Source: Calocera cornea HHB12733 (Eukaryota; Basidiomycota; Dacrymycetes; Dacrymycetales; Dacrymycetaceae). Taken from it: a stretch of 64,000 nucleotides of DNA. Numbering within the stretch: position 1 is the stretch's first letter; every line of letters starts with the position of its first letter. Location of the stretch: positions 67,859-131,858 of the forward strand of contig KV423998.1 of assembly GCA_001632435.1 (NCBI GenBank). The letters are read 5' to 3'. The position numbers were made by a program, and so were the translations under genes. Below are positions 1 through 64,000 of the stretch, piece after piece. A model generated the notes under the pieces. The model searched no databases, was not told where the DNA came from, and saw nothing but the letters and a program-made list of their open reading frames with translations.

Positions 1-294
1 TCCCGATATCGAGTTACAGTAGGTCATGGGTCCTGAACGAACGACAGAGCGCAGCAAACAGGGCCCTTCGGGGATCACTGCTGTGGGCACGGTCCAGGTA
101 CACGCGTGTTTACTACTTCGACACACTGTCATACTCTATTGGATACAATGCAGCGCTCGCGACAACAGGCACCTAGCAATCCTTCTCTATCGTAGCCACA
201 CACAGTCTACTCCTGCCTCCGAGGCATCATGCAATCAACGTCAGTTCTCTGTCGAAAGATCAGTAATTGGCGGAGAAACATACGGGCACCGAGC
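1..294. other. Flank downstream of DGAT2, no gene seen
   Basis: This stretch lies just 3' of the DGAT2 stop codon on the minus strand. Open frames here are short and resemble no family I know. It probably holds the DGAT2 3' UTR and terminator. Confidence 0.4.
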
Positions 295-1920
295 TTACTT
301 CCGTCTCTGCTTCGCGAACGCGTCTTTATACGTGTCCCATATGCGCATGAGCTCTTCGATGTACAGCTTCTGTGTGTCTTCCAGCAGTTGCTGACTGGGG
401 TTGGCTACGCGCTCTACATGGATTGGACGTCCACAGACAATCATAATGCGCCGCCGGTAGGGCATCAGACCGATGGTATCTACGTTATGGTGTAAACAAT
501 CTTGCACGGTCTGACCGCAATTGATGTACACACAGTTCAGGATGCCGCGTCCATGGAACAGAGGGAGCGTGAAGCCGAAGAGATGTTGGAACTTCTTCTG
601 CAGCTTGTACACCGTCGTCCCCTTTTCGTTTGAGAGCTGCTCGTAGATCTGATATGATCGTCAGCATGAATCAATATGGAGTGCACTGATATGTACATCA
701 TTCTCTCCAAAGGAGAATACCGGAACCAAGTCCGCCCTAGCACGGTGTCAAGTCTGCTCCATAGATCCAGGTCAAGCGGACGTACCCATACTGGATCGCC
801 AATTTGATGAACCCGAATCGCTTTTTCAGCGTCAGATCCGCCGTCCCGGGATGGGCGCTCAAGCTCTCCGCTGCACCACCGATGACGATGGTGATGCTCT
901 GCCCCGGCCCCTTCTTGAGGATGTTGGCGCAAGACTTGCGTGAGACGGAGGCAATGCCCATCCACATGATGATCTCGCGGTAGATGGGAAGGTAGAAGTT
1001 GGAGGAAAGGGTGAGGAGGTGCGGTGTGATTCCGGGAAAGTGCTGGGAGAACCCGATACCTGATGCAATGGTCAGACTGTCACTAACGACGATTGTGGTG
1101 TACGCACTCTCAGTTGCGAAAGTCGCCATCGCACCCCTGTTGTGCAAGATTAAATGGGGCAGACTCGCAGCATTCACGAATCACGCACATGCCAATGATA
1201 CCATGAGGATGGTATCCAAAGAGATACGGCCTGTCTGGAGGAAGTACGGCTTCCTGTTCCTCCCCATCAGCTAGCACCTCAAGCACTCGACAAGGCAACA
1301 CACCCTCATCATCCTGTTCGGCTCGTCAGCTTACTACGGTAGCAGGAGGTGCGCAGACACCCACTCGGCAGGATAATACTCCGCGAAGTGTTTCCAAAAG
1401 CTCAAACTCCTGAACCACGTCCACGGTCGTCCACCCTGATTTGGCGCGTCGTCAATGAAATAAACCCAAATGAGGTAAGCGGTGATGAGGGGCCAGAATG
1501 GTGGGAAAGAACTGTCGATGGGTCAGTATATGCACGGTATATAATAAGATCGGCACATGCCAGAGAATGAAGAAAAAGGAGAGGGTGAAGGGGACCATAA
1601 GCGCCCAGATAGCGACGGCTGCGGTCTGCAGTCTACGCTGCCGCGGTACGACGAACGGTGCAAACCTGCACCAAGATATGAGTGACACGACTCGTCGACG
1701 ACGCAGTAACTCCCACGCACTCGATATGGGGTAACGGCGCTTCAATCCTCGGCATCTTCAACCTCGGTAGGAGAGAGAGGGTCACAGAGGACGGAGAACG
1801 AGATGCGCTCGGCGTGCTCGCGCCTGACGTCTTGCCCGACTTGGCCTCCTGTCGCGTCCTTTCCTTCTCCTGTTCCCGTTCAGACATGATCGGTGGCGGG
1901 ATCGACGTTTCGCCAGCCAT
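295..1920 (-). CDS. DGA1: Diacylglycerol O-acyltransferase, DGAT2 family
   Basis: It catalyses the last step of triacylglycerol synthesis, acyl-CoA plus diacylglycerol, at the ER and lipid droplets. The frame resumes over about seven short introns. The N-terminal tail is Ser/Thr/Arg-rich (start chosen at MAGETSI, 1920). Next come IEFAPFVVPRQRRLQT, which leads into the hydrophobic membrane segments, FIDDAPNQGGRPWTWFRSL, then the active-site block YLFGYHPHGIIGMGAMATFA with the family's HPHG motif. GGAAESLSAHPG and ADLVPVFSFGEND follow, and the C-terminus is VCGRPIHVE...QQLLEDTQKLYIEELMRIWD. All family blocks are present in order, so the gene looks intact at roughly 400 residues. The junction after exon 2 (about 1505-1565) needs an unusual donor, possibly GC, and is the least certain border. 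The gene lies 0.8 kb downstream of CDC48 on the same strand, with no functional link apparent. Confidence 0.92.
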
Positions 1921-2710
1921 GGTGGGACGCTGGGAGGGCGTGCAGGCTCGACGCGGTCGGACTTCGTAGGTGTATGCAGTCGCAGGCGCAGTCGGTGGGG
2001 TGCAGTGGCTCACTGGGCGCGGCGCTCGACCCTAGCCGGCTGCAGTTGCTTCTCCGACAATGGGGATGGCGTGCAGGGCGAGGATGATAACAACAGAGCA
2101 GCCAATAAGTTAAGCGAGTGCGCCTTCGCGTTCAAAGTTTCGAGCCCTGCAGGGCGGAGATTCGTCGGGTGCGTTGCTCAGGGTAGCTCGGCGTGGCTTG
2201 GGAAACGTTCCTGGGCGGTCCACAAGGCTATGAGAGGACGGCGAGACCGGCTTGCGCGGGTTGGGGATGTCAAAGAAGGGGACGGTGAGGGTGCGGACTG
2301 TTGGGAATGCAATGCGCTCGAAGGAGGTAGTGACAGACGGGGCAAGGGCGACAGGCCTGGGAAGTCTGAGGCCGCGACGCGATGCCGTCACATCCGCGCG
2401 GTAAGCATCACACCTCAACGGCTGGGGGCTGGGCGAACCCTTCAATGATAGCCTTCTCTACTTCCGTTCCTTTCCTTCTCACGGTACCTCGCTGTCCCCA
2501 AAAGCTGACAGCCAGCGAACAACGGGCATCTAGGCAGCACGCATTGTATTTGGGGTCATGTAGCTACAGAATGGGAGAGGAAAATAAAATGGTAAAAAAA
2601 CCGTCATCCGCCGGCACCGCCAGGCATGCGCGTAAAGTAGGCTATCAAACGATCAATGCAGGCATGCGTACATTTTGTCCGCGTTCCTCCATCACAGCGA
2701 CTCTCTCCGC
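1921..2710. other. Intergenic: CDC48 3' flank and DGAT2 promoter region
   Basis: Both neighbours are on the minus strand, so this stretch should hold the CDC48 3' UTR (right side) and the DGAT2 promoter (left side). Overlapping frames up to about 160 codons are present on both strands, but none shows a recognisable domain or a consistent splice structure. Confidence 0.4.
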
Positions 2711-5418
<2,708 letters not shown>

Positions 5419-6043
5419 GATCTAAGCAGGATAGCAGGCTTGAGGTATGGGTTCGACAATGGTGACAGTACAGGATCAAGGTGGTCGCGACCAACGACCT
5501 TATGAGGGGCGCGAGTTGCGTTGGTTTGGAAAGTGCGAGAGGGCGACGGGAGCTTTTCTTTTGGGCTGACGCGGCTCCTCGGACCCCGGATACCGCCCAC
5601 ACCGGTATGCGGGATACGCGCGCGTTATAAGCGACCACCGCGATACAACGCCAGCTGGCCGCCTGATTGGCGGTCCACAGGCTACTCGTACGTGGCCATT
5701 GCAACCAGCCTCTGTACGATTTGTCAACCTCGTATTGAATTGGACATTCTCGAAGCGGCTACGAGGTGGTGGATCGCATAACCTATGCTATCAGTTAAAT
5801 TGTCTGCTGACGTGCCTGCTGTGGAGACTTCTGCAAAAGAAAACCGCAGAGTGGTGTTTGAGCAAGAGGATCGTTCGGCCCTAGTAATGAGCTGTGGTAG
5901 CTGGAATCGAGTACCGTGAATTGGGCCCAAGCTAACTCAATGTAAGCACGCTCACCTGCTCATGGCTCAGACTGTGCGAATGAACGCCCATGTCTTCATC
6001 TACATACGAGCTAAGTTACTGAATCCCACCGTACAAGTATCCG
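5419..6043. other. Intergenic: CDC48 promoter region
   Basis: It separates the CDC48 start from the 3' end of a decayed F-box gene. No coding frame with family similarity is seen. It should contain the CDC48 promoter, but I could not assign individual elements. Confidence 0.4.
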
Positions 6044-7660
6044 TCAGCAGCTGGCATTTGATGACTCCGTGACTTCATCGTAATATGATGTAAGAGTGTG
6101 CCGCGGAAACTTCAACAGTGCGTTGACCTCGTTCCAGAAAGTGTAATGCTCCAACGGCCCGGTCGCATACACATTTCGGTTGGGCCAGAGCTGTGCTAGA
6201 AACAATGCCGCTTTGACGGGGCTTCCTCCCCACGCATCGCCAACAACAATGTAGATGTTTTGCTTTGGACTGATCTTATCGCCCCTGGGTCGATGTTGAA
6301 GCACTTGTAGCTCCGCATCCGGACGTAGCTGCGTAGGAACATTGATGAAACGAATATGTGGACAATGTGTCGCAAATTGCGTGCACTTCTATGCCAGTGG
6401 AAATCCTGAAGATTGAATCTGTCAAACAGGTCTGTGTCGGGGTACACATCGTTTTCAGAGCAGGCCGACAGCGTCAAGGCGTTGAGTTGCTTCTCAGAGA
6501 AGCTCCATACCCCGCCTTGTCCACCGGGTCCCAGGGTAAAGTGTTCCATCTCCCTACATCGCGTAAGGGGCTTTGGCGCTCGGGAACGGTCCACAATTGC
6601 CAGCAACCAGCACAATAGAGCCTAAGTTCTTCCAGGATTGTTCTAGCAGCGGCACTAGAATGCCCACGTCCGGCAGTTCGTCGTAGATATAGCTCAGCTC
6701 TACTTTCTGCAGAGTGTGCATTCTTGACAAAGGCCACATAAACGCATTACGACCATTGCCTTCCCACGAGTAAGATCGCAGCTTCGGGAAGGTGTGTCGT
6801 TGTCCTTGTAATTGTGAGGGTCATCCGATACGGCGTCGACCAAAGAGAGCGCATGGATATCCAAGCGTTGCAAATTCGAAAGTAGGACGAGAGAGCTTAA
6901 TATCGTCCTAGTTATGCTGACTCGCCGCATCTCGAGGCGCATCAAGCTCGTGAAGGAGAATATGGTATTGTATCGAAATTGGTTCATCGACTGACCTAAA
7001 GGCATGAGATCCACCCCGAGTCTGGTAAGCTTTGTATTATCGTGAAGCGTGCGCCAGAAAGCCATAGCACTTGGGGTCAGGCCCTCAATGTCATCCCAGT
7101 TGTAGCCTTGTATGTCGCCATCATGATCGACAGCTCTCAAGGTCGTACCAATCAGTCCGCTGGCGAGCTTGTATCGATCTCCCATGGCTGAGATGCTTAG
7201 CCCGGTCAAAGATCTGAGAGAGGGCAGAGGTGGCTCCAAGGTGCAGCCCTCAAGCCTCTCATGAAGAAGTTCAACCGTAAAGTCCCAGTCTGCGGCAGTA
7301 TATGGGCTTCTCTCTCTTCCTTCCAAGTCCATCTCCTGTATCAGCGCCGCAAATGGTTCAAACCTTTGCCATCCCTGCATACATAGTCTCGTTCAGCAGG
7401 GACCTGGCTAAGGTGCAGCATGGAAAGTACTCACGAGCGACGGATCTTCTAAGCAGCTAGTGACCAAATGCAGCACACGCGTCACTGTGGTTCGCCGCCA
7501 GATGTGTACCAAGGTGAGTTGGAAAAGGTGGTGGGATGTGAGCATCAGCGTTTTACAGTCTTTGATTGGGAATCTATGGCCGTATAGAGGAACAACAGCC
7601 AGAAAATGTTGGATGATGTCGGAGGCTCACGACATCGTCCACTTGCCAAATGCGATGCAT
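6044..7660 (-). pseudogene. Decayed F-box/LRR-type gene, copy A
   Basis: The sequence matches the gene at 19495-21048 along its whole length once frames are switched. It opens with MHRIWQVDDVV, the same MHR-x-W start as the other F-box genes in the window, then breaks frame within about 12 codons. The next frame runs DIIQHFLAVVPLYGHRFPI to a normal intron (GTGAGT...TATGCAG, about 7376-7434). The body contains TKLTRLGVDLMPLGQS and leucine-rich segments. Frame is lost again near 6790 (before YSWEGNGRNAF), near 6575 (after GNCGPFPSAKAP) and near 6340, so at least four shifts are needed. The 3' end reads NALLKFPRHTLTSYYDEV and matches copy B. F-box proteins are substrate adaptors of SCF ubiquitin ligases; the family is large and fast-evolving in agaricomycetes. 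Sequencing error could explain one shift but hardly all of them. Confidence 0.8.
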
Positions 7661-7940
7661 GTTGGGATGGTCAATATGATCACTGTACAGCGTGTGTGGG
7701 GAGAGGCGGGAGGGGCTGACGGGATGGTGATACGAAGAACCCAAGGTGCTGGCGTGCGAGGGTGAAAAAGAAAGTGAAGCAGTCCCTGGATGCGGGGTCG
7801 ACTTGGTGGTGGTTACCGCTGCCCGACACGATTGCTTCCTCCGTGGCCAGGCCGGGCGAACGATTGAATTGAGAATGTAGTTAATTGGATGGCCGCTGTG
7901 CAGTGGGTTTGGAAATATACAGTAGCCGACCTATAATATA

Positions 7941-9012
7941 TCATTGACTCCTCTCTAGTTGCTCTGACAATTCCCTCTGACCCTCTTCCGTTCTCCACTT
8001 CAACGCATTCAGCAAGGCCTGGCTCGGCTCGCACTTCGTCCACGTATCGTAGTCATACCACACACATACCGCCTCGGCAGTACAAACTGGCCGCTGCTGC
8101 ATGTAGGAATATGCGAGGCATGACAACGTGAACTGTGTGGGCTGGAGGGAATGGGCTTTGTGGGCGATCAGCAGCTGTCAAAGGCATTAGTCATTTATCG
8201 ATGTACTGGACATGGACAGCGTACGGTGTCAGGGTATGTCACAGGTCTCTGCAATATACATTAGCTGTGTCTTGTGCAGGGAAAGGAAAGACTCGCCCGG
8301 AACCGCACATCGATACTCTTCAGTATGATGCTCACGCCTCGCCCTTCCATCATATCCTTCGCCGTCTTCAATCCGCCAATCTCCTCACCCATTCTTTGCG
8401 TAAATCGCATTCTCCCCTGACGGAACAGTCATAATTATGAGAATCGGTGATATCGCTCAGAATACGGGTGGGGCGAACCGACTCGAAGAAGCGGACATAT
8501 CGGACGTTGTTCAGATGCCTGAAGCTATCCAGATCACCCCAGGCGATCTCCTCCTCCCAAAAGCTCGATCGATCATACAGCCCTGACAGCGCATGTTTGT
8601 GTCCTTTTATTTGTCCCTCGATCTTCCGCTCTTGTAGCTCCCGTGCTTCGCCTGTGAGAGACGTCGACGAAATGGGAGGCTCCGACACATCGCCCTTGTG
8701 CTCCAGAACGGTCTCCGTGTCCTTCTCTGCGTTCCTGTTGGGGTTGACCTTGTGGTGCTTGTGCACCTTCTCCTCGGATTGCGGCTCCAGGGTGTAGACG
8801 CTCTCGGGAGGTGGATAGCCCGCATCAGCCGGACCGACTTCGCCAGGCGCGAGATAGTACGGGGAGGACGGGTCGTTGAATGATGCGTAGAGCTTCCGCA
8901 GCTTGGGATCGTCATGGATGCGCCTTGAGATGAAGTACGACAGAGAGCGAAAGCGACATGCTGGTACACGAGGAGTGTAGCGGGTGGAAACGCAAGGCAG
9001 CCGAGCTATCAT
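7941..9012 (-). CDS. Hot-dog fold thioesterase-like protein, probably mitochondrial
   Basis: Start chosen at MIARLPCVSTRYTPRVPACR (9012). The first 30 or so residues are rich in Arg and Ser with no acidic residue, like a mitochondrial presequence. The middle is polar. From about residue 155 the segment FWEEEIAWGDLDSFRHLNN continues into VRYVRFFESVRPTR, matching the 4HBT thioesterase signature (Asp, His-x-Asn-Asn, Tyr, Phe-Glu). Downstream exons give RMGEEIGGLKTAKDMMEGRG, LKSIDVRFRRPVTYPDTLLI and a C-terminal block ending in QLERSQ. Introns lie near 8400-8435, 8255-8300 (this one looks GC-AG) and 8180-8220. Family members hydrolyse acyl-CoA or acyl-carrier thioesters; the substrate here cannot be read from sequence. 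The gene is tail-to-head with TEL1, whose stop codon lies about 200 bp upstream of this start. Confidence 0.8.
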
Positions 9013-9218
9013 GGTGATGACAGAGAGAGAGGCTAGTAACTGGGCGGAATGCGGGGTAAAGGGTCCTCGCTGGCCTGTCACCGTCGATGACCAGGGTCGC
9101 ACACGAGAAACCACGGAGTCCTTTATCACTAAGTCTAACTTACAGGTATTGGCTAGTATTACAAATTGACTATATGCCGGATATCATCATGCAGGGAGTA
9201 TCGATGTATGTATATGTG

Positions 9219-12200
9219 CTAGTACCATGGAAGCCATCCTGTAGGAGTGACGTGTCAAATCGGCGTTCCGGAGGAATGAACTGAACACACCTGAATAGAT
9301 TTGGGAGAGATTCCACGTGTCTCTCGCCTCATTGATAAGTCTGTTCACCGTATACTCTACGCTCAAGCTCTTGTCAAGCTTATCGGCGACTGATTTGAGA
9401 GCCCGATCGGCGTTCTCTTGTGCCATGTCGCTCTCCATATTCAGCTCTTCTGTCACATCCGCCTCGCTTGCCCTGCTCGGAAGTCCAGAGGACGGGGGAA
9501 ACTCGCTGCCAGCCGTGGAAGGAGGCATCACGGTACTTGACGGAGTGACTTCAATAGCTTGAGCCTTTGCGATTTGGAAGGGACTCGCAGTCCTATCAAA
9601 AATCTCAGTATATGGTCTGAATACGACGCGGTTGCGAGACATACCATGAATGCAGAGGGTCGTAGCGGAAGACCTCGATAATTGTTTTTATGTGATCCGA
9701 CTCTTCCCTGAGAACACGGAGAGTATTCTCTGCGCAGCGCTGGAACACGCCATCCGTCCCGCAGGTACCCAAACCATCCACGACATCGCGTGTCAGGCGG
9801 AACGGTACCGTCTCCGGAATTGGAAGCAAGGTTCCCTATTTGCCATGATAAGCATGTGAAGATGAGCACAGATGGAGTAACTTTCCTGCTCGAACGCAAT
9901 ACCCAAATCAATATGAACGACTTCTCCGGTATGATTATCGATCAGAATGTTGGAAAGGTGTCGATCGCCTAAACCGACGACATGCCCGACAATGGACGTC
10001 ACTGCTACACTTCGAGCATACCGCAATCGCATGGAGAACCACGCAGCCGGTACTTTTCGCCTCTCGGAGAAGTAGTGTCGCATAACAGGACGGACACGCT
10101 TGCATATTCCCTCGAAGAATTTGAACTTCTGCTCTGGTGGTATCTGGGCTTCAGGCGTAGGCAGCTTCTCTCGTATCTTGCTCGTGGAGGGTTCGTTTTT
10201 GTGATACCTGGATACATTTAGGCTTTATACACGGGCAAGAGAAGGTGGATTCTCACCGCTGGTGAGCGGCTTGTAGCCACGAACCGAGGGGGATCGTGTT
10301 TTCCACAAACTCTAACATGCCTGCTTGTGATGCCAAAGGAATGACTCGATATGTGCGCATCTGGAGATGGCGCTGCCGTGTGTGCAGATCGCCCTGCAAC
10401 AAATGATTGACTAGTTCAAACACTTGTTCCATGACCGCATCCTGGCGTAAGTCGTCACCCCCTTCTCCCTTGAACTGTGATATGCACGATCAGCCACGTC
10501 ACTGCAACGTCGATGACGATCCTCACCAGCTGTTGGTAATTGCGACCATCAGATCCGACGCAGATGCTGATCTTCGGACAATTATTTCCTCCCGCAACCT
10601 TGAAAGTTTTCTCGTACCGTGCGATCGTGACAATATCACGGTACAACATTGTCTTGTCCACTGGAGTGTGCACAGTGGCAACAGGGATGTCATAATTGAC
10701 GAGCTGCAGGAGGCGTAAACGAGGCGGCACGGGGTGCCTCTTGTTTTGTTCCGGCTTTTGAGATTTCATGGGATAGTTAGCCCACTCAAGGTATGCCTCG
10801 CATGCTTCGAAGACCTTTTTGATCTTGCTTCCCGTGACGTCATTGGAAGAAAGGGTGTGATGAATGAAAGCCGCAGCATTGATTCGCCCTTGCTGAGAAG
10901 CTTCCTCAGTTGAAAGTGCAGCGATCCTCGATCTCTTCAAGCCCCCCAGCGCATACACTTGGTACAGGCTGTGGAATGGATGTTCCTTGCAAAGACGAAG
11001 CATGAGAGATTGCAGGTTTCTCTGACCACTGGGAAGCACCGAGGTCCTTTCCATGCGCGCCGACAGCTGATGGACCAAGAAGACAAACTTGTGCGAGGGA
11101 ATTCTATGAAGATCTGCACTGATCGCATTGTTGACCTCTTCGTCCTTGAAGTGACTAAACCAACGGGCAAGAAACCTGACAGCCGCACTTTCATCATGAA
11201 TGTCGGAAAAGCGGAGTACTTTTGAAAACATTTCCATAGCCCTGCGCAGAAAGAGCTTGCCCGCTTGAACCAGCTCTTCGTACCGAGCTTCATCCCGTTC
11301 CAGCAAGGTGTTTGCGCGGTCTCGGTGCGCCCGATATCTATGAACGAGGGCGTGGTCATTTGCTCGTGGCTTTGCCTTAGTGATGCGAGCTTCTTGAACA
11401 CGCTGAAGAGCAGAATCGTAGCCTTGCGCCTCAAACCAAGCCAGTTCCTGTTTCTTGCGCCGTATGTAGAGTTCGTAGCGACTGAGGTCTCGCGTTCCGA
11501 TCGTCTGGTACTGCTCGTCTGCAAAGATAGCATAGCGATAGAAGACAGCAGCATGGTCACTATTAGCAGATCCCGCCGCTTTGCGCACAAGGTCCATGGC
11601 AGGCTGAAAATAGTGGTCATTGATATTTCTTGCGTCGTCAAGACCTGCCTCAGAGATCCAAGAGCCCTGTCATTGTCCGTCAGAAGAATTAAGAGGTGAA
11701 CGGGGCGGAGTGACTCACGAGATTAGCCTGCAGTGCCGCAATTTGGGAGATGTCGGCTGCTGATGCTTGCTGCAAGTCTCGGTGCACATGGAGCTGATCA
11801 TGGAGCAGGCGTGTGAGCACATCAATCGCCGACTGCTTCTCACCTTGAGACCAGAGCACATTCGCGAACTCTGTAGATGTAGCGATACTTGGAGAAATCC
11901 ACGATTCGAGTTGTTGAGCTTGAGTGATCGCATTCAACGCAACCTGGACGTTCCCGGAATTGCGAGCCGCCTCTGATAACCCCAGCAAACAGTCCCTTTC
12001 GACTTTCTGCAGTCTTTGGGACAGCATAGTGGGGATATTTCCGATTTGTTCCGCACGATCGGCAGACTGAAAGGCATGTAAGAGGGACACGCGAGTGGCA
12101 ACTATACTCTCGGTAACAGAGAAACTAGGAAGCGCATCAGCTGGATTCGTACGGACAACTTCAACCTGGCACTTACTCCATATCTGTCGGCATGTTCATG

Positions 12201-15200
12201 AAGTTTGCCAGGTCACGGGCAGGTATCTCTTTCGCTTTACACCAATCTTGAAACACAGGGTCTTGCCAACGGAGTATTTCACGCAGACAGACCAATGTCC
12301 TGCATGACTTGCGCAGGCCGACCATATCATCGTCCGGAATAGCTCCGAGCTGTTCGGCCGTTTGCAAAAATGCACGGTTCACGGCCGTAGTGGTTTGCAC
12401 CAGATGACGTTCCCTGTGGATAGCTTGTAGCGCGAAGTAAAGAGCTGAACTAGCACTAGCACTCGTAGAAGGGATATCGGGCAAGTCCCAGCTTTCAGTT
12501 CGCCATGCGAGATCGTATTCCAGGTCCGGTGTAGTGATTCGCTTGTCAAGAGAGCGCAGAAACGAGCTTGCCAAATAATCAAACCCTAGGGATTGGAGAG
12601 ATCTCACAACACCAAGAGCAGAGTCTTCTGTGTCCTTGCGCGCCCTGGAGAAACCGTTCCTACTCGTCGAACCATGGAAACCTAGGGCAAGGTCCCATCT
12701 GCCTTCATGCTCGACACTTCGTACCACAGACGTCCGTGCATCTCGCGCCTTAATGGCGTAGAACCCATCCGGCTCTTCAATATGAGAATAGATGGCATAT
12801 AAGACGTCTTCATCGCTGATATCCTTCGAGTCTTTGATTGGGTTGTCCACCGCCAACTCATGCAGCATCAGCGCTGTAGTGTATTCTCCGCATGCGGCAG
12901 CACATTTCGAGAGGAGTCTGAAATCGAGATCGAGCCATTTATCATGTGATAAAGGATCTGCCTTCTCGTTCACATCGAAGTTGCGCAGATAAATCACAAC
13001 ATCAATTACCGTCTGGATGCACGCCAAGGCGGTGGCGCCTTGATGTCCCAACAGATTCCGGAAGTGAGCCGAGATGTGGGTCCGGATAGTCCTCTGGTCG
13101 GAGTCTTCAAGGACTCCCAGAGCCTCTCGCTTCAAGACTGCGTGAATTAAGGGAGGCAGCAGGAGTTCCGCAAAAGAAGAGTCCATTTGTAGAATGGGGA
13201 CAGCCTGAGCCCAAGTCGGATCATAGGGTGCATGCAACTCCACCAGGAATACAGTAAAGAAGCAGATCCATTCGGAGTGTACTTCCCCGAGATGTATAAG
13301 TGTGGGATCCAGCAATTCTCCCATTGATCTCTTTCGCCAAGGGTACGGCTCCAAACCTTGAGGACGAATTAGGGCGACCTCTTCCTGAGTAACTTGAGAA
13401 AGGCCTTCCACTTCCTTCGAGATTAATGGCATAAGCCTACGGAGGGTTTCATACGCTGCTGTCCTTCTGTCCACTCGACTATTCATCAACATTTCGCATA
13501 AATGCCCCACCAGATAATAGGCAGGCGAAAGGTCTTTGAACCGTCGGCGGGCAGCCGTGATTTCTTGGAGATACCCCGATAACGCCCTTGGGACCGGCCT
13601 TGTATCCGTTTCGACGGCTTCCAGTCGGCACGAGTATGAGAACAACAGGTCGCTCAATTGGTGACAGTCCTGAATGTCGATCTTGGTCATAGAGTGTAAT
13701 GCTGCCTTGAGCTGCCAGAACCCTGCTTCGGACAACGTTGAACCATACAATGTGCTTTCCCGAGCCATGGAAGGAACAGAATCGAGGAACAGAAGTCTCT
13801 CGCGAGAAGCGTGCTGTTTCGTTAGCACGGTGTGGATGTTTTCCGGCGAAATGTCGCAGAAGGAAAAAGCTTCCTCATAGGCCGATGGCCAGAGAATGAT
13901 TGCACTTTTGACCAACTCTTTGAGGGCCTCGCTTGAGTATAATTCTGACATCCGGGTGACAATCCACACTTCAAGCTCTTGGCTGAAACGGACACCAGAA
14001 AGCTCAGACGTGTGGAGTTTGTACCCGTCCAGAGCCTCGCCGATCCGCACTAAGATCCCCGAGAGTATCTCGTCAGGGTGATTGATACGAAGCAGGAGTT
14101 GTAATCCCCAATTGAGAAAGTTTCGAGAAGTGCGAGCAATGTCGATCTGATCGATCAAAGCACTTGCTCCCCTTAACAAAACGCGAAGGACTGCAGGTTG
14201 GGTGAAACATGATGTGGAGAGCGAGATATACATCATTGCTGAACGTAGGGCGCGGACCTGCTCGTTGACCATAGAGGCGCGGGTCGCCAATGCGAAGAGC
14301 TCGGTTACAACTGAATAGGCAGTTTCGTTTGAGAACACACCACCGTACTGAGAATCAAGCCAGAAGAGACTTCTCAAAATGGTGAGCGAGCTCACGGCAG
14401 GCAGAATTGGTCGATGCATCGGATAGTCTTCATCAATATCGATGACGAAAGCACGGAATGTCGAAAGCGCAGTAGCAGAGTTTACCTTTGCGCCGTGGCT
14501 TGCCGGGAACCTCGCAGCGAGCTGGGAAACTCCATGCAGAAGATGGAAAATGGACGCTCCTGGGTTGCTGAAGTCTGTATCCACGAGCAATGTCAGAATA
14601 GTCAAAATTATGTCGGCCAAGTGCCTAGACATGATGTGCATGAAGTCGGCTTCTTCGACACCACAAAGCTGAGCGTGATGAATGATGCCGTTGTTCAGGA
14701 AGATGATGTCCTCCGAATTAGGAACTGCGGAAGGGTCGTCGAGAGTGATGTTGTTCATGAAGAATGCGATCCGCAGTCCCAGAGTCTTTGGTAGACATTC
14801 CCGCATCCCGGCGTCAGGCGGGATGCCTCGGGCTGTGCACAGAGTACGAAAGCAGAAACCGCCACTTGGGTCCGTGTCGTTGGAGACGGCGAGGAAGACT
14901 GGGCCCATTAGAGGGAAACAATCTGTTGCAAGCGAGTTCCGGTCGGCATATCCGAACAGTCTTGGTAACTTCGTGAGATCGTAGACATCCATGCCATCAG
15001 ATTCGCGATTCATGCGAGAGACTGTGAAGGCGAACTGGCCGGCATATGGGCGGAACAGATTGACCAATGACCCCATGCCAAGCAGAGTGGAGACGACTTC
15101 GAAAATGCTTTGCACGTGTTCTTTATACTGATCAAATTGCATGCAAGTGGATATCAGTGCCCAGTACGGAGCTTTGCGCACTTCGGAGCTCGGGAGCATT

Positions 15201-18200
15201 ATGTTCCCCAAGATTAAGGATCTTGTCAGCATTTCCTCAAATCTAACAGAGAATTATGTCAGACAGGGTTGCATCAGCAAGAGACCTCACTCACCGGTCA
15301 CCATATGCCGGAAGCTTGTCAAACAGGTTATTGTAATAATTCAGAGGCTCATCTTCGCTTGCATTCGAAAGAAAGAGCGCCCCTAGATAAGGGCCCAGGT
15401 GGAATCGATCCCGATAGTCTCCTTGTGTAGCGTAGTCTTCCAATGCAGAGCGGGCCGTTTGATCATCGAGCACCCAATGCACTTCCTTCGGATCAGAGGC
15501 AAGGTACGTATGCAGCCATTGTGTGACGAGTTGGGGTACCGAGCGGAAGTTGTACGTCTGACAGGCCCGTATAGCGGTCCCAGCGAACTCGAAAAACTCG
15601 TCCGTATTATGACTCGGCTGCCGAATCCACAATCCCAGCGTACACCGGAGATATTCAGCAGCGCACAGCCAAAACTCTTCACTTCTCACGTTGGAGTATT
15701 GGAAGCTGACCTTATTGAGGGCATCGAGGAGTACGGTGGCGTCGTCCATGGTGAGCTGTAGTTCCCGTCTCTGAATGCTTCGGAAGATATAGCGAGGTGT
15801 CAAAAAGGTACCATAGAAAATGTTCCCCAAAACGAGATCGCGAATCCCCTGGTCAAGATCAAGAGAGTCCTTCTGCAGCTGAAATCGGGGAACGCGAGCC
15901 AGATACGCAATGGATATTTCTCTGTATGCCTTGTGAGGGATAGTGTACCCAGTAGGTGAAGGGATCGGCTGGCCCTGGTGTTGAGCATTGTTTTGCGCAA
16001 TATCCCATCCGTCGTCTTGGTTACCACCAGCTTTGCCGACAATATCGTCCAGTTCTGGCACGGCAGAGAGACGTAATGCTTTGACCAGCCCCAACGCGGC
16101 GTCCTGCAACTGGATTTCGTTTCCTTGTCAGAGCCAGGAAAGTGACAAAAACTAGAACAACTTACGTCGGCCATTCGCCAAACAATTCCGGGCAGGCTTG
16201 ATCTTGCTTCAGCCTTCTCTTGGGCGCTTCGGTGGCTTCTCTGAGGTTGTCTTACGCGCAGGAGCACATCTCTCCGGATACCTGACTCGGGCCCAGGATG
16301 CAGAAAAGGCTCCTGGGCGGTATCGGCCCAACATGACTTGTCGTCGACCAGGGGTTCCAATGCAAGAAGAACGAGAGCTAGATTTTCATGCCTCCAAGCA
16401 TTCGCTTTCGACCGTGCTGCGAGCGCCAAGGTGAGGGAATCCAGAACTAAAGCGGCCGTCTGTATGACTTTGCGAGTAAATCGGACGCCGTTCAGGGTCA
16501 GAAGAGCTTCCCAGGCTATGGAATGAGCAGCAATATCGGCCAAACGACGCAGTTGCTCCATTGTCATGGTCGACCCAGGCTGTGCGATGGCAGACCACTC
16601 TCGAACAACATGATCCAGCGCATTTTGGAGAAATGCGGAACAGCTTCTCTGCCGCAGGTCGGGGAACGCCAGTTCCTCTGTCGCTTGACTCCCAGAAGAA
16701 GACTCCAAGTCAAAGCTGTCGGTGCGATTGACCCGTTCGGAAGGTTGCTCCTCGAAAGCGGCATCGTCATCCTTGACTATCTCGGGCAAACGAAGCTTGG
16801 CATGTAGCAGGAAGTCGCGTTGACCCATAGATCTCTGTTCATCGAGCAGCCGATCGGTCATGCGACAATCTGGGGGCAGGATTCGTGTATCCAGCCGTAC
16901 CCTCTGTTTCAGCTGACAGATCGCAGAGAAGAGGGAGATTGTGTCGGATGCTGTATGGGATTCCATCTTTATCTGCGCTGTGACGCCATTGGTGCTGCCT
17001 TCCACCATCCTCCATGTTTTCTCGAGCCACGCAAGAACCTTGTCCTCGATCTGCATTCGGTGTAGGGTGACGTCGCGGCTCGTCGATCGGAGACACTCGC
17101 ATAGGAAGGCACAAACGGAGTCGTAGGGAAATGTGGGTCCTTGCACCGCGAGTTCTTTGCTCAAGTCGCCTATTTCGGACGAAATCTGTTGCGGGTTTAA
17201 AAGCGATGACTTGAGCATGACATGCATGCAGTGGCATGCTGATCGACAAGTCGATGCGGTCGACATCCTTCGGAGTGACAATGACCAAACTGCAGGCCAA
17301 TCGATTCGCTCATTCTTCGACGGCGGCTGAGCAGCGATGGCAGCAAGACATAGCATGCTCCAAGACTGTACTGACGTGTGGCTGTCTGAGACAAGCGCGG
17401 TCAACTGGCTGTGGATGTGACCCTGTAGCTCTTCATGGAGCGTGGACCACGATTTGTCGATGAAGAACAAAAGGTATTGCAGACGGAAGATGCGAGTGCG
17501 TTCCAGTTCCTGAGGCGAATCGAATGCCGAGAGAAAGGTTTTGACCGGGTGCTCCCGTCGCTGTCGCTTGCTCTCGCGCTCTCCATCTTTGCCAGCGAAG
17601 GAAACTTCGGACTGTTCATGAAGCTTGCTCAAACATTCAGCGTGCACCTCCATCGCGGCCCAAGTGGCCACTTGATCCTTCGTAAGTCCGTGGCCATTGC
17701 GGAAAATGGTCTTTCTGAAAGGCGTCGTTTCTTCTCGTGGTGGTGACTCTTCTGCGTCTGCAAGTTGCAGGCGCAGACTGTCCAGGGTGAGCGGCTCCAG
17801 CCCCCCTCGAGGATCCGTCTCCTCTTCCAACCGGCGTCGGAGCTTCGCAACGAGGTCATGGGAGATGGTGCTACTGACGGACGAGTGGGAAACGAAGGGT
17901 AGGAGAAGCCGGGCGGTGATGATGAGTTCCTCCTTGGTGAAGGGACTTTTGATAGTCCAGATATCCATAATTGTCGGAAGGACGTCGGTCCCGAACTCAG
18001 TCACCAGATCTTTGGCGTTGAGCTCTAGATCGAACAGTGCGGCGTTCATCGCGCAGAGTACATCTTCGGTGCCGGACGTTTCGCCAGGGAAGGTCAAGAA
18101 AAAGCTGCTGAAGCAGTGCAGCACGCTTTTTTGAAGGCGTTTCATCACCTCGTAGCCCTCCGATTCACGATCGGGATCACGATGCTCTTTGATGATGGCC

Positions 18201-19001
18201 TTGTCCAACAGGTGCATGCGGGAGGTAGAGAATAGCCGCTTGAGGACGGAGGCGTATTCGCGCTGTACGGTTGTCATCGGGATCAGCCTCTGGGCTCGGC
18301 GGGTTCGCTTCGCATTTGGGGAAGAGGATGAGGATTCGACGCGAGTCCGTTTCCTGGAGGTGCTGGGACCAGTGGTTGGGGCGGCGAGCTGATCCATCTC
18401 CTCGTTCATCTCCGCATCTGGGTTGGCATCCTCCGTATTACGAAAGTCTTCGTCCAGCGGTGTCTCGTTCGTGATCTTGTTTCCCAGGAGCACGTCAAAG
18501 CACCGGAAGACCAGCTGGACCCATTCATCAGGCCGGAGATGCTCCAGATGCGGGCTATATGCGAGTGCCGTATCGAGCATCTTGGCGTAATTGAGCGCGA
18601 GCGGCGGGACGAGTTCTTTCCGGTATACCGAGGACTGGAGGATATGATTCCTGAGCGCGTTGAACGGCTTGCGCTCGGTATGATGTATCGTTTTCTCTAC
18701 GACCAGCCTGCCACACGTGTAAGTGCCCATGACGGCAGCACAAAGAAAGGCGCATATACCGAAGCACGGCGCCGGCGTCCTCAAGTCTGCGTTCGCCAGC
18801 TGGAGAAGGCTTCTTCTCCCAGACTTGCGCATCCAGGCGGATACATGCGAACAGCGACTGGTATAGGTACAGATAGTCATCCGACTCTGCACTATAGAGG
18901 TTGCTCCCGATGCGCTCGAAGTACGAGCGAACCTGGCCGAGCTCCGCATGGCGCTCCGTCACTTTCCCGTGACTGATCGTGTGCAGAGCAAACGGCGCCA
19001 T
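9219..19001 (-). CDS. TEL1: Tel1/ATM checkpoint kinase (PIKK)
   Basis: A nuclear Ser/Thr kinase of the PI3K-like family that signals double-strand breaks with MRN and maintains telomeres. The N-terminus has the Tel1 TAN-like segment ([18 protein letters not shown], then across an intron [19 protein letters not shown]). A likely bipartite NLS follows ([20 protein letters not shown]). Long helical-repeat exons (15.8-18.7 kb and 12.2-15.2 kb) lead into the FAT region. The kinase domain begins near 10.7 kb ([18 protein letters not shown]), with [20 protein letters not shown], catalytic loop [14 protein letters not shown] and the DFG-equivalent [27 protein letters not shown] and YDPLHSW are ATM/Tel1 rather than ATR signatures. 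A FATC end ([18 protein letters not shown], then WLPWY after a last intron) closes the gene. Length is close to 3,000 residues, as expected. The start at [12 protein letters not shown] (19001) is preferred because it places TAN at the very N-terminus; an in-frame Met at 19127 is the alternative. Confidence 0.95.
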
Positions 19002-19494
19002 CCTGAGTGTTCGATTGTACTTGTCGACCAGATCCTCGGTCAACAGCAGCGAGCTTGAGGAGGAGTTGTCGCCAGTTGGGTATAGATGTAGCGAGACGCG
19101 ACTCCCCGGCTGGCAGCGCGCGACCAACTAGTAACAGGACGCGCCAGGAACCACGAACCCCGCTCCATTGAGCTGATTACATAATCCTTTCGGAAGCATT
19201 TCGAAGCTGCTTCCAGTCACCGCTGTCCGAGTCGCGCTGCCCGCTTTTGATCTTCTTAGCAGCAGTCTCTGACCATGAGGTGCAGTCGGCCATGCTGACT
19301 TCCCAAGAGCGTCTATACCGTCCAGCCGTATTTCGAGCCCAAGGTGCACAAATATCACTAGGTCAGCGTCAAAGGACCATCCCGACTCCAGAGACTAGGT
19401 GATCTATAGTGACAGGCTACGGTCGGTCGAATCACCATCTTGCTGTCCCCTCCCACTTCACTCGCTATCCAGAAATTATGTCGACCATCTTGAG
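19002..19494. other. Intergenic: TEL1 5' region
   Basis: It lies between the divergent TEL1 start and F-box copy B. It should hold the TEL1 promoter. A minus-strand frame at 19128-19358 shows no recognisable domain. Confidence 0.35.
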
Positions 19495-21048
19495 ATGCAT
19501 CGTATTTGGCACGTGGACGACATCGTGAAGATCATCATCAACAGCTTGCTCACTAGCGATCATGATGATGACGATGATGGATCCTACGATATCACCATCA
19601 CGAGCAGAGCTTGTGTTCCTTTGATGGGGACATGCGAACGGCTCTTTCGTCTGACGTCGGCACGCTTCTGGCTGCGAGCAAACGTGCCACATCTACTGCA
19701 TTTGGTCGCTACCTGCTTAGCACCTCCGACCCGCCTGGGCAGAGCTGTTTATCCTGTACGTCAGCCAGAAGCCCTCTCAAGAAGCTCATGCGGGGATGGA
19801 AACGAATCGAGACATATGCGACCTCAATACAAGAGCTGGATATGGGAGGAGAAGAAGAAGAGCAACATACACCAGGATGGGACGAAACAATTGACGAACT
19901 GTACGAGAAGCTTGAAGGCTGCACCTTGGAGCCACTGCTCCCCCCCCTCAGATCTATAAAGGGAGTATGTAACTCACCCACAGGAAGTCAATACAAGCTC
20001 GCACAAAAACTCATCTATCCGGCCTTGAGCAGTGTGGATCTTTGTCGCGACAACTGTGGCCGCGATCGGGATCCTTATCCGAGCCACATACATTGAAGGC
20101 TCAGCCCCAAATACTGTGGCATCTTGGCGGGTTCTTCGGACCAACACAAAGCTTACAAGACTCGGCGTGGATGTCCTGTCGTCGAGCCAATATATCGGCG
20201 AGCTTCGATACGAAACAATATCCTCCTTCAGCAGCTTAACGCACCTCGACCTGCGGCGGGTCGAGATAAGCAAGCCAGTTTTGGTATCTCTGGTCCGACT
20301 TCCGAGCCTGAAACACTTGCCTCTCAATACAATTCTTTCATTCGACGACATGGTCAATGATTCTCATGATGTTAATGTCGGCGAGACATTCCCGCACCTA
20401 ATCTCTTTCTCCTGGCAAGGCAGGGGTCCTAATGCGTTCTTGTTGCTCTTATCAAGGATGCGCACTCTTCAACGAGTGAGCCTGGCCGATATTTACGACA
20501 ATGCGCCGGATATACGTGCGCTTGCGCCGCTTTTGGAACAATCGTGGCAGAGCTTGCAGGTCGTTTCTGTGGACGCTGGTAGCCCTGGACCGTTTCCCCG
20601 AGTGGCGCTAAAATCCCTTACGCGATGCAGGAACATGATGCTTTTTTCGCTGATTGCGGCTCGAGGAGTCGTTTGGGGCTTTTCTCAGGAGCAAATGCGC
20701 GTTTTGGCACTGCCGTGGCCTGCTCTGGAAGCGATTATCATCGATGCATATTCCTGGATGTTATTCCCGGTCTCCCGCGTCTTACTTCGCCTAGACGTGT
20801 ACAGCTATTTTGCAGCAGACTGTCCACAGATTTGTCACATCGATATTCGCACACAGCTGGATTCCGCATCGACCGTGTCAATGCTTCCATATCAACGCAT
20901 TCCCAACAAGGTCGATTCGAAGCAAGAGGTGATTATAGGCGTGCATCGCCTCTTCTGGAGCTAGGTCAACAAGCTGCTACAGTTTCCTCGGCATGCCACT
21001 ACATCCTATTATGACGAAGTCATCAGGCTGTCCAATGCCCGCCGCTAG
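19495..21048 (+). pseudogene. Decayed F-box/LRR-type gene, copy B
   Basis: It is homologous to copy A (6044-7660), including about 20 bases upstream of the ATG. It starts MHRIWHVDDIVKIII with an F-box-like N-terminus that contains an Asp run coded by GAT/GAC repeats. Where copy A has an intact intron, this copy has lost both signals: the donor position reads GGCAGA (about 19738) and the acceptor reads CATGCG (about 19791). A frame change is therefore needed to reach LMRGWKRIETYATSIQELDM. A further one-base shift is needed near 20085, before EGSAPNTVASWRVL. A long open stretch follows to 20964 (TKLTRLGVDVLSSSQ, leucine-rich), while the family-type 3' end (LLQFPRHATTSYYDEV) lies in another frame up to 21048. 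If transcribed, it cannot give the ancestral protein. Confidence 0.78.
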
Positions 21049-21787
21049 CGGAAGCTGCAATGGGCGCCTCGGCAGTCCTTCAGCTTGGGCCGAGGATGAA
21101 GTCTTTCGTCTCAATCGAGCCGATGTGCAGGTGAGCTATGTTTAAGTTGACTAGGCTTCGTCCGATTTACAGTCTTTATTCTCAGCTATTACGGCTCGTT
21201 GCTAGGACGAGCGACCACCATGCCACTCGTCCTGGCGGTATATCGTAGGGTCCAGGCGGCCAACTATCCATACACGGTAAGAGCGGCGAACCTCCGACCG
21301 ACCGCACGCGGGCACCGTGCACCACATCAGGTCGTCTCTGATTGACTCCTCCCGCTATCACCCCGCTTTGGGACTGCTATTCGGTGCCCTCCCGACGCGG
21401 TCCGACGTTCAGAAGGCCAATGACGCATCTCTGAATAATAGTATCGACGCCCACGCGTTCCCTCGATGACGTTCAACTTATCGGCGGAACTTTACCGCTC
21501 CGGACCCTCACCCCGAGCCTCCGCGGCCAGGCTACGGCGCTCCCAATCTCACACTCTATCGTGATGCTCGGCCCGCTGCTTCGCAACTTCGCACGATTAT
21601 GAGGCTGCATGTTCCTAGATCTTGCGCTTCTGGGCCGGCAGTGCTCCGCCGATATCTTGCGAGCCTAATTCGTTGGTCTGGATGACAACATCGAGAGCTA
21701 TAAATGAACTCGGGGCGGCGGGGGTGCTAATTTATCACCCACCAACGAACGATCCTAACAACAAGTCCAGCCTAAACAACGATAATC
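21049..21787. other. Intergenic: SDR promoter region
   Basis: No coding frame with family similarity. It contains a well placed TATA box (listed separately) for the downstream dehydrogenase gene. Confidence 0.4.
21699..21704 (+). promoter_or_regulatory. TATA box for the SDR gene
   Basis: TATAAA lies 84 bases before the ATG of the dehydrogenase at 21788, a normal fungal spacing. Assignment rests on sequence and position only. Confidence 0.5.
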
Positions 21788-22567
21788 ATGCCTGCGAAAT
21801 ACTCTGAGCTCAAGGGCAAAGTCGCGCTCGTGACCGGTGCGAGCCGCGGGATCGGCAAGGCGTACGCGCTGGCGCTCGGCGCGCAGGGCGCGTCCGTCGT
21901 CATCAACTACCACTCCTCTGCAGCGATCGCCGATTCCGTTGTCGAGCAGGTCAAGCAGGCTGGCGGGGACGCGATCGCTATCCAAGCCGACTCTTCCTCT
22001 GTCTCCGACATCGCCTCCCTCTTCGAGCAAGCGAAGAAGCACTACGGCAAGATCGACATTGTCATCTCGAACGCGGGCGTGGAGCACTTCAACGACCTGG
22101 ACAAGACTACTGAGGCCGAGTTCGACAAGACGTACGGGACGAACGTGAAGGGCCAGTTTTTCGTTGCGCAGCAGGCGTACAAGCACATCACGCACAACGG
22201 CGGGCGCGTTGTGCTAACCAGCTCGATCAGCAAGGAGTTGAGCATACCGCGGCACTCGGTGTATGCGAGCTCCAAGGGCGCCATCGAAATCATGGTGCGG
22301 AACATGAAGGCGGACTTTGGGCCGCTGGGCGTGACCATCAACGCCGTCGCGCCGGGGGGGACGATGACGGACATGGCGATGGAGAACACGCGGGACTATT
22401 TCCCCGACGGGCACGACATTAGCCAGGAGGAGTTCATGGAGAGGATCAGGAAGCTGTCGCCGTTGGGCAGGGCGGGGCAGCCGAACGATATCGCCAATGC
22501 GGTGCTGTTCTTGGTGAGCGAGGAGGGCGGGTGGGTGAACGGCCAGACGATTCACGTCACTGGTTGA
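21788..22567 (+). CDS. Short-chain dehydrogenase/reductase, NADP-type, naphthol-reductase-like
   Basis: A single-exon, 259-residue classical SDR. The Rossmann motif TGASRGIGKAYALALG is near residues 16-31, and NYHSS at the end of beta-2 lacks an acidic residue, suggesting NADP(H). The NAG motif (ISNAGVEHFND), the catalytic Ser (VVLTSSISKE) and the YASSK pair follow in order. PLGRAGQPNDIANAVLFLVS is the usual SDR C-terminal block, and the end is WVNGQTIHVTG. The overall pattern, including GVTINAVAPGGTMTDM and MERIRKLSPLGR, recalls fungal tetrahydroxynaphthalene and versicolorin reductases, and also the broader 3-oxoacyl-ACP reductase-like group. No polyketide synthase or other pathway gene is adjacent, so the substrate is open. 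No intron is needed, unlike nearly every neighbour. Confidence 0.88.
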   Translation: MPAKYSELKGKVALVTGASRGIGKAYALALGAQGASVVINYHSSAAIADSVVEQVKQAGGDAIAIQADSSSVSDIASLFEQAKKHYGKIDIVISNAGVEHFNDLDKTTEAEFDKTYGTNVKGQFFVAQQAYKHITHNGGRVVLTSSISKELSIPRHSVYASSKGAIEIMVRNMKADFGPLGVTINAVAPGGTMTDMAMENTRDYFPDGHDISQEEFMERIRKLSPLGRAGQPNDIANAVLFLVSEEGGWVNGQTIHVTG

Positions 22568-23545
22568 GAGGCGGGGGGGTTGGAAGCGTCGGACCACTGT
22601 ATTGACCTAGCTGTAATACTATGAAGGAATGAATGCGGCTCGTATAAGGGCAGGTTATGAGAAGTTACAACGCCGCGCGCGGTGGCTTCCCAATCCATCA
22701 TTGCGCGCACACACCTGCATCTGGCGGTGAAAGTCACAGTCCCGAAGACGTCCTGGGTACATGATGGAGTGGAACCAGGAGAGGGCGGCATCTACTGTCT
22801 GTGCCGTGTCAGTTCCCAATTGATCGGCTATGGTCAACAACTCTACCGTCGGCAAGTGGAGAGTGCAGAGCGTGAAATGATGGCTGCGACCGGCGTGCGC
22901 GCCACCGTCCAAAACACGTCTGTCTCAGATGGCTCTCCCACAGGGTCCCGCGCTGCGGCCTCTGGCACCCTAGGCCTCCTCCCTCTTCGTCCCGACCTCG
23001 CACCACCATCTCCCTGCGATATTTATTTCCCCGTCTCCACCACAATGCCCGTTGTCAAGACCCGAGCGTGCCGGATCATCCGCCTGCTTGCGAGGTGTCC
23101 CGCCCAGCGGGAGCCCGGGGGTGCACATCAAACCTTGGACTGACCATTCCGGAGGCAATGTTGTTGGCGCCAGAATGAGCGGATCGAGTGGATGTGAGAC
23201 TGCGCGGTATGCTGGCTCGAGCGCGCATTCCCCCGTGCGATGCCCACCTGGGACATGGATGGGTCATGCCGGCCCACGCTCGCCGCCGTGTGCCAGCGTC
23301 TCTCTCCTCCTCCCCGCCGTGTGCTCTTCGCTGCGTACGCGTTCCCACCGCGCCAGAGCCGTCGAGCTCGCCCTCTCACCCGTCCCCGCCATCCAAGTCA
23401 CTCGTTACACGACGCCCTCAGGCAGTCACTACACTCTTTCAACCACCTTCAGCCTCAGCCTCACTCTCAGTTCCGCCTCGGTATCCTACGACAGCTCGCA
23501 GAGCTCTAATCCACACCACACCCACACCCCACTTCCCGCCCCACA
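22568..23545. other. Intergenic between SDR and AXL2-like genes
   Basis: No convincing gene. The last 150 bases are pyrimidine-rich and probably the 5' leader of the AXL2-like gene. Several overlapping frames here are compositionally driven (C-rich, Pro/Ser/His). Confidence 0.35.
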
Positions 23546-25614
23546 ATGTCGTCCATCGCCATCCCGCTCGCGGCCCAGATCCCTCTAGTCGCCCGCCCCG
23601 GCACGCCCTACTCATTCACCTTCGCACCCGGCTCGTTTGGCGCGAACGCGGCCCTCTCATATGCCGCGACGAGCCTGCCAACCTGGGCGAGCTTCGACGC
23701 GCAGACGCTCACCATCTCAGGCACGCCTCAGGAGTCCGACGTGGCCTCCACGAGTGTGACGATCAGTGCGAGCGCGAGCAACAATGCGCAGACAGTGCAA
23801 GACACGTTCACCCTGCTCGTCTCGGACGCGCCGGCGCCAGTGGTCGGGGACGCGCTTAGCGGGCAGTTCAGCGCCGACGCGGTCGCGAGCTCCCACTCGA
23901 TCTCCTCCGCCTACGCGCTGTACGGCGCGTCGACCACACCAGGCCTGCGCATCCCGCCCTCCTGGTCCTTCTCCATCGGCCTCCAGCCCTCCTCCTTCTC
24001 CTCCCCCACAGGCGCGAGCCTCTTCTACAGCGCGCTCCAAGCGGACGGCTCGCCCCTTCCCTCCTGGCTCGAGTTCTACAACACCTCGCTCGTGTTCAAC
24101 GGGGTCACGCCCGGACAAGACATACTCGCCTACCCGTACGAGGTCGACGTGAACCTCATCGCGAGCGACGTGTGGGGGTTCAGCGCCGCCAGGGAGAGGT
24201 TCAGGCTCGTCCTCTCCCAGTGGGACATGGAGCTGCCGGCGGGGGGAGGGCTCAACTTGACCATGGGGGAAAAGGTGGATGTGCAGCTGCAGCAGGCGCT
24301 CGGCCAGGTGGTGCTGCTCAACGGAGCACCGATCGGCGCGGGTAACATCTCCTCTGTTGCGTTGATGGACGGCAGCAACGGCGCGCTCCCATCATGGCTC
24401 TCCGTCTCGGGCTCTCCAGCGACATTATCAGGCACACCGCCGGCATCATCCTCTTCGTCCTCCCTTCTCCTCCCAGTCAACATCACCTCAACCCTTCCTA
24501 CCGCGTCCCTCCTCACGAACCTCACCCTCACCCTCTTCCCTTCCTACTTCACGGACGCCTCCTCCCTCCCGGCAATCGTCAGCACGCAGGGTGTCAAGCT
24601 CTCCTATCCGCTCGGCGCGTGGCTCTCGAACGCGTCCCTCCCCAACGTGCAGGTCGCGGCCGCCTTCAGCCCACCGTCCATGTCCAGCTGGCTCACCTTC
24701 TCCGCCTCGGGCGTGCCGACGCTGAGCGGCACCCCGCCAGACAACCTCAACTACGCCGCGGGCAACGTGACGCTCACCGCGCTCTCCGCGTCGTCGAACA
24801 CGACCTCGCACACGACCGTCCCGGTGCTGATCTCGCCCTCTCCCTCCAGCTCCGGGCTTCCCTCCTCCGACGCCTCGGGCGGCCTCTCCCCCGGCGGCAG
24901 GATCGCCCTGATCGTGCTGGGCGTGCTGGCGCTCGTGCTCCTCCTCTTCCTGTGCCTGTTCTGCTTCCTCCGCCGGACAAGCAAGGGCCAGCGCGTCCGC
25001 AAGAGCCTCATCGGCAAGGCCTACGTCATCGACACCATGGCCGGGATGATCGGCTCCCCCAGCACGACAGACAAGGACGAGGAGCGGTCGCTGGGGTTCA
25101 TGAGCCCCGACCCGAACGGCCTGGGCACGTTCTCGGACGAGATCCCCGCCCAGCCGTACGTCCCTCACCCCAAACAGCTCCCGAGCCCTATCCCCAAATC
25201 GGGGTCGAACCGCTCGCTCTCCCCCCCGCCCGCGGTCGCCCAGCCCGGATCGGACAACAAGAAAGAAGCCTGGTGGACTAAGCTCGGCAGCGGTTCGCTC
25301 ACCTCGCGCGCGTCCATCAAGAAATGGCAGATCTCCAAGCCCATCTCGCGCATCTCCCGGCACATCTCCGGCGGGGTCACCCCGCACCCCGGGATGGGCC
25401 TCCCCGCGGGCCGCGGCATCCTAATCCGCGTGCCGACCGCGCCGAGCCGCGCGATGCTCGCGGGCGACGAGCAGCAGAGCGTGCGCTTCGTCCCGCAGCG
25501 CACGAGGACGGACATGCCGGGGGATGACAGCTGGACGCCGCCCCCCTCTCTTGCGGTTCCCGGGTCGGACAGCATCGCCTACGGGTACGAGGGGTACGGG
25601 TACGGGAGCCCGCA

Positions 25615-25650
<36 letters not shown>

Positions 25651-26342
25651 CCAACAGCAGGCGAGCCTGGACGTCAGCCAGCGGGGGAGCAACCCCTTCA
25701 TGCACGCGCGCGAGGACAACCCCTTCCGGCGCGAGTCGTACTCGGGCTTCGCGTCCACTGGGGAGGAGACGGTCTCTGGGTCTGGCAGCGGCACCGGCAG
25801 CGGGGAGTCGGCCGGCTTCTCCTCCTCCGAGGGGTACGGCAGCGAGGGCTATTTGGGGCACAGCACGAGCGTGGACAGCGAGCGCCCGGTGCGGAGAAAG
25901 GACTTTGCGCCTCCGTCGAACGGGCGGCCGATAGGGCGTGTGGACGAGGGCGACGAGGAGGAGGAGACGGACGTGGAGGGTGAGGGCGAGGGTGTGGAGG
26001 AGGCCATCATCTCCCGCGCGGCGCTCGTCAGCAACGGCACGCCGAAGCGGCCCCGGCTGGTCGACTTCACCAGCGAGCGGCAGAGCGACGAGGTGCATAC
26101 CATCAACCGGTACGTGTCTCGTCCTTCTCCTGGGCCTTCTCCTTCCTTTCCTGTCCGTGCACGCGCTTACGCGGTCCCGCGATAGCCTCCAGTCACAGAA
26201 GGCCGTCGCCATGCTCTCCCCCGAGCTGGGCAACGACGGTTTCCGGTACCTTGACGCGGGCGCGATGGCCGGCGGCCCGGGGCGGACGCCCATGGTCGGC
26301 TCGGCGATCATCTTTGACGGCAGTGCGCGCGGACGGCCGTAA
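23546..26342 (+). CDS. Axl2-like transmembrane protein with cadherin-like (CADG) domains
   Basis: The extracellular part contains repeated dystroglycan-type cadherin-like segments, each with the signature of a final LPxW(A/L)xF followed by LxxSGTP: SLPTWASFDAQTLTISGTPQ (about residues 47-66), LPSWLEFYN...FNGVTP, LPSWLSVSGSPATLSGTPP and MSSWLTFSASGVPTLSGTPP. One strong membrane span follows at about residues 452-476 (IALIVLGVLALVLLLFLCLF), then a basic stop-transfer. The cytoplasmic tail of some 400 residues is rich in Ser, Pro and Gly with a poly-Gln run. One intron (26110-26185) joins a last exon ending IIFDGSARGRP. Yeast Axl2/Bud10 marks axial bud sites and shares this plan; in filamentous fungi the homologues affect septation and polarity. 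The first residues lead straight into the first CADG domain (PLVARPGTPYSFTF) and no clear signal peptide is visible. Confidence 0.82.
25613..25660 (+). repeat. CAG/CAA microsatellite coding poly-Gln
   Basis: A run of CAG codons with a few CAA and one CAC gives 13 or more Gln, then His and Gln again, inside the cytoplasmic tail of the AXL2-like protein. Such tracts vary in length between strains. Confidence 0.9.
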
Positions 26343-27228
26343 GCCGTGCTCTACCCCCCGTTTACTCGTTGTTCCTGTTTCGTCTCCTTTCACTCTTTGG
26401 ACGCCTGACTACCGATGTTCCGCCGGCACCCTCTGCGAGCCCACCCATACTTTCGCACCCAAATACCCCACTGTAAAACCCACAACCCCTCGCTGTATCC
26501 CTAGATTTTCGTCCCCCTTTCGCACTCCGCGATGGATACCTTTCACATACGAACGCCGCCTGTTTCGCCGAACGCTTTCCTTTTATGATAGTATACTTGC
26601 TTAGTTAGTGTGGCCTCGTTACTGTACCCTTACCCACATTTGTACGCGCACAGCACAAATCGTGACAAAAGTCCTCCTAGTTGTAATGACAATCACACCC
26701 GCGTTTTTCCACGCTCGTCCATCATCCATCCGTGTCGTGGCTCTTGGCGCCAATCTTCCGTTGGAAGAATCAGAGCAGGGTCAGCGACAACGACGAGGGC
26801 AGCGGTAGGGACAGGAACACGGCCCTGATGCGAAATGGATGGAAAGCCAAAAAAAACACAAGAATGGCATTAAACAGCTGTTGACTAGCTAGCACCTCAC
26901 CTCAGCGCCTGCCCGTGACCTTGGCCCGCTCCGGCCACACTCACCCTCACCCTCTCCCTCACTCCTACCCCAAGCTCGCACTCACGCCCACTCCGGCCCT
27001 CCTGCCTCCAGCAGCTTCTAGGGAATATTCGGCGTTGGCGGCGGCGGCATGAAGGTGGAAGGTGCGGGGCGAGTCGTACGTAGGCGGGTAGGGGATACAT
27101 TGGCGAGATCAGACGGGTCGGGGCGAGGGGACGGAAGGCGAGGCGAGGCGAGGCGGTGGAGACTGGGTAGGGAAATGGGGTCGGGGGATGGATGGGGAGA
27201 TGGGAATTATGTATGGCAGGGTGGGTGA
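26343..27228. other. Intergenic between convergent AXL2-like and LC8 genes
   Basis: Two convergent genes end here, so it should hold both 3' UTRs. No gene recognised. A purine-rich block (about 27060-27200) lies next to the LC8 stop. Confidence 0.4.
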
Positions 27229-27681
27229 TCATGATTTCCAGATGAGGATGGCGAGGGAGCGGATGTAGAAGTAGATGAAGTGCTTCGTCTCTGTCCGGCC
27301 GTCAGTCTTGGGTGCACGGATGCCGCGAAGCAAATGAACAAGGGGAGCAGGAGGAGGCGGGGAGAGGAGGAGGAAGATGAGGCGGACAAGGACTCGCGGC
27401 TCACCATGCGTGACATAGCTCCCATAGTTCTTCCCGACCACAACATGCCACGTCGGCTGGTACCGCCTGTCGAACTCGCGCTTGATATACGCCGCGATGT
27501 CCTTCTCGATGCTGAACTTCTCCAGGGCCTTGCTCGTGATCTCGATCGCCTCCGCCTGCATCTCCTCGCTCATGTCAACGTTCTTGATCGTCGCCTTGGG
27601 CTCGGAGCCGGGCGCGTCCTTCGGGATGGAGTCGGGCCCGGGGGAGTTGGACAGGTGCGTGGAGGAGTCTTTTTCGGACAT
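27229..27681 (-). CDS. Dynein light chain LC8 (DYNLL type)
   Basis: The small hub protein of cytoplasmic dynein and many other dimers. The LC8 core is unmistakable: [54 protein letters not shown], then across one intron (27291-27404) [20 protein letters not shown] to the stop. The core is about 87 residues. Ahead of it sits an N-terminal extension of about 28 residues, rich in Ser, Pro and acidic residues, beginning MSEKDSSTH at 27681. This ATG is directly preceded by CCCAG, which looks like an acceptor, and only five bases further upstream a run of 100 N begins. An upstream exon or 5' UTR intron could therefore be hidden in the gap, and the start is provisional. Confidence 0.93.
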
Positions 27682-27686
27682 CTGGG

Positions 27687-27786
27687 NNNNNNNNNNNNNN
27701 NNNNNNNNNNNNNNNNNNNNNNNNNNNNNNNNNNNNNNNNNNNNNNNNNNNNNNNNNNNNNNNNNNNNNNNNNNNNNNNNNNNNNN
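27687..27786. other. Assembly gap of exactly 100 N
   Basis: A run of exactly 100 N, the usual placeholder for a gap of unknown size. It lies immediately upstream of the LC8 start, next to G-rich repeats. Confidence 0.98.
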
Positions 27787-27898
27787 GTGCAAGTGAGCAC
27801 GCGGGGAGAACAGGGACGCGAGGGAGAAAGGAGCAAGCAGGGGTCAGCGGTGGCGCCAACGACACGCGACAGGAAGAATGCGGACACGTACGGCGGGA

Positions 27899-28016
27899 AT
27901 GGGGCTGGGGCTCGGGGCTCGGGGCTTGGGGCTCGGTGGGGATGGACAGGTCGTACGCGTAGTCGCGGGGGAGCGGGGTATCCGGTAGATGCGGGTGCGG
28001 GTGCGGGTGCGGATGT
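27899..28016 (+). repeat. G-rich tandem repeats (GGGGCTC / GCGGGT units)
   Basis: GGGGCTG/GGGGCTC/GGGGCTT units at 27901-27940, then GCGGGT units at 27991-28015. Four or more runs of three to four G at short spacing could form G-quadruplexes. The adjacent assembly gap fits a hard-to-sequence tract. Confidence 0.7.
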
Positions 28017-29631
28017 GGAGCCTCGGAGGACGGGCTAGGGGAAGCCGTGGTGGGTGAGCACGAGTAGGAGGTTGGGCGGCAAACGGGGACGCACGCGACG
28101 GTGGGCTAGCGGTGGTTGGGGTTAAGTAGGTTGGAGAGGGTGAGGAGAGGGAGGATGAGTGGGCTCGGCGTCAGGGACAGGGAGGGGATGGACGGGGAGG
28201 AGGGGGTTATGTATCTATGTGGGTGGGAACACAGCGCGCAGAAGACGGGGGAACGAGCGATGGGGAGCACGGGGAGCACGGGGGCGGTCGTGCGCGTGGG
28301 AGCGTCGACGGTGACTGGGCTGGAGCGGGCGGGGACACGACTGGCTACCACTGGCGCCTCAAAACGGTGCACACGCCAGGCACACACGCAGGGCCCACCG
28401 CCGCGCACGACTCGCTTTCAATCCCTTTGGGGCCACCTACCGCATACCGCACACCGCAGTCACGTGCATACTTCACCGCATTGTCACCCTGGAGGCAAAC
28501 ATTGATGAGCCGCAGACTCGGCCGGGTGCATTGCACCCGCGGGGAGCACGCGTGGGCAGGGCACGTTCCTCACCTTCTGGAAGACGCATGTGCTGCAACT
28601 CCGAGCCGGCGCGGCAGGCCACACCACCGGACGGCGCCGAGGCCGAGCCCCTGAGTGCTTGTGCTTGTGAGGAGTACAGTGAGAGACATCGAGTCACCAC
28701 CCACCCGGGGGTGGAGTGTATGCCCCGGTCGGAAGGCATGCGCCGCATTCGGTGGGGGTTACCGGGTGATTACGTCAGGCGAGCGTTGGCTCTTACGCCG
28801 GCGTGCACCGAAGTCGAGTTGGCCGGAGGGCGACCCGCCGGATACGTGGCCCGTTGCAGGATGTACAGCGCTATGGTACAGTCGTGTCTTGCTTGGTATG
28901 TACAGAGAGGTGCTACACTTCGGTGAGGAGGGAGGTGGCACATGCCCCCAAAGGGCGGGATTGGACCGAGTCCTTCTCCAACGCATGCACTCCCCCCCAC
29001 CGACCGACCGCGTCGGCCCCAGCCGACCGCCAAATAAGTGCGCGCGATGGCAAACACCACAGCACGCGCATGTGCAATGTGCTGCTGGGGCGCGCTCCCA
29101 CGAGGGACGTTGTTCGCGAATACGGGGAAGAGGGTGGTGCGGTGGGCTGCGGTACGTATTTGGAGAGGGCCCAGCCGGCTGGGAAGGCGGGTATGGGAAT
29201 GCGCGAGCGGGGAGCGCGTGGGTGCCAGTGCTGGATGGGGATATCAGTGATCACTGCGTATTCATTCTTCTCGCTGTGTGCACTCCGCCAACACAGATCA
29301 CCAATGCATTACCGAACCGAGGCGCCAACCCCAGCTCGCACGATCCACATGCCAACACCACACCCTCCGCGCCAAGAAAGAAACATCGAACGCAGGTACA
29401 GGAGAGAGAGGTGTCGATGTCCGACCGCACAAAAATCCGCCCTGCCATGGCCCCCTCGGGGCAAAAGACAGCACGGTGTAAGAATAGCGGTCCCCTCCCG
29501 CCCCCCGCTTCTGGGGCGGGGCGGGAGCCGTCCGTCCGGGACGTCCATCTGGGCCTGTCACCAGAACCGCTGCAGTGTGGGGTATGAGGGCTGCGCGGGC
29601 AGAAAGAGGCCGGGGTTCGGTTCGGAAGGGG

Positions 29632-29709
29632 TGAGACTGAGACTGAGAGACCGAGACTGAGACTGAGACTAGGAAATGGCATGTGGGAAATGGGAAATGG
29701 GAAATGGGA
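29632..29709 (+). repeat. Simple repeats GAGACT and GGGAAAT
   Basis: Imperfect GAGACT hexamers (29632-29671) are followed by four GGGAAAT-type heptamers (29684-29709). These are non-coding microsatellites upstream of RAD54. Confidence 0.75.
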
Positions 29710-30067
29710 GACTGAGGAGGAAGGAGGGAGAGGAGGATGTGAAGCGGGTTACGATCGGGTACTCCGGGGGCGAGTATGGGTTGAGTTGTACGATGTGCAT
29801 TGCCAGAGACTGCAAGAGGAGAAAGGACTGAAAGAGAGCGAGCTCGAAACGGGCCAGTGCAGCGTACAGTAATTTTCGTCGTCCACCCTTGAGCTAAATG
29901 CTTCCGCCCAGTCACGTGCCAAAAGAAATCACCCGCGTCCCGCGGTGGCTACAGTCAGCAATCTCCTGCGCGTCCTGCCACCGCGCGCCTCGCCTCCTTC
30001 CCTCCTCCACTCTGCTTCGCACCACCACACCTCCCTCTTCCCCCTTCCCCCCCGGCCGGAATCAGCG

Positions 30068-32927
30068 ATGTACAAGCGCCCCGCGCCCCCGCAGGGCAAG
30101 GCTAAGGAATTGATCTTCAAGCCCTTCCGCCCCCCGTCCTCCGCGCTGCCCTCGCTCGCGGCGGCCAAGCCCGTGCGCAAGCGCAAGCGCGTCTCCTACA
30201 AGGAGGATGCTCCGTCGGACGACTCGGAGGACGAGCGGCGGAAGGCGAAGAAGGCCAAGGTCGTGCGCGGGAAGGAGAACGATCTGCTGTACGATGATGC
30301 TGGGGAGATCGTGGTGAGGAACATCAATCGGCTGTACGGCACGTTCGAGCTGTCCGCGTCAAGGCCCGACGTGCTCAGGAAGGGCTTTACCATCCCCAAG
30401 CTGTTCAACGCCAAGGGAGAGCTCGTACCCACCGTTGCTTCCCGCGCTGCGCTTGGGCTGCTCACGCCGAAGACGATCCCCCCCAGGCCGCTGCACGACC
30501 CCATGGCGGACCACGCGATTGTGCTGTACGACCCTACTGTCGACGAGCGGGAGACGGACGAGGAGCGGAAGGAGCGACTGGCGGAGGAGGAGAAGGAGAA
30601 GGAGGCCAGGGAGGCGGAGGAGAGGAGCAAGGAGGGCGGGCTGTGGAACCCCCATGGGAAGAGCTTGAGGGAGGTGCTCGGGATCAAGTTGACCAAGCCC
30701 GGGGAGATCAAGGAGCGGAAGGTCCCGGTCGTGATTGACCCGGTGTTGAGCAAGGTCCTGCGGCCGCATCAGATTGAGGGTGTCAAGGTGCGCATATATG
30801 CACTCATGTTTTCGGTGTTGTCGTTGACGCGAAAGCAGTTCTTGTACAAGTGCACCACAGGCGCGATCGTCGAGAACGCGTACGGGTGCATCATGGCGGA
30901 CGAGATGGGGCTCGGCAAGACACTGCAATGCATCGCCCTCCTGCATACGTTGCTCAAGCAATCGCCGCGTTCCCGCAAACCCACCATTGACAAGGCTGTC
31001 ATCGCTTGCCCTTCATCACTGGTCAAGAACTGGGGTAATGAATTAGGTGGGTCGGCCCCCGACAACAATTGCGTGCATAAGCTCATATATGCGTAGTAAA
31101 ATGGCTCGGGAAGGACGGTGCACCTGGTGTGCTGTCGGTCGACAACAAAGGCACCAAGGCAGAACTGATTGAGGCTGTTAAGCGCTGGGTAGCTGCACGG
31201 GGCAGGAACGTCACCCAGCCAGTCATGATCGTCTCTTACGAGACGCTGCGCACGCTCTCGGTTGAATTGACGAACTGCGAGATTGGGCTGCTGTTGTGTG
31301 ATGAGGGCCATAGGCTCAAGAATGGAGGTGTGCTGTATGCGCATATTCCAAGATCACAACCTGAACCTTCCTAGATTCTCTTACTTTTCAAGCGCTTAAC
31401 GGTCTCAAGGTCCAACGCCGCGTCATCCTCTCCGGTACTCCCATCCAAAACGACCTCTCCGAGTACTTCTCCCTTCTCAACTTTGCGAACCCCGACTACC
31501 TCGGCTCCCGGATGGACTTCAGGAAGAATTATGAACTGGCTATCCTTCGCGGTCGTGATGCCGATGCGTCCGATAAGGAGAAACAGAACAGCGAGGCCAA
31601 GCTGAAAGAGCTTGCTGAGCGGGTCAGCAAGTTTATTATTCGCAGAACGAACGATCTGCTGTCCAAGTACCGTGAGTATATGCACACAGACGCTCTCACA
31701 CCAGACGCTGACCGCTCGCATCAGTTCCCGTGAAATACGAACACGTCGTCTTCTGCACTCTCTCGCCCCTTCAGCTCGCTCTCTATCGGCATTTCATCAA
31801 ATCGCCTGATACTCAAAAGTTGCTTCGTGGTCAAGGCTCTCAGCCGCTCAAGGCGATCAACGTGCTCAAGAAACTCTGCAACCATCCAGAGCTGCTCAAC
31901 CTGCCCGAAGACCTTCCAGGATGCGAGTCGATCCTTCCTCCTGACTATGGCAACTCGCTACACGGAGGGCCGAAGATGAGCAGAGGAGAGAGGGGTATGC
32001 GCGATCGTGGTGTTGGTGAGGAGGTGCATTGCGAATGGGGCGGCAAGTTCTTGGTGCTGGAGAGGTGTGTCCATCCTGCTATGAACAGTCGAATCCACCT
32101 GACTTCTCATCTTCATAGATTTCTCGATCAGATCAAACGGACGACGAACGACAAGATCGTCCTTATCAGTAACTATACCCAGACGCTCGACCTCTTCGAG
32201 AAGATGTGCCGTTCCAAGCGCTACGGTTTCTTCCGCCTGGATGGTACCATGACTGTCGTCAAGCGTCAGAAGCTTGTCGATCAGTTCAACGATCCGGAGG
32301 GCAAGGAGTTCATATTCCTTCTCAGCTCTAAAGCTGGAGGATGTGGTATCAACCTGATCGGTGCGAACAGGCTGATCTTGTTCGATCCTGGTATGTACAT
32401 CTCCCTACGGGCCGTAGGTATATGCTGACCAAGTGTTAGATTGGAATCCTGCTGCCGATCAGCAGGCTCTCGCCCGTGTGTGGCGTGATGGACAGAAGAA
32501 AGAGTGCTTCGTCTACCGCTTCATTTCTACTGGAACAATTGAAGAGAAGATCTTCCAACGTCAGGCTCAGAAGCAGATGCTCTCGTCCTGCGTCGTGGAC
32601 GAGAAAGAAGATGCCGAGCGGCACTTTACTGCTGACGACTTGCGCAAGTTGTTCCTGTTCAATGAGGGCACGGTGTGCGAGACGCACGAGACGTTCAAGT
32701 GTAAAAGGTGTAAGAATGGAAAGCAGTTTATCAAGGCACCGGCGCTGCTGTACGGTGACGCTAGCACGTATGTATACCCCTCACATTGCCGTTGCATCCA
32801 TGCTTACAGTTGTTACAGGTGGAATCATTATCAAAATCCGGAACTGAAGAACCTACACGATGACTTGTTGAGAGCAGAGTGCGGCGAGCCACAGGTGTCC
32901 ACCGTCTTCCAGTATATCAGCCATTAG
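30068..32927 (+). CDS. RAD54: Rad54 DNA translocase (SWI2/SNF2)
   Basis: An ATP-driven dsDNA translocase that works with Rad51 in homologous recombination. Start [20 protein letters not shown] (30068) with a basic NLS-like tail ([14 protein letters not shown]). The helicase core begins at [11 protein letters not shown] and, after an intron, continues [20 protein letters not shown]. Motif I is [11 protein letters not shown], motif II is DEGHRLKNG (DEGH box), and a tiny exon gives [12 protein letters not shown]. Motif III is [20 protein letters not shown]. The second lobe has [16 protein letters not shown], motif [20 protein letters not shown] and motif [22 protein letters not shown]. At least seven introns of about 45-65 nt interrupt the 3' two thirds. 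The C-terminus ends [10 protein letters not shown]. Length is near 800 residues, normal for the family. The gene appears intact. Confidence 0.96.
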
Positions 32928-33044
32928 ACAGCAGCTACCCCAAACAGCAATGTACAGTACACCACATCAATTTATTCGTCGGCAACAGGTTATCTTTCCG
33001 TGCATGCTGACTATGGCTGTAAGCAATGCGTCTAGTAAGGTATG

Positions 33045-34145
33045 TCAAGTTGTCCCCGATGAAGATGCCACAGCAGATGTGCTTCCCGCTGGTTGCACCT
33101 CCGCATTCTCCTTCCCACCTTCCTTCCCACCTCCCCTTCGACGGCGCCGGCTCTTCTTGGGCTCAGCCTCGCCTTCCTTCCTCTGCTCGACCGGCTTTGG
33201 CGGAGGTACATAAACCGGCCTGTCTGCCTCCCTCATCCACAGATTCGCCCACGGCCTCGTCTCCAGCTCCTTGAGCTTGCTCGCAGGAGGGAGCGGCTGC
33301 TTGCCTGGTCGTGAGATGCGCGGCACCTCTGGCTCAGCAGGCGCCTCTGGCTCCTTCGACTCCGGCACCGGCTTGGGTACTTTTTTCATCGTGACGATCG
33401 TCGGGCCCTTTCTGCCCTTGCCAATGGTGAGGACCTTCCTCTCCTGTGGCGGGGGCGGCGGTGGGGGCGCTGGTCGCCCACTAAGAGTAGGGAATGCTCC
33501 TCCCCCACTCTGCACCATCAGTCGCTGCCTCTCCTCGTCCTCTTTCCTCTGCTTATCCCTTTCCTCGGCATCTAGAACCCCACTCAACTCCTCATCCAGC
33601 CTGTTGAGCAACCCTTGTCGCTGACTGTGGGTAAGGAGCGCCTCTCCACAGCTCGGGCAAGTGCAAGATGGTGGCTGCAGATCGCACAATATGAGCCCAC
33701 AATGCGTGCATATTGGAGTGTATTGCGATAATGAATGTGTGCGAGCGAGGCAGAAGCACGGATTGGGTGTCGCGGTCGGGGCATTGGTTGAGAGCGCTTG
33801 GAGGGACTCGATCAGGGTGAGCAGGCGTTTGACGACGGGCGAGACTGGTGGCGGTTTGGGCGTCGAGGCTCCCGAGCTCTGCTTGCTCTGCTTTCCCTGC
33901 TGTACGTGTGTTGGCTTGGGCTTGCTCAGCAGGTCGGATGTGAGCGACCCTGTGGGGGCGCGATGCGTCGTCGCCGCAGGGGTTCGTGTGCTCGATCCGG
34001 GCTGAGGCGTTGTCGCCCGCGACTGCTCGCGCGACGACGGCCCGCTACCGCCCTTCTTCTTGCTCGGCGCCAGCCAGTCGCTCTCGTCAGAGCGGTCTTT
34101 GCGGTACACGGTGCCTGCGAGGCCGAAGGATGGGTTGTTGGCCAT
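33045..34145 (-). CDS. ASC-1/TRIP4-type zinc-finger protein (yeast Rqt4 homologue)
   Basis: A 366-residue, single-exon frame read from MANNPSFGLAGTVYRK (34145). Around residues 130-170 it has the C2HC5 zinc finger of activating signal cointegrator 1: CFCLARTHSLSQYTPICTHC, then GLILCDLQPPSCTCPSCGEA, with the Cys pattern intact. The rest is low in complexity: Ser/Thr/Pro before the finger, an acidic-basic helix (LDEELSGVLDAEERDKQRKE), a proline run, GRKGPTIVTMKKVPK, and a Lys/Arg-rich tail (KKSRRRRRGGGKEGGKE). In yeast this family member belongs to the ribosome-quality-control trigger complex that splits collided ribosomes; in animals it is a transcription coactivator. An in-frame Met at 34283 would add 46 residues but lacks family support. 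Its start is about 430 bp from the F-box gene on the other strand. Confidence 0.85.
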   Translation of the reverse strand: MANNPSFGLAGTVYRKDRSDESDWLAPSKKKGGSGPSSREQSRATTPQPGSSTRTPAATTHRAPTGSLTSDLLSKPKPTHVQQGKQSKQSSGASTPKPPPVSPVVKRLLTLIESLQALSTNAPTATPNPCFCLARTHSLSQYTPICTHCGLILCDLQPPSCTCPSCGEALLTHSQRQGLLNRLDEELSGVLDAEERDKQRKEDEERQRLMVQSGGGAFPTLSGRPAPPPPPPPQERKVLTIGKGRKGPTIVTMKKVPKPVPESKEPEAPAEPEVPRISRPGKQPLPPASKLKELETRPWANLWMREADRPVYVPPPKPVEQRKEGEAEPKKSRRRRRGGGKEGGKENAEVQPAGSTSAVASSSGTT

Positions 34146-34573
34146 TGCGTCGAGGGAGGCGGGAGACGAGGAGAGACGTATGCTGGTTACTGCAACACGA
34201 AGATTGAGCCCTGAACCAGTGCGGCTTCTTGTGACTCTACCACCATGTGCCATCATCTGCTTGTCAAGGTGTACGAGACGCACTTAACGGCGCATGACTA
34301 CTGGGACGACGTCAGCTCTACGTCGCGGGCCCGATGTCGTGTCTTTCGTGTCTTGAATGCTAAGTCCGGATTTTGCGGCAAAGCATTTGAAAGGCCAAAA
34401 GCGAGGCCAGCTTCAGGCGCTTCTCTTGTGGCGATCATTATATTAACCAGATGGACGCATTAACCCCGTCCCTGTCTGCTTCACTTCTCTCATATCAATC
34501 CGCCATGGTTTGCCATCGTTCTAAGCGGGTCAAGAAGACTCGTTCTCTCCACTCTGCGCTTCCTCCACCTCCA
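34146..34573. other. Divergent promoter region, Rqt4-like and F-box genes
   Basis: About 430 bases between two divergent starts. No coding signal. TATTA/ATTAA motifs occur near 34440, but I cannot assign a TATA box with confidence. Confidence 0.35.
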
Positions 34574-35953
34574 ATGCATCGATTCTGGACAATCGTTGAA
34601 CTGGTGGAGATGGTCGTGGCAAACTTGGAAAAGCCCGATGCATGGTCGCTGTCTTCAGCAGGCAAGATCGTACACGACATCGCTATCACGCGCGTATGGC
34701 AAACTCCAAGTGAATCACAGCTGGAGAATATCTGTGATGTTCTGTTCGGAACGTCTTGGGGGCCAGTAGTGTGTCACAGTTTCTTTTCACCGCCCTCTCG
34801 ACATGGCTGACGTTCTGTCCAGCAGTTCACGGAGGAAGGCTGGACCCGGTTCCTCTTCTACTCGAGCAAGATGCGTAGTCTGTCGCTGTTGTATCATCCC
34901 AGAGAACGAAATAGCGCCTTCTCCGTGAGGACGCCGACCCACACCTATTACACCTACTTCGAGGCGATCGTGTCATATGCTGGACATCAGCAAGCAGACG
35001 TGTTCCCCCGATTACGCCGCCTCTCCTGCGACATCACCAGTCAATCATCGCTTGATATGTTGAAAGGGTTGCTGACCGAGAAGCTGGAGAGTCTGGACGT
35101 GTCCTTGCCCAATGTCCTGCATGACCAGTGGTACGGTGTGCCGAAAGAGGTGGAGCAAGCACGACTTCTGGCATCTGTCACCCAACTTGCAGTCAAATCG
35201 CCATGGCTGACCCAACTGGAGATCCGCGGGCTCCCCAGATACACCGACGAGCACTTGGTATTGCTGAGGGCGTATGCCGCCGCTACCCCGCGCCTGAAGG
35301 TGCTGAAAATGCAGCCCAATTGGCTCGACGTGATGCTACATCCCATTACATTGGAGGTCGCGTCGTCTTGGCCCCGCTTGGAAGAGCTTTCTCTACTCAT
35401 CACGGAGAACTATGAGAACCACGGAGACGTGCTCACTTCCTCTCCTTCATTCACTTTTCCTGGCTTGCAATCACTGGAGCTCCTCTCCCTCGGGAAGACA
35501 CCTGTTCTGATGGCCCTCCGTGCATGCTCAACCCCGCTTCGTAAGCTGCATCTTAACGTCGGTCTAGACTCCGCCTTCCATTGCGACTTCGATTCCGGTT
35601 ACCCTAGGCTCCCGCACTTCCATCCGAAAGCGATAGACTTTACGTCACTCTATGAGATGATCGATGAGGTGCTTTCGGCGGTCTGCTCCAGCCAGGCGAC
35701 GCCACAACTAGAAGACCTCTCCCTCAGATTTTCCCTACCTCGGGCGCGTAACCAGATCACAAGAACGGGGGAAGGAATTTCTTTCGAGATGTTCAAGCCA
35801 CTGCTCCAACAATGTCCCAACATGAAGCGGTTCGAGCTCAACCTGCACCTCGGTCCGTGGGCCGAAAGCAGGCTGTTCGACTTCCAGGACTCAGACCTTG
35901 TCGGCATTGGTGAAGCCTGGCCAGGCCTGCAGCAGTTCAGCCTCAAATGGGAA
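34574..35953 (+). pseudogene. F-box/LRR gene, 5' part, interrupted by a transposon
   Basis: Start MHRFWTIVELVEMVVANLEK (34574) shares the MHR-x-W opening with F-box copies A and B, followed by an F-box-like helix. An intron (about 34768-34823) leads to a long exon of leucine-rich character: LRRLSCDITSQSSLD, LTQLEIRGLPRYTDEHL, RLEELSLLITENYEN, FPGLQSLELLSLGK, NMKRFELNLHLG and LQQFSLKWE. The coding frame continues into the inserted DNA for 11 codons and stops at 35984-35986. The usual C-terminal LRR block of these agaricomycete proteins is missing here but appears, in frame, at 49638-50033. What remains could still produce a truncated protein of about 450 residues. F-box proteins recruit substrates to SCF ubiquitin ligases. 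Confidence 0.75.
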
Positions 35954-36227
35954 GCCAGTCAGCTCCTCGGCCATCAGCAGTTTTGAAGGCGGCTCCAGAG
36001 CCATCCAGAGCTCTTGGGTGCACGGGAGCATTCTGAGACGGGTCCCCTCCCTAGAGATTCTCCGAGCTGTCCAGGAGCGCGAGTTTAGCTCCCCAGCACT
36101 CCTCGAGAACCTTGTTTCTCCTGAGGGCTCTGGGCCTTCTGATGCATATGGCGGCTCCCACAGGCCTACTGATCGGCGCGGATACTTGGGGAGCTACACT
36201 TGTATCACGTATAATAGCATTGCACAC
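35954..36227. other. Left terminal segment of the element
   Basis: Non-coding apart from the 11-codon read-through of the host frame. It holds the putative left terminal inverted repeat (35954-35966) and leads to the subterminal array. Confidence 0.5.
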
Positions 36228-36420
36228 GATCCTACTGTCACTACCTAATGTTCGATTTGGGGTTGCGTACAGGCTCGCCCGTCCCCCTTTAAGTCTCCCC
36301 CATTGAACACGGTCCCACTGCCGCTACCTAATGTTCGATTTGGGGTTGCGTACAGGCCCGCCCATCCCGCTTCGTCTCCCCCATATTCACTGCATCTTGC
36401 CATTCGATTTGGGGTTCGAC
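36228..36420 (+). repeat. Left subterminal array of TTCGATTTGGGG
   Basis: Three exact copies at 36251, 36334 and 36403. The first two sit in an 83-bp imperfect tandem unit (CTACCTAATG-TTCGATTTGGGG-TTGCGTACAGGC). All are in the plus orientation, opposite to the right-hand array. Likely transposase binding sites. Confidence 0.85.
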
Positions 36421-36504
36421 CACGCTCACCGAGATGGTTCGAATGTAAGATTGAGCCACTGACCGCCGCCCGAGTACGCTAGCGCAGAAAATCGTCGTCC
36501 GACA

Positions 36505-38741
36505 TCAATGGGATGCTAGTTTCTTCTTGTCCTTCAGAGGCACATACTCCAGCCCGATAGCTGTTGAATGTTGTTCAGCTAGCTTCAAATTGTTTATCCA
36601 GAAATACACTGACCAGCCCTGCACATAGAGCCTCTCGCGAAGCTTATCCAGTCCATCGGCGTTCACAGTCTGAAACTTGGCGAGGCAGCTGATATGATAG
36701 CTGTATTTCGTGCCGGCCGATGCTTGGGTGAAGTCTATTGGCTTTCGCACGCCGGTCGACCACTCCTTCACCACATGGTCCAGCTAGAACGCCACATCAG
36801 CAAGAAGTATCATCTGGGTTAAGGTGTTCACCTACCGCCGTAGCAGCGAGAGCAATCACTTGAGGAGGGATAGGACGAAACTGGGCCGCATACTGTACAC
36901 CAATTGGCGTCTTCGTTCCGAAAAGACAGCCGAGGATCACGGCCGAGAGTGCTTCTGACCCATACGCTCCAGACCGCTCAAAAGGATCCTACAGTACCCA
37001 TTTCAGATGCAGCACAGTTCCAGGAGCACAAGTCATAGCACAAACCTCGAAGGTCACTGCAGAACGATCACCCAACCATTCCGCTAGCTTTCGATTTGCG
37101 GCCTCTGCGTCTCGATCCTCTACAAAGCCCGTTGGTAAGCCACACTTTTCGGCCTTGTTCTCAGGAAGATGGAGTCGCGCGATTGCAACTCGAGCTGCGT
37201 TCTTAAACTCATTTGTCAGGTGCGATGTCCTCATCAGAATCTTCAGATTCGTGAGTGAAATTGGATTCTTCCGACCATTACAACAGACTCACAATGCGCA
37301 GGATGTCGTCCGTCTCCTTGTACGGTCGATGGAGCACATCGCATGCTTCTTGCCATGATTCCATTGCCAAAGTCATCATCTTCATTGGCAATTGGTATGG
37401 CCCATGTAGTAAGAGGTTCACACGAAAGATTTCGTTCGCCTGAGCAAGGATCCGCTTGGCCCCCTCGTCGATTCCACTCGCAGTCGGTTTCTTGTATTTG
37501 GCGCGCTTGAGAGGCGGTTCCTCGGACATGATTCCAACAGGTGTCAGACTGCATACGCCATATCGTCAGCACCAAATCAACCATTCGACTTTGACATACC
37601 TCATGACGGTCTTAGGCTCTGTAGAGGGGGCCATTTGCACAATGGTGCGAGCGTCCGAGTTCGTGTTCACATGGACCACAGAGCGATCACCCACAGAGGA
37701 AACATTCGCAGTCGACCGGGCAGACTTGTCCAAGGAGGGGCGCTCTAATCCTTCTTCTCTGTCGTACTCAGGCCATACTGCTCATCAATAACAGACTCAC
37801 CTTTTCCCCAGTTGCTAGCTCCTCGACCTATCTTGCCTTGGTGGCTCTTCCGTGGATTGAGATCATCGTCATACAGTGTCCTCGAAGATTTCACCTGCTT
37901 TCATCGTCGAGTCAACTGGCAACATGACTGAATAAAGATTTTACCCGAGATGGCAGCCCTGTGATGTGTGCAGCCCTGGCTCCCTCATTATCTCCGCCAC
38001 CTGCTTCATCCTCCCGATCATCCTCATAATCTCCGTCCTCTCGAAGGTTTGCTGCCTCATCTGCAGCAGCTCAGACTCATCAGATTGAGGTGAATAGCAA
38101 GGTGCAGACCGTTCAAAGTGTTCTCGTACTGGGGCACCCCCCAGGATTCCATTTCTTCCGGGTCGTCTTCACTCTCAAACTCGTCCCGGGCCACATATTC
38201 CGCCTGGCCAGCATCACCGTCCTCTGTCGAGCGTTTCTTGGGCACCACCAATGGTATCACAGGCGACGACGCACGCGATGCCCCCTGTGCACCCTTCTTG
38301 CTGCGCTCTTGGCGAGCCAGATTCTTGTTGATCTGTCCTTGTCCAGTTGTATTGCTTTGGATACGAACTGATTTTCGCAACGCTGGCGCCGTCGTGGCCC
38401 GCGCGTCATCTGCATGCCAATAATCAGACGACTCAGGCTGCAACTCTACAGCTACTCACCATGTTGCGGTCCTTTTGACCCTCGTTTCGGCACCCCTTGA
38501 GCGACTTTAGCTCTGTTCCGGGTCGCCGGATCCAGTGACAAGGGAATTTGCTGATGGGGCATGTCGCGCTTGAACTAAGAGCAGTGTTAGCGTCGTGTAG
38601 TATGAAATCGTGATGGACTCATGACGAGTTTACCTGCGAAATTGGAATGGCAATAGAGAGCTTGAAGTTGCTGGTGAGGTAGACGAGTACGGTGTCCGGT
38701 CTCTTGCATGCCAACAGTCGCTGCTCTCCAGAGAGTGCCAT
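36505..38741 (-). CDS. DUF6532-like protein, accessory gene of the element
   Basis: The frame is carried over about seven short introns. Start MALSGEQRLLACKRPDTVL (38741), then a basic, low-complexity stretch (KSVRIQSNTTGQGQINKNLA, ARQERSKKGAQG) and an acidic one. The conserved-looking C-terminal half begins AKRILAQANEIFRVNLLLHG and continues with MESWQEACDVLHRPYKETDD, DPFERSGAYGSEALSAVILG, and PIPPQVIALAATA before the last exon (WSTGVRKPIDFTQASAGTKY). The blocks DPFERSG..SEAL and the final SGxRxxxxF-like region resemble DUF6532 proteins, common in agaricomycetes and of unknown function. It is transcribed divergently from the transposase with 218 bp between the starts, so the two probably share a promoter. 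The basic N-terminus would suit a DNA-binding partner, but that is inference. Confidence 0.65.
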
Positions 38742-38959
38742 TTTCTTCACCGTTTTGATCTTTGATCAGTGTACGTTTTCGGGTGCTGAGAATCCCGCTT
38801 TAGGCACGGGAGCACATCCACGAGAAGCTCATCAGGGACCACTGATGACATTTATCATCTTGTCAGTGCCCGTGCCCTTATCCCGTTCGATTTCGGGTCA
38901 GGCAACAAAGCACCCCTCAACCGCTTTGAGTTCTACCATTCTTAGCTTAACTCCAAACA
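38742..38959. promoter_or_regulatory. Divergent promoter between DUF6532-like and transposase genes
   Basis: 218 bp between two divergent ATGs. It contains a one-mismatch copy of the element motif, TTCGATTTCGGG (38886-38897). A shared promoter, possibly autoregulated by a protein that binds this motif, is inferred from position only. Confidence 0.5.
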
Positions 38960-41900
38960 ATGTCTACTATCTGCCAGTATTGTGATCGCATGTTGCCAAC
39001 ACAAGCCGGGCTCCGCTCTCACTTAGCTCAATCACCAGCGTGCTACCAGGCTTTCCTTCGAGACGCGCAGAACGACACAGACCCCAAATCGAACACCCAT
39101 CAGAACGACACAGACCCCAAATCAAACACCCATCCGAGCTGTGAAGACAACCAGGAGATGCTACTGGAGCGGTCTCTGAATCTCGACCACGACATTGCGT
39201 TTGACAATCCTCCGATCTCGCCACACTCTGTGCATGCTTATGCGCCAGAGCCGCCCCCTAATCACAGCGGAATCGACAGCCGGCGCACAGACAGTAACAT
39301 GGGCAATGCGCCAAAGCAACGCTTTAGTGAGGTGTTCCCTCGTGATGCCGGAAGCGTCTACGGAAAGTCGCCTGCGCCTATGGCCGAAATGTGTTGCTAT
39401 CTCTTGGAGAGCCACGGTTCGATACATGGCATCTTCCAGACTGAGGCGGAATGGGATCTGGCGTGGAACCTTCATCGCAGTGGCCTTTCCAATAGATGGA
39501 TCAACAGCTTCCTCAAGTCACCATTGGTAAGCTGAAGTGGGTGGATCCGGACCATCTCGGCTGATTTCACACTCTTCAGCTCCGCCATAGGCCGGGTCCA
39601 ACGTTCACCAATGCGGTACAGCTCAAGCGCCTGCTTGATGAGCACCTGCCTCCGGCTCCTCGTTTCCAGCTCACGCAAATGGAGGTCGAAGGTGCCTTGG
39701 GTATGGCTTCGGAGACTCTGGAGCTGTGGGGACGAGATCCTCTAGAGTGCATTCGCGAGCTGCTGGGTGATCCCCTTTTCAACGGGTACATTGACTATGC
39801 TCCTCGTCGGGACTATGTTGATGAATCCCACACCGAACGCCTATACTCGGAGTATGCCACAGGAGACCATATGTGGAATACACAGGCAAGTCATGTTGGA
39901 TGTTGAAATGTGCGGCAATGTACTCATCTTCCGCTCCTCTCATAGGCACAGTTGCCCGATGGATCCACACTAGCGGCCGTCATTCTTGCATCAGACAAGA
40001 CACAACTGTCCATGTTCCGAGGCGATAAGAGTGCCTGGCCCGTGTATCTCTCCCTCGCCAATATCCACAAAGAAGTCCGTCGCAAGCCGTCAGAGCGCGC
40101 CATGGTACTCCTTGGCTATCTCCCTACCAGCAAGCTTCAACTGGGTCTAAGCGATGCCGAAAGAGCGATTCGTCAACATGAAGTCTTTCATCACTGCATA
40201 TCCACCCTTCTGCATCCAATGCACCAAGCAACAAAAGACGGTGTTATCATGGTCTGTGGTGATGGGATGGAGCGTCGTATCCATCCAGTTCTTGTCTCTT
40301 ACATTGCCGACCATCCCGAGCAATGCATGATTGTGACCTGCCGACAAAATCGTTGTCCCAGGTGCACCATCAAGCCTGTAGAACGCGGTGCTCCTATTGT
40401 AGGATCGACACGCGATCCTACAACGATCCTCCAGGTCGGCGTCAACAGCCCAGACGAACGATCCTTTTGAAGACAAATGAAGTTGCTCGGACTTCTACCG
40501 ATCGCTCATCCTTTCTGGTCCGAACTGCATGTCTCCGACATATTTGAAGCCATGACACCGGATCTTCTGCACGAGCTCCACAAAGGCCTATTCAAAGACC
40601 ACCTTGTTAAGTGGACAATGGACGTTCTGGATGTGCAGCGTTTGGATGAGCGATATAAGTCGCTTAGTGCCCATCATGGTCTTCTTGCCTTCCCTCATGG
40701 AATCTCGAAAGTCGAGCAATGGACAGGAACAGAATACCGGAATATGGAGAAGACTTTCTGTGCTGCAATAGCTGGCTTGGTTCCGTCTGCAGTTCAAAGG
40801 GCTGCTCGTGCATTGATCGACTTCATTTATCTCTCCCAGTATCCTCAGCACTCCAATGGGACACTTTCGCTTCTCAATGCATCATGGCAAGAGTTTCATT
40901 CGTTGAAGGCGGTGTTTCGTGATCTGCCCTCCTGTCATGGGTTCGACTTCCCCAAGATGCACAAGGCAAACCACAACTCCGATGCGATAAGGTCTCGAGG
41001 TACACTGGACGGCTATAGTACCGAGCTTCCGGAGCACCTACACAAGACCGAAGCAAAGCAAATCTACAGAGCGGGCAATAAAAAGGATCCCTTTCGACAT
41101 ATGTCCAAAGTGCTGCGACGAGATGCAGCTGTTGAGAAGTTTTGCCGCTACTTGCATTGGCTTCAGAGCTTCGGTGACGTGGACTGGGCCTCATCCACGT
41201 CACTGCTCTTCGAAGAAACATCGGTTCGATTTGAGGTCGCCAAAGGAGAGGATGACGCGTGGGGGAACCCGCTGCCAAGTCTCGTGGCACAACAGCGACG
41301 GGTCGCATTGCGTTGCCCACCGGCGGAGAAGACAGAGCATCGACTCCCCCGGGCTGCCAAATATCCTCGTTGGACAGTCCAGCAGGTTCAAAACAAGTTC
41401 GATGCTCGCGGATTGCTCTCGGCGCTCAGAGCTTTTATCGCAACCAACTACGCGGACTGCCAGTGGACTCCTGGCTTACAAGATCGTATTTCCGCGCACG
41501 AAAAGGTGCGCTTGGTTCTGCCTCCTCTCGCTGGGGAGCGAGAAGTATGGCGCCTCACGGCCCACTGTCGCCCACCCCAAATCGAAACGACTCTCCGAGG
41601 AGACAGCAAACCCAAGCGGTTTGATACTGTCCTTATTCCTACTAGAGAGTCGAGGGGTAGAACCCCCCTTCATGGTGAGCCACTATACACATCGGAGAAT
41701 GAGAGCTCATGCTTTGGCTTGATCAGGGCATTCAATCGCACTTCTGCGCATGGTCTTTCAGCTTGCACGTCAGCCGGGCTTGCCCGATCTCCAACTGGCA
41801 TATGTGGAGTGGTACACCGATCCCGTGCCGTCCTCCCAGGCGGGCCGGATGTTGCAAGTCATGCGAATGAGGGATGAGAAGGGGCTTGCCCGAGGTGAAG

Positions 41901-42061
41901 TAGTGCACGTCCAGAGCATTGCCCGAACCTGTCATCTTGTCGCCCTTTCGGATCGAACACAGGGCGACGGAGACGCCCCTGTCACTCGGGTAGTCACCCA
42001 AGAGAAGTACTGGGTAAATCCCCACATAGACCTTCATTTCTTCGCTACTTACATCATGTGA
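38960..42061 (+). CDS. Plavaka-type transposase, with one in-frame stop
   Basis: The N-terminus has a C2H2-like finger (CQYCDRMLPTQAGLRSHLAQ). The transposase core then reads LPDGSTLAAVILASDKTQLS, FRGDKSAWPVYLSLANIHKE, MVCGDGMERRIHPVLVSYIA, DHPEQCMIVTCRQNRCPRC, FEAMTPDLLHELHKGLFKDH and STELPEHLHKTEAKQIYRAG. These are the family blocks of Plavaka transposases, the first two with the Asp and the last with the Glu that I take as the DDE set. Introns: about 39529-39580, 39886-39944 (a GC-AG intron, CAG|GCAAGT) and 41673-41723. The C-terminal block is RMVFQLARQPGLPDLQLAYV...EKYWVNPHIDLHFFA. A TGA at 40468-40470 stops the frame between RSF and RQMKLLGL while the same frame continues for over 400 codons. 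No standard intron removes it, so this copy probably lacks a full-length enzyme. Confidence 0.85.
40468..40470 (+). other. Premature in-frame TGA in the transposase
   Basis: Both sides are in the same frame and both are clearly transposase. The only nearby GT..AG pair spans 38 nt and would shift frame. A recent nonsense mutation is the simplest reading. Confidence 0.75.
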
Positions 42062-42106
42062 GCTATGCTACTATTGTGCCCTCTACAGTGTGATCAGGGC
42101 AGCCGC

Positions 42107-42682
42107 CTAGAAAGTACAGTATTGGGAACGGTATACTCCTCCCAGCTTGTGCTCAAAAGCCACGTTACGATGGAGTCCGCCGACATAATTCCCCTCGGCC
42201 TCCAGAGCATTGACATCAACGCAGTTGATGACGCCAGCAGCCATAAGCACGCGAATGGCACGGCGAAACCATAGACGACACGTAAAGTTGGCGGGGAGAT
42301 CGTTGGGATGGGTCTGCATCGGGATGGTGGACAGGTATGCATCGAGCGTAGCTGGCATTCGACTTGAGGTCAGCGAAGGACAGAGTTGATCTCATGTACT
42401 GAGAACTTGAATGTACGCACTGTGGGGAATGTATGGGCCGATCTGAACCGCGGCGAGCGCCGAGAACGATGAGATGGGACTGAAGTTCCTCATCTCATAC
42501 ATCCATCCAGCCATTCCGGGGAGTTGATTAACCACATGGAACGCCCAACGCGCAGTGGAACCATCGTCGGTCGTAATCATCCAATGAAAGCCGTCACTGC
42601 GCCAGGTGAGAACCATGTAAGTGCCGGCAACGTAGTTGGTGGGATCGACGGGCATGGATGATCCGGTATCGAATGATGTCAA
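42107..42682 (-). CDS. Small unknown protein, agaricomycete-type, two exons
   Basis: The first exon begins MTSFDTGSSMPVDPTNYVAG (42682; an in-frame Met at 42655 is an alternative) and continues TYMVLTWRSDGFHWMITTDD. The second carries FTCRLWFRRAIRVLMAAGVI and NCVDVNALEAEGNYVGG. The pairing GTYxVLxWRxxGxHW...FTCRxWFxxAxRxLxxxGxIxCxDVxALEAE is one I recall from a family of small hypothetical proteins in agaricomycetes; no function is known to me. The intron between the exons (about 42358-42420) has an acceptor CTCAAG, but no ordinary donor gives matching phase, so the gene may be slightly damaged. It is convergent with the transposase, whose stop is 45 bp away. Confidence 0.5.
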
Positions 42683-43111
42683 GGGCTGTTATGATCGAAG
42701 TGACGAGCAATGGCCAGGACGGGATCGGCAATCGGGCTTGAGGCTGATAACGTGGAGTGTGGGCGGTACAAAGATATAACGAGTGGGTGCGCGAAGCCGC
42801 TGAATGTAGACAGTGTCTAGGAGAAAACAACGCCCGGATTCTCGCGGAGGACAATACAAATGAGGAAGGGATTCCCAATTGGGAATCCCTGCCGCTCGGG
42901 TAGGCTGCCCGAGACCCGAATAGACTAGAGGAGCACGCGGACCCGTGCTGGACGCGTCACAAGCTCGCTGGCCGGATGTTTCATATAAACAACAGTCCCT
43001 ACCGTCGTAGGTGACTGCAGCCCTTTCTGACAGTGACCACCATCGTACGTGTTACAATTCGTTGTATGACAACCCACTAACGCAATAGCTTTCAGACCAA
43101 TACTGCTATCA
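42683..43111. other. Intergenic within element, with palindrome
   Basis: The region is between the divergent starts of the small unknown gene and the APH-like gene. No coding signal. It contains a perfect 22-bp palindrome and a short hairpin, listed next. Confidence 0.4.
42868..42913. repeat. 22-bp perfect palindrome plus adjacent hairpin
   Basis: GGGATTCCCAATTGGGAATC followed by CC (42868-42889) is a perfect palindrome. Six bases later CTCGGG-TAGGCTG-CCCGAG (42895-42913) can form a 6-bp stem. Could be an operator, a recombination scar or the edge of a nested insertion. Confidence 0.7.
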
Positions 43112-44063
43112 ATGCCGTCTCATCCGCAGAACATCTCCATGTTGTGGACCCTTTGGTTGGCTCTGCCGCAGGCTCTCCGAGGGTGGCTTTTGGCGTACAC
43201 GCTCCTTCTGTACAGCATCCTATGCAAGCCTCGGTGGTTCCTTCAACATCGGAAGATCCCGGCCTTGCCTAGAGTCATCAAGATGCACGGCGGCATCTTG
43301 GTGAAGAGCACAACCCACCGAGAGTGCGAGGCGACAGCATACATCAGTTCGATCAACGGTCTGAATCTCCCCGTCCCACGCGTAGTCGATATCGTCACCA
43401 TACCACGGAGTATCCGACCCTATTTCATCTGCAGCAGCATCGGAGATGACGAGGGAAGTGTACTCCTGCTAATGACCAGTCTTCCGGGCAAGCCTCTCGG
43501 GAGCGCACTCAATGACTTCTCCGAGCTACAGCTGCAACGCCTGACGAAACAGCTCCGCGGGTTTTTCGGCTCGATCAGGGATGTCCTCCCCACAAGTAAC
43601 ATGGTGTGCGGTATTGGAGGGCGAGGATGTGCTTCCTACATCATGTCTCTGGACACCTTTGGCCCATTCGAGTCGGTTGCTGCCTTCAATGACTGGATGG
43701 CTCTTCGTGCCCAGTCCCGTTACGGCCTCGAACGCGCTGCTTCGCTCCCCAAGAGAATCGACGCTGCAGAGACGCGCTTCGCGCATGGAGACCTAACCCC
43801 ATTCAACATCCTGGTGGATGAAGACGGGAATGTTACCGGCGTGATTGACTGGGAGGCCGCCGGATGGATGCCACGACACTGGGACCCTGCCTTGGTGAGC
43901 TAGACTATCAGCAAGCTCTCAACCGCGCAACTGACAGAGTCTCTAGGCACTGTGCGTGTATGGGCACTCAACCAAGTGGGCCACAGTTATTCATAGCGTG
44001 TTTTCCGACGTGGAGAATGACATGGCGATTGAAGATCAGTGGAGGGGTTGTTGGGGAATGTGA
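43112..44063 (+). CDS. APH-fold kinase-like protein, cargo gene
   Basis: Start MPSHPQNISMLWTLWLALPQ (43112) with a hydrophobic N-terminal stretch (about residues 10-35). The ATP-lobe has GGILVKSTTHRECEATAYI, with the Lys and the Glu expected in aminoglycoside-phosphotransferase folds. Hinge-like LLLMTSLPGKPLGSAL follows. The catalytic loop is RFAHGDLTPFNILVDEDGN (His-x-Asp...Asn) and the metal-binding motif is VIDWEAAG, both intact, near residues 227-255. A 49-nt intron (43895-43943) leads to a last exon ending DQWRGCWGM. APH-fold proteins in basidiomycetes are numerous and their substrates unknown; this need not relate to antibiotics. The gene has no evident role in transposition and looks like cargo. 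It is bordered by the palindrome at 42.9 kb and the repeat array at 44.1 kb. Confidence 0.75.
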
Positions 44064-44134
44064 GGCGGCGAGATTCGGCTTGCAATCACTGTAACTAGCT
44101 TGTTAGGAACAGTAGCTTGAATGAGTTATCATAT

Positions 44135-44384
44135 TCCATCAAACTGACCTCCTTCGATTTGGGGTTGTGCAGAGCAAGCCTGCCGCCAGTGTGGGCGACC
44201 TCTAATCGAACACAATCTCATGTTCCACCAACCTGACCTCCTTCGATTTGGGGTTGTGCAAAGCAAGCCTGCCGCCAGTGTGGGCGACCTCTAATCGAAC
44301 ATGATGTCTGTGTCGCGCCGCTCTACAATCTGCTGCTGTAGTGACTCAGCCGTGATAAGCCCGCTCTGTGTGTTCGATTTGGGG
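44135..44384 (+). repeat. Internal array of TTCGATTTGGGG with 89-bp tandem unit
   Basis: Two units (44135-44212 and 44224-44301), offset by 89 bp and nearly identical, each carry TTCGATTTGGGG at one end and an inverted relic CTAATCGAAC at the other. A third exact motif is at 44373. All have the same orientation as the left-end array. Confidence 0.85.
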
Positions 44385-44450
44385 GTCATACGCGTGCCAT
44401 TCATAGACGGAGGGGAAACATGGGCGCTGAGGGCGATGATCCTACATTGA

Positions 44451-47400
44451 CTAATCTTCTGCATCTGCGTCCTCGTCTACCCTCTTCCGCTTCTTCCCCT
44501 TATTTGCCTGCTGAGCTGGTTGTTCTGCCTCGAGCCTTCTCTTGGCGGCCTTCTTCTTCTTCTTCTCCTCTGACTCCAACTTGGCCATATCGAGCCAGTA
44601 TTCATCTCGCAGCTCTTCCCACACTTCCGGAGGCTCTTGATCTTCGCTGGCTTTGCCATTGTACCACGTGTTGTCTAATGCTTCACCGATCTCATGCCCT
44701 GTGATGACACCCTTTTTAGGACGCTTGTGCCGCCAATCTTTGCTTGAGACTGTAATGTTTAGATCAGCCGGCGGTACAACAGATGTGTGCATGGAACCAC
44801 AATCGACTTACTGTTTTTGATGCGAGCCCCCGGAAGGCGCATCAGACACTTCTGGTTGCTATCTTGACATTCGACGCAAGCGGCACCATCTGCGCCGTAG
44901 CAACACCTGTGGATGCCTTGGCGGGGAACAGCTTCACGATTTCGGCATCGGTAGCACATAAAAGGCCCAAATAATGTCTGGTCAACATGGTGAGATACTA
45001 TCGCGGGATCGCCAAAAAAAGCCTTACCCAGAACGGATGGTTCAACACCTTGTCGATGAGGACTGAGCCTGCTTGACGACACTCATCGATAGGCGGGATG
45101 TAATCGACTTCGAGGTTGGGAGGCGGGGCACGGAGTGTCTCTGGATTCATGTTGCCCACTGGTGTTCGACGAGATTTGCGGCCACCTCGGTGACGTTCGT
45201 GTACTTTTTGGAGTTGTTTGTCGTGATGCACCAAGATGTGCGCCGTGTGTAAGAGAATGCCTTCCCACACCTCTTCAGCCGTGGTTTTCCGTCCACCCGC
45301 CTGGGGATCTGCCAGATCCTCATCGTTGAAAGGGTCAGCCGGTCGCTGGACGTTTGCCACGACATACTTGAGCTCCGTCAGGAGAGCTTCTGGCAAGCCA
45401 AGCATGGGAATGGGCCAGTCTTCAATATCGTTTTCCAAGTGCCATTTTGTGGCATACGACATGACATCGAGAATGAAGGCTGCAAAGAAATGGGTAGGCG
45501 GCGAGTCGTAAAGATTGCGGTGGTTGAGAGTATCTGCCTGGAAGAGACAGGTCAGATTTGTCAATGAAACGTAGGGCAAGGGTGCGTACCAGATGGAATC
45601 TAGTGTTGGTCATCCACGCCGAGACCCGCGGTAATCCGGCGCTATGGAATTTGGGCCGGGGGCGAAGGAGAGATTTGAGCCGTCGGATGAACTTGGTGGA
45701 GTAGAGGTCGACAGTATAACGCTGAGCAGGTGATCCCTCCTCCCCATTCTCCACTTTTCGAAGCAACTCGAGGATGCACCAGGTTTTGCCGAAAACGACG
45801 TTGACCTCGTTGATATAATCGATCTTGACTGCCACATCGTACTCTAGTTTCCATGTCCATAGGTTGATTAAGTTGGAAGCGAGGGGTCCCCGCATTTGAA
45901 GCCACGCGACAGATCGACCAATGGAGATAAGGCGAAAGTAAGTGGACTGAGAGTAGTCAGAAGTCATTCATTCGATTTGGGGACGGCAGGGACGACTCAC
46001 TAGCCATTGGCATCGCGCATCGATAGCAACCAGCGCTTCAACGAGGTTGAGTTCATGTAATGGCGGGAGGGCAGGGCACCTTTCAAGGTCGTCGATGAGT
46101 TCCTGCGCAGCAGTGCAACGGACTATGCGCTGTTCCATGTTCAAGCGTGCAGTGTCTATCAGTGCCTGATATTCTTCCTCCTCGTCTTCGTCGAGCGGTT
46201 CGTGGTTGAGCCGAGTATTGTCCCGACCTTCACCTCCCCCACCTCCCCGTCCGTTGCGTCGTACCCACGCGGCGGCATGCTCCTTGGCCGCGCGAATGAC
46301 AATGTCAATACGTTCGTTGTCGTGAGCGAGGCTGTCGCGATGCCAAGCAGCGAACTGCCTCTGCAGATGGTATTAGAACCACAAAATCTATCAGACGTGC
46401 CATGGCATACCTGCAACGTCATGAGTTTCTTTTCATACTCCTCGAACTGTTCTTCAGTAGCGTTCAGCGTAAGTCCCACTCGGCCTAGATCCAGCAGTCC
46501 AGCTTCCGCGCTCTCGCGCTTTCTGACTTCTCGCATAATGTCCTCGCTATATGTTGTGCTGGCGGAAGTGCCGCTGTTGGGCTTTTCAACATTCGGCGCG
46601 AGCGCTTGCTGAATTTCTTGCAGATGTTCCTGCCAAACACATAAGTCATGAGTAAGAGAGAATGGAGACGGACGCACTTGATGCTCTACGGGGTCATCCT
46701 CTTCTTCGATCTCGTCACCCTCCTCTTCTTGGGCACCCGCAGCACGCGCACCCATTTCTTCTTCTTCGAAGTTGGCTTCAGACAACTCTCCAATGCTGGA
46801 CTCAACTGAACCGAGATCGGAACCCTCCAACAGATTGTCAGAATCATCTTCGTCCTCCTGCAATGAATGATCGTCGTCCATCTCCTCGTCTTCATCTCCA
46901 GGAAGCCACTCGGAATCTGACTCGATCTGTTTCTGCGGGTTGGTGGAAGAGGGGAGCGAGCCTTGCTGACTTGAGAGAGCCGACTCGCGTAGTTCGTGTT
47001 GCGAAGTGTGTTGCGTGGAATTCTGGGCCTGCGATGCTGGGGGGGGGGAACGATCGTCAGCGGCTGGGACGGCAGCCTCCAACGCAAGCGTAATGGCGGG
47101 TGGTACATGTCCAGCAAGGGAGCCTTGGGACTGTGATAAAGCATATGACGGGCCGGTCGATCCCTGAGAAGTCTGATGGGCCGGTGGACTGACGGAAGGT
47201 GCGTGGCGGAAAAGAGGAGGGACTCTTGGATCGGGAGGGCTTTGCAGAAGGACTCGAGCCGTAGTCACCTCCACTGCTTTCTTTCCGCGCCGAACAGCGT
47301 CAACCTTGTCACGCCATCTGAGAAGACGTCGCCTATCGCCTGCAGTCCCGTGAGGGACCGGGCGAGGTGGAGTGTGTTCGAATGCGGGTGACTTGAACAG

Positions 47401-47859
47401 TTGCGAGGGATGTGATATGGAAGATCCCGTGGATGTTGAGGGATGCTTTGGCGTATTGGTTGGAGAAGGACTTGAAGGACTTGAGAGCGAGAGATCGGGG
47501 GGCGGAGGGTTATGGTCGTAGGCAGGGTAGTGTCCTTGACGAAAGTGGGTGATATCAGGAGCGGACAAAGATGTACGGGTGGTCGAGGAAGACGTGGGCT
47601 TGATTAGCCCAGTGACTGCCAACGACGGGTCCAAACCAGCCGGAAAGCGAGCTGGGCCGAACTGGGATATGTCAGGTTCGGTTCCTTGGACTGTTGTGCG
47701 CGTGATAGGGCGACGGAGAGGTGGGTCACTGGGGTCGTCAACCGGCTGCCATTGTTGGAATGGTGCACCTCTCCTCCTTCGATAAGCTTTCTTTGGAGAA
47801 GTGCGGTGGTTCTGGTTGGGAGACGAAGTGCGGCGCTTTTTCTTCGGCGGCGAAGGCAT
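44451..47859 (-). CDS. Long acidic, Cys-rich unknown protein, accessory gene of the element
   Basis: A multi-exon gene of roughly 1,000 residues. Start MPSPPKKKRRTSSPNQNHRT (47859), an NLS-like opening. The first 300 residues are Ser/Pro-rich and disordered. Then comes a strongly acidic block (ESDSEWLPGDEDEEMDDDHS) running to about residue 430. The helical middle includes QFAAWHRDSLAHDNERID, RCTAAQELIDDLERCPALPP and FFAAFILDVMSYATKWHLEN. A Cys cluster follows, in FGPFMCYRCRNREAVPRQGI and HRCCYGADGAACVECQDSNQ, reminiscent of zinc-binding Cys motifs in other agaricomycete hypothetical proteins. The tail is Lys-rich (EKKKKKAAKRRLEAEQPAQQ) and ends EDADAED. One intron (45959-46010) contains an exact copy of the element motif. 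I do not recognise the family. Its features suggest a nuclear, nucleic-acid or chromatin-associated partner, which is inference. Confidence 0.65.
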
Positions 47860-48213
47860 TAAGGAGGATGTGTGCTGGCTGGCGACGGGGAGAGAGGAGA
47901 CACGGTTGATGCGAGCCCTGAGGGGACGCGGCCCCAAATCGAACGAGTATAGTACGCGTCTGCTTCCGCCCCAAGGCTGTTCGATTTGGGGCCGTACTTC
48001 ATCCCTCAAGTTACTAAACAGCTTGCACATCGCGGGTTGGCGTCGGCTCTTTCCTGAACTGTCTCGCTTCCTTCACCGAGCTTACGCACAGCATCTGAAA
48101 CACCTTGCCATCTTCCGTGTATCTCGCTGTAGGGCTCGAAAAGGAATCGTGTGATCGACTCGCTTCCTGGGCATCGGTGCCGTTCCTACTTCACTTGAAG
48201 ATCGGCCAGCAAC
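47860..48213. promoter_or_regulatory. Divergent promoter with inverted pair of element motifs
   Basis: 354 bp between two divergent starts. Exact motif copies face each other: CCCCAAATCGAA at 47932-47943 and TTCGATTTGGGG at 47980-47991, centres 48 bp apart. Such an inverted pair suits a dimeric DNA-binding protein; this is inferred from layout. Confidence 0.55.
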
Positions 48214-49104
48214 ATGTCTAATCGCTATCCGTGGATTCTACCCCATATGGTGGAGCAGTCTGCTCCACTGACGTACACTGCGATCGTCCTCGATACCGAC
48301 CCGGTTCATCCATCTGTCATTCCTGCGGTCGCAACGTCTACCCGGTACCCCTTTGCCCCACTCTCGTACTTCGAAATCGACGAGGAACGAAACAGTCTGC
48401 TAGGTCAACGGTGGACGCACCTGAAATGGCTTCTCGAGCAGTCTAAAGTCCAGCTGAAACAGGCGAATGAGAAAGGGCGCCTTCGCATGGAGCTGAACTG
48501 GCTGGCCGAGATTCGCCTAGTCCCTGACGAGCTGCTGGATGGTATGGTTGAGGGAGCATCGCAAGAGCGCCTCGAGGCACTATCCGATCATATGGCCATG
48601 AAGGAGAACATTACCGAGATCCTGGAAGTGCTGCGCATCAAGCGCCACCAGCGCATTGAGATCGACTATCGCAATGGCATCCCACCTATCAATGCTCTCT
48701 CGACCACCATCCTGCACGCAGTCATGAGAGACATAGACGCCAACCTTGCGACAATTCGTGTTCTGGTCGATAGATACCAGCCGAATGGCATGGTGATACT
48801 CAACGGCATGCAAGTGAGCGATTTGGTGCAATGGAGGGAAATCAGGCAGAGGTCTCCGCATGCGCAGCAGAAGATTCGACACTACATCACGCAGAAGCAA
48901 GGGGCGTTCATTACAAGACGTGGACTGGACGTTCTGAAGTATGACCGGAGGCTGCTAAATGAGGAACTTGCTTCGTGGAGCCGCGCTAAATCGGGTCTAG
49001 CGACTGCTTGCGGGAGTTTCCATCTGGACGATCCCAGTTCGACTGAGTCTGGCGAGGACAGCGAGGCGGAAGGGAGTATGATGGAGGAGGACGGCAGTCA
49101 GTGA
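48214..49104 (+). CDS. Unknown 296-residue protein, accessory gene of the element
   Basis: A single-exon frame from MSNRYPWILPHMVEQSAPLT (48214). The N-terminal quarter is Pro/Thr-rich; the rest is predicted by composition to be mostly helical, with charged helices such as RWTHLKWLLEQSKVQLKQAN and LSDHMAMKENITEILEVLRI, and a basic stretch LRIKRHQRIEIDYRNG. The C-terminus is acidic (STESGEDSEAEGSMMEEDGS). No membrane span, signal peptide or known motif is seen, and I do not recognise the family. It pairs divergently with the long acidic protein gene, mirroring the divergent transposase pair in the left half of the element. Full-length, undisrupted coding suggests it is, or recently was, under selection. 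Confidence 0.65.
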   Translation: MSNRYPWILPHMVEQSAPLTYTAIVLDTDPVHPSVIPAVATSTRYPFAPLSYFEIDEERNSLLGQRWTHLKWLLEQSKVQLKQANEKGRLRMELNWLAEIRLVPDELLDGMVEGASQERLEALSDHMAMKENITEILEVLRIKRHQRIEIDYRNGIPPINALSTTILHAVMRDIDANLATIRVLVDRYQPNGMVILNGMQVSDLVQWREIRQRSPHAQQKIRHYITQKQGAFITRRGLDVLKYDRRLLNEELASWSRAKSGLATACGSFHLDDPSSTESGEDSEAEGSMMEEDGSQ

Positions 49105-49283
49105 GAGCATAAGGCAGGGAGGGCTGGTCAGATGTAACGGTCAATAAAGCACTCCAAATCATGTATAATTACTAGCACTTAGTCACTTAGTATAATGAAC
49201 AGAGTTCAAGATGGTCAAGAATCAGTCCAGCCTGAAAGCCTGGCAGCGCGTCGGCATGCCCCTAATTGAACGGGGTTCGCCCT
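49105..49283. other. 3' flank of the last element gene
   Basis: AT-rich, non-coding, with AATAAA (49142-49147) 38 bp after the stop codon, a candidate poly(A) signal for the 296-residue gene. Confidence 0.5.
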
Positions 49284-49456
49284 GAAGCCAGCCGACCCCA
49301 AATCGAACCTCACGCACAGGGTGGGCTTTGAAGCCAGCCGACCGCAAATCGAACCTCACGCACAGGGTGGGCTTTGAAGCCAGCCGACCCCAAATTGAAC
49401 CTCACGCACAGGGCAGTGGGCTTTGCAGCCAGCCGACCCCAAATCGAACCTCAGGT
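49284..49456 (-). repeat. Right subterminal array of the element motif
   Basis: Four tandem units of 46-49 bp (GAAGCCAGCCGA-CCCCAAATCGAA-CCTCACGCACAGGG...). Motifs at 49296 and 49437 are exact; those at 49342 and 49388 have one mismatch. Another one-mismatch copy lies at 49590-49601. Orientation is opposite to the left array. Confidence 0.85.
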
Positions 49457-49637
49457 GCGGAGAGGGATTTGCAGGAGACTACAGGAGTAAACCGGCCGCG
49501 AGTGAGCCACCGCAGGACCCGGAGGACGCGACTGGTGTCACTGGACCCCTGCCAAGCCGCAGGGGGAGGGAGCGCGTCTCGCTACAGCACCTCAAATCGA
49601 ACGGAGGCGCTACTGCGGCTCCCGGAGCTAATTGGAA

Positions 49638-50033
49638 TCTGCTGATGGCCACGGTCTGTTAGACCCTAACAAGGTGACGTTCGGTGGAGTCCTTTTCGCG
49701 CTTGCAGGCTGCCGGCAGCTCGAATCACTGCACTTCTCGTTCCTGGACGGCAGCGGCTCCCTTCCCGACCCTACTTCTCTCCCCGCCCCATCCTCCCACC
49801 TGCGGAACCTGACGATCGACAAAGGCCGCCTAGAGCACGGGCGGGAGTCCGCCGAGTTCCTGTACTCCCTGTGGCCGCGCGTCGAGCTGGGGTGGACGAA
49901 GGACTACGCCGACCCCACTGGGGTGTGGGAGCCTGTGGGGAGGGTGCTAGAAGTGCTGAGACGGGGAGGGAGGGTCACGCGCTCGCTCGGGAAGGTCGAG
50001 GAGCCGTGGAGCAGTTTGTTGCCTTATGTATAG
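49638..50033 (+). pseudogene. F-box/LRR gene, displaced 3' part
   Basis: The frame opens directly at the right border of the element with SADGHGLLDPNKVTFGGVLF, then ALAGCRQLESLHFSFLDGSG, SSHLRNLTIDKGRLEHGRES and AEFLYSLWPRVELGWTKDYA, ending LLPYV. This is the usual C-terminal LRR block of agaricomycete F-box proteins (a cysteine-capped repeat with L-x-x-L-x-x-x-F, a fL..lwP segment and W-x-x-V). It has no start, promoter or F-box of its own. Its frame matches the frame at 35953 when the insert is removed, so I read it as the tail of the gene at 34574. By itself it is not expected to be expressed as a protein. Confidence 0.7.
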
Positions 50034-51158
50034 GGTGGGCTTGGATGCGGGATGAAAAACGGAGGGTGGTACCATGTCACTTGTTATGAGCAACTTCAAC
50101 ATAACTTAATAGCAATTTAATGTAGTTTGCCCATCAATATCTCACGATGACAGTAGAATCCATGTAACATGTAGCAAGGACGACCCCAGCGACAGATGTG
50201 GCAACACGCGTCGTCAAAAGGGACGAGCACTAAAAATGGTATTATTGATGTGGGTAATTGGATGTAAGTAAATTGTTTACCTCGCTCTCCCTCTGGTGGG
50301 TTCGGATGCCAAGCCTCGCTTGATGAAGACAACCGCAGGCTCGGCGCGTCAGCCAATCATGACGCGCGATTGTAGCTTCTGAGATGTTCTCAGGGTCCGG
50401 GGTCGCTGCTTTTCCGCCTCTCACGTGCGGGGCGGTCTCTGCACCCAGCCCGAGCGACATCATCGTACCTCATTCGAGCGCCGCCCAGCACTCCTTGCCT
50501 CTCGCTCTCTTGGCTGGAGAGAGACGCTATATGCTTCCCGCTATGTGATCTAGACGACCTTGAGGCAGAGATGCCTCACTCAGCTGGGCGGCGACAGTTT
50601 CGGCGGACGGACAGAGTTGCACGGACAGAGTGTTCAGGCGCAGCCAGGGCGCGCTGCGCACAATCTCACTTCCGAACTGTGCATCCGACACTTGCATGGG
50701 AACATCCACTCCGAGCCCAATCCACTCCCTCCGGGGTCTGGCGGCTTCTGCCCGGGTGTGAGCGACAAATTACTCAGACGGCGAGAGTCGCAGCCCCTCC
50801 CAGGCGAGACCGTGTCGCGATGGGAAGCTGTTGTTGCCTGCCGGTGTTATTCATGTACCCTTTAGTACCCTCCCCGCCCGGGCCGACCCGCTAGTCGGAA
50901 GCTGCGCTGCTGGGATGGTTACAGACCGGAAGGTGGATGTGACCCCTCATCAAGCTTCTGCAAATTGGGTTCCTAACTTGGACGTTGCTCTCTTCCTTCC
51001 ACTTTTCCTTTTTGGACCGCTGCCTTGCTCTTGGGTGTCCGCATCGCTGCCTTCTCTTCTCCTCTGAGCTCCCGGCCGCGGTGTCCCCCAACTTCAAGTG
51101 TGGTAATAACCTCTGCCTATAGCTCTCCAAGCTGCCCCTTACCGCACCGCAAGCAAGA
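50034..51158. other. Intergenic upstream of the first GT15 gene
   Basis: No gene recognised. Short overlapping frames around 50560-50900 have no family similarity. The last 200 bases are pyrimidine-rich and lead to the ATG at 51159, typical of a fungal core promoter. Confidence 0.4.
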
Positions 51159-52664
51159 ATGTTCAACGTGAGCTCCCTGCGAGTGCCCGCCTGGGCGCAG
51201 CGCCCTCAGCCCTCGCGCGCCCTTTTCTCCCGCCTCCAACTCCTCGCCCTAGCATTGCTCACCGTCGTCCTTCTCCTTACCCACCTCCTCCTCACTCGCA
51301 CGCGCTCAGCGCCACTGATCACCGCCACACCTGTCCCCCGCCTCCCGCCCTTCTCCGGCTGCGCCCCCACCTCCACCGAACTTCTCCCCCGTGAGAACGG
51401 GGCCATCCTCCTCCTAGTGCGCGAGGCCGACCTGCCCGAACTCCTCCCAACCCTTCGAAATTTCGAGCACCGCTTCAACTCGCGCTTCCGCTACCCTTAT
51501 GTCCTCCTCTCCACCCCGGACGAGCCGCCTTTCTCGACCCATTTTCGCGCCGAGATCGCCGAGGCCGTCCACCCTGGCGCGACCCTGGAGTTCGGCGAGG
51601 TGCCCGCGGAACACTGGAGCATCCCGGAGTGGATGGACGAGGAGGAGGTGAAGAAGGGGTTCGAGCGCCAGCAGAGGGCAGGCGTGCAGTATGGAGGGAG
51701 GGAGGGGTACCATCATATGTGCCGCTTCTACTCGGGCCTGTTCGCAAGGCACGAGCTACTCCAGAAGTACGAGTGGTACTGGAGACTTGAGCCCAGTGGT
51801 GCGTAGCCTTCCCCCTCTCGCACCAAACGCAAGCTAACAGAAGCCTCTTTTTCTTTTGGTCTAGTCCGCTTCTACTGCTCGGTAACATACGACCCCTTCC
51901 GCTTCCTTGCGCAGCGCAACCAGACGTACGGATTTGTGATCACCCTGATAGACGACCTGAATACGATCCCCAACTTGTTCCCCGCCGTGGAGCGATATGT
52001 GAAGGAGAGCGGCGTGGTGCCGACGGACATGTGGGACTTCTTTACGCGCGCAAAGAACGGAGGGAGCGGGTATAGTGCGTCTTCCTCTCCTTTTTCTCCT
52101 CCCATTCCTTTTACAGACGGATATGCTGACATATGGCACAACGCAGACAGATGCCACTTCTGGACAAACTTCGAGATTGGCCACCTCCCGTTCTTCCGCT
52201 CCCAGCCCTATCAAGACCTATTCAACGCCCTCGATCACGCAGGCGGCTTCTACACCGAGCGCTGGGGCGACGCCCCCATCCGCACGATCGCACTGGCCCT
52301 GCTTGAGGGCGCCGATAAGGTTCACTATTTTGAGGACTTTGCGTATCGGCATGACTGGTTTATGCATTGTCCGGAGAGGAAGGAGATGGGGTGCGAGTGA
52401 GTGCCTACTTCCCGCTTTCCCGCCCTTTCATACTTCCAGGAGATCCAAGACGGCCGCTGACGTATTCTGGGATCCAGCTGCGACTGCCCAGCGTACTCCC
52501 CGGACCACATCGACATCGACCATGAAAAATGGGGCAGTTGCGTGCCAGAGTGGAGAGACGTGTCGAGCGTGCAGTGGAGGGTGGCGCACCCGGTTGCTGA
52601 GCTTGCTGGATTCGTTGAGCCAAGGGAGATGGAGCAGGATCAAGAGATTGGTGTGACGATATGA
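51159..52664 (+). CDS. GT15 alpha-1,2-mannosyltransferase (Kre2/Ktr family), copy 1
   Basis: A Golgi type II membrane enzyme that adds mannose to O- and N-linked glycans. A short cytosolic tail is followed by a signal anchor near residues 26-50 (LQLLALALLTVVLLLTHLLL). The catalytic region has ENGAILLLVREADLPELLPT, FRYPYVLLSTPDEPPF, VQYGGREGYHHMCRFYSGLF, YEWYWRLEPSG, then after an intron VRFYCSVTYDPFRFLAQRN and YGFVITLIDDLNTIPNLFP. The family motif YNxCHFWxNFEI is rebuilt across an intron (GYNRCHFWTNFEIGHLPFF). GGFYTERWGDAPIRTIALAL and VHYFEDFAYRHDWFMHCPE follow. The C-terminus is CDCPAYSPDHIDIDHEKWGS and a tail ending QEIGVTI. Three introns. It is followed 1.15 kb downstream by a paralogue on the same strand, so the two are a tandem duplication. 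Confidence 0.93.
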
Positions 52665-53814
52665 TCACGCCCAGGGTTGACGGGGTTCGGAAGGAAAGGT
52701 ATCGAGGGAGGGATGATCGTCATGTACTGTACCATATTGGACGTTCGTGTGTACCAAATTAAAGCACTGCCTTACTCCAAGGCTCAAGCAGTCTAAGGTC
52801 GATCAAACATGACGATATTCAAGCAGGGCAACTACTGGAATGACCGGCCGGGGGATGATCGGAGCAGTCAGCACTCGTACCTGTTCTGCTGATTCCGTGT
52901 TCCGCTTGCATCGGCCCCGTCCAACAAAGCAGCCGCAGGCCGAATCCCAGGCTTGCGGACTCGTTCGACAGCTCCATGCTCGCTCGAGTCTCGACGTCCA
53001 AACCCCCCACCACACAGACACGCTCCCAAGCCGGCGATACCCTTTCCTCATATCCGGCACACAGCACCCGCAGGGAAGCGCGAGGAGGACATGACGCCCA
53101 GACAGGTGCTGCGCACTCTTTCCTCCGGGCGCACTTCCGCCCACGCGCCAAAAGAAGCTTGCTCCCGCGCCCCCGCTCCGCCCCTTCGTTCATTACTTTC
53201 CGCGTCGCTTTCTGATCTACGGCGTGGCCAATCGACGACACCCGCTTTTCCCAGGCCTAGCGCTGACGTACTGCTCTGTGGCGGTATGAAAGGTGTGGCT
53301 TGCTCGCCCCGATCGCGCTGCTGCGCGAGCTCCTGCAAGGGAAGAGCGCAGCGGCGATCGTGACAACCCTCTGGCTATCTGGCCTAATTACCTTCCCCTT
53401 GATCTGTGGCGAGAAACCGAAATAGAAAGCCTGATTACCGCTCATGGATGCTTACTAGTCGGAACTCTGTCAAGCCATGATCTCGGCAGGGCGCTTCGCC
53501 ATGTTAGCACGCGCCGATGGGAGATGGGAGAACGACCGCTAAAGTTGGGAGGAGGGAGGGAGACCAACGAGGAAGGAACCGGCCGGGAACGGTCTTGCCA
53601 CAGACCCAATGAGGCAGATCGTCCGGATACCGGGTGCCCCTCTGTTTTGTTGTGATTCTCGACCTGCATGAACCTGGGGTTCGTCCTTCTCCTCTTCGCC
53701 CCGTCTCCTCTCGCCGGTCATGCTCGGCCCATAGTCCAGTAAACGCGTGCTGAAGAAGACGCTGTTCGAGCAGAAGCTTCACGTGCCAGAGCTGAAGTAG
53801 TAGCTCGTTCCGCC
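52665..53814. other. Intergenic between tandem GT15 genes
   Basis: No gene supported. Overlapping frames on both strands (about 52803-53655) are Ser/Arg/Pro-rich by base composition only. It should contain the 3' end of copy 1 and the promoter of copy 2. Confidence 0.4.
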
Positions 53815-55228
53815 ATGGCCCGGGTCTCCACCGTGAGTGCATACGGTGTCCACTCTTCCCCCGTTCTGAAATCGCTCAGCGTCTCCCGGTTCGCCATGTT
53901 GTGCTCTTCTTCCTTGCTTGCTGCCTGCTGCTCGCGGCCCGGAGGCACGTCAAATCCCTCGTATTCCGATACACCCAAACATCCTTCGCCCCCTACCTCC
54001 CCCTCGCGCCATATGCTGGCTGCGCCCCTTCGTCTGGCCTCTCCCAGCCACGCGAGAAAGCGGCCATCCTCCTTCTCCTTCGAGAGGCAGACCTGCCCGA
54101 GCTCCTCCCGACGCTGCAAAACTTTGAAAGCAAGTTCAATGGCGCGTTCCGCTATCCGTACGTCCTGCTCTCGACGCCGGACGAGGAGCCGTTTAGTCCA
54201 GAGTTCCGCACCGCCGTCGCCGGTGTGCTACCAGACGGTGCAGGTGTGGAGTACGCCCAGGTCGGGCCTGACGACTGGGGGATCCCCGACTGGCTGAACG
54301 CGACCGAGGTGCGCGAGGGGTTTGCAGAGCAGGGCGCAGCAGGTGTGCAGTACGGCGGGAGGGAGGGCTACCATCATATGTGCCGCTTCTACGCCGGGCT
54401 GTTTGCGCGCCAGGAGGTGCTGCAGAAGTACGATTGGTACTGGCGGCTCGAACCGGGCGGTACGCTCTCTTCCCCTAGTCGAGAGGACAGGAGAAGTGCT
54501 GACCGGAAGATAGTCCGGTTTTATTGCAGGATCTCGTACGACCCGTTCCGCTTCCTTGCACTTCGCAACCAGGTCTACGGGTTCGTCATCACCATCGTCG
54601 AGACGGCGAACACGATCCCGACGCTCTTCTCTGCGCTCTCCTCCCACATCTCCGCGTACAACCTCTCTCCCGCGAGCAGCACCTTCTGGCACTTCCTCAC
54701 TCGCCCGAAACACGATTCCCAGCAAGGGGAGTACAACATGTGCCACTTCTGGACGAACTTCGAGATCGGAGACCTGAGGTTCTTTAGAGGGGAGGAGTAT
54801 CAGGCGCTGTTTGACTCGCTCGATAAGGAGGGAGGGTTCTATACTGAGAGGTGGGGCGATGCGCCCGTCAGGACGCTCGCGCTGGGCCTGCTGGCGGATA
54901 CGGACAGGGTGCATTAGTGCGTCTTCCCTTCTCCCCCCCTGGAAGGACGGAACACGTACTAACTCATGGAAAGCTTCGAAGACTTTGCATACAAACACGA
55001 CCAGTTCCTGCACTGCCCACCGAAGAAGTTAGGCTGCGAGTACGCACTCACCTTCTCTTTCGCTCTGCTTGCAAGCTGACCACAGTGGGAAGGTGCGACT
55101 GCCCTGCCTTTGACGACGATGCGAATAGGGACATTGATAGGAATGGGTGGTACTCGTGTGTGCCGGAATGGAGGGAGGCGCAGAGGCTGGATCCGGTCGG
55201 GAGGTGGGTAGAAGGGAAGGCGAGTTGA
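53815..55228 (+). CDS. GT15 alpha-1,2-mannosyltransferase (Kre2/Ktr family), copy 2
   Basis: Start at MARVST (53815), then an intron (53833-53880), then RLPVRHVVLFFLACCLLLAA as a short signal anchor. Stem and catalytic region: EKAAILLLLREADLPELLPT, RYPYVLLSTPDEEPFSPEFR, VQYGGREGYHHMCRFYAGLF, YDWYWRLEPGG, VRFYCRISYDPFRFLALRN, YNMCHFWTNFEIGDLRFFRG, GGFYTERWGDAPVRTLALGL and FEDFAYKHDQFLHCPPKK, ending with the CDCPAFDDD block and GRWVEGKAS. Introns share positions with copy 1 after RLEP(S/G)G and near the Cys-Asp-Cys block, showing common descent, while the one in the YN-CHFW motif of copy 1 is absent here. The catalytic cores are closely alike; anchors and stems differ much more, as expected if only the catalytic part is constrained. 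Confidence 0.92.
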
Positions 55229-56754
55229 TTGATGTATCGAAGGATCCTAAGGTGCGAAGGGCTGGACATGGACAGTCTCGGATTGGATGGATGGTAAGAT
55301 AATGGAGGTGGCGATCTATATACACATTGTAGAACCTGTAATTTTCCGGACATACCAGTATTCTGTTCTCATATCCGGAGCTCATCTACTTACGGAGCTT
55401 CAGCACCCACACGACGGTGGTCGGGGCCAGTGTCTGCCTCGCTTGTTGTCCGGATCACAGGCCCGACGCCCGCCGACCGACGGTCAGCCGCACACGCAGG
55501 ACCCTCCGAACGAAATCTGCCCGAGAAGCTGCACGCAGGGCCATCTGAGACATTGCCCGCCCGACAAAGCGGAAGTACGCAGGGATCGGCCGTCGTCACT
55601 GTCTACTCATATCCAGGGACAAGCACCGGCCTCTCCGAACAATGGCCGGCCATCAAAGGAGCCGCCGAGCGCATCAGAAGTCCGACCTTCCGCCTTCTTC
55701 TGCCGTTATGACAGGACCTGGCCGATCCCCGAGTGATCAGACGCATCGGACGCGTATCAGCGCCTATCGATTGCTGGCCAGCGCCCCGGTACAAGCGGCG
55801 GCGTCTGCCGAGACGGGCCGAATGGGCGCCGGGGAAGGCGGGTATCCCAGGAGGTTGGAACGGGGAGGGCCGCCGAGAGCGTGTTCGGTCAGGGTGGGCG
55901 AGGGCGAGAACGCGGAGATGGAATGCAAGTCTTCTGACCTTCCTTGGAGGATGTGGCCGGCAAAGTCCTGGTACCCTGACCCACGGCGCACCGTCTGAAT
56001 CCGGTAGTATGCGCCGCTTCTTGGACAGTGACCTCGTCTGTGGTGGGCCTGCGAAATAGCCCACCGGAGAGGAGGGCAGAAGCACCGAGTGATAGCTTCC
56101 GATGTCACCGACTGAGACATCCTTTTTGGGTATCAAAGCCAGCTTGCGCTTCGGAGGCAGCGGCTCCTAGGAAGCAGATTCTAGGGTGGCCTTTATCCCG
56201 GGCGTGGGGATATTGAGTCAAATTGTATTGTCGTATGTTCTGTGCTTCCGCCGGGCGTCGGCACCTTGCATCAGGTGCAGCTGGCGAAATGGCGAAGGGC
56301 GGATGTAGCTGAGCTTGACGTAACAAGCGGCATTCGCCTCCGCGTTTTCATAAACCACGGGCATAAGACCCTGAAATGCCCGGAGGCACAGCCACCCGGG
56401 AGGAATCCCCCCAGGGTAAGAGCCCCCTGGAGCAGGAGGAGGAGCGGCCTGATTCACTTTCTGACCAACAAAGGGCGTGCTTGCCCCCCAGCGCCTCGTG
56501 TCCCAATCGGGCGCGTCACGGTGTGCTGCCACTGCTCCTATAAGACGTGCGCTTGCGTGCCCCGCTCGCGACCTCGGCGCCTTCCGACAACTCTGCTAGC
56601 TTGATCCCTCGCCCGGCGAGCTTGGATCCGGCTTGATCAACGGCGCGGTGCATTCACGGGCTCTTTCTCGTGTCTGGGAATGCACCGGACGGGCCAGCGC
56701 CTGGCTTGAACAGTCCTGATCCTGATGCATCGTCGAATATCCACTGGCGACACA
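55229..56754. other. Intergenic between GT15 copy 2 and the Zn2Cys6 gene
   Basis: 1.5 kb with no gene I can support. Frames up to 177 codons on the minus strand (55603-56136) lack recognisable features. Likely contains the promoter of the transcription factor gene. Confidence 0.4.
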
Positions 56755-59578
56755 ATGCACAGAGCGGCTGGATCGCATATGCCCTTCACGGCGCCGGCTC
56801 CGGCCATGGAGGCATATGCGCCCAACACGAGTACCCATACCTATCACCCGCCCATCGCCGGGCCGAGCACCTCGCCCCTCTCGGACGGGACGGACGGGTC
56901 GTACGATAACACTCCCGGAACGAGCGTCGGGGAGGCCTTCTCCCCCGGTGTGCCTGAGCTGCCCCAGCCGACGAAGAAGAAACGACGAAGGCAGGCGCTG
57001 AACTGCAAGGGTACGCTGTATTATTGAGCGGAGGCAGAATTGCGGCGGACTGACATTTGCGGTAGAGTGCAAGAGACGGAAGATCAAGTGCGATCGGCAG
57101 GCGCCGTGCGACCAGTGTGTGCGCCGGGGTGAGGGCGAGCTTTGTGACTGGGACCAGCTCCCGCCCGCGTGGGTACCCTTTCCCTTCTGCTTCGAGCAAG
57201 GAACTCATCACAATGACTATACATACAGAGAGAAGCCCATCGGACGCTCGTCGTACAACGCGCTCAAAGAGCAGCTCAACAAGACCCAGCGGGCGTTCGA
57301 GATCCTCCAAGCGCGGTACGTGGAGCAAGTAGGCCGCCCCGTCCCGCCCTCCCCGACGCCGTCCACGCAGCCGCAGAACCCCGTGGCGAGGAACCCGCTC
57401 GGGCCTGTGCAGCAGTTCCAGGCGCAGGCGCAGAGCTCGCGCCAGGCGTCGAGGCGCACTGTGCTGGCCAGCTCGACCGCGACCGTGCCCGCGAACAGCT
57501 TTGCGGTGACAACGGCGCCGTCTGCTGCTGCGGGAAACGGGGCGCCGGCCGCGCTTATCCAGGGCTTTGAGACGTTGGATGGATTCCCTGCCTTTCCGGG
57601 TCTCATTGCCAGCAAGCGGAGGAGTGACGACACGGAGGTGATCGCGGCTAGTGATGTGTGGACGAGCATACCGGAGAAGTGGATCTGCGACGTGCTGACC
57701 GAATTCTTTGTAAGCCCATTTATCAAGGCGAGAAACACATCTGACCGTTATATTGCAGTTCGACAAGGTGGAATGGCATATATGCATGTTCCATCGACCA
57801 TCCTTTTACCGCATATATGACGAGTTTTGGTCCGTGCCCGCGATGGCTGATCGAGCGGCACGCGTCAAGCCCGAGTGGATAGCCCTCTGGTGGGCAATCA
57901 TGTGCTTGGCCCTGACCAGTATGAGACCGAGCGAACCGATCGTGGGTGTTGCTCCGCCCAACGTTGTATTGTTTACCTAACGCTTTTGGATACTAGGAAC
58001 GCAAGATATGTGCGGATAGTAGCGACTGGAAGAGCATGGGGATGCGCTTCTGGAAACTCGCGCGCGCAGCTTTGGACAGAGCCCTGGAAGACTCTGATTA
58101 TCTGTCGAGCAACAACATCGAAGTTGTGCAAACGCTCGTCTTGTTCTCATATTGTAATCTGGCGTTGAACGACAAGGGGTCAGTGCCATCTCTGTCTCCT
58201 TCAGCGTGCTCACTGACGGTGGCCAAGGTACAAGGGCTCGGCACCTATGACCGCATCAGCTATCCGTATCTCAATGAATCTGGGCTTGCACAGACTCGGT
58301 GGGGAGATTGAGCAGGCAGTTCCTCCCGAGGGGTTGCTCTTTCGAGAGGTTCGTATCAGTATCATTCCGCGTATTGTCTATCCTAACATCAGCTATCGCG
58401 ACAGATCCGACGACGCGTTTGGTGGAATGTCGTCTTCCTCGACTGGAACATCTCCACCCAAATGAACAGAACATACCTGATTCACCCCAATCAGTGTGAC
58501 ACAGCAAAGCCGTTGAACCTTGATTGGGAAGATATGATCGACGGTAGACCACTGCGTCCGAAGCCCAGCGACAAACATACGGTACGAGCCGACGTCGTCG
58601 GCGTCATCCTGTCTCGCTGACATTCTGGATAGAACGTATCCATGTTGTTAGCCAAAATCCTGCTGGCAGGCTCTGTTCGGGAATTATGCGATCGACTGAA
58701 CAGCACGGAAGGTGTCGATCCCCTGTTCCTCGAGCAACACCAAGCCCGTCAGAACCAGCTGGTCAGTGCACTGCCGCCGTGCTTGAGGACATTTCCCAAC
58801 AGCACGGATCCGATAGCGGCGCTGCCTGTTGTACAGGTGTGTTCGTATCTATGCACCGTGGTACTGTGACTTACCAGCGTGCAGTGGGAAGGACTGCAGT
58901 TCCAGCTTCATTTGATGAATCGACGAATCCGAATGCATCGACAATTCATGCTTGATGGTTATCTTAACAATACATATGCTCGCTCTACAGAAGTCTGCAT
59001 TAGCGCTGCACAGAGAATCCTTGTTTTGTTCAGAGAAGGAAGGAAGAATAAGTTTCCGGGGGCCTTCGTACGTTGACACATTCATGCGACGATCTATACT
59101 CAACTTGTTCCAGGCGTGGTACAACCTCATGTACTGCTGGATGGGTATGTCATTGCTTTCTGATATAACTTGGACAAAGGCTAAGATATCGGCAGCGGCC
59201 GTGATTCTTACCGTGGACGCATTTCACTCTCTTAACAAGGACGCTACACAGATGGTACTCACCAGCAGTTCGCGTCAAGACCATATCAACGAAGCCATAC
59301 AAGCGCTCGAAGACGTCGGCGACATCAGCGACCTCGCCCCGCGAGGGGCCGAGGTACTCCGCTTCCTGCTTAGGGAGTCCGGCATAGGCAGCTTGCAGCT
59401 GGACGAAAGGATACTCGAGGACGTGTTCAACATGCAGTTTGACGGGCTGTATGGTATGTATGGACCCGACCTGAACCTGTCGAATGCCCCGCAACTCCCC
59501 TTGACTGGCAATCCGATGATTGATCCAATGCAATGGACACAGCTCATGGTCGGACACCAACCTCAATACCAATTGTAG
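56755..59578 (+). CDS. Zn2Cys6 transcription factor with fungal-specific TF domain
   Basis: A nuclear DNA-binding regulator. A Pro/Thr/Ser-rich N-terminus leads to PQPTKKKRRRQALNCK and, after one intron, ECKRRKIKCDRQAPCDQCVR, with six Cys in the binuclear-cluster spacing. A Gln/Ala/Ser-rich linker follows. The middle homology domain includes SDVWTSIPEKWICDVLTEFF, FHRPSFYRIYDEFW, MGMRFWKLARAALDRALEDS, VQTLVLFSYCNLALNDKG, AIRISMNLGLHRLGGEI and, across an intron, RRRVWWNVVFLDWN, a hallmark of this domain. The C-terminal half covers WEGLQFQLHLMNRRIRMHRQ to the end at QPQYQL. About eight short introns. ATGs at 56725, 56755 and 56779 are all in frame; 56755 has the best A(-3) context and was chosen. 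The regulated pathway cannot be deduced; the neighbours are not an obvious cluster. Confidence 0.88.
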
Positions 59579-59659
59579 AGATTGTATATCCTTTGTTTCC
59601 CTCCTGCATACACCGCAAGCTGTAACATGACAATAATTATCCTATCTTGTAACAGTACG

Positions 59660-61259
59660 TCATGGTGCCGCCTCAAGAATTGCCTTAATCATCTGAGATC
59701 CGACCCTGTTCGCCTCGGCAAATCGTGACTCAAAGAATTTTGCGGTATGCGTGAATCGTTCCCGGTAGAGATCGAAGTTGCCAAAGGAGACGCATTGGCT
59801 CCAACCCCGTGCTGCGACCACAAACTCCAGGTCGTCTGATCGATGTGAGACGTCATTGACAGCAGCCTGCACCGCGGCATCCAGCCTCTCGTTGGACCGG
59901 AAGAGATATTCGGCGACGCCAATCCACATTCGGAAGATTGGCGTTGCAGCCAGGTCCAAGTGCTCGTAAGGGCGAATTCGTAGTGCTGCCCAACAGTCCA
60001 CCATGGCCAACAGACTCAGATGCGAATTTGCCCGAGGTCGGATTGGGGTCTGAGGTCTGCTTCCTAGGCTAAATCGGTCCAAGATCTCCTCGCTCAGGAG
60101 GATCGGAGGTCGTTGCTGTGCCGAACTTGCGAATACGATCTCCTTCGCATCGTACACCCGTTTCCTCAGCCCCGCCTCGTCGCCGGTGATCATGAGCTTG
60201 AACTGCTCTGTCACGCTTTGCGCGTACTGATCGATCTGTATACGTGCTGAGGGGTTGAGGATTGCCAGTCCAGCGTAGACGTGCCACTTGTTCGCGTAGA
60301 TGCGCAACATGATGTTGACCTTGACGGTCTCGATCCCGCCCACGTACTGACCCATCTCCCAAGGGTAGGACATGGAACAATGCCACGCAGTTCCCATGCT
60401 GAGATAGGAGTCAGGAAGGGATACCAGGACTCAGGACGAGGACGCACCTCAGGAAAGCAGCATGTGTGACCGCCTGCGTATTGGCGGTGACGATGTCATG
60501 CTCTTCGTAGGTCAGATAGACGTATCTCGACCTAAACGAAGCCAGCAGGTCTTCCATCACATGTAACGCCCAGTCCGGTGCACGATGCTGTATCAAGACC
60601 TTCGGGGATGTCAATATCGCACAACAACGGGCCGAATTCAATGGACGCACCAGTGGTTGGCCCTCTGTAGACACTGATGGCCCGTGAAGAGAATGGCAGG
60701 ACACTATGTGAACATCGTTTGGCAAATACTTCTCGAATGCGAGCTTCTCGGGCGATTTCACGCTGGTTTGACCGGCGACGATCGCGCCAACTTTCGTTGC
60801 TGCACAACAGGGCGGGTTTTGTCAACGAATCTGCATGGCCATGTAGACCAGGATTTACGCACATTGTCCATAGTCTGCCACTACACTGTCGATGTACTCC
60901 GCTTCGACTGAGTAGATAATGATGTCGGAGAGACGCGACACGAGATGTCCATCTGGCAGCACAGTAACGCCACTCAAATCTGTAGGCTCGTGTGAGCATA
61001 AAGCGCGCTTCTACACAAACAATCGTGCCTTTGAGGTCTGCCTGTAGCTTCTCGAAGTTCTCAGGGCGGTCACAAACGTAGATGCTGTATCATTGACATG
61101 AGCACGTTCCCGTGGCGGCAGGCATTCTTGGACGTACTGTGCCCAGCCAGCGCTCGAAAACCTCCGACAGTACATCCGACCCATTTCGCCCATCCCTATT
61201 AAGCCAATGGAGGGCTGCTTCTCTGGTGGTATGCTGGGGGATACTTCGTAGGAGGCCAT
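59660..61259 (-). CDS. TYR1: Prephenate dehydrogenase (NADP+)
   Basis: It converts prephenate to 4-hydroxyphenylpyruvate in tyrosine synthesis, in the cytosol. Start MASYEVSPSIPPEKQPSIGL (61259), with the nucleotide-binding motif IGLIGMGEMGRMYCRRFSSA at about residues 18-38 and, after an intron, HIYVCDRPENFEKLQADLKG. Downstream exons include the AWHCSMSYPWEMGQYVGGIE block followed by TVKVNIMLRIYANKWHVYAG, which match the fungal Tyr1 signature with its conserved Ser-Tyr-Pro-Trp-Glu. Helical C-terminal segments (LDLAATPIFRMWIGVAEYLF, YRERFTHTAKFFESRFAEAN) end at ILEAAP. About five introns. The gene is convergent with the Zn2Cys6 gene, with 81 bp between stop codons, and divergent from nothing nearby. 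It appears intact. Confidence 0.93.
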
Positions 61260-61575
61260 TATCAGGGTATACGTTGTGAGGCAGGTGAATTGTCAGACGA
61301 AGGGAACGAAGTGCCTTGAAGAAGGGGAGGGATGGAAACGTCGATCGAGTCAGGCCTGACCTCTCAAGACTCCAACCAAGACTCGACAGCGGATAGGCCA
61401 TCACCGGTCTTGGATCATAACCGCCTCTCACGCGTAGATACAGGTCTTATTGGTTCATTCTATGGAAACAATGCATGATGGAGAGAGAGAGGGCAGTGCG
61501 TGCAGACATATCTAGAGTGCAACTAGTATCAATGCGGTGTGGGTCCGAAAACGGGAAGGATATGCAGCGAGCAGT
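61260..61575. other. Intergenic between TYR1 start and UFD4 stop
   Basis: Both genes are on the minus strand. It should hold the UFD4 3' UTR and the TYR1 promoter. No gene seen. Confidence 0.4.
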
Positions 61576-64000
61576 TTATGACAGGTGGAAGGTCCCCGCA
61601 CCCTCCTTCATCGCCACTTTCAACTTCTTCAGCATCACTACCTCTGACGAATATTCCGGCAGTTTCAGATAATTCACGCAGGTCATAACGCTCGGCAGAT
61701 AATCGTCTGCGGCGAGCGGTGGCTCGTGAGGCTTTCGTACGACCGTTAGAAGGGGGTTCAAGCCACGGAAGCCTGTAATTTGTGTCAATAGAGGGAGACA
61801 TCCACCAATTGCAGACCATCCATACCTCCGATAGGTAATTTCGGGCTGCCAGTCAGGAATTGCAACAGATCACGGCGACCCTGCAAGTCGAGATTGGCCA
61901 TAATGTCAACCAAGTATCTGATAGCCCGGCTGTCAGACGTGAACCCATGGTCTGCCTTGATCGCCTCGTTCAGAGCTGCAAGAACCGTGAGCACTGTAGT
62001 TCGTAGGAAGCGCAACAGGCATCACTCACTCTCTGTCGACCAGTCCTCATCTGAGTTACCAAACATCATGACGAGCTCCTCAGCCGTGAATGTTTGCAGA
62101 TCCCTCACGGGAATGGAGGTGGAGAACCCATCTTTGAAGGCTTGTATTTGACGAGCGATGCCTTTCCCGATGATCATCTCCAGGAGAAGCTCAAGGTACT
62201 CCTCAACATTGTCCATGGTGACGGATATTGTAGCACCGAACTGCTTCAACTCGACATCATGACCGGGAACAGTGAAGTCGAGAGCGAGATCCTCCAAAGC
62301 AGCACCGTGAACCCTCAGTTCTGATATAGCTTGAGCTCGAGCATCGTCATCCTTCACGAACGTCAGCTGAGTACCATACGGTTGACCTGGCGCTTACCAA
62401 TGATGTGTCTTGGATAACGACAGCCTTGGCGTCTGCAAAAGCCTGAATTTGAGCAACAGACTTGGCAAGAGCCGGATCAATGACCTATGCCATACGCATC
62501 AGAAGACGATGGCAACCGCTGCACGGCAAAGACTCACGCGAAGCGTGTTTAAGGAAGCAGGTACTTCCTCTCCCCGCACCATCCTCATGAAAATCCGGTT
62601 GAAGTGGATATCGATGATACGCGAATCCAGCATAGCCTTTCCAACGAATTGGCCAAGTACGTGGAACAGGTGCAGTTTGCTCTTGACCATTTCCGGTTTC
62701 GAGTCGATCGGGAATGGCGCCGGGAACAGACCAGTAGGATGGAAGACATACATTCCACGCTGCTGCGTGTCCGCGTCTCTCCACATCCGAAGATCACGGC
62801 GCGCGAACTCTTTAGAAGTCAACGCATAGAACTCGAGCGTCGGTCCAAGACCAGTTCCGACCTCGTCGTAGAACTCAATCTCGAGGATGGAGGACGACTT
62901 CGAGAAGCCCATATCCATGATCTTGATGGCGGACTCGAGTAACTGCTTGCGAGCGACCCGCAATTTCTGGCGCTTCAGCTGGCCCAGCTGTCGATTGACT
63001 TCATTGCGTCTCGAGTTCTCGTTCTCACGCGCAAACTGACTCTGCCATCTGAGAAGAAGGCGAGCGTAGCCTAATGATGTCGACTGCACGAAGTGATAGC
63101 GTGTAGCGAATGGGAAAAGGAAGGGGAAATTCTGCGGGAGCTCAAGAGCCCAATCAGGAAGGCAAGAACTGTGAAGGCTCTTTAGTCCAAGTACTAGTTC
63201 TAATGGAATCCTGCTCACCTTGCAACGATCATGATCTCTTCCATTTGTCGCGAAAGCTTCGCAGAAAGCTTATTATTCACGAAGGCAGATTCTGCTAGGG
63301 CTTCGCCGGAGCCCGTAGGCATGGATCGGTCCATCCATTCTTCGTTCAGCCTATGGAGAATGCCCAAAAGCGACACGATCGATGTGTGGACAGCGTCTGG
63401 TGGAATGGAAGACAATTGGCTAGATCCGTCCAGACGTGGCGACGAGATCTCCGAGGTTGCTGTGTATGGTGTCAGCATTGTCACACAACATTCATAAAAT
63501 GTCACTGTGCATACCTTCTGGAACAGGGCCGGGGACTTTCCTGAACTTTAGGGTATGATATGTGGACCAGAAGGCACCTGGCGGAACGTTGGAAGAACTG
63601 CCCGCCTTCTGTATCTGGGCCTGGTACAAGACCCCGAACACAGTTGCATCCAATGGGCAGACTTGGTCCTCCAGCATGAACTCGAGATGCCAATCAGTCG
63701 GCGGTGCCTTGAGCGCGGCAGCATAGGATGAAGGCCGGAGGGCCGATGATGAGCCGGGCGTAGGAGTGCCGGCGTTCAGCATGCTGGGGGTGGCCACCCT
63801 GGTTCCACCAGGTGTTTCTGCAACGACTTTGGTGCCATCAGGTGTGACCTTGAGATCCACGGTCTTTTCTGCCGTAGGGGAAGCATCTTCATCCTCCTCC
63901 TCGCCAATGACGTCATCATCAATGAACGCTCCCGGTATACCAGAGTCATCGGCTATCTCATTGTCTGTAGGCGTCTTCGGTTCTGGTAACGAAGGCGCAG
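61576..64000 (-). CDS. UFD4: HECT ubiquitin ligase Ufd4/TRIP12, C-terminal part
   Basis: The gene runs off the right edge, so only the C-terminal third or so is present and the start is missing. It is an E3 of the ubiquitin-fusion-degradation and Arg/N-degron pathways. Visible from the N side: an acidic stretch, [40 protein letters not shown], then the HECT N-lobe [20 protein letters not shown] with [40 protein letters not shown] and [15 protein letters not shown]. The C-lobe has [40 protein letters not shown] and the catalytic Cys in [20 protein letters not shown], ending [10 protein letters not shown]. Introns are short and frequent. No break is seen in the part present. It works with Cdc48-linked degradation in yeast; here the two genes are 56 kb apart. 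Confidence 0.94.

What the first reader, a model, noticed from the sequence alone, without database searches (positions are those of the whole stretch)
35954..49637. A 13.7-kb multi-gene Plavaka transposon with its own accessory gene set
The sequence shows a clear Plavaka transposase together with five more genes inside one unit bounded by a likely 3-bp target duplication and matching subterminal arrays. CMC/CACTA elements usually carry one or two proteins. Here two divergent gene pairs (DUF6532-like with transposase; long acidic Cys-rich protein with a 296-residue unknown), a small unknown gene and an APH-like gene travel together. The unit could be a large cargo-carrying DNA transposon whose partners assist or control movement. 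The bounds and gene set are seen; the joint function is inference.
Basis: partly seen in the sequence, partly recalled or inferred. Interest (0 to 1): 0.88.

Follow-up and report, generated by a model that had tools for sequence, protein, structure and literature searches.

The report
Six-gene jumping element in jelly fungus
A 13.7-kb piece of DNA in a jelly fungus is a cut-and-paste transposon that carries five genes besides its transposase, and seven copies in the genome keep the same gene order (two lack the last gene), which suggests that the extra genes do useful work for the element rather than being accidental passengers.

Summary
The unit is real: one of seven copies in this genome (Calocera cornea, by protein names and most contig lengths). 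True ends are 35972 and 49647; the target duplication is 2 bp (GC), not 3. All seven copies start CATC(A/G)GC, end GCTGATG and show matching 2-bp duplications at different sites; here, removing the element joins a host reading frame. Ends and duplication match the described PlavakaB group.

Six genes form three divergent pairs: DUF6532|transposase, papain-like DUF6914|APH kinase, acidic Cys-rich|helical protein. Five genes are in 7 of 7 copies, the sixth in 5. All six show dN/dS below 0.5 in every unsaturated comparison. The subterminal word TTCGATTTGGGG occurs 75 times in 32 Mb, 68 of them inside these elements, at both ends and in the promoters of the first and third pairs, but also inside some genes.

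DUF6532 lies beside 20 of 31 strong Plavaka loci (not all independent), so it looks like a general Plavaka partner. This copy's transposase has a premature stop that five aligned copies lack. What the extra genes do is inferred, not shown. New variant of a known kind.

The parts
35972..49647 (+). whole element, 13,676 bp, from CATCAGC to GCTGATG
   Evidence: ends fixed by alignment with other copies; 2-bp duplication
35970..35971 (.). left copy of the 2-bp target duplication (GC)
49648..49649 (.). right copy of the 2-bp target duplication (GC)
35972..35983 (+). left terminal inverted repeat, CATCAGCAGTTT
   Evidence: same start CATC(A/G)GC in 7 of 7 copies
49634..49647 (-). right terminal inverted repeat, ending GCTGATG
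   Evidence: same end in 7 of 7 copies
36251..36414 (+). left subterminal array, three exact TTCGATTTGGGG, all in + orientation
49296..49601 (-). right subterminal array, five sites with at most one mismatch, all in - orientation
36479..38568 (-). gene A, DUF6532 protein, about 540 aa, multi-exon; upstream start uncertain (one model begins at 38741)
   Evidence: model; PF20149 1.4e-38; dN/dS 0.15-0.27
38960..42061 (+). gene B, Plavaka transposase, about 970-980 aa, N-terminal zinc-finger-like motif (Pfam matches below cut-off); in-frame TGA at 40468-40470
   Evidence: dN/dS 0.10-0.20
42107..42655 (-). gene C, about 159-166 aa, DUF6914/DUF6540-like, predicted papain-like; H24, H40 and C103 invariant in six copies
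   Evidence: DUF6540 placed among papain-like families in PMC10318531 (passages)
43112..44063 (+). gene D, APH-family phosphotransferase, 299 aa, HGDxxPxNIL and IDWE present in six copies
44129..44384 (.). D-E junction: 89-bp direct repeat and three exact motif sites
44451..47859 (-). gene E, about 1046 aa in my model (the public model of the same gene has 760 aa), acidic stretch, conserved core and six invariant cysteines in a CxxC..C..CxxC..C cluster; relatives labelled PF26625; possible upstream start at 48002
48214..49104 (+). gene F, 296 aa, single exon, predicted helical at low confidence, no Pfam match
38886..38897 (+). motif site (one mismatch) in the A|B divergent promoter; one such site in 6 of 6 aligned copies
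47932..47991 (.). two exact motif sites in the E|F divergent promoter; at least one site in 6 of 6 aligned copies
34811..35971 (+). host reading frame, open part upstream of the insertion
   Evidence: paralogues run across the junction
49650..50033 (+). host reading frame, part downstream of the insertion, in frame after removal of the element and one duplication copy

Best explanation
It is one mobile unit: a PlavakaB-type DDE transposon (CMC/CACTA relatives) that moves six genes together as three divergently transcribed pairs. Shown: the ends, the 2-bp duplications, the same order in the other copies, and purifying selection on all six genes. Inferred mechanism: transposase B, helped by its usual partner A (DUF6532), binds the inverted TTCGATTTGGGG arrays near both ends, cuts, and inserts with a 2-bp duplication. 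The same word in the A|B and E|F promoters suggests that an element protein (the zinc-finger-like end of B, or the Cys-cluster protein E with its partner F) also controls the element's own transcription, as TnpA does in maize Spm (recalled). C|D is read as a helper or persistence pair, a papain-like enzyme with a kinase-like enzyme, acting on the host rather than on the DNA. The copy in the window is probably not self-sufficient because of its premature stop.
For: Seven copies at different sites; 2-bp duplications GC, GA, AT, TG, TA, TG, CA, 7 of 7. Order A-B-C-D-E in 7 of 7, F in 5 of 7. Purifying selection on every gene (unsaturated pairs: A 0.15-0.27, B 0.10-0.20, C 0.10-0.20, D 0.13-0.25, E 0.11-0.21, F 0.20-0.45). 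68 of 75 exact motif sites of the genome lie in the seven elements. Sites are inverted at the two ends and present in the A|B and E|F promoters in 6 of 6 aligned copies. DUF6532 within 9 kb of 20 of 31 strong Plavaka loci; random placement mean 1.1, largest 6 in 2000. The host frame joins across the element, and 15 of 15 other matches in the genome span the join.
Against: No protein binding or transposition was tested. C|D pairs occur without Plavaka at four other loci, and solo E and F copies at four loci each, so C-F can exist without the element. F is missing from 2 of 7 copies. 11 of 31 strong Plavaka loci have no DUF6532 within 9 kb (one of them, C132, is one of the seven elements and just misses the cut-off; three others sit at contig starts), and several of the 31 are near-identical, so they are not independent. 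Motif sites with at most one mismatch also fall in the C|D promoter in 3 of 6 copies and inside genes A, B and E in 6 of 6, so the motif is not confined to ends and two promoters. Folds of E and F were of low confidence.
Confidence: 0.8

Rival explanations
1. Genes C to F are passengers that help the element persist by serving or manipulating the host (stress enzymes, an addiction-like pair, or anti-silencing factors); movement needs only the DUF6532 protein and the transposase.
For: C|D pairs exist on their own at C50, C77, C120 and C161. A Plavaka of another family at C91 (79167-87743, 8.6 kb) has DUF6532 and transposase and no listed match to C-F. F is absent from 2 of 7 copies.
Against: E and F share the element's motif in their promoter in 6 of 6 aligned copies, which fits a role in the element. 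Selection on E is about as strong as on the transposase.
Confidence: 0.3
2. The unit is a composite: two or more neighbouring or nested elements, with E|F (and C|D) inside a second element.
For: A motif array and an 89-bp repeat lie at the D-E junction. One copy (C109) changes its relatedness at that junction, as if E|F had been exchanged.
Against: An exact pattern for the right end occurs six times in the genome, each time at an outer right end (the C64 end differs too much to match it). The order is the same in all seven copies and the duplications flank the whole.
Confidence: 0.06
3. A duplicated host gene cluster that happens to contain a transposase.
For: The copies are old and diverged, so there is no obvious transposon burst.
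Against: Matches stop at the element ends, ends are exact and 2-bp duplications are found in 7 of 7. Here a host reading frame is interrupted and joins cleanly.
Confidence: 0.02

Closest known systems
PlavakaB DNA transposons (PMC12730594, passages read)
   Same: Plavaka transposase; termini CATCA..TGATG; 2-bp target duplication within the described 2 or 3 bp
   Different: carries five further genes in three divergent pairs; no TET/JBP match; two of seven copies begin CATCG
TET-carrying Plavaka, Kyakuja and Zisupton elements of fungi (same paper, passages)
   Same: a cut-and-paste element that carries a gene beyond its transposase
   Different: here no TET/JBP match; instead DUF6532, DUF6914, APH, PF26625-type and an unknown helical protein
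En/Spm (CACTA) of maize (recalled)
   Same: subterminal arrays of a short word at both ends; the same word at promoters suggests self-regulation
   Different: 3-bp duplications and CAC..GTG ends there; different proteins and number of genes
Starships (recalled; one search listing, PMC12134995)
   Same: fungal transposon that carries accessory genes
   Different: no tyrosine recombinase match here; far smaller; basidiomycete host; DDE transposase

Membership tests
PlavakaB | Plavaka transposase domain PF18759 | tested here: met
   (3.3e-60 and 2.7e-15 on two exons); all seven copies over the cut-off
PlavakaB | termini 5'-CATCA..TGATG-3' | tested here: met
   window copy, C67, C64, C132 and C111 exact; C109 and C93 begin CATCG; right end TGATG in 7 of 7
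PlavakaB | 2- or 3-bp target duplication | tested here: met
   2 bp in 7 of 7
[quoted passage not shown]
   CPRC, HKANH and the E of YSTELPE invariant in six aligned copies; choice of D and E residues is by eye, and the candidate first D is N in C111
PlavakaB | place in the transposase tree | not tested
   no tree with reference elements was built
CACTA/EnSpm proper | 3-bp duplication and CAC..GTG ends | tested here: not met
   2-bp duplication and CATC..GATG ends
TET-carrying fungal transposons | TET/JBP dioxygenase gene | tested here: not met
   no TET/JBP family in the Pfam scans of the six genes or their pieces
KDZ | KDZ transposase domain PF18758 | tested here: not met
   two transposase exons match Plavaka alone; none of the KDZ matches listed lies in the seven elements
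Starship | tyrosine recombinase captain | tested here: not met
   no such family in the Pfam scans of the six genes or their pieces

The most novel reading that the evidence does not exclude
Plavaka elements are multi-protein transposons. DUF6532 is the general second subunit of the transposase across the superfamily, and this family has added a self-contained control pair (Cys-cluster protein E with helical protein F) that works through the word TTCGATTTGGGG at both ends and at the element's own promoters, plus an enzyme pair (papain-like C with kinase-like D) that acts on the host. All of it is kept by selection at the level of the element.
Probability: 0.35. Interest if true: 0.82.

Novelty: new variant of a known kind. 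Interest (0 to 1): 0.66.

Why it matters
DNA transposons of this group are usually thought of as one- or two-gene elements (general knowledge). Here a compact 13.7-kb element has kept six genes under purifying selection over a divergence large enough to bring synonymous sites close to saturation between its two clades, so the extra genes probably pay their way. It gives a likely context for DUF6532, a Pfam family of unknown function that one paper in the searched library names: partner of the Plavaka transposase. It also makes the question of what accessory genes do for eukaryotic cut-and-paste transposons directly testable in a small genome.

Tried and rejected
Rejected: the 3-bp GAA duplication and ends 35954/49637. 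The copies place the ends 18 bp and 10 bp away, at CATCAGC and GCTGATG, where 2-bp duplications appear in every copy.

Rejected: the idea that the element aims at one host gene family, suggested by matches running past 49637. The extra matching letters are the true right end, and the flanks beyond it look unrelated.

Rejected as too neat: motif sites marking only the 'machinery' pairs. With one mismatch allowed, 3 of 6 copies also have sites in the C|D promoter, and sites lie inside genes A, B and E.

Led nowhere: structure predictions of F (mean pLDDT 54.6) and E (41.3), so no fold search was run. PDB sequence searches: E gave 3 matches with E-values of 0.33 to 0.78; C none up to E 1; D weak matches (E 0.0025-0.0031) to macrolide and aminoglycoside phosphotransferases. 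Pfam on the interrupted host protein gave nothing; my first label 'F-box/LRR' is recall only and is not claimed.

Gene models: the first multi-copy modelling script let models run on through stop codons with a penalty and over-extended them; it was replaced, and some models of A, C, D and F still carry doubtful exons at their ends. dN/dS used only columns present in all modelled copies in runs of 10 or more (A 436 of 999, B 877 of 1104, C 138 of 230, D 287 of 370, E 842 of 1212, F 281 of 323). Of 41 pair-by-gene values 6 had saturated dS (A 2, B 1, D 1, E 2) and are left out of the ranges. C64 was not in these alignments because too little of it was fetched.

Not done: other species or strains (none held for this genome); promoter scan; gene trees.
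Full report
What is there. The window is part of contig C85 of a 32.1-Mb genome in 302 contigs. Protein hits are named Calocera cornea HHB12733, and the contig lengths given for them equal those of C85, C67, C64, C111 and C109 (136532, 168098, 169987, 110278, 113029); for C93 and C132 the lengths differ (127321 against 125260, 92382 against 88639). I take the genome to be that jelly fungus, perhaps in another version of the assembly.

Ends and duplications. Aligning the copies fixes the ends at 35972 (CATCAGCAGTTT) and 49647 (GCTGATG); matches stop there or within about 20 bases. Two-base duplications are GC (window), GA (C109), AT (C67), TG (C132), TA (C93), TG (C111) and CA (C64): 7 of 7. 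By chance each would match about once in 16. Lengths are 13,676 (window), 14,009 (C109), 13,538 (C67), 13,723 (C93) and 13,739 bp (C111) for the five copies with all six genes, and 12,461 bp for C64, which has no listed match to gene F and little room for it. C132 (17,874 bp) contains a run of N and also has no match to F. In the window the insertion splits a host reading frame; removing the element and one GC joins it in frame, and 15 of 15 other matches in the genome (26-36% identity) span the join.

Genes. A conservation-guided gene model gives six genes: A (-) DUF6532; B (+) Plavaka transposase; C (-) about 159-166 aa; D (+) APH-family; E (-) about 1046 aa (the public model of this gene has 760 aa); F (+) 296 aa. 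They form three divergent pairs A|B, C|D and E|F. C is DUF6914/DUF6540-like: below the Pfam cut-offs for the window protein (24.7 and 21.2 against 27 bits), above that of DUF6914 for the C109 protein (31 against 27). A survey of papain-like enzymes lists DUF6540 among families with a C-H-H triad, with LRAT and NlpC/P60 (PMC10318531, passages). H24, H40 and C103 are invariant in the six aligned copies; naming these as the triad is my inference. E has an acidic stretch and six cysteines invariant in five aligned copies; seven of nine relatives carry the label PF26625, 'putative Zn2Cys6', though the Pfam copy used here gave no such match to E. F is predicted helical at low confidence.

Which genes travel together. 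Protein searches of the genome place C, D and E in all seven copies and F in five; A and B are in seven. Outside the elements, C and D occur together, divergent, at C50, C77, C120 and C161; E without F at C78, C260, C196 and C8; F without E at C120, C271, C58 and C2. None of these lies within 10 kb of a listed Plavaka or KDZ match, as far as the contigs reach. D also has weaker relatives on C14, C249 and C97, and C a weak one on C171. Searches of 5.8 billion proteins for E, F and C returned 9, 5 and 3 proteins; all that bear a name are from Calocera cornea. That search needs shared exact words and similar length, and for E and C only the roughly 8,000 candidates sharing most words were scored, so relatives in other fungi may be missed.

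Selection. Nei-Gojobori estimates between copies (seven pairs for A-E and six for F, 41 values, 6 saturated ones left out): A 0.15-0.27, B 0.10-0.20, C 0.10-0.20, D 0.13-0.25, E 0.11-0.21, F 0.20-0.45. The closest pair (window and C67) has dS 0.41-0.60; between the two clades (window, C67, C132 against C109, C93, C111) dS is 1.85 or more or saturated in the pairs computed. C, D and E are held about as tightly as the transposase, A a little less, F least. C109 is a mosaic: over genes C and D it is as close to C111 as C93 is (81-87% against 79-84% identity), but from the D-E junction on it falls to 56-74% while C93-C111 stays at 67-81% (dS agrees).

State of this copy. The transposase frame here has an in-frame TGA at 40468-40470; five aligned copies read arginine there (C64 not checked). 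C111 has N in place of D in the ILASDKT stretch. Whether any copy is active now is not known.

The motif. Exact TTCGATTTGGGG occurs 75 times in the genome: C64 11, C67 13, C85 13, C93 9, C109 5, C111 8, C132 9, that is 68 of 75 in the seven elements, and seven single sites elsewhere; the reversed control word occurs once. With at most one mismatch, in 6 of 6 aligned copies (C64 not included) the left end has 2-3 sites all in + orientation, the right end 2-5 all in - orientation, the A|B promoter exactly one, the interval of the E|F promoter one or two, the D-E junction at least one; C|D has none in three copies and one or two in three. Sites also lie inside genes A, B and E in 6 of 6. This is what binding sites of an element-encoded protein would look like; which protein binds is not known.

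DUF6532 as a partner. The 74 Plavaka matches merge, by hand, into 40 loci, of which 31 are strong (165 bits or more). DUF6532 (88 matches, merged by hand) lies within 9 kb of 20 of the 31; random placement gave a mean of 1.1 and a largest value of 6 in 2000 trials. It is upstream in 19 of the 20, divergent in 11 and codirectional in 8; in one it is downstream. C132 misses the cut-off by about 0.2 kb; three of the others sit at contig starts. None of the nine weaker loci has it. Some loci have equal or nearly equal scores (C154, C158, C229, C280; C55, C148, C228, C295; C123, C128) and are probably recent copies of one another, so the 31 are not independent trials. A second Plavaka family at C91 (79167-87743) has DUF6532 and transposase, ends CATCAGC..GCTGATG and a different repeated end word, CTGACAGTT; its 2-bp flanks do not match.

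Against the literature. The termini and duplication fit PlavakaB as described in PMC12730594 (passages read): 5'-CATCA..TGATG-3' with 2 or 3 bp; the passages I read say nothing of the accessory genes found here. A library search for DUF6532 gave one paper, a Pfam list in which Plavaka and DUF6532 both appear for two Ganoderma species (PMC8955403, passages). 'Plavaka' gave 11 papers, 10 listed, of which I read passages of those two. Passages of PMC12810828 describe mobile CMC and KDZ elements of Cryptococcus, the KDZ ones about 9-11 kb; no comparison of sequences was made. Searches combining Calocera cornea with transposons, the Pfam names, and KDZ/Plavaka names with cargo or accessory genes showed no report of this element among the rows listed (12, 2 and 15 rows). 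The library holds open-licence papers only and the supplementary sequences of PMC12730594 could not be read, so a described relative may exist.

Verdict. A real, single, multi-gene PlavakaB element; a new variant of a known kind, chiefly interesting for its conserved accessory gene set and for pointing to DUF6532 as a Plavaka partner. How the accessory genes act is inference.

Noticed in passing
own genome, C91:79167-87743 (ends in L060 and L061): Another Plavaka family, 8.6 kb, with DUF6532 and transposase and a different subterminal word (CTGACAGTT); there may be further coding sequence near its right end; its 2-bp flanks (TG and CA) do not match.
   Followed up: partly
own genome, C50, C77, C120, C161: The papain-like/APH gene pair occurs as a divergent pair with no listed transposase nearby; possible source or offshoot of the C|D module.
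   Followed up: partly
own genome, contigs C55, C228, C295, positions 14-727: Three contigs begin at the same place in a Plavaka transposase, as if the assembly broke in a repeated copy.
   Followed up: no
own genome, C140, C13, C21, C128, C211, C232, C98: Seven weak Plavaka-like loci with nearly equal scores (six with an open frame of 470 aa), suggesting a separate, recently spread family.
   Followed up: no
L031, transposase of the C111 copy: An aspartate of the ILASDKT stretch, conserved in the other five aligned copies, reads asparagine, so this copy's transposase may be inactive.
   Followed up: partly
window 44129-44306: An 89-bp direct repeat with motif sites in both orientations lies between genes D and E; in another copy (C109) relatedness changes at this junction.
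   Followed up: partly
window 22001-30000: G+C rises to 0.68 with strong and changing GC skew, unlike most of the window.
   Followed up: no
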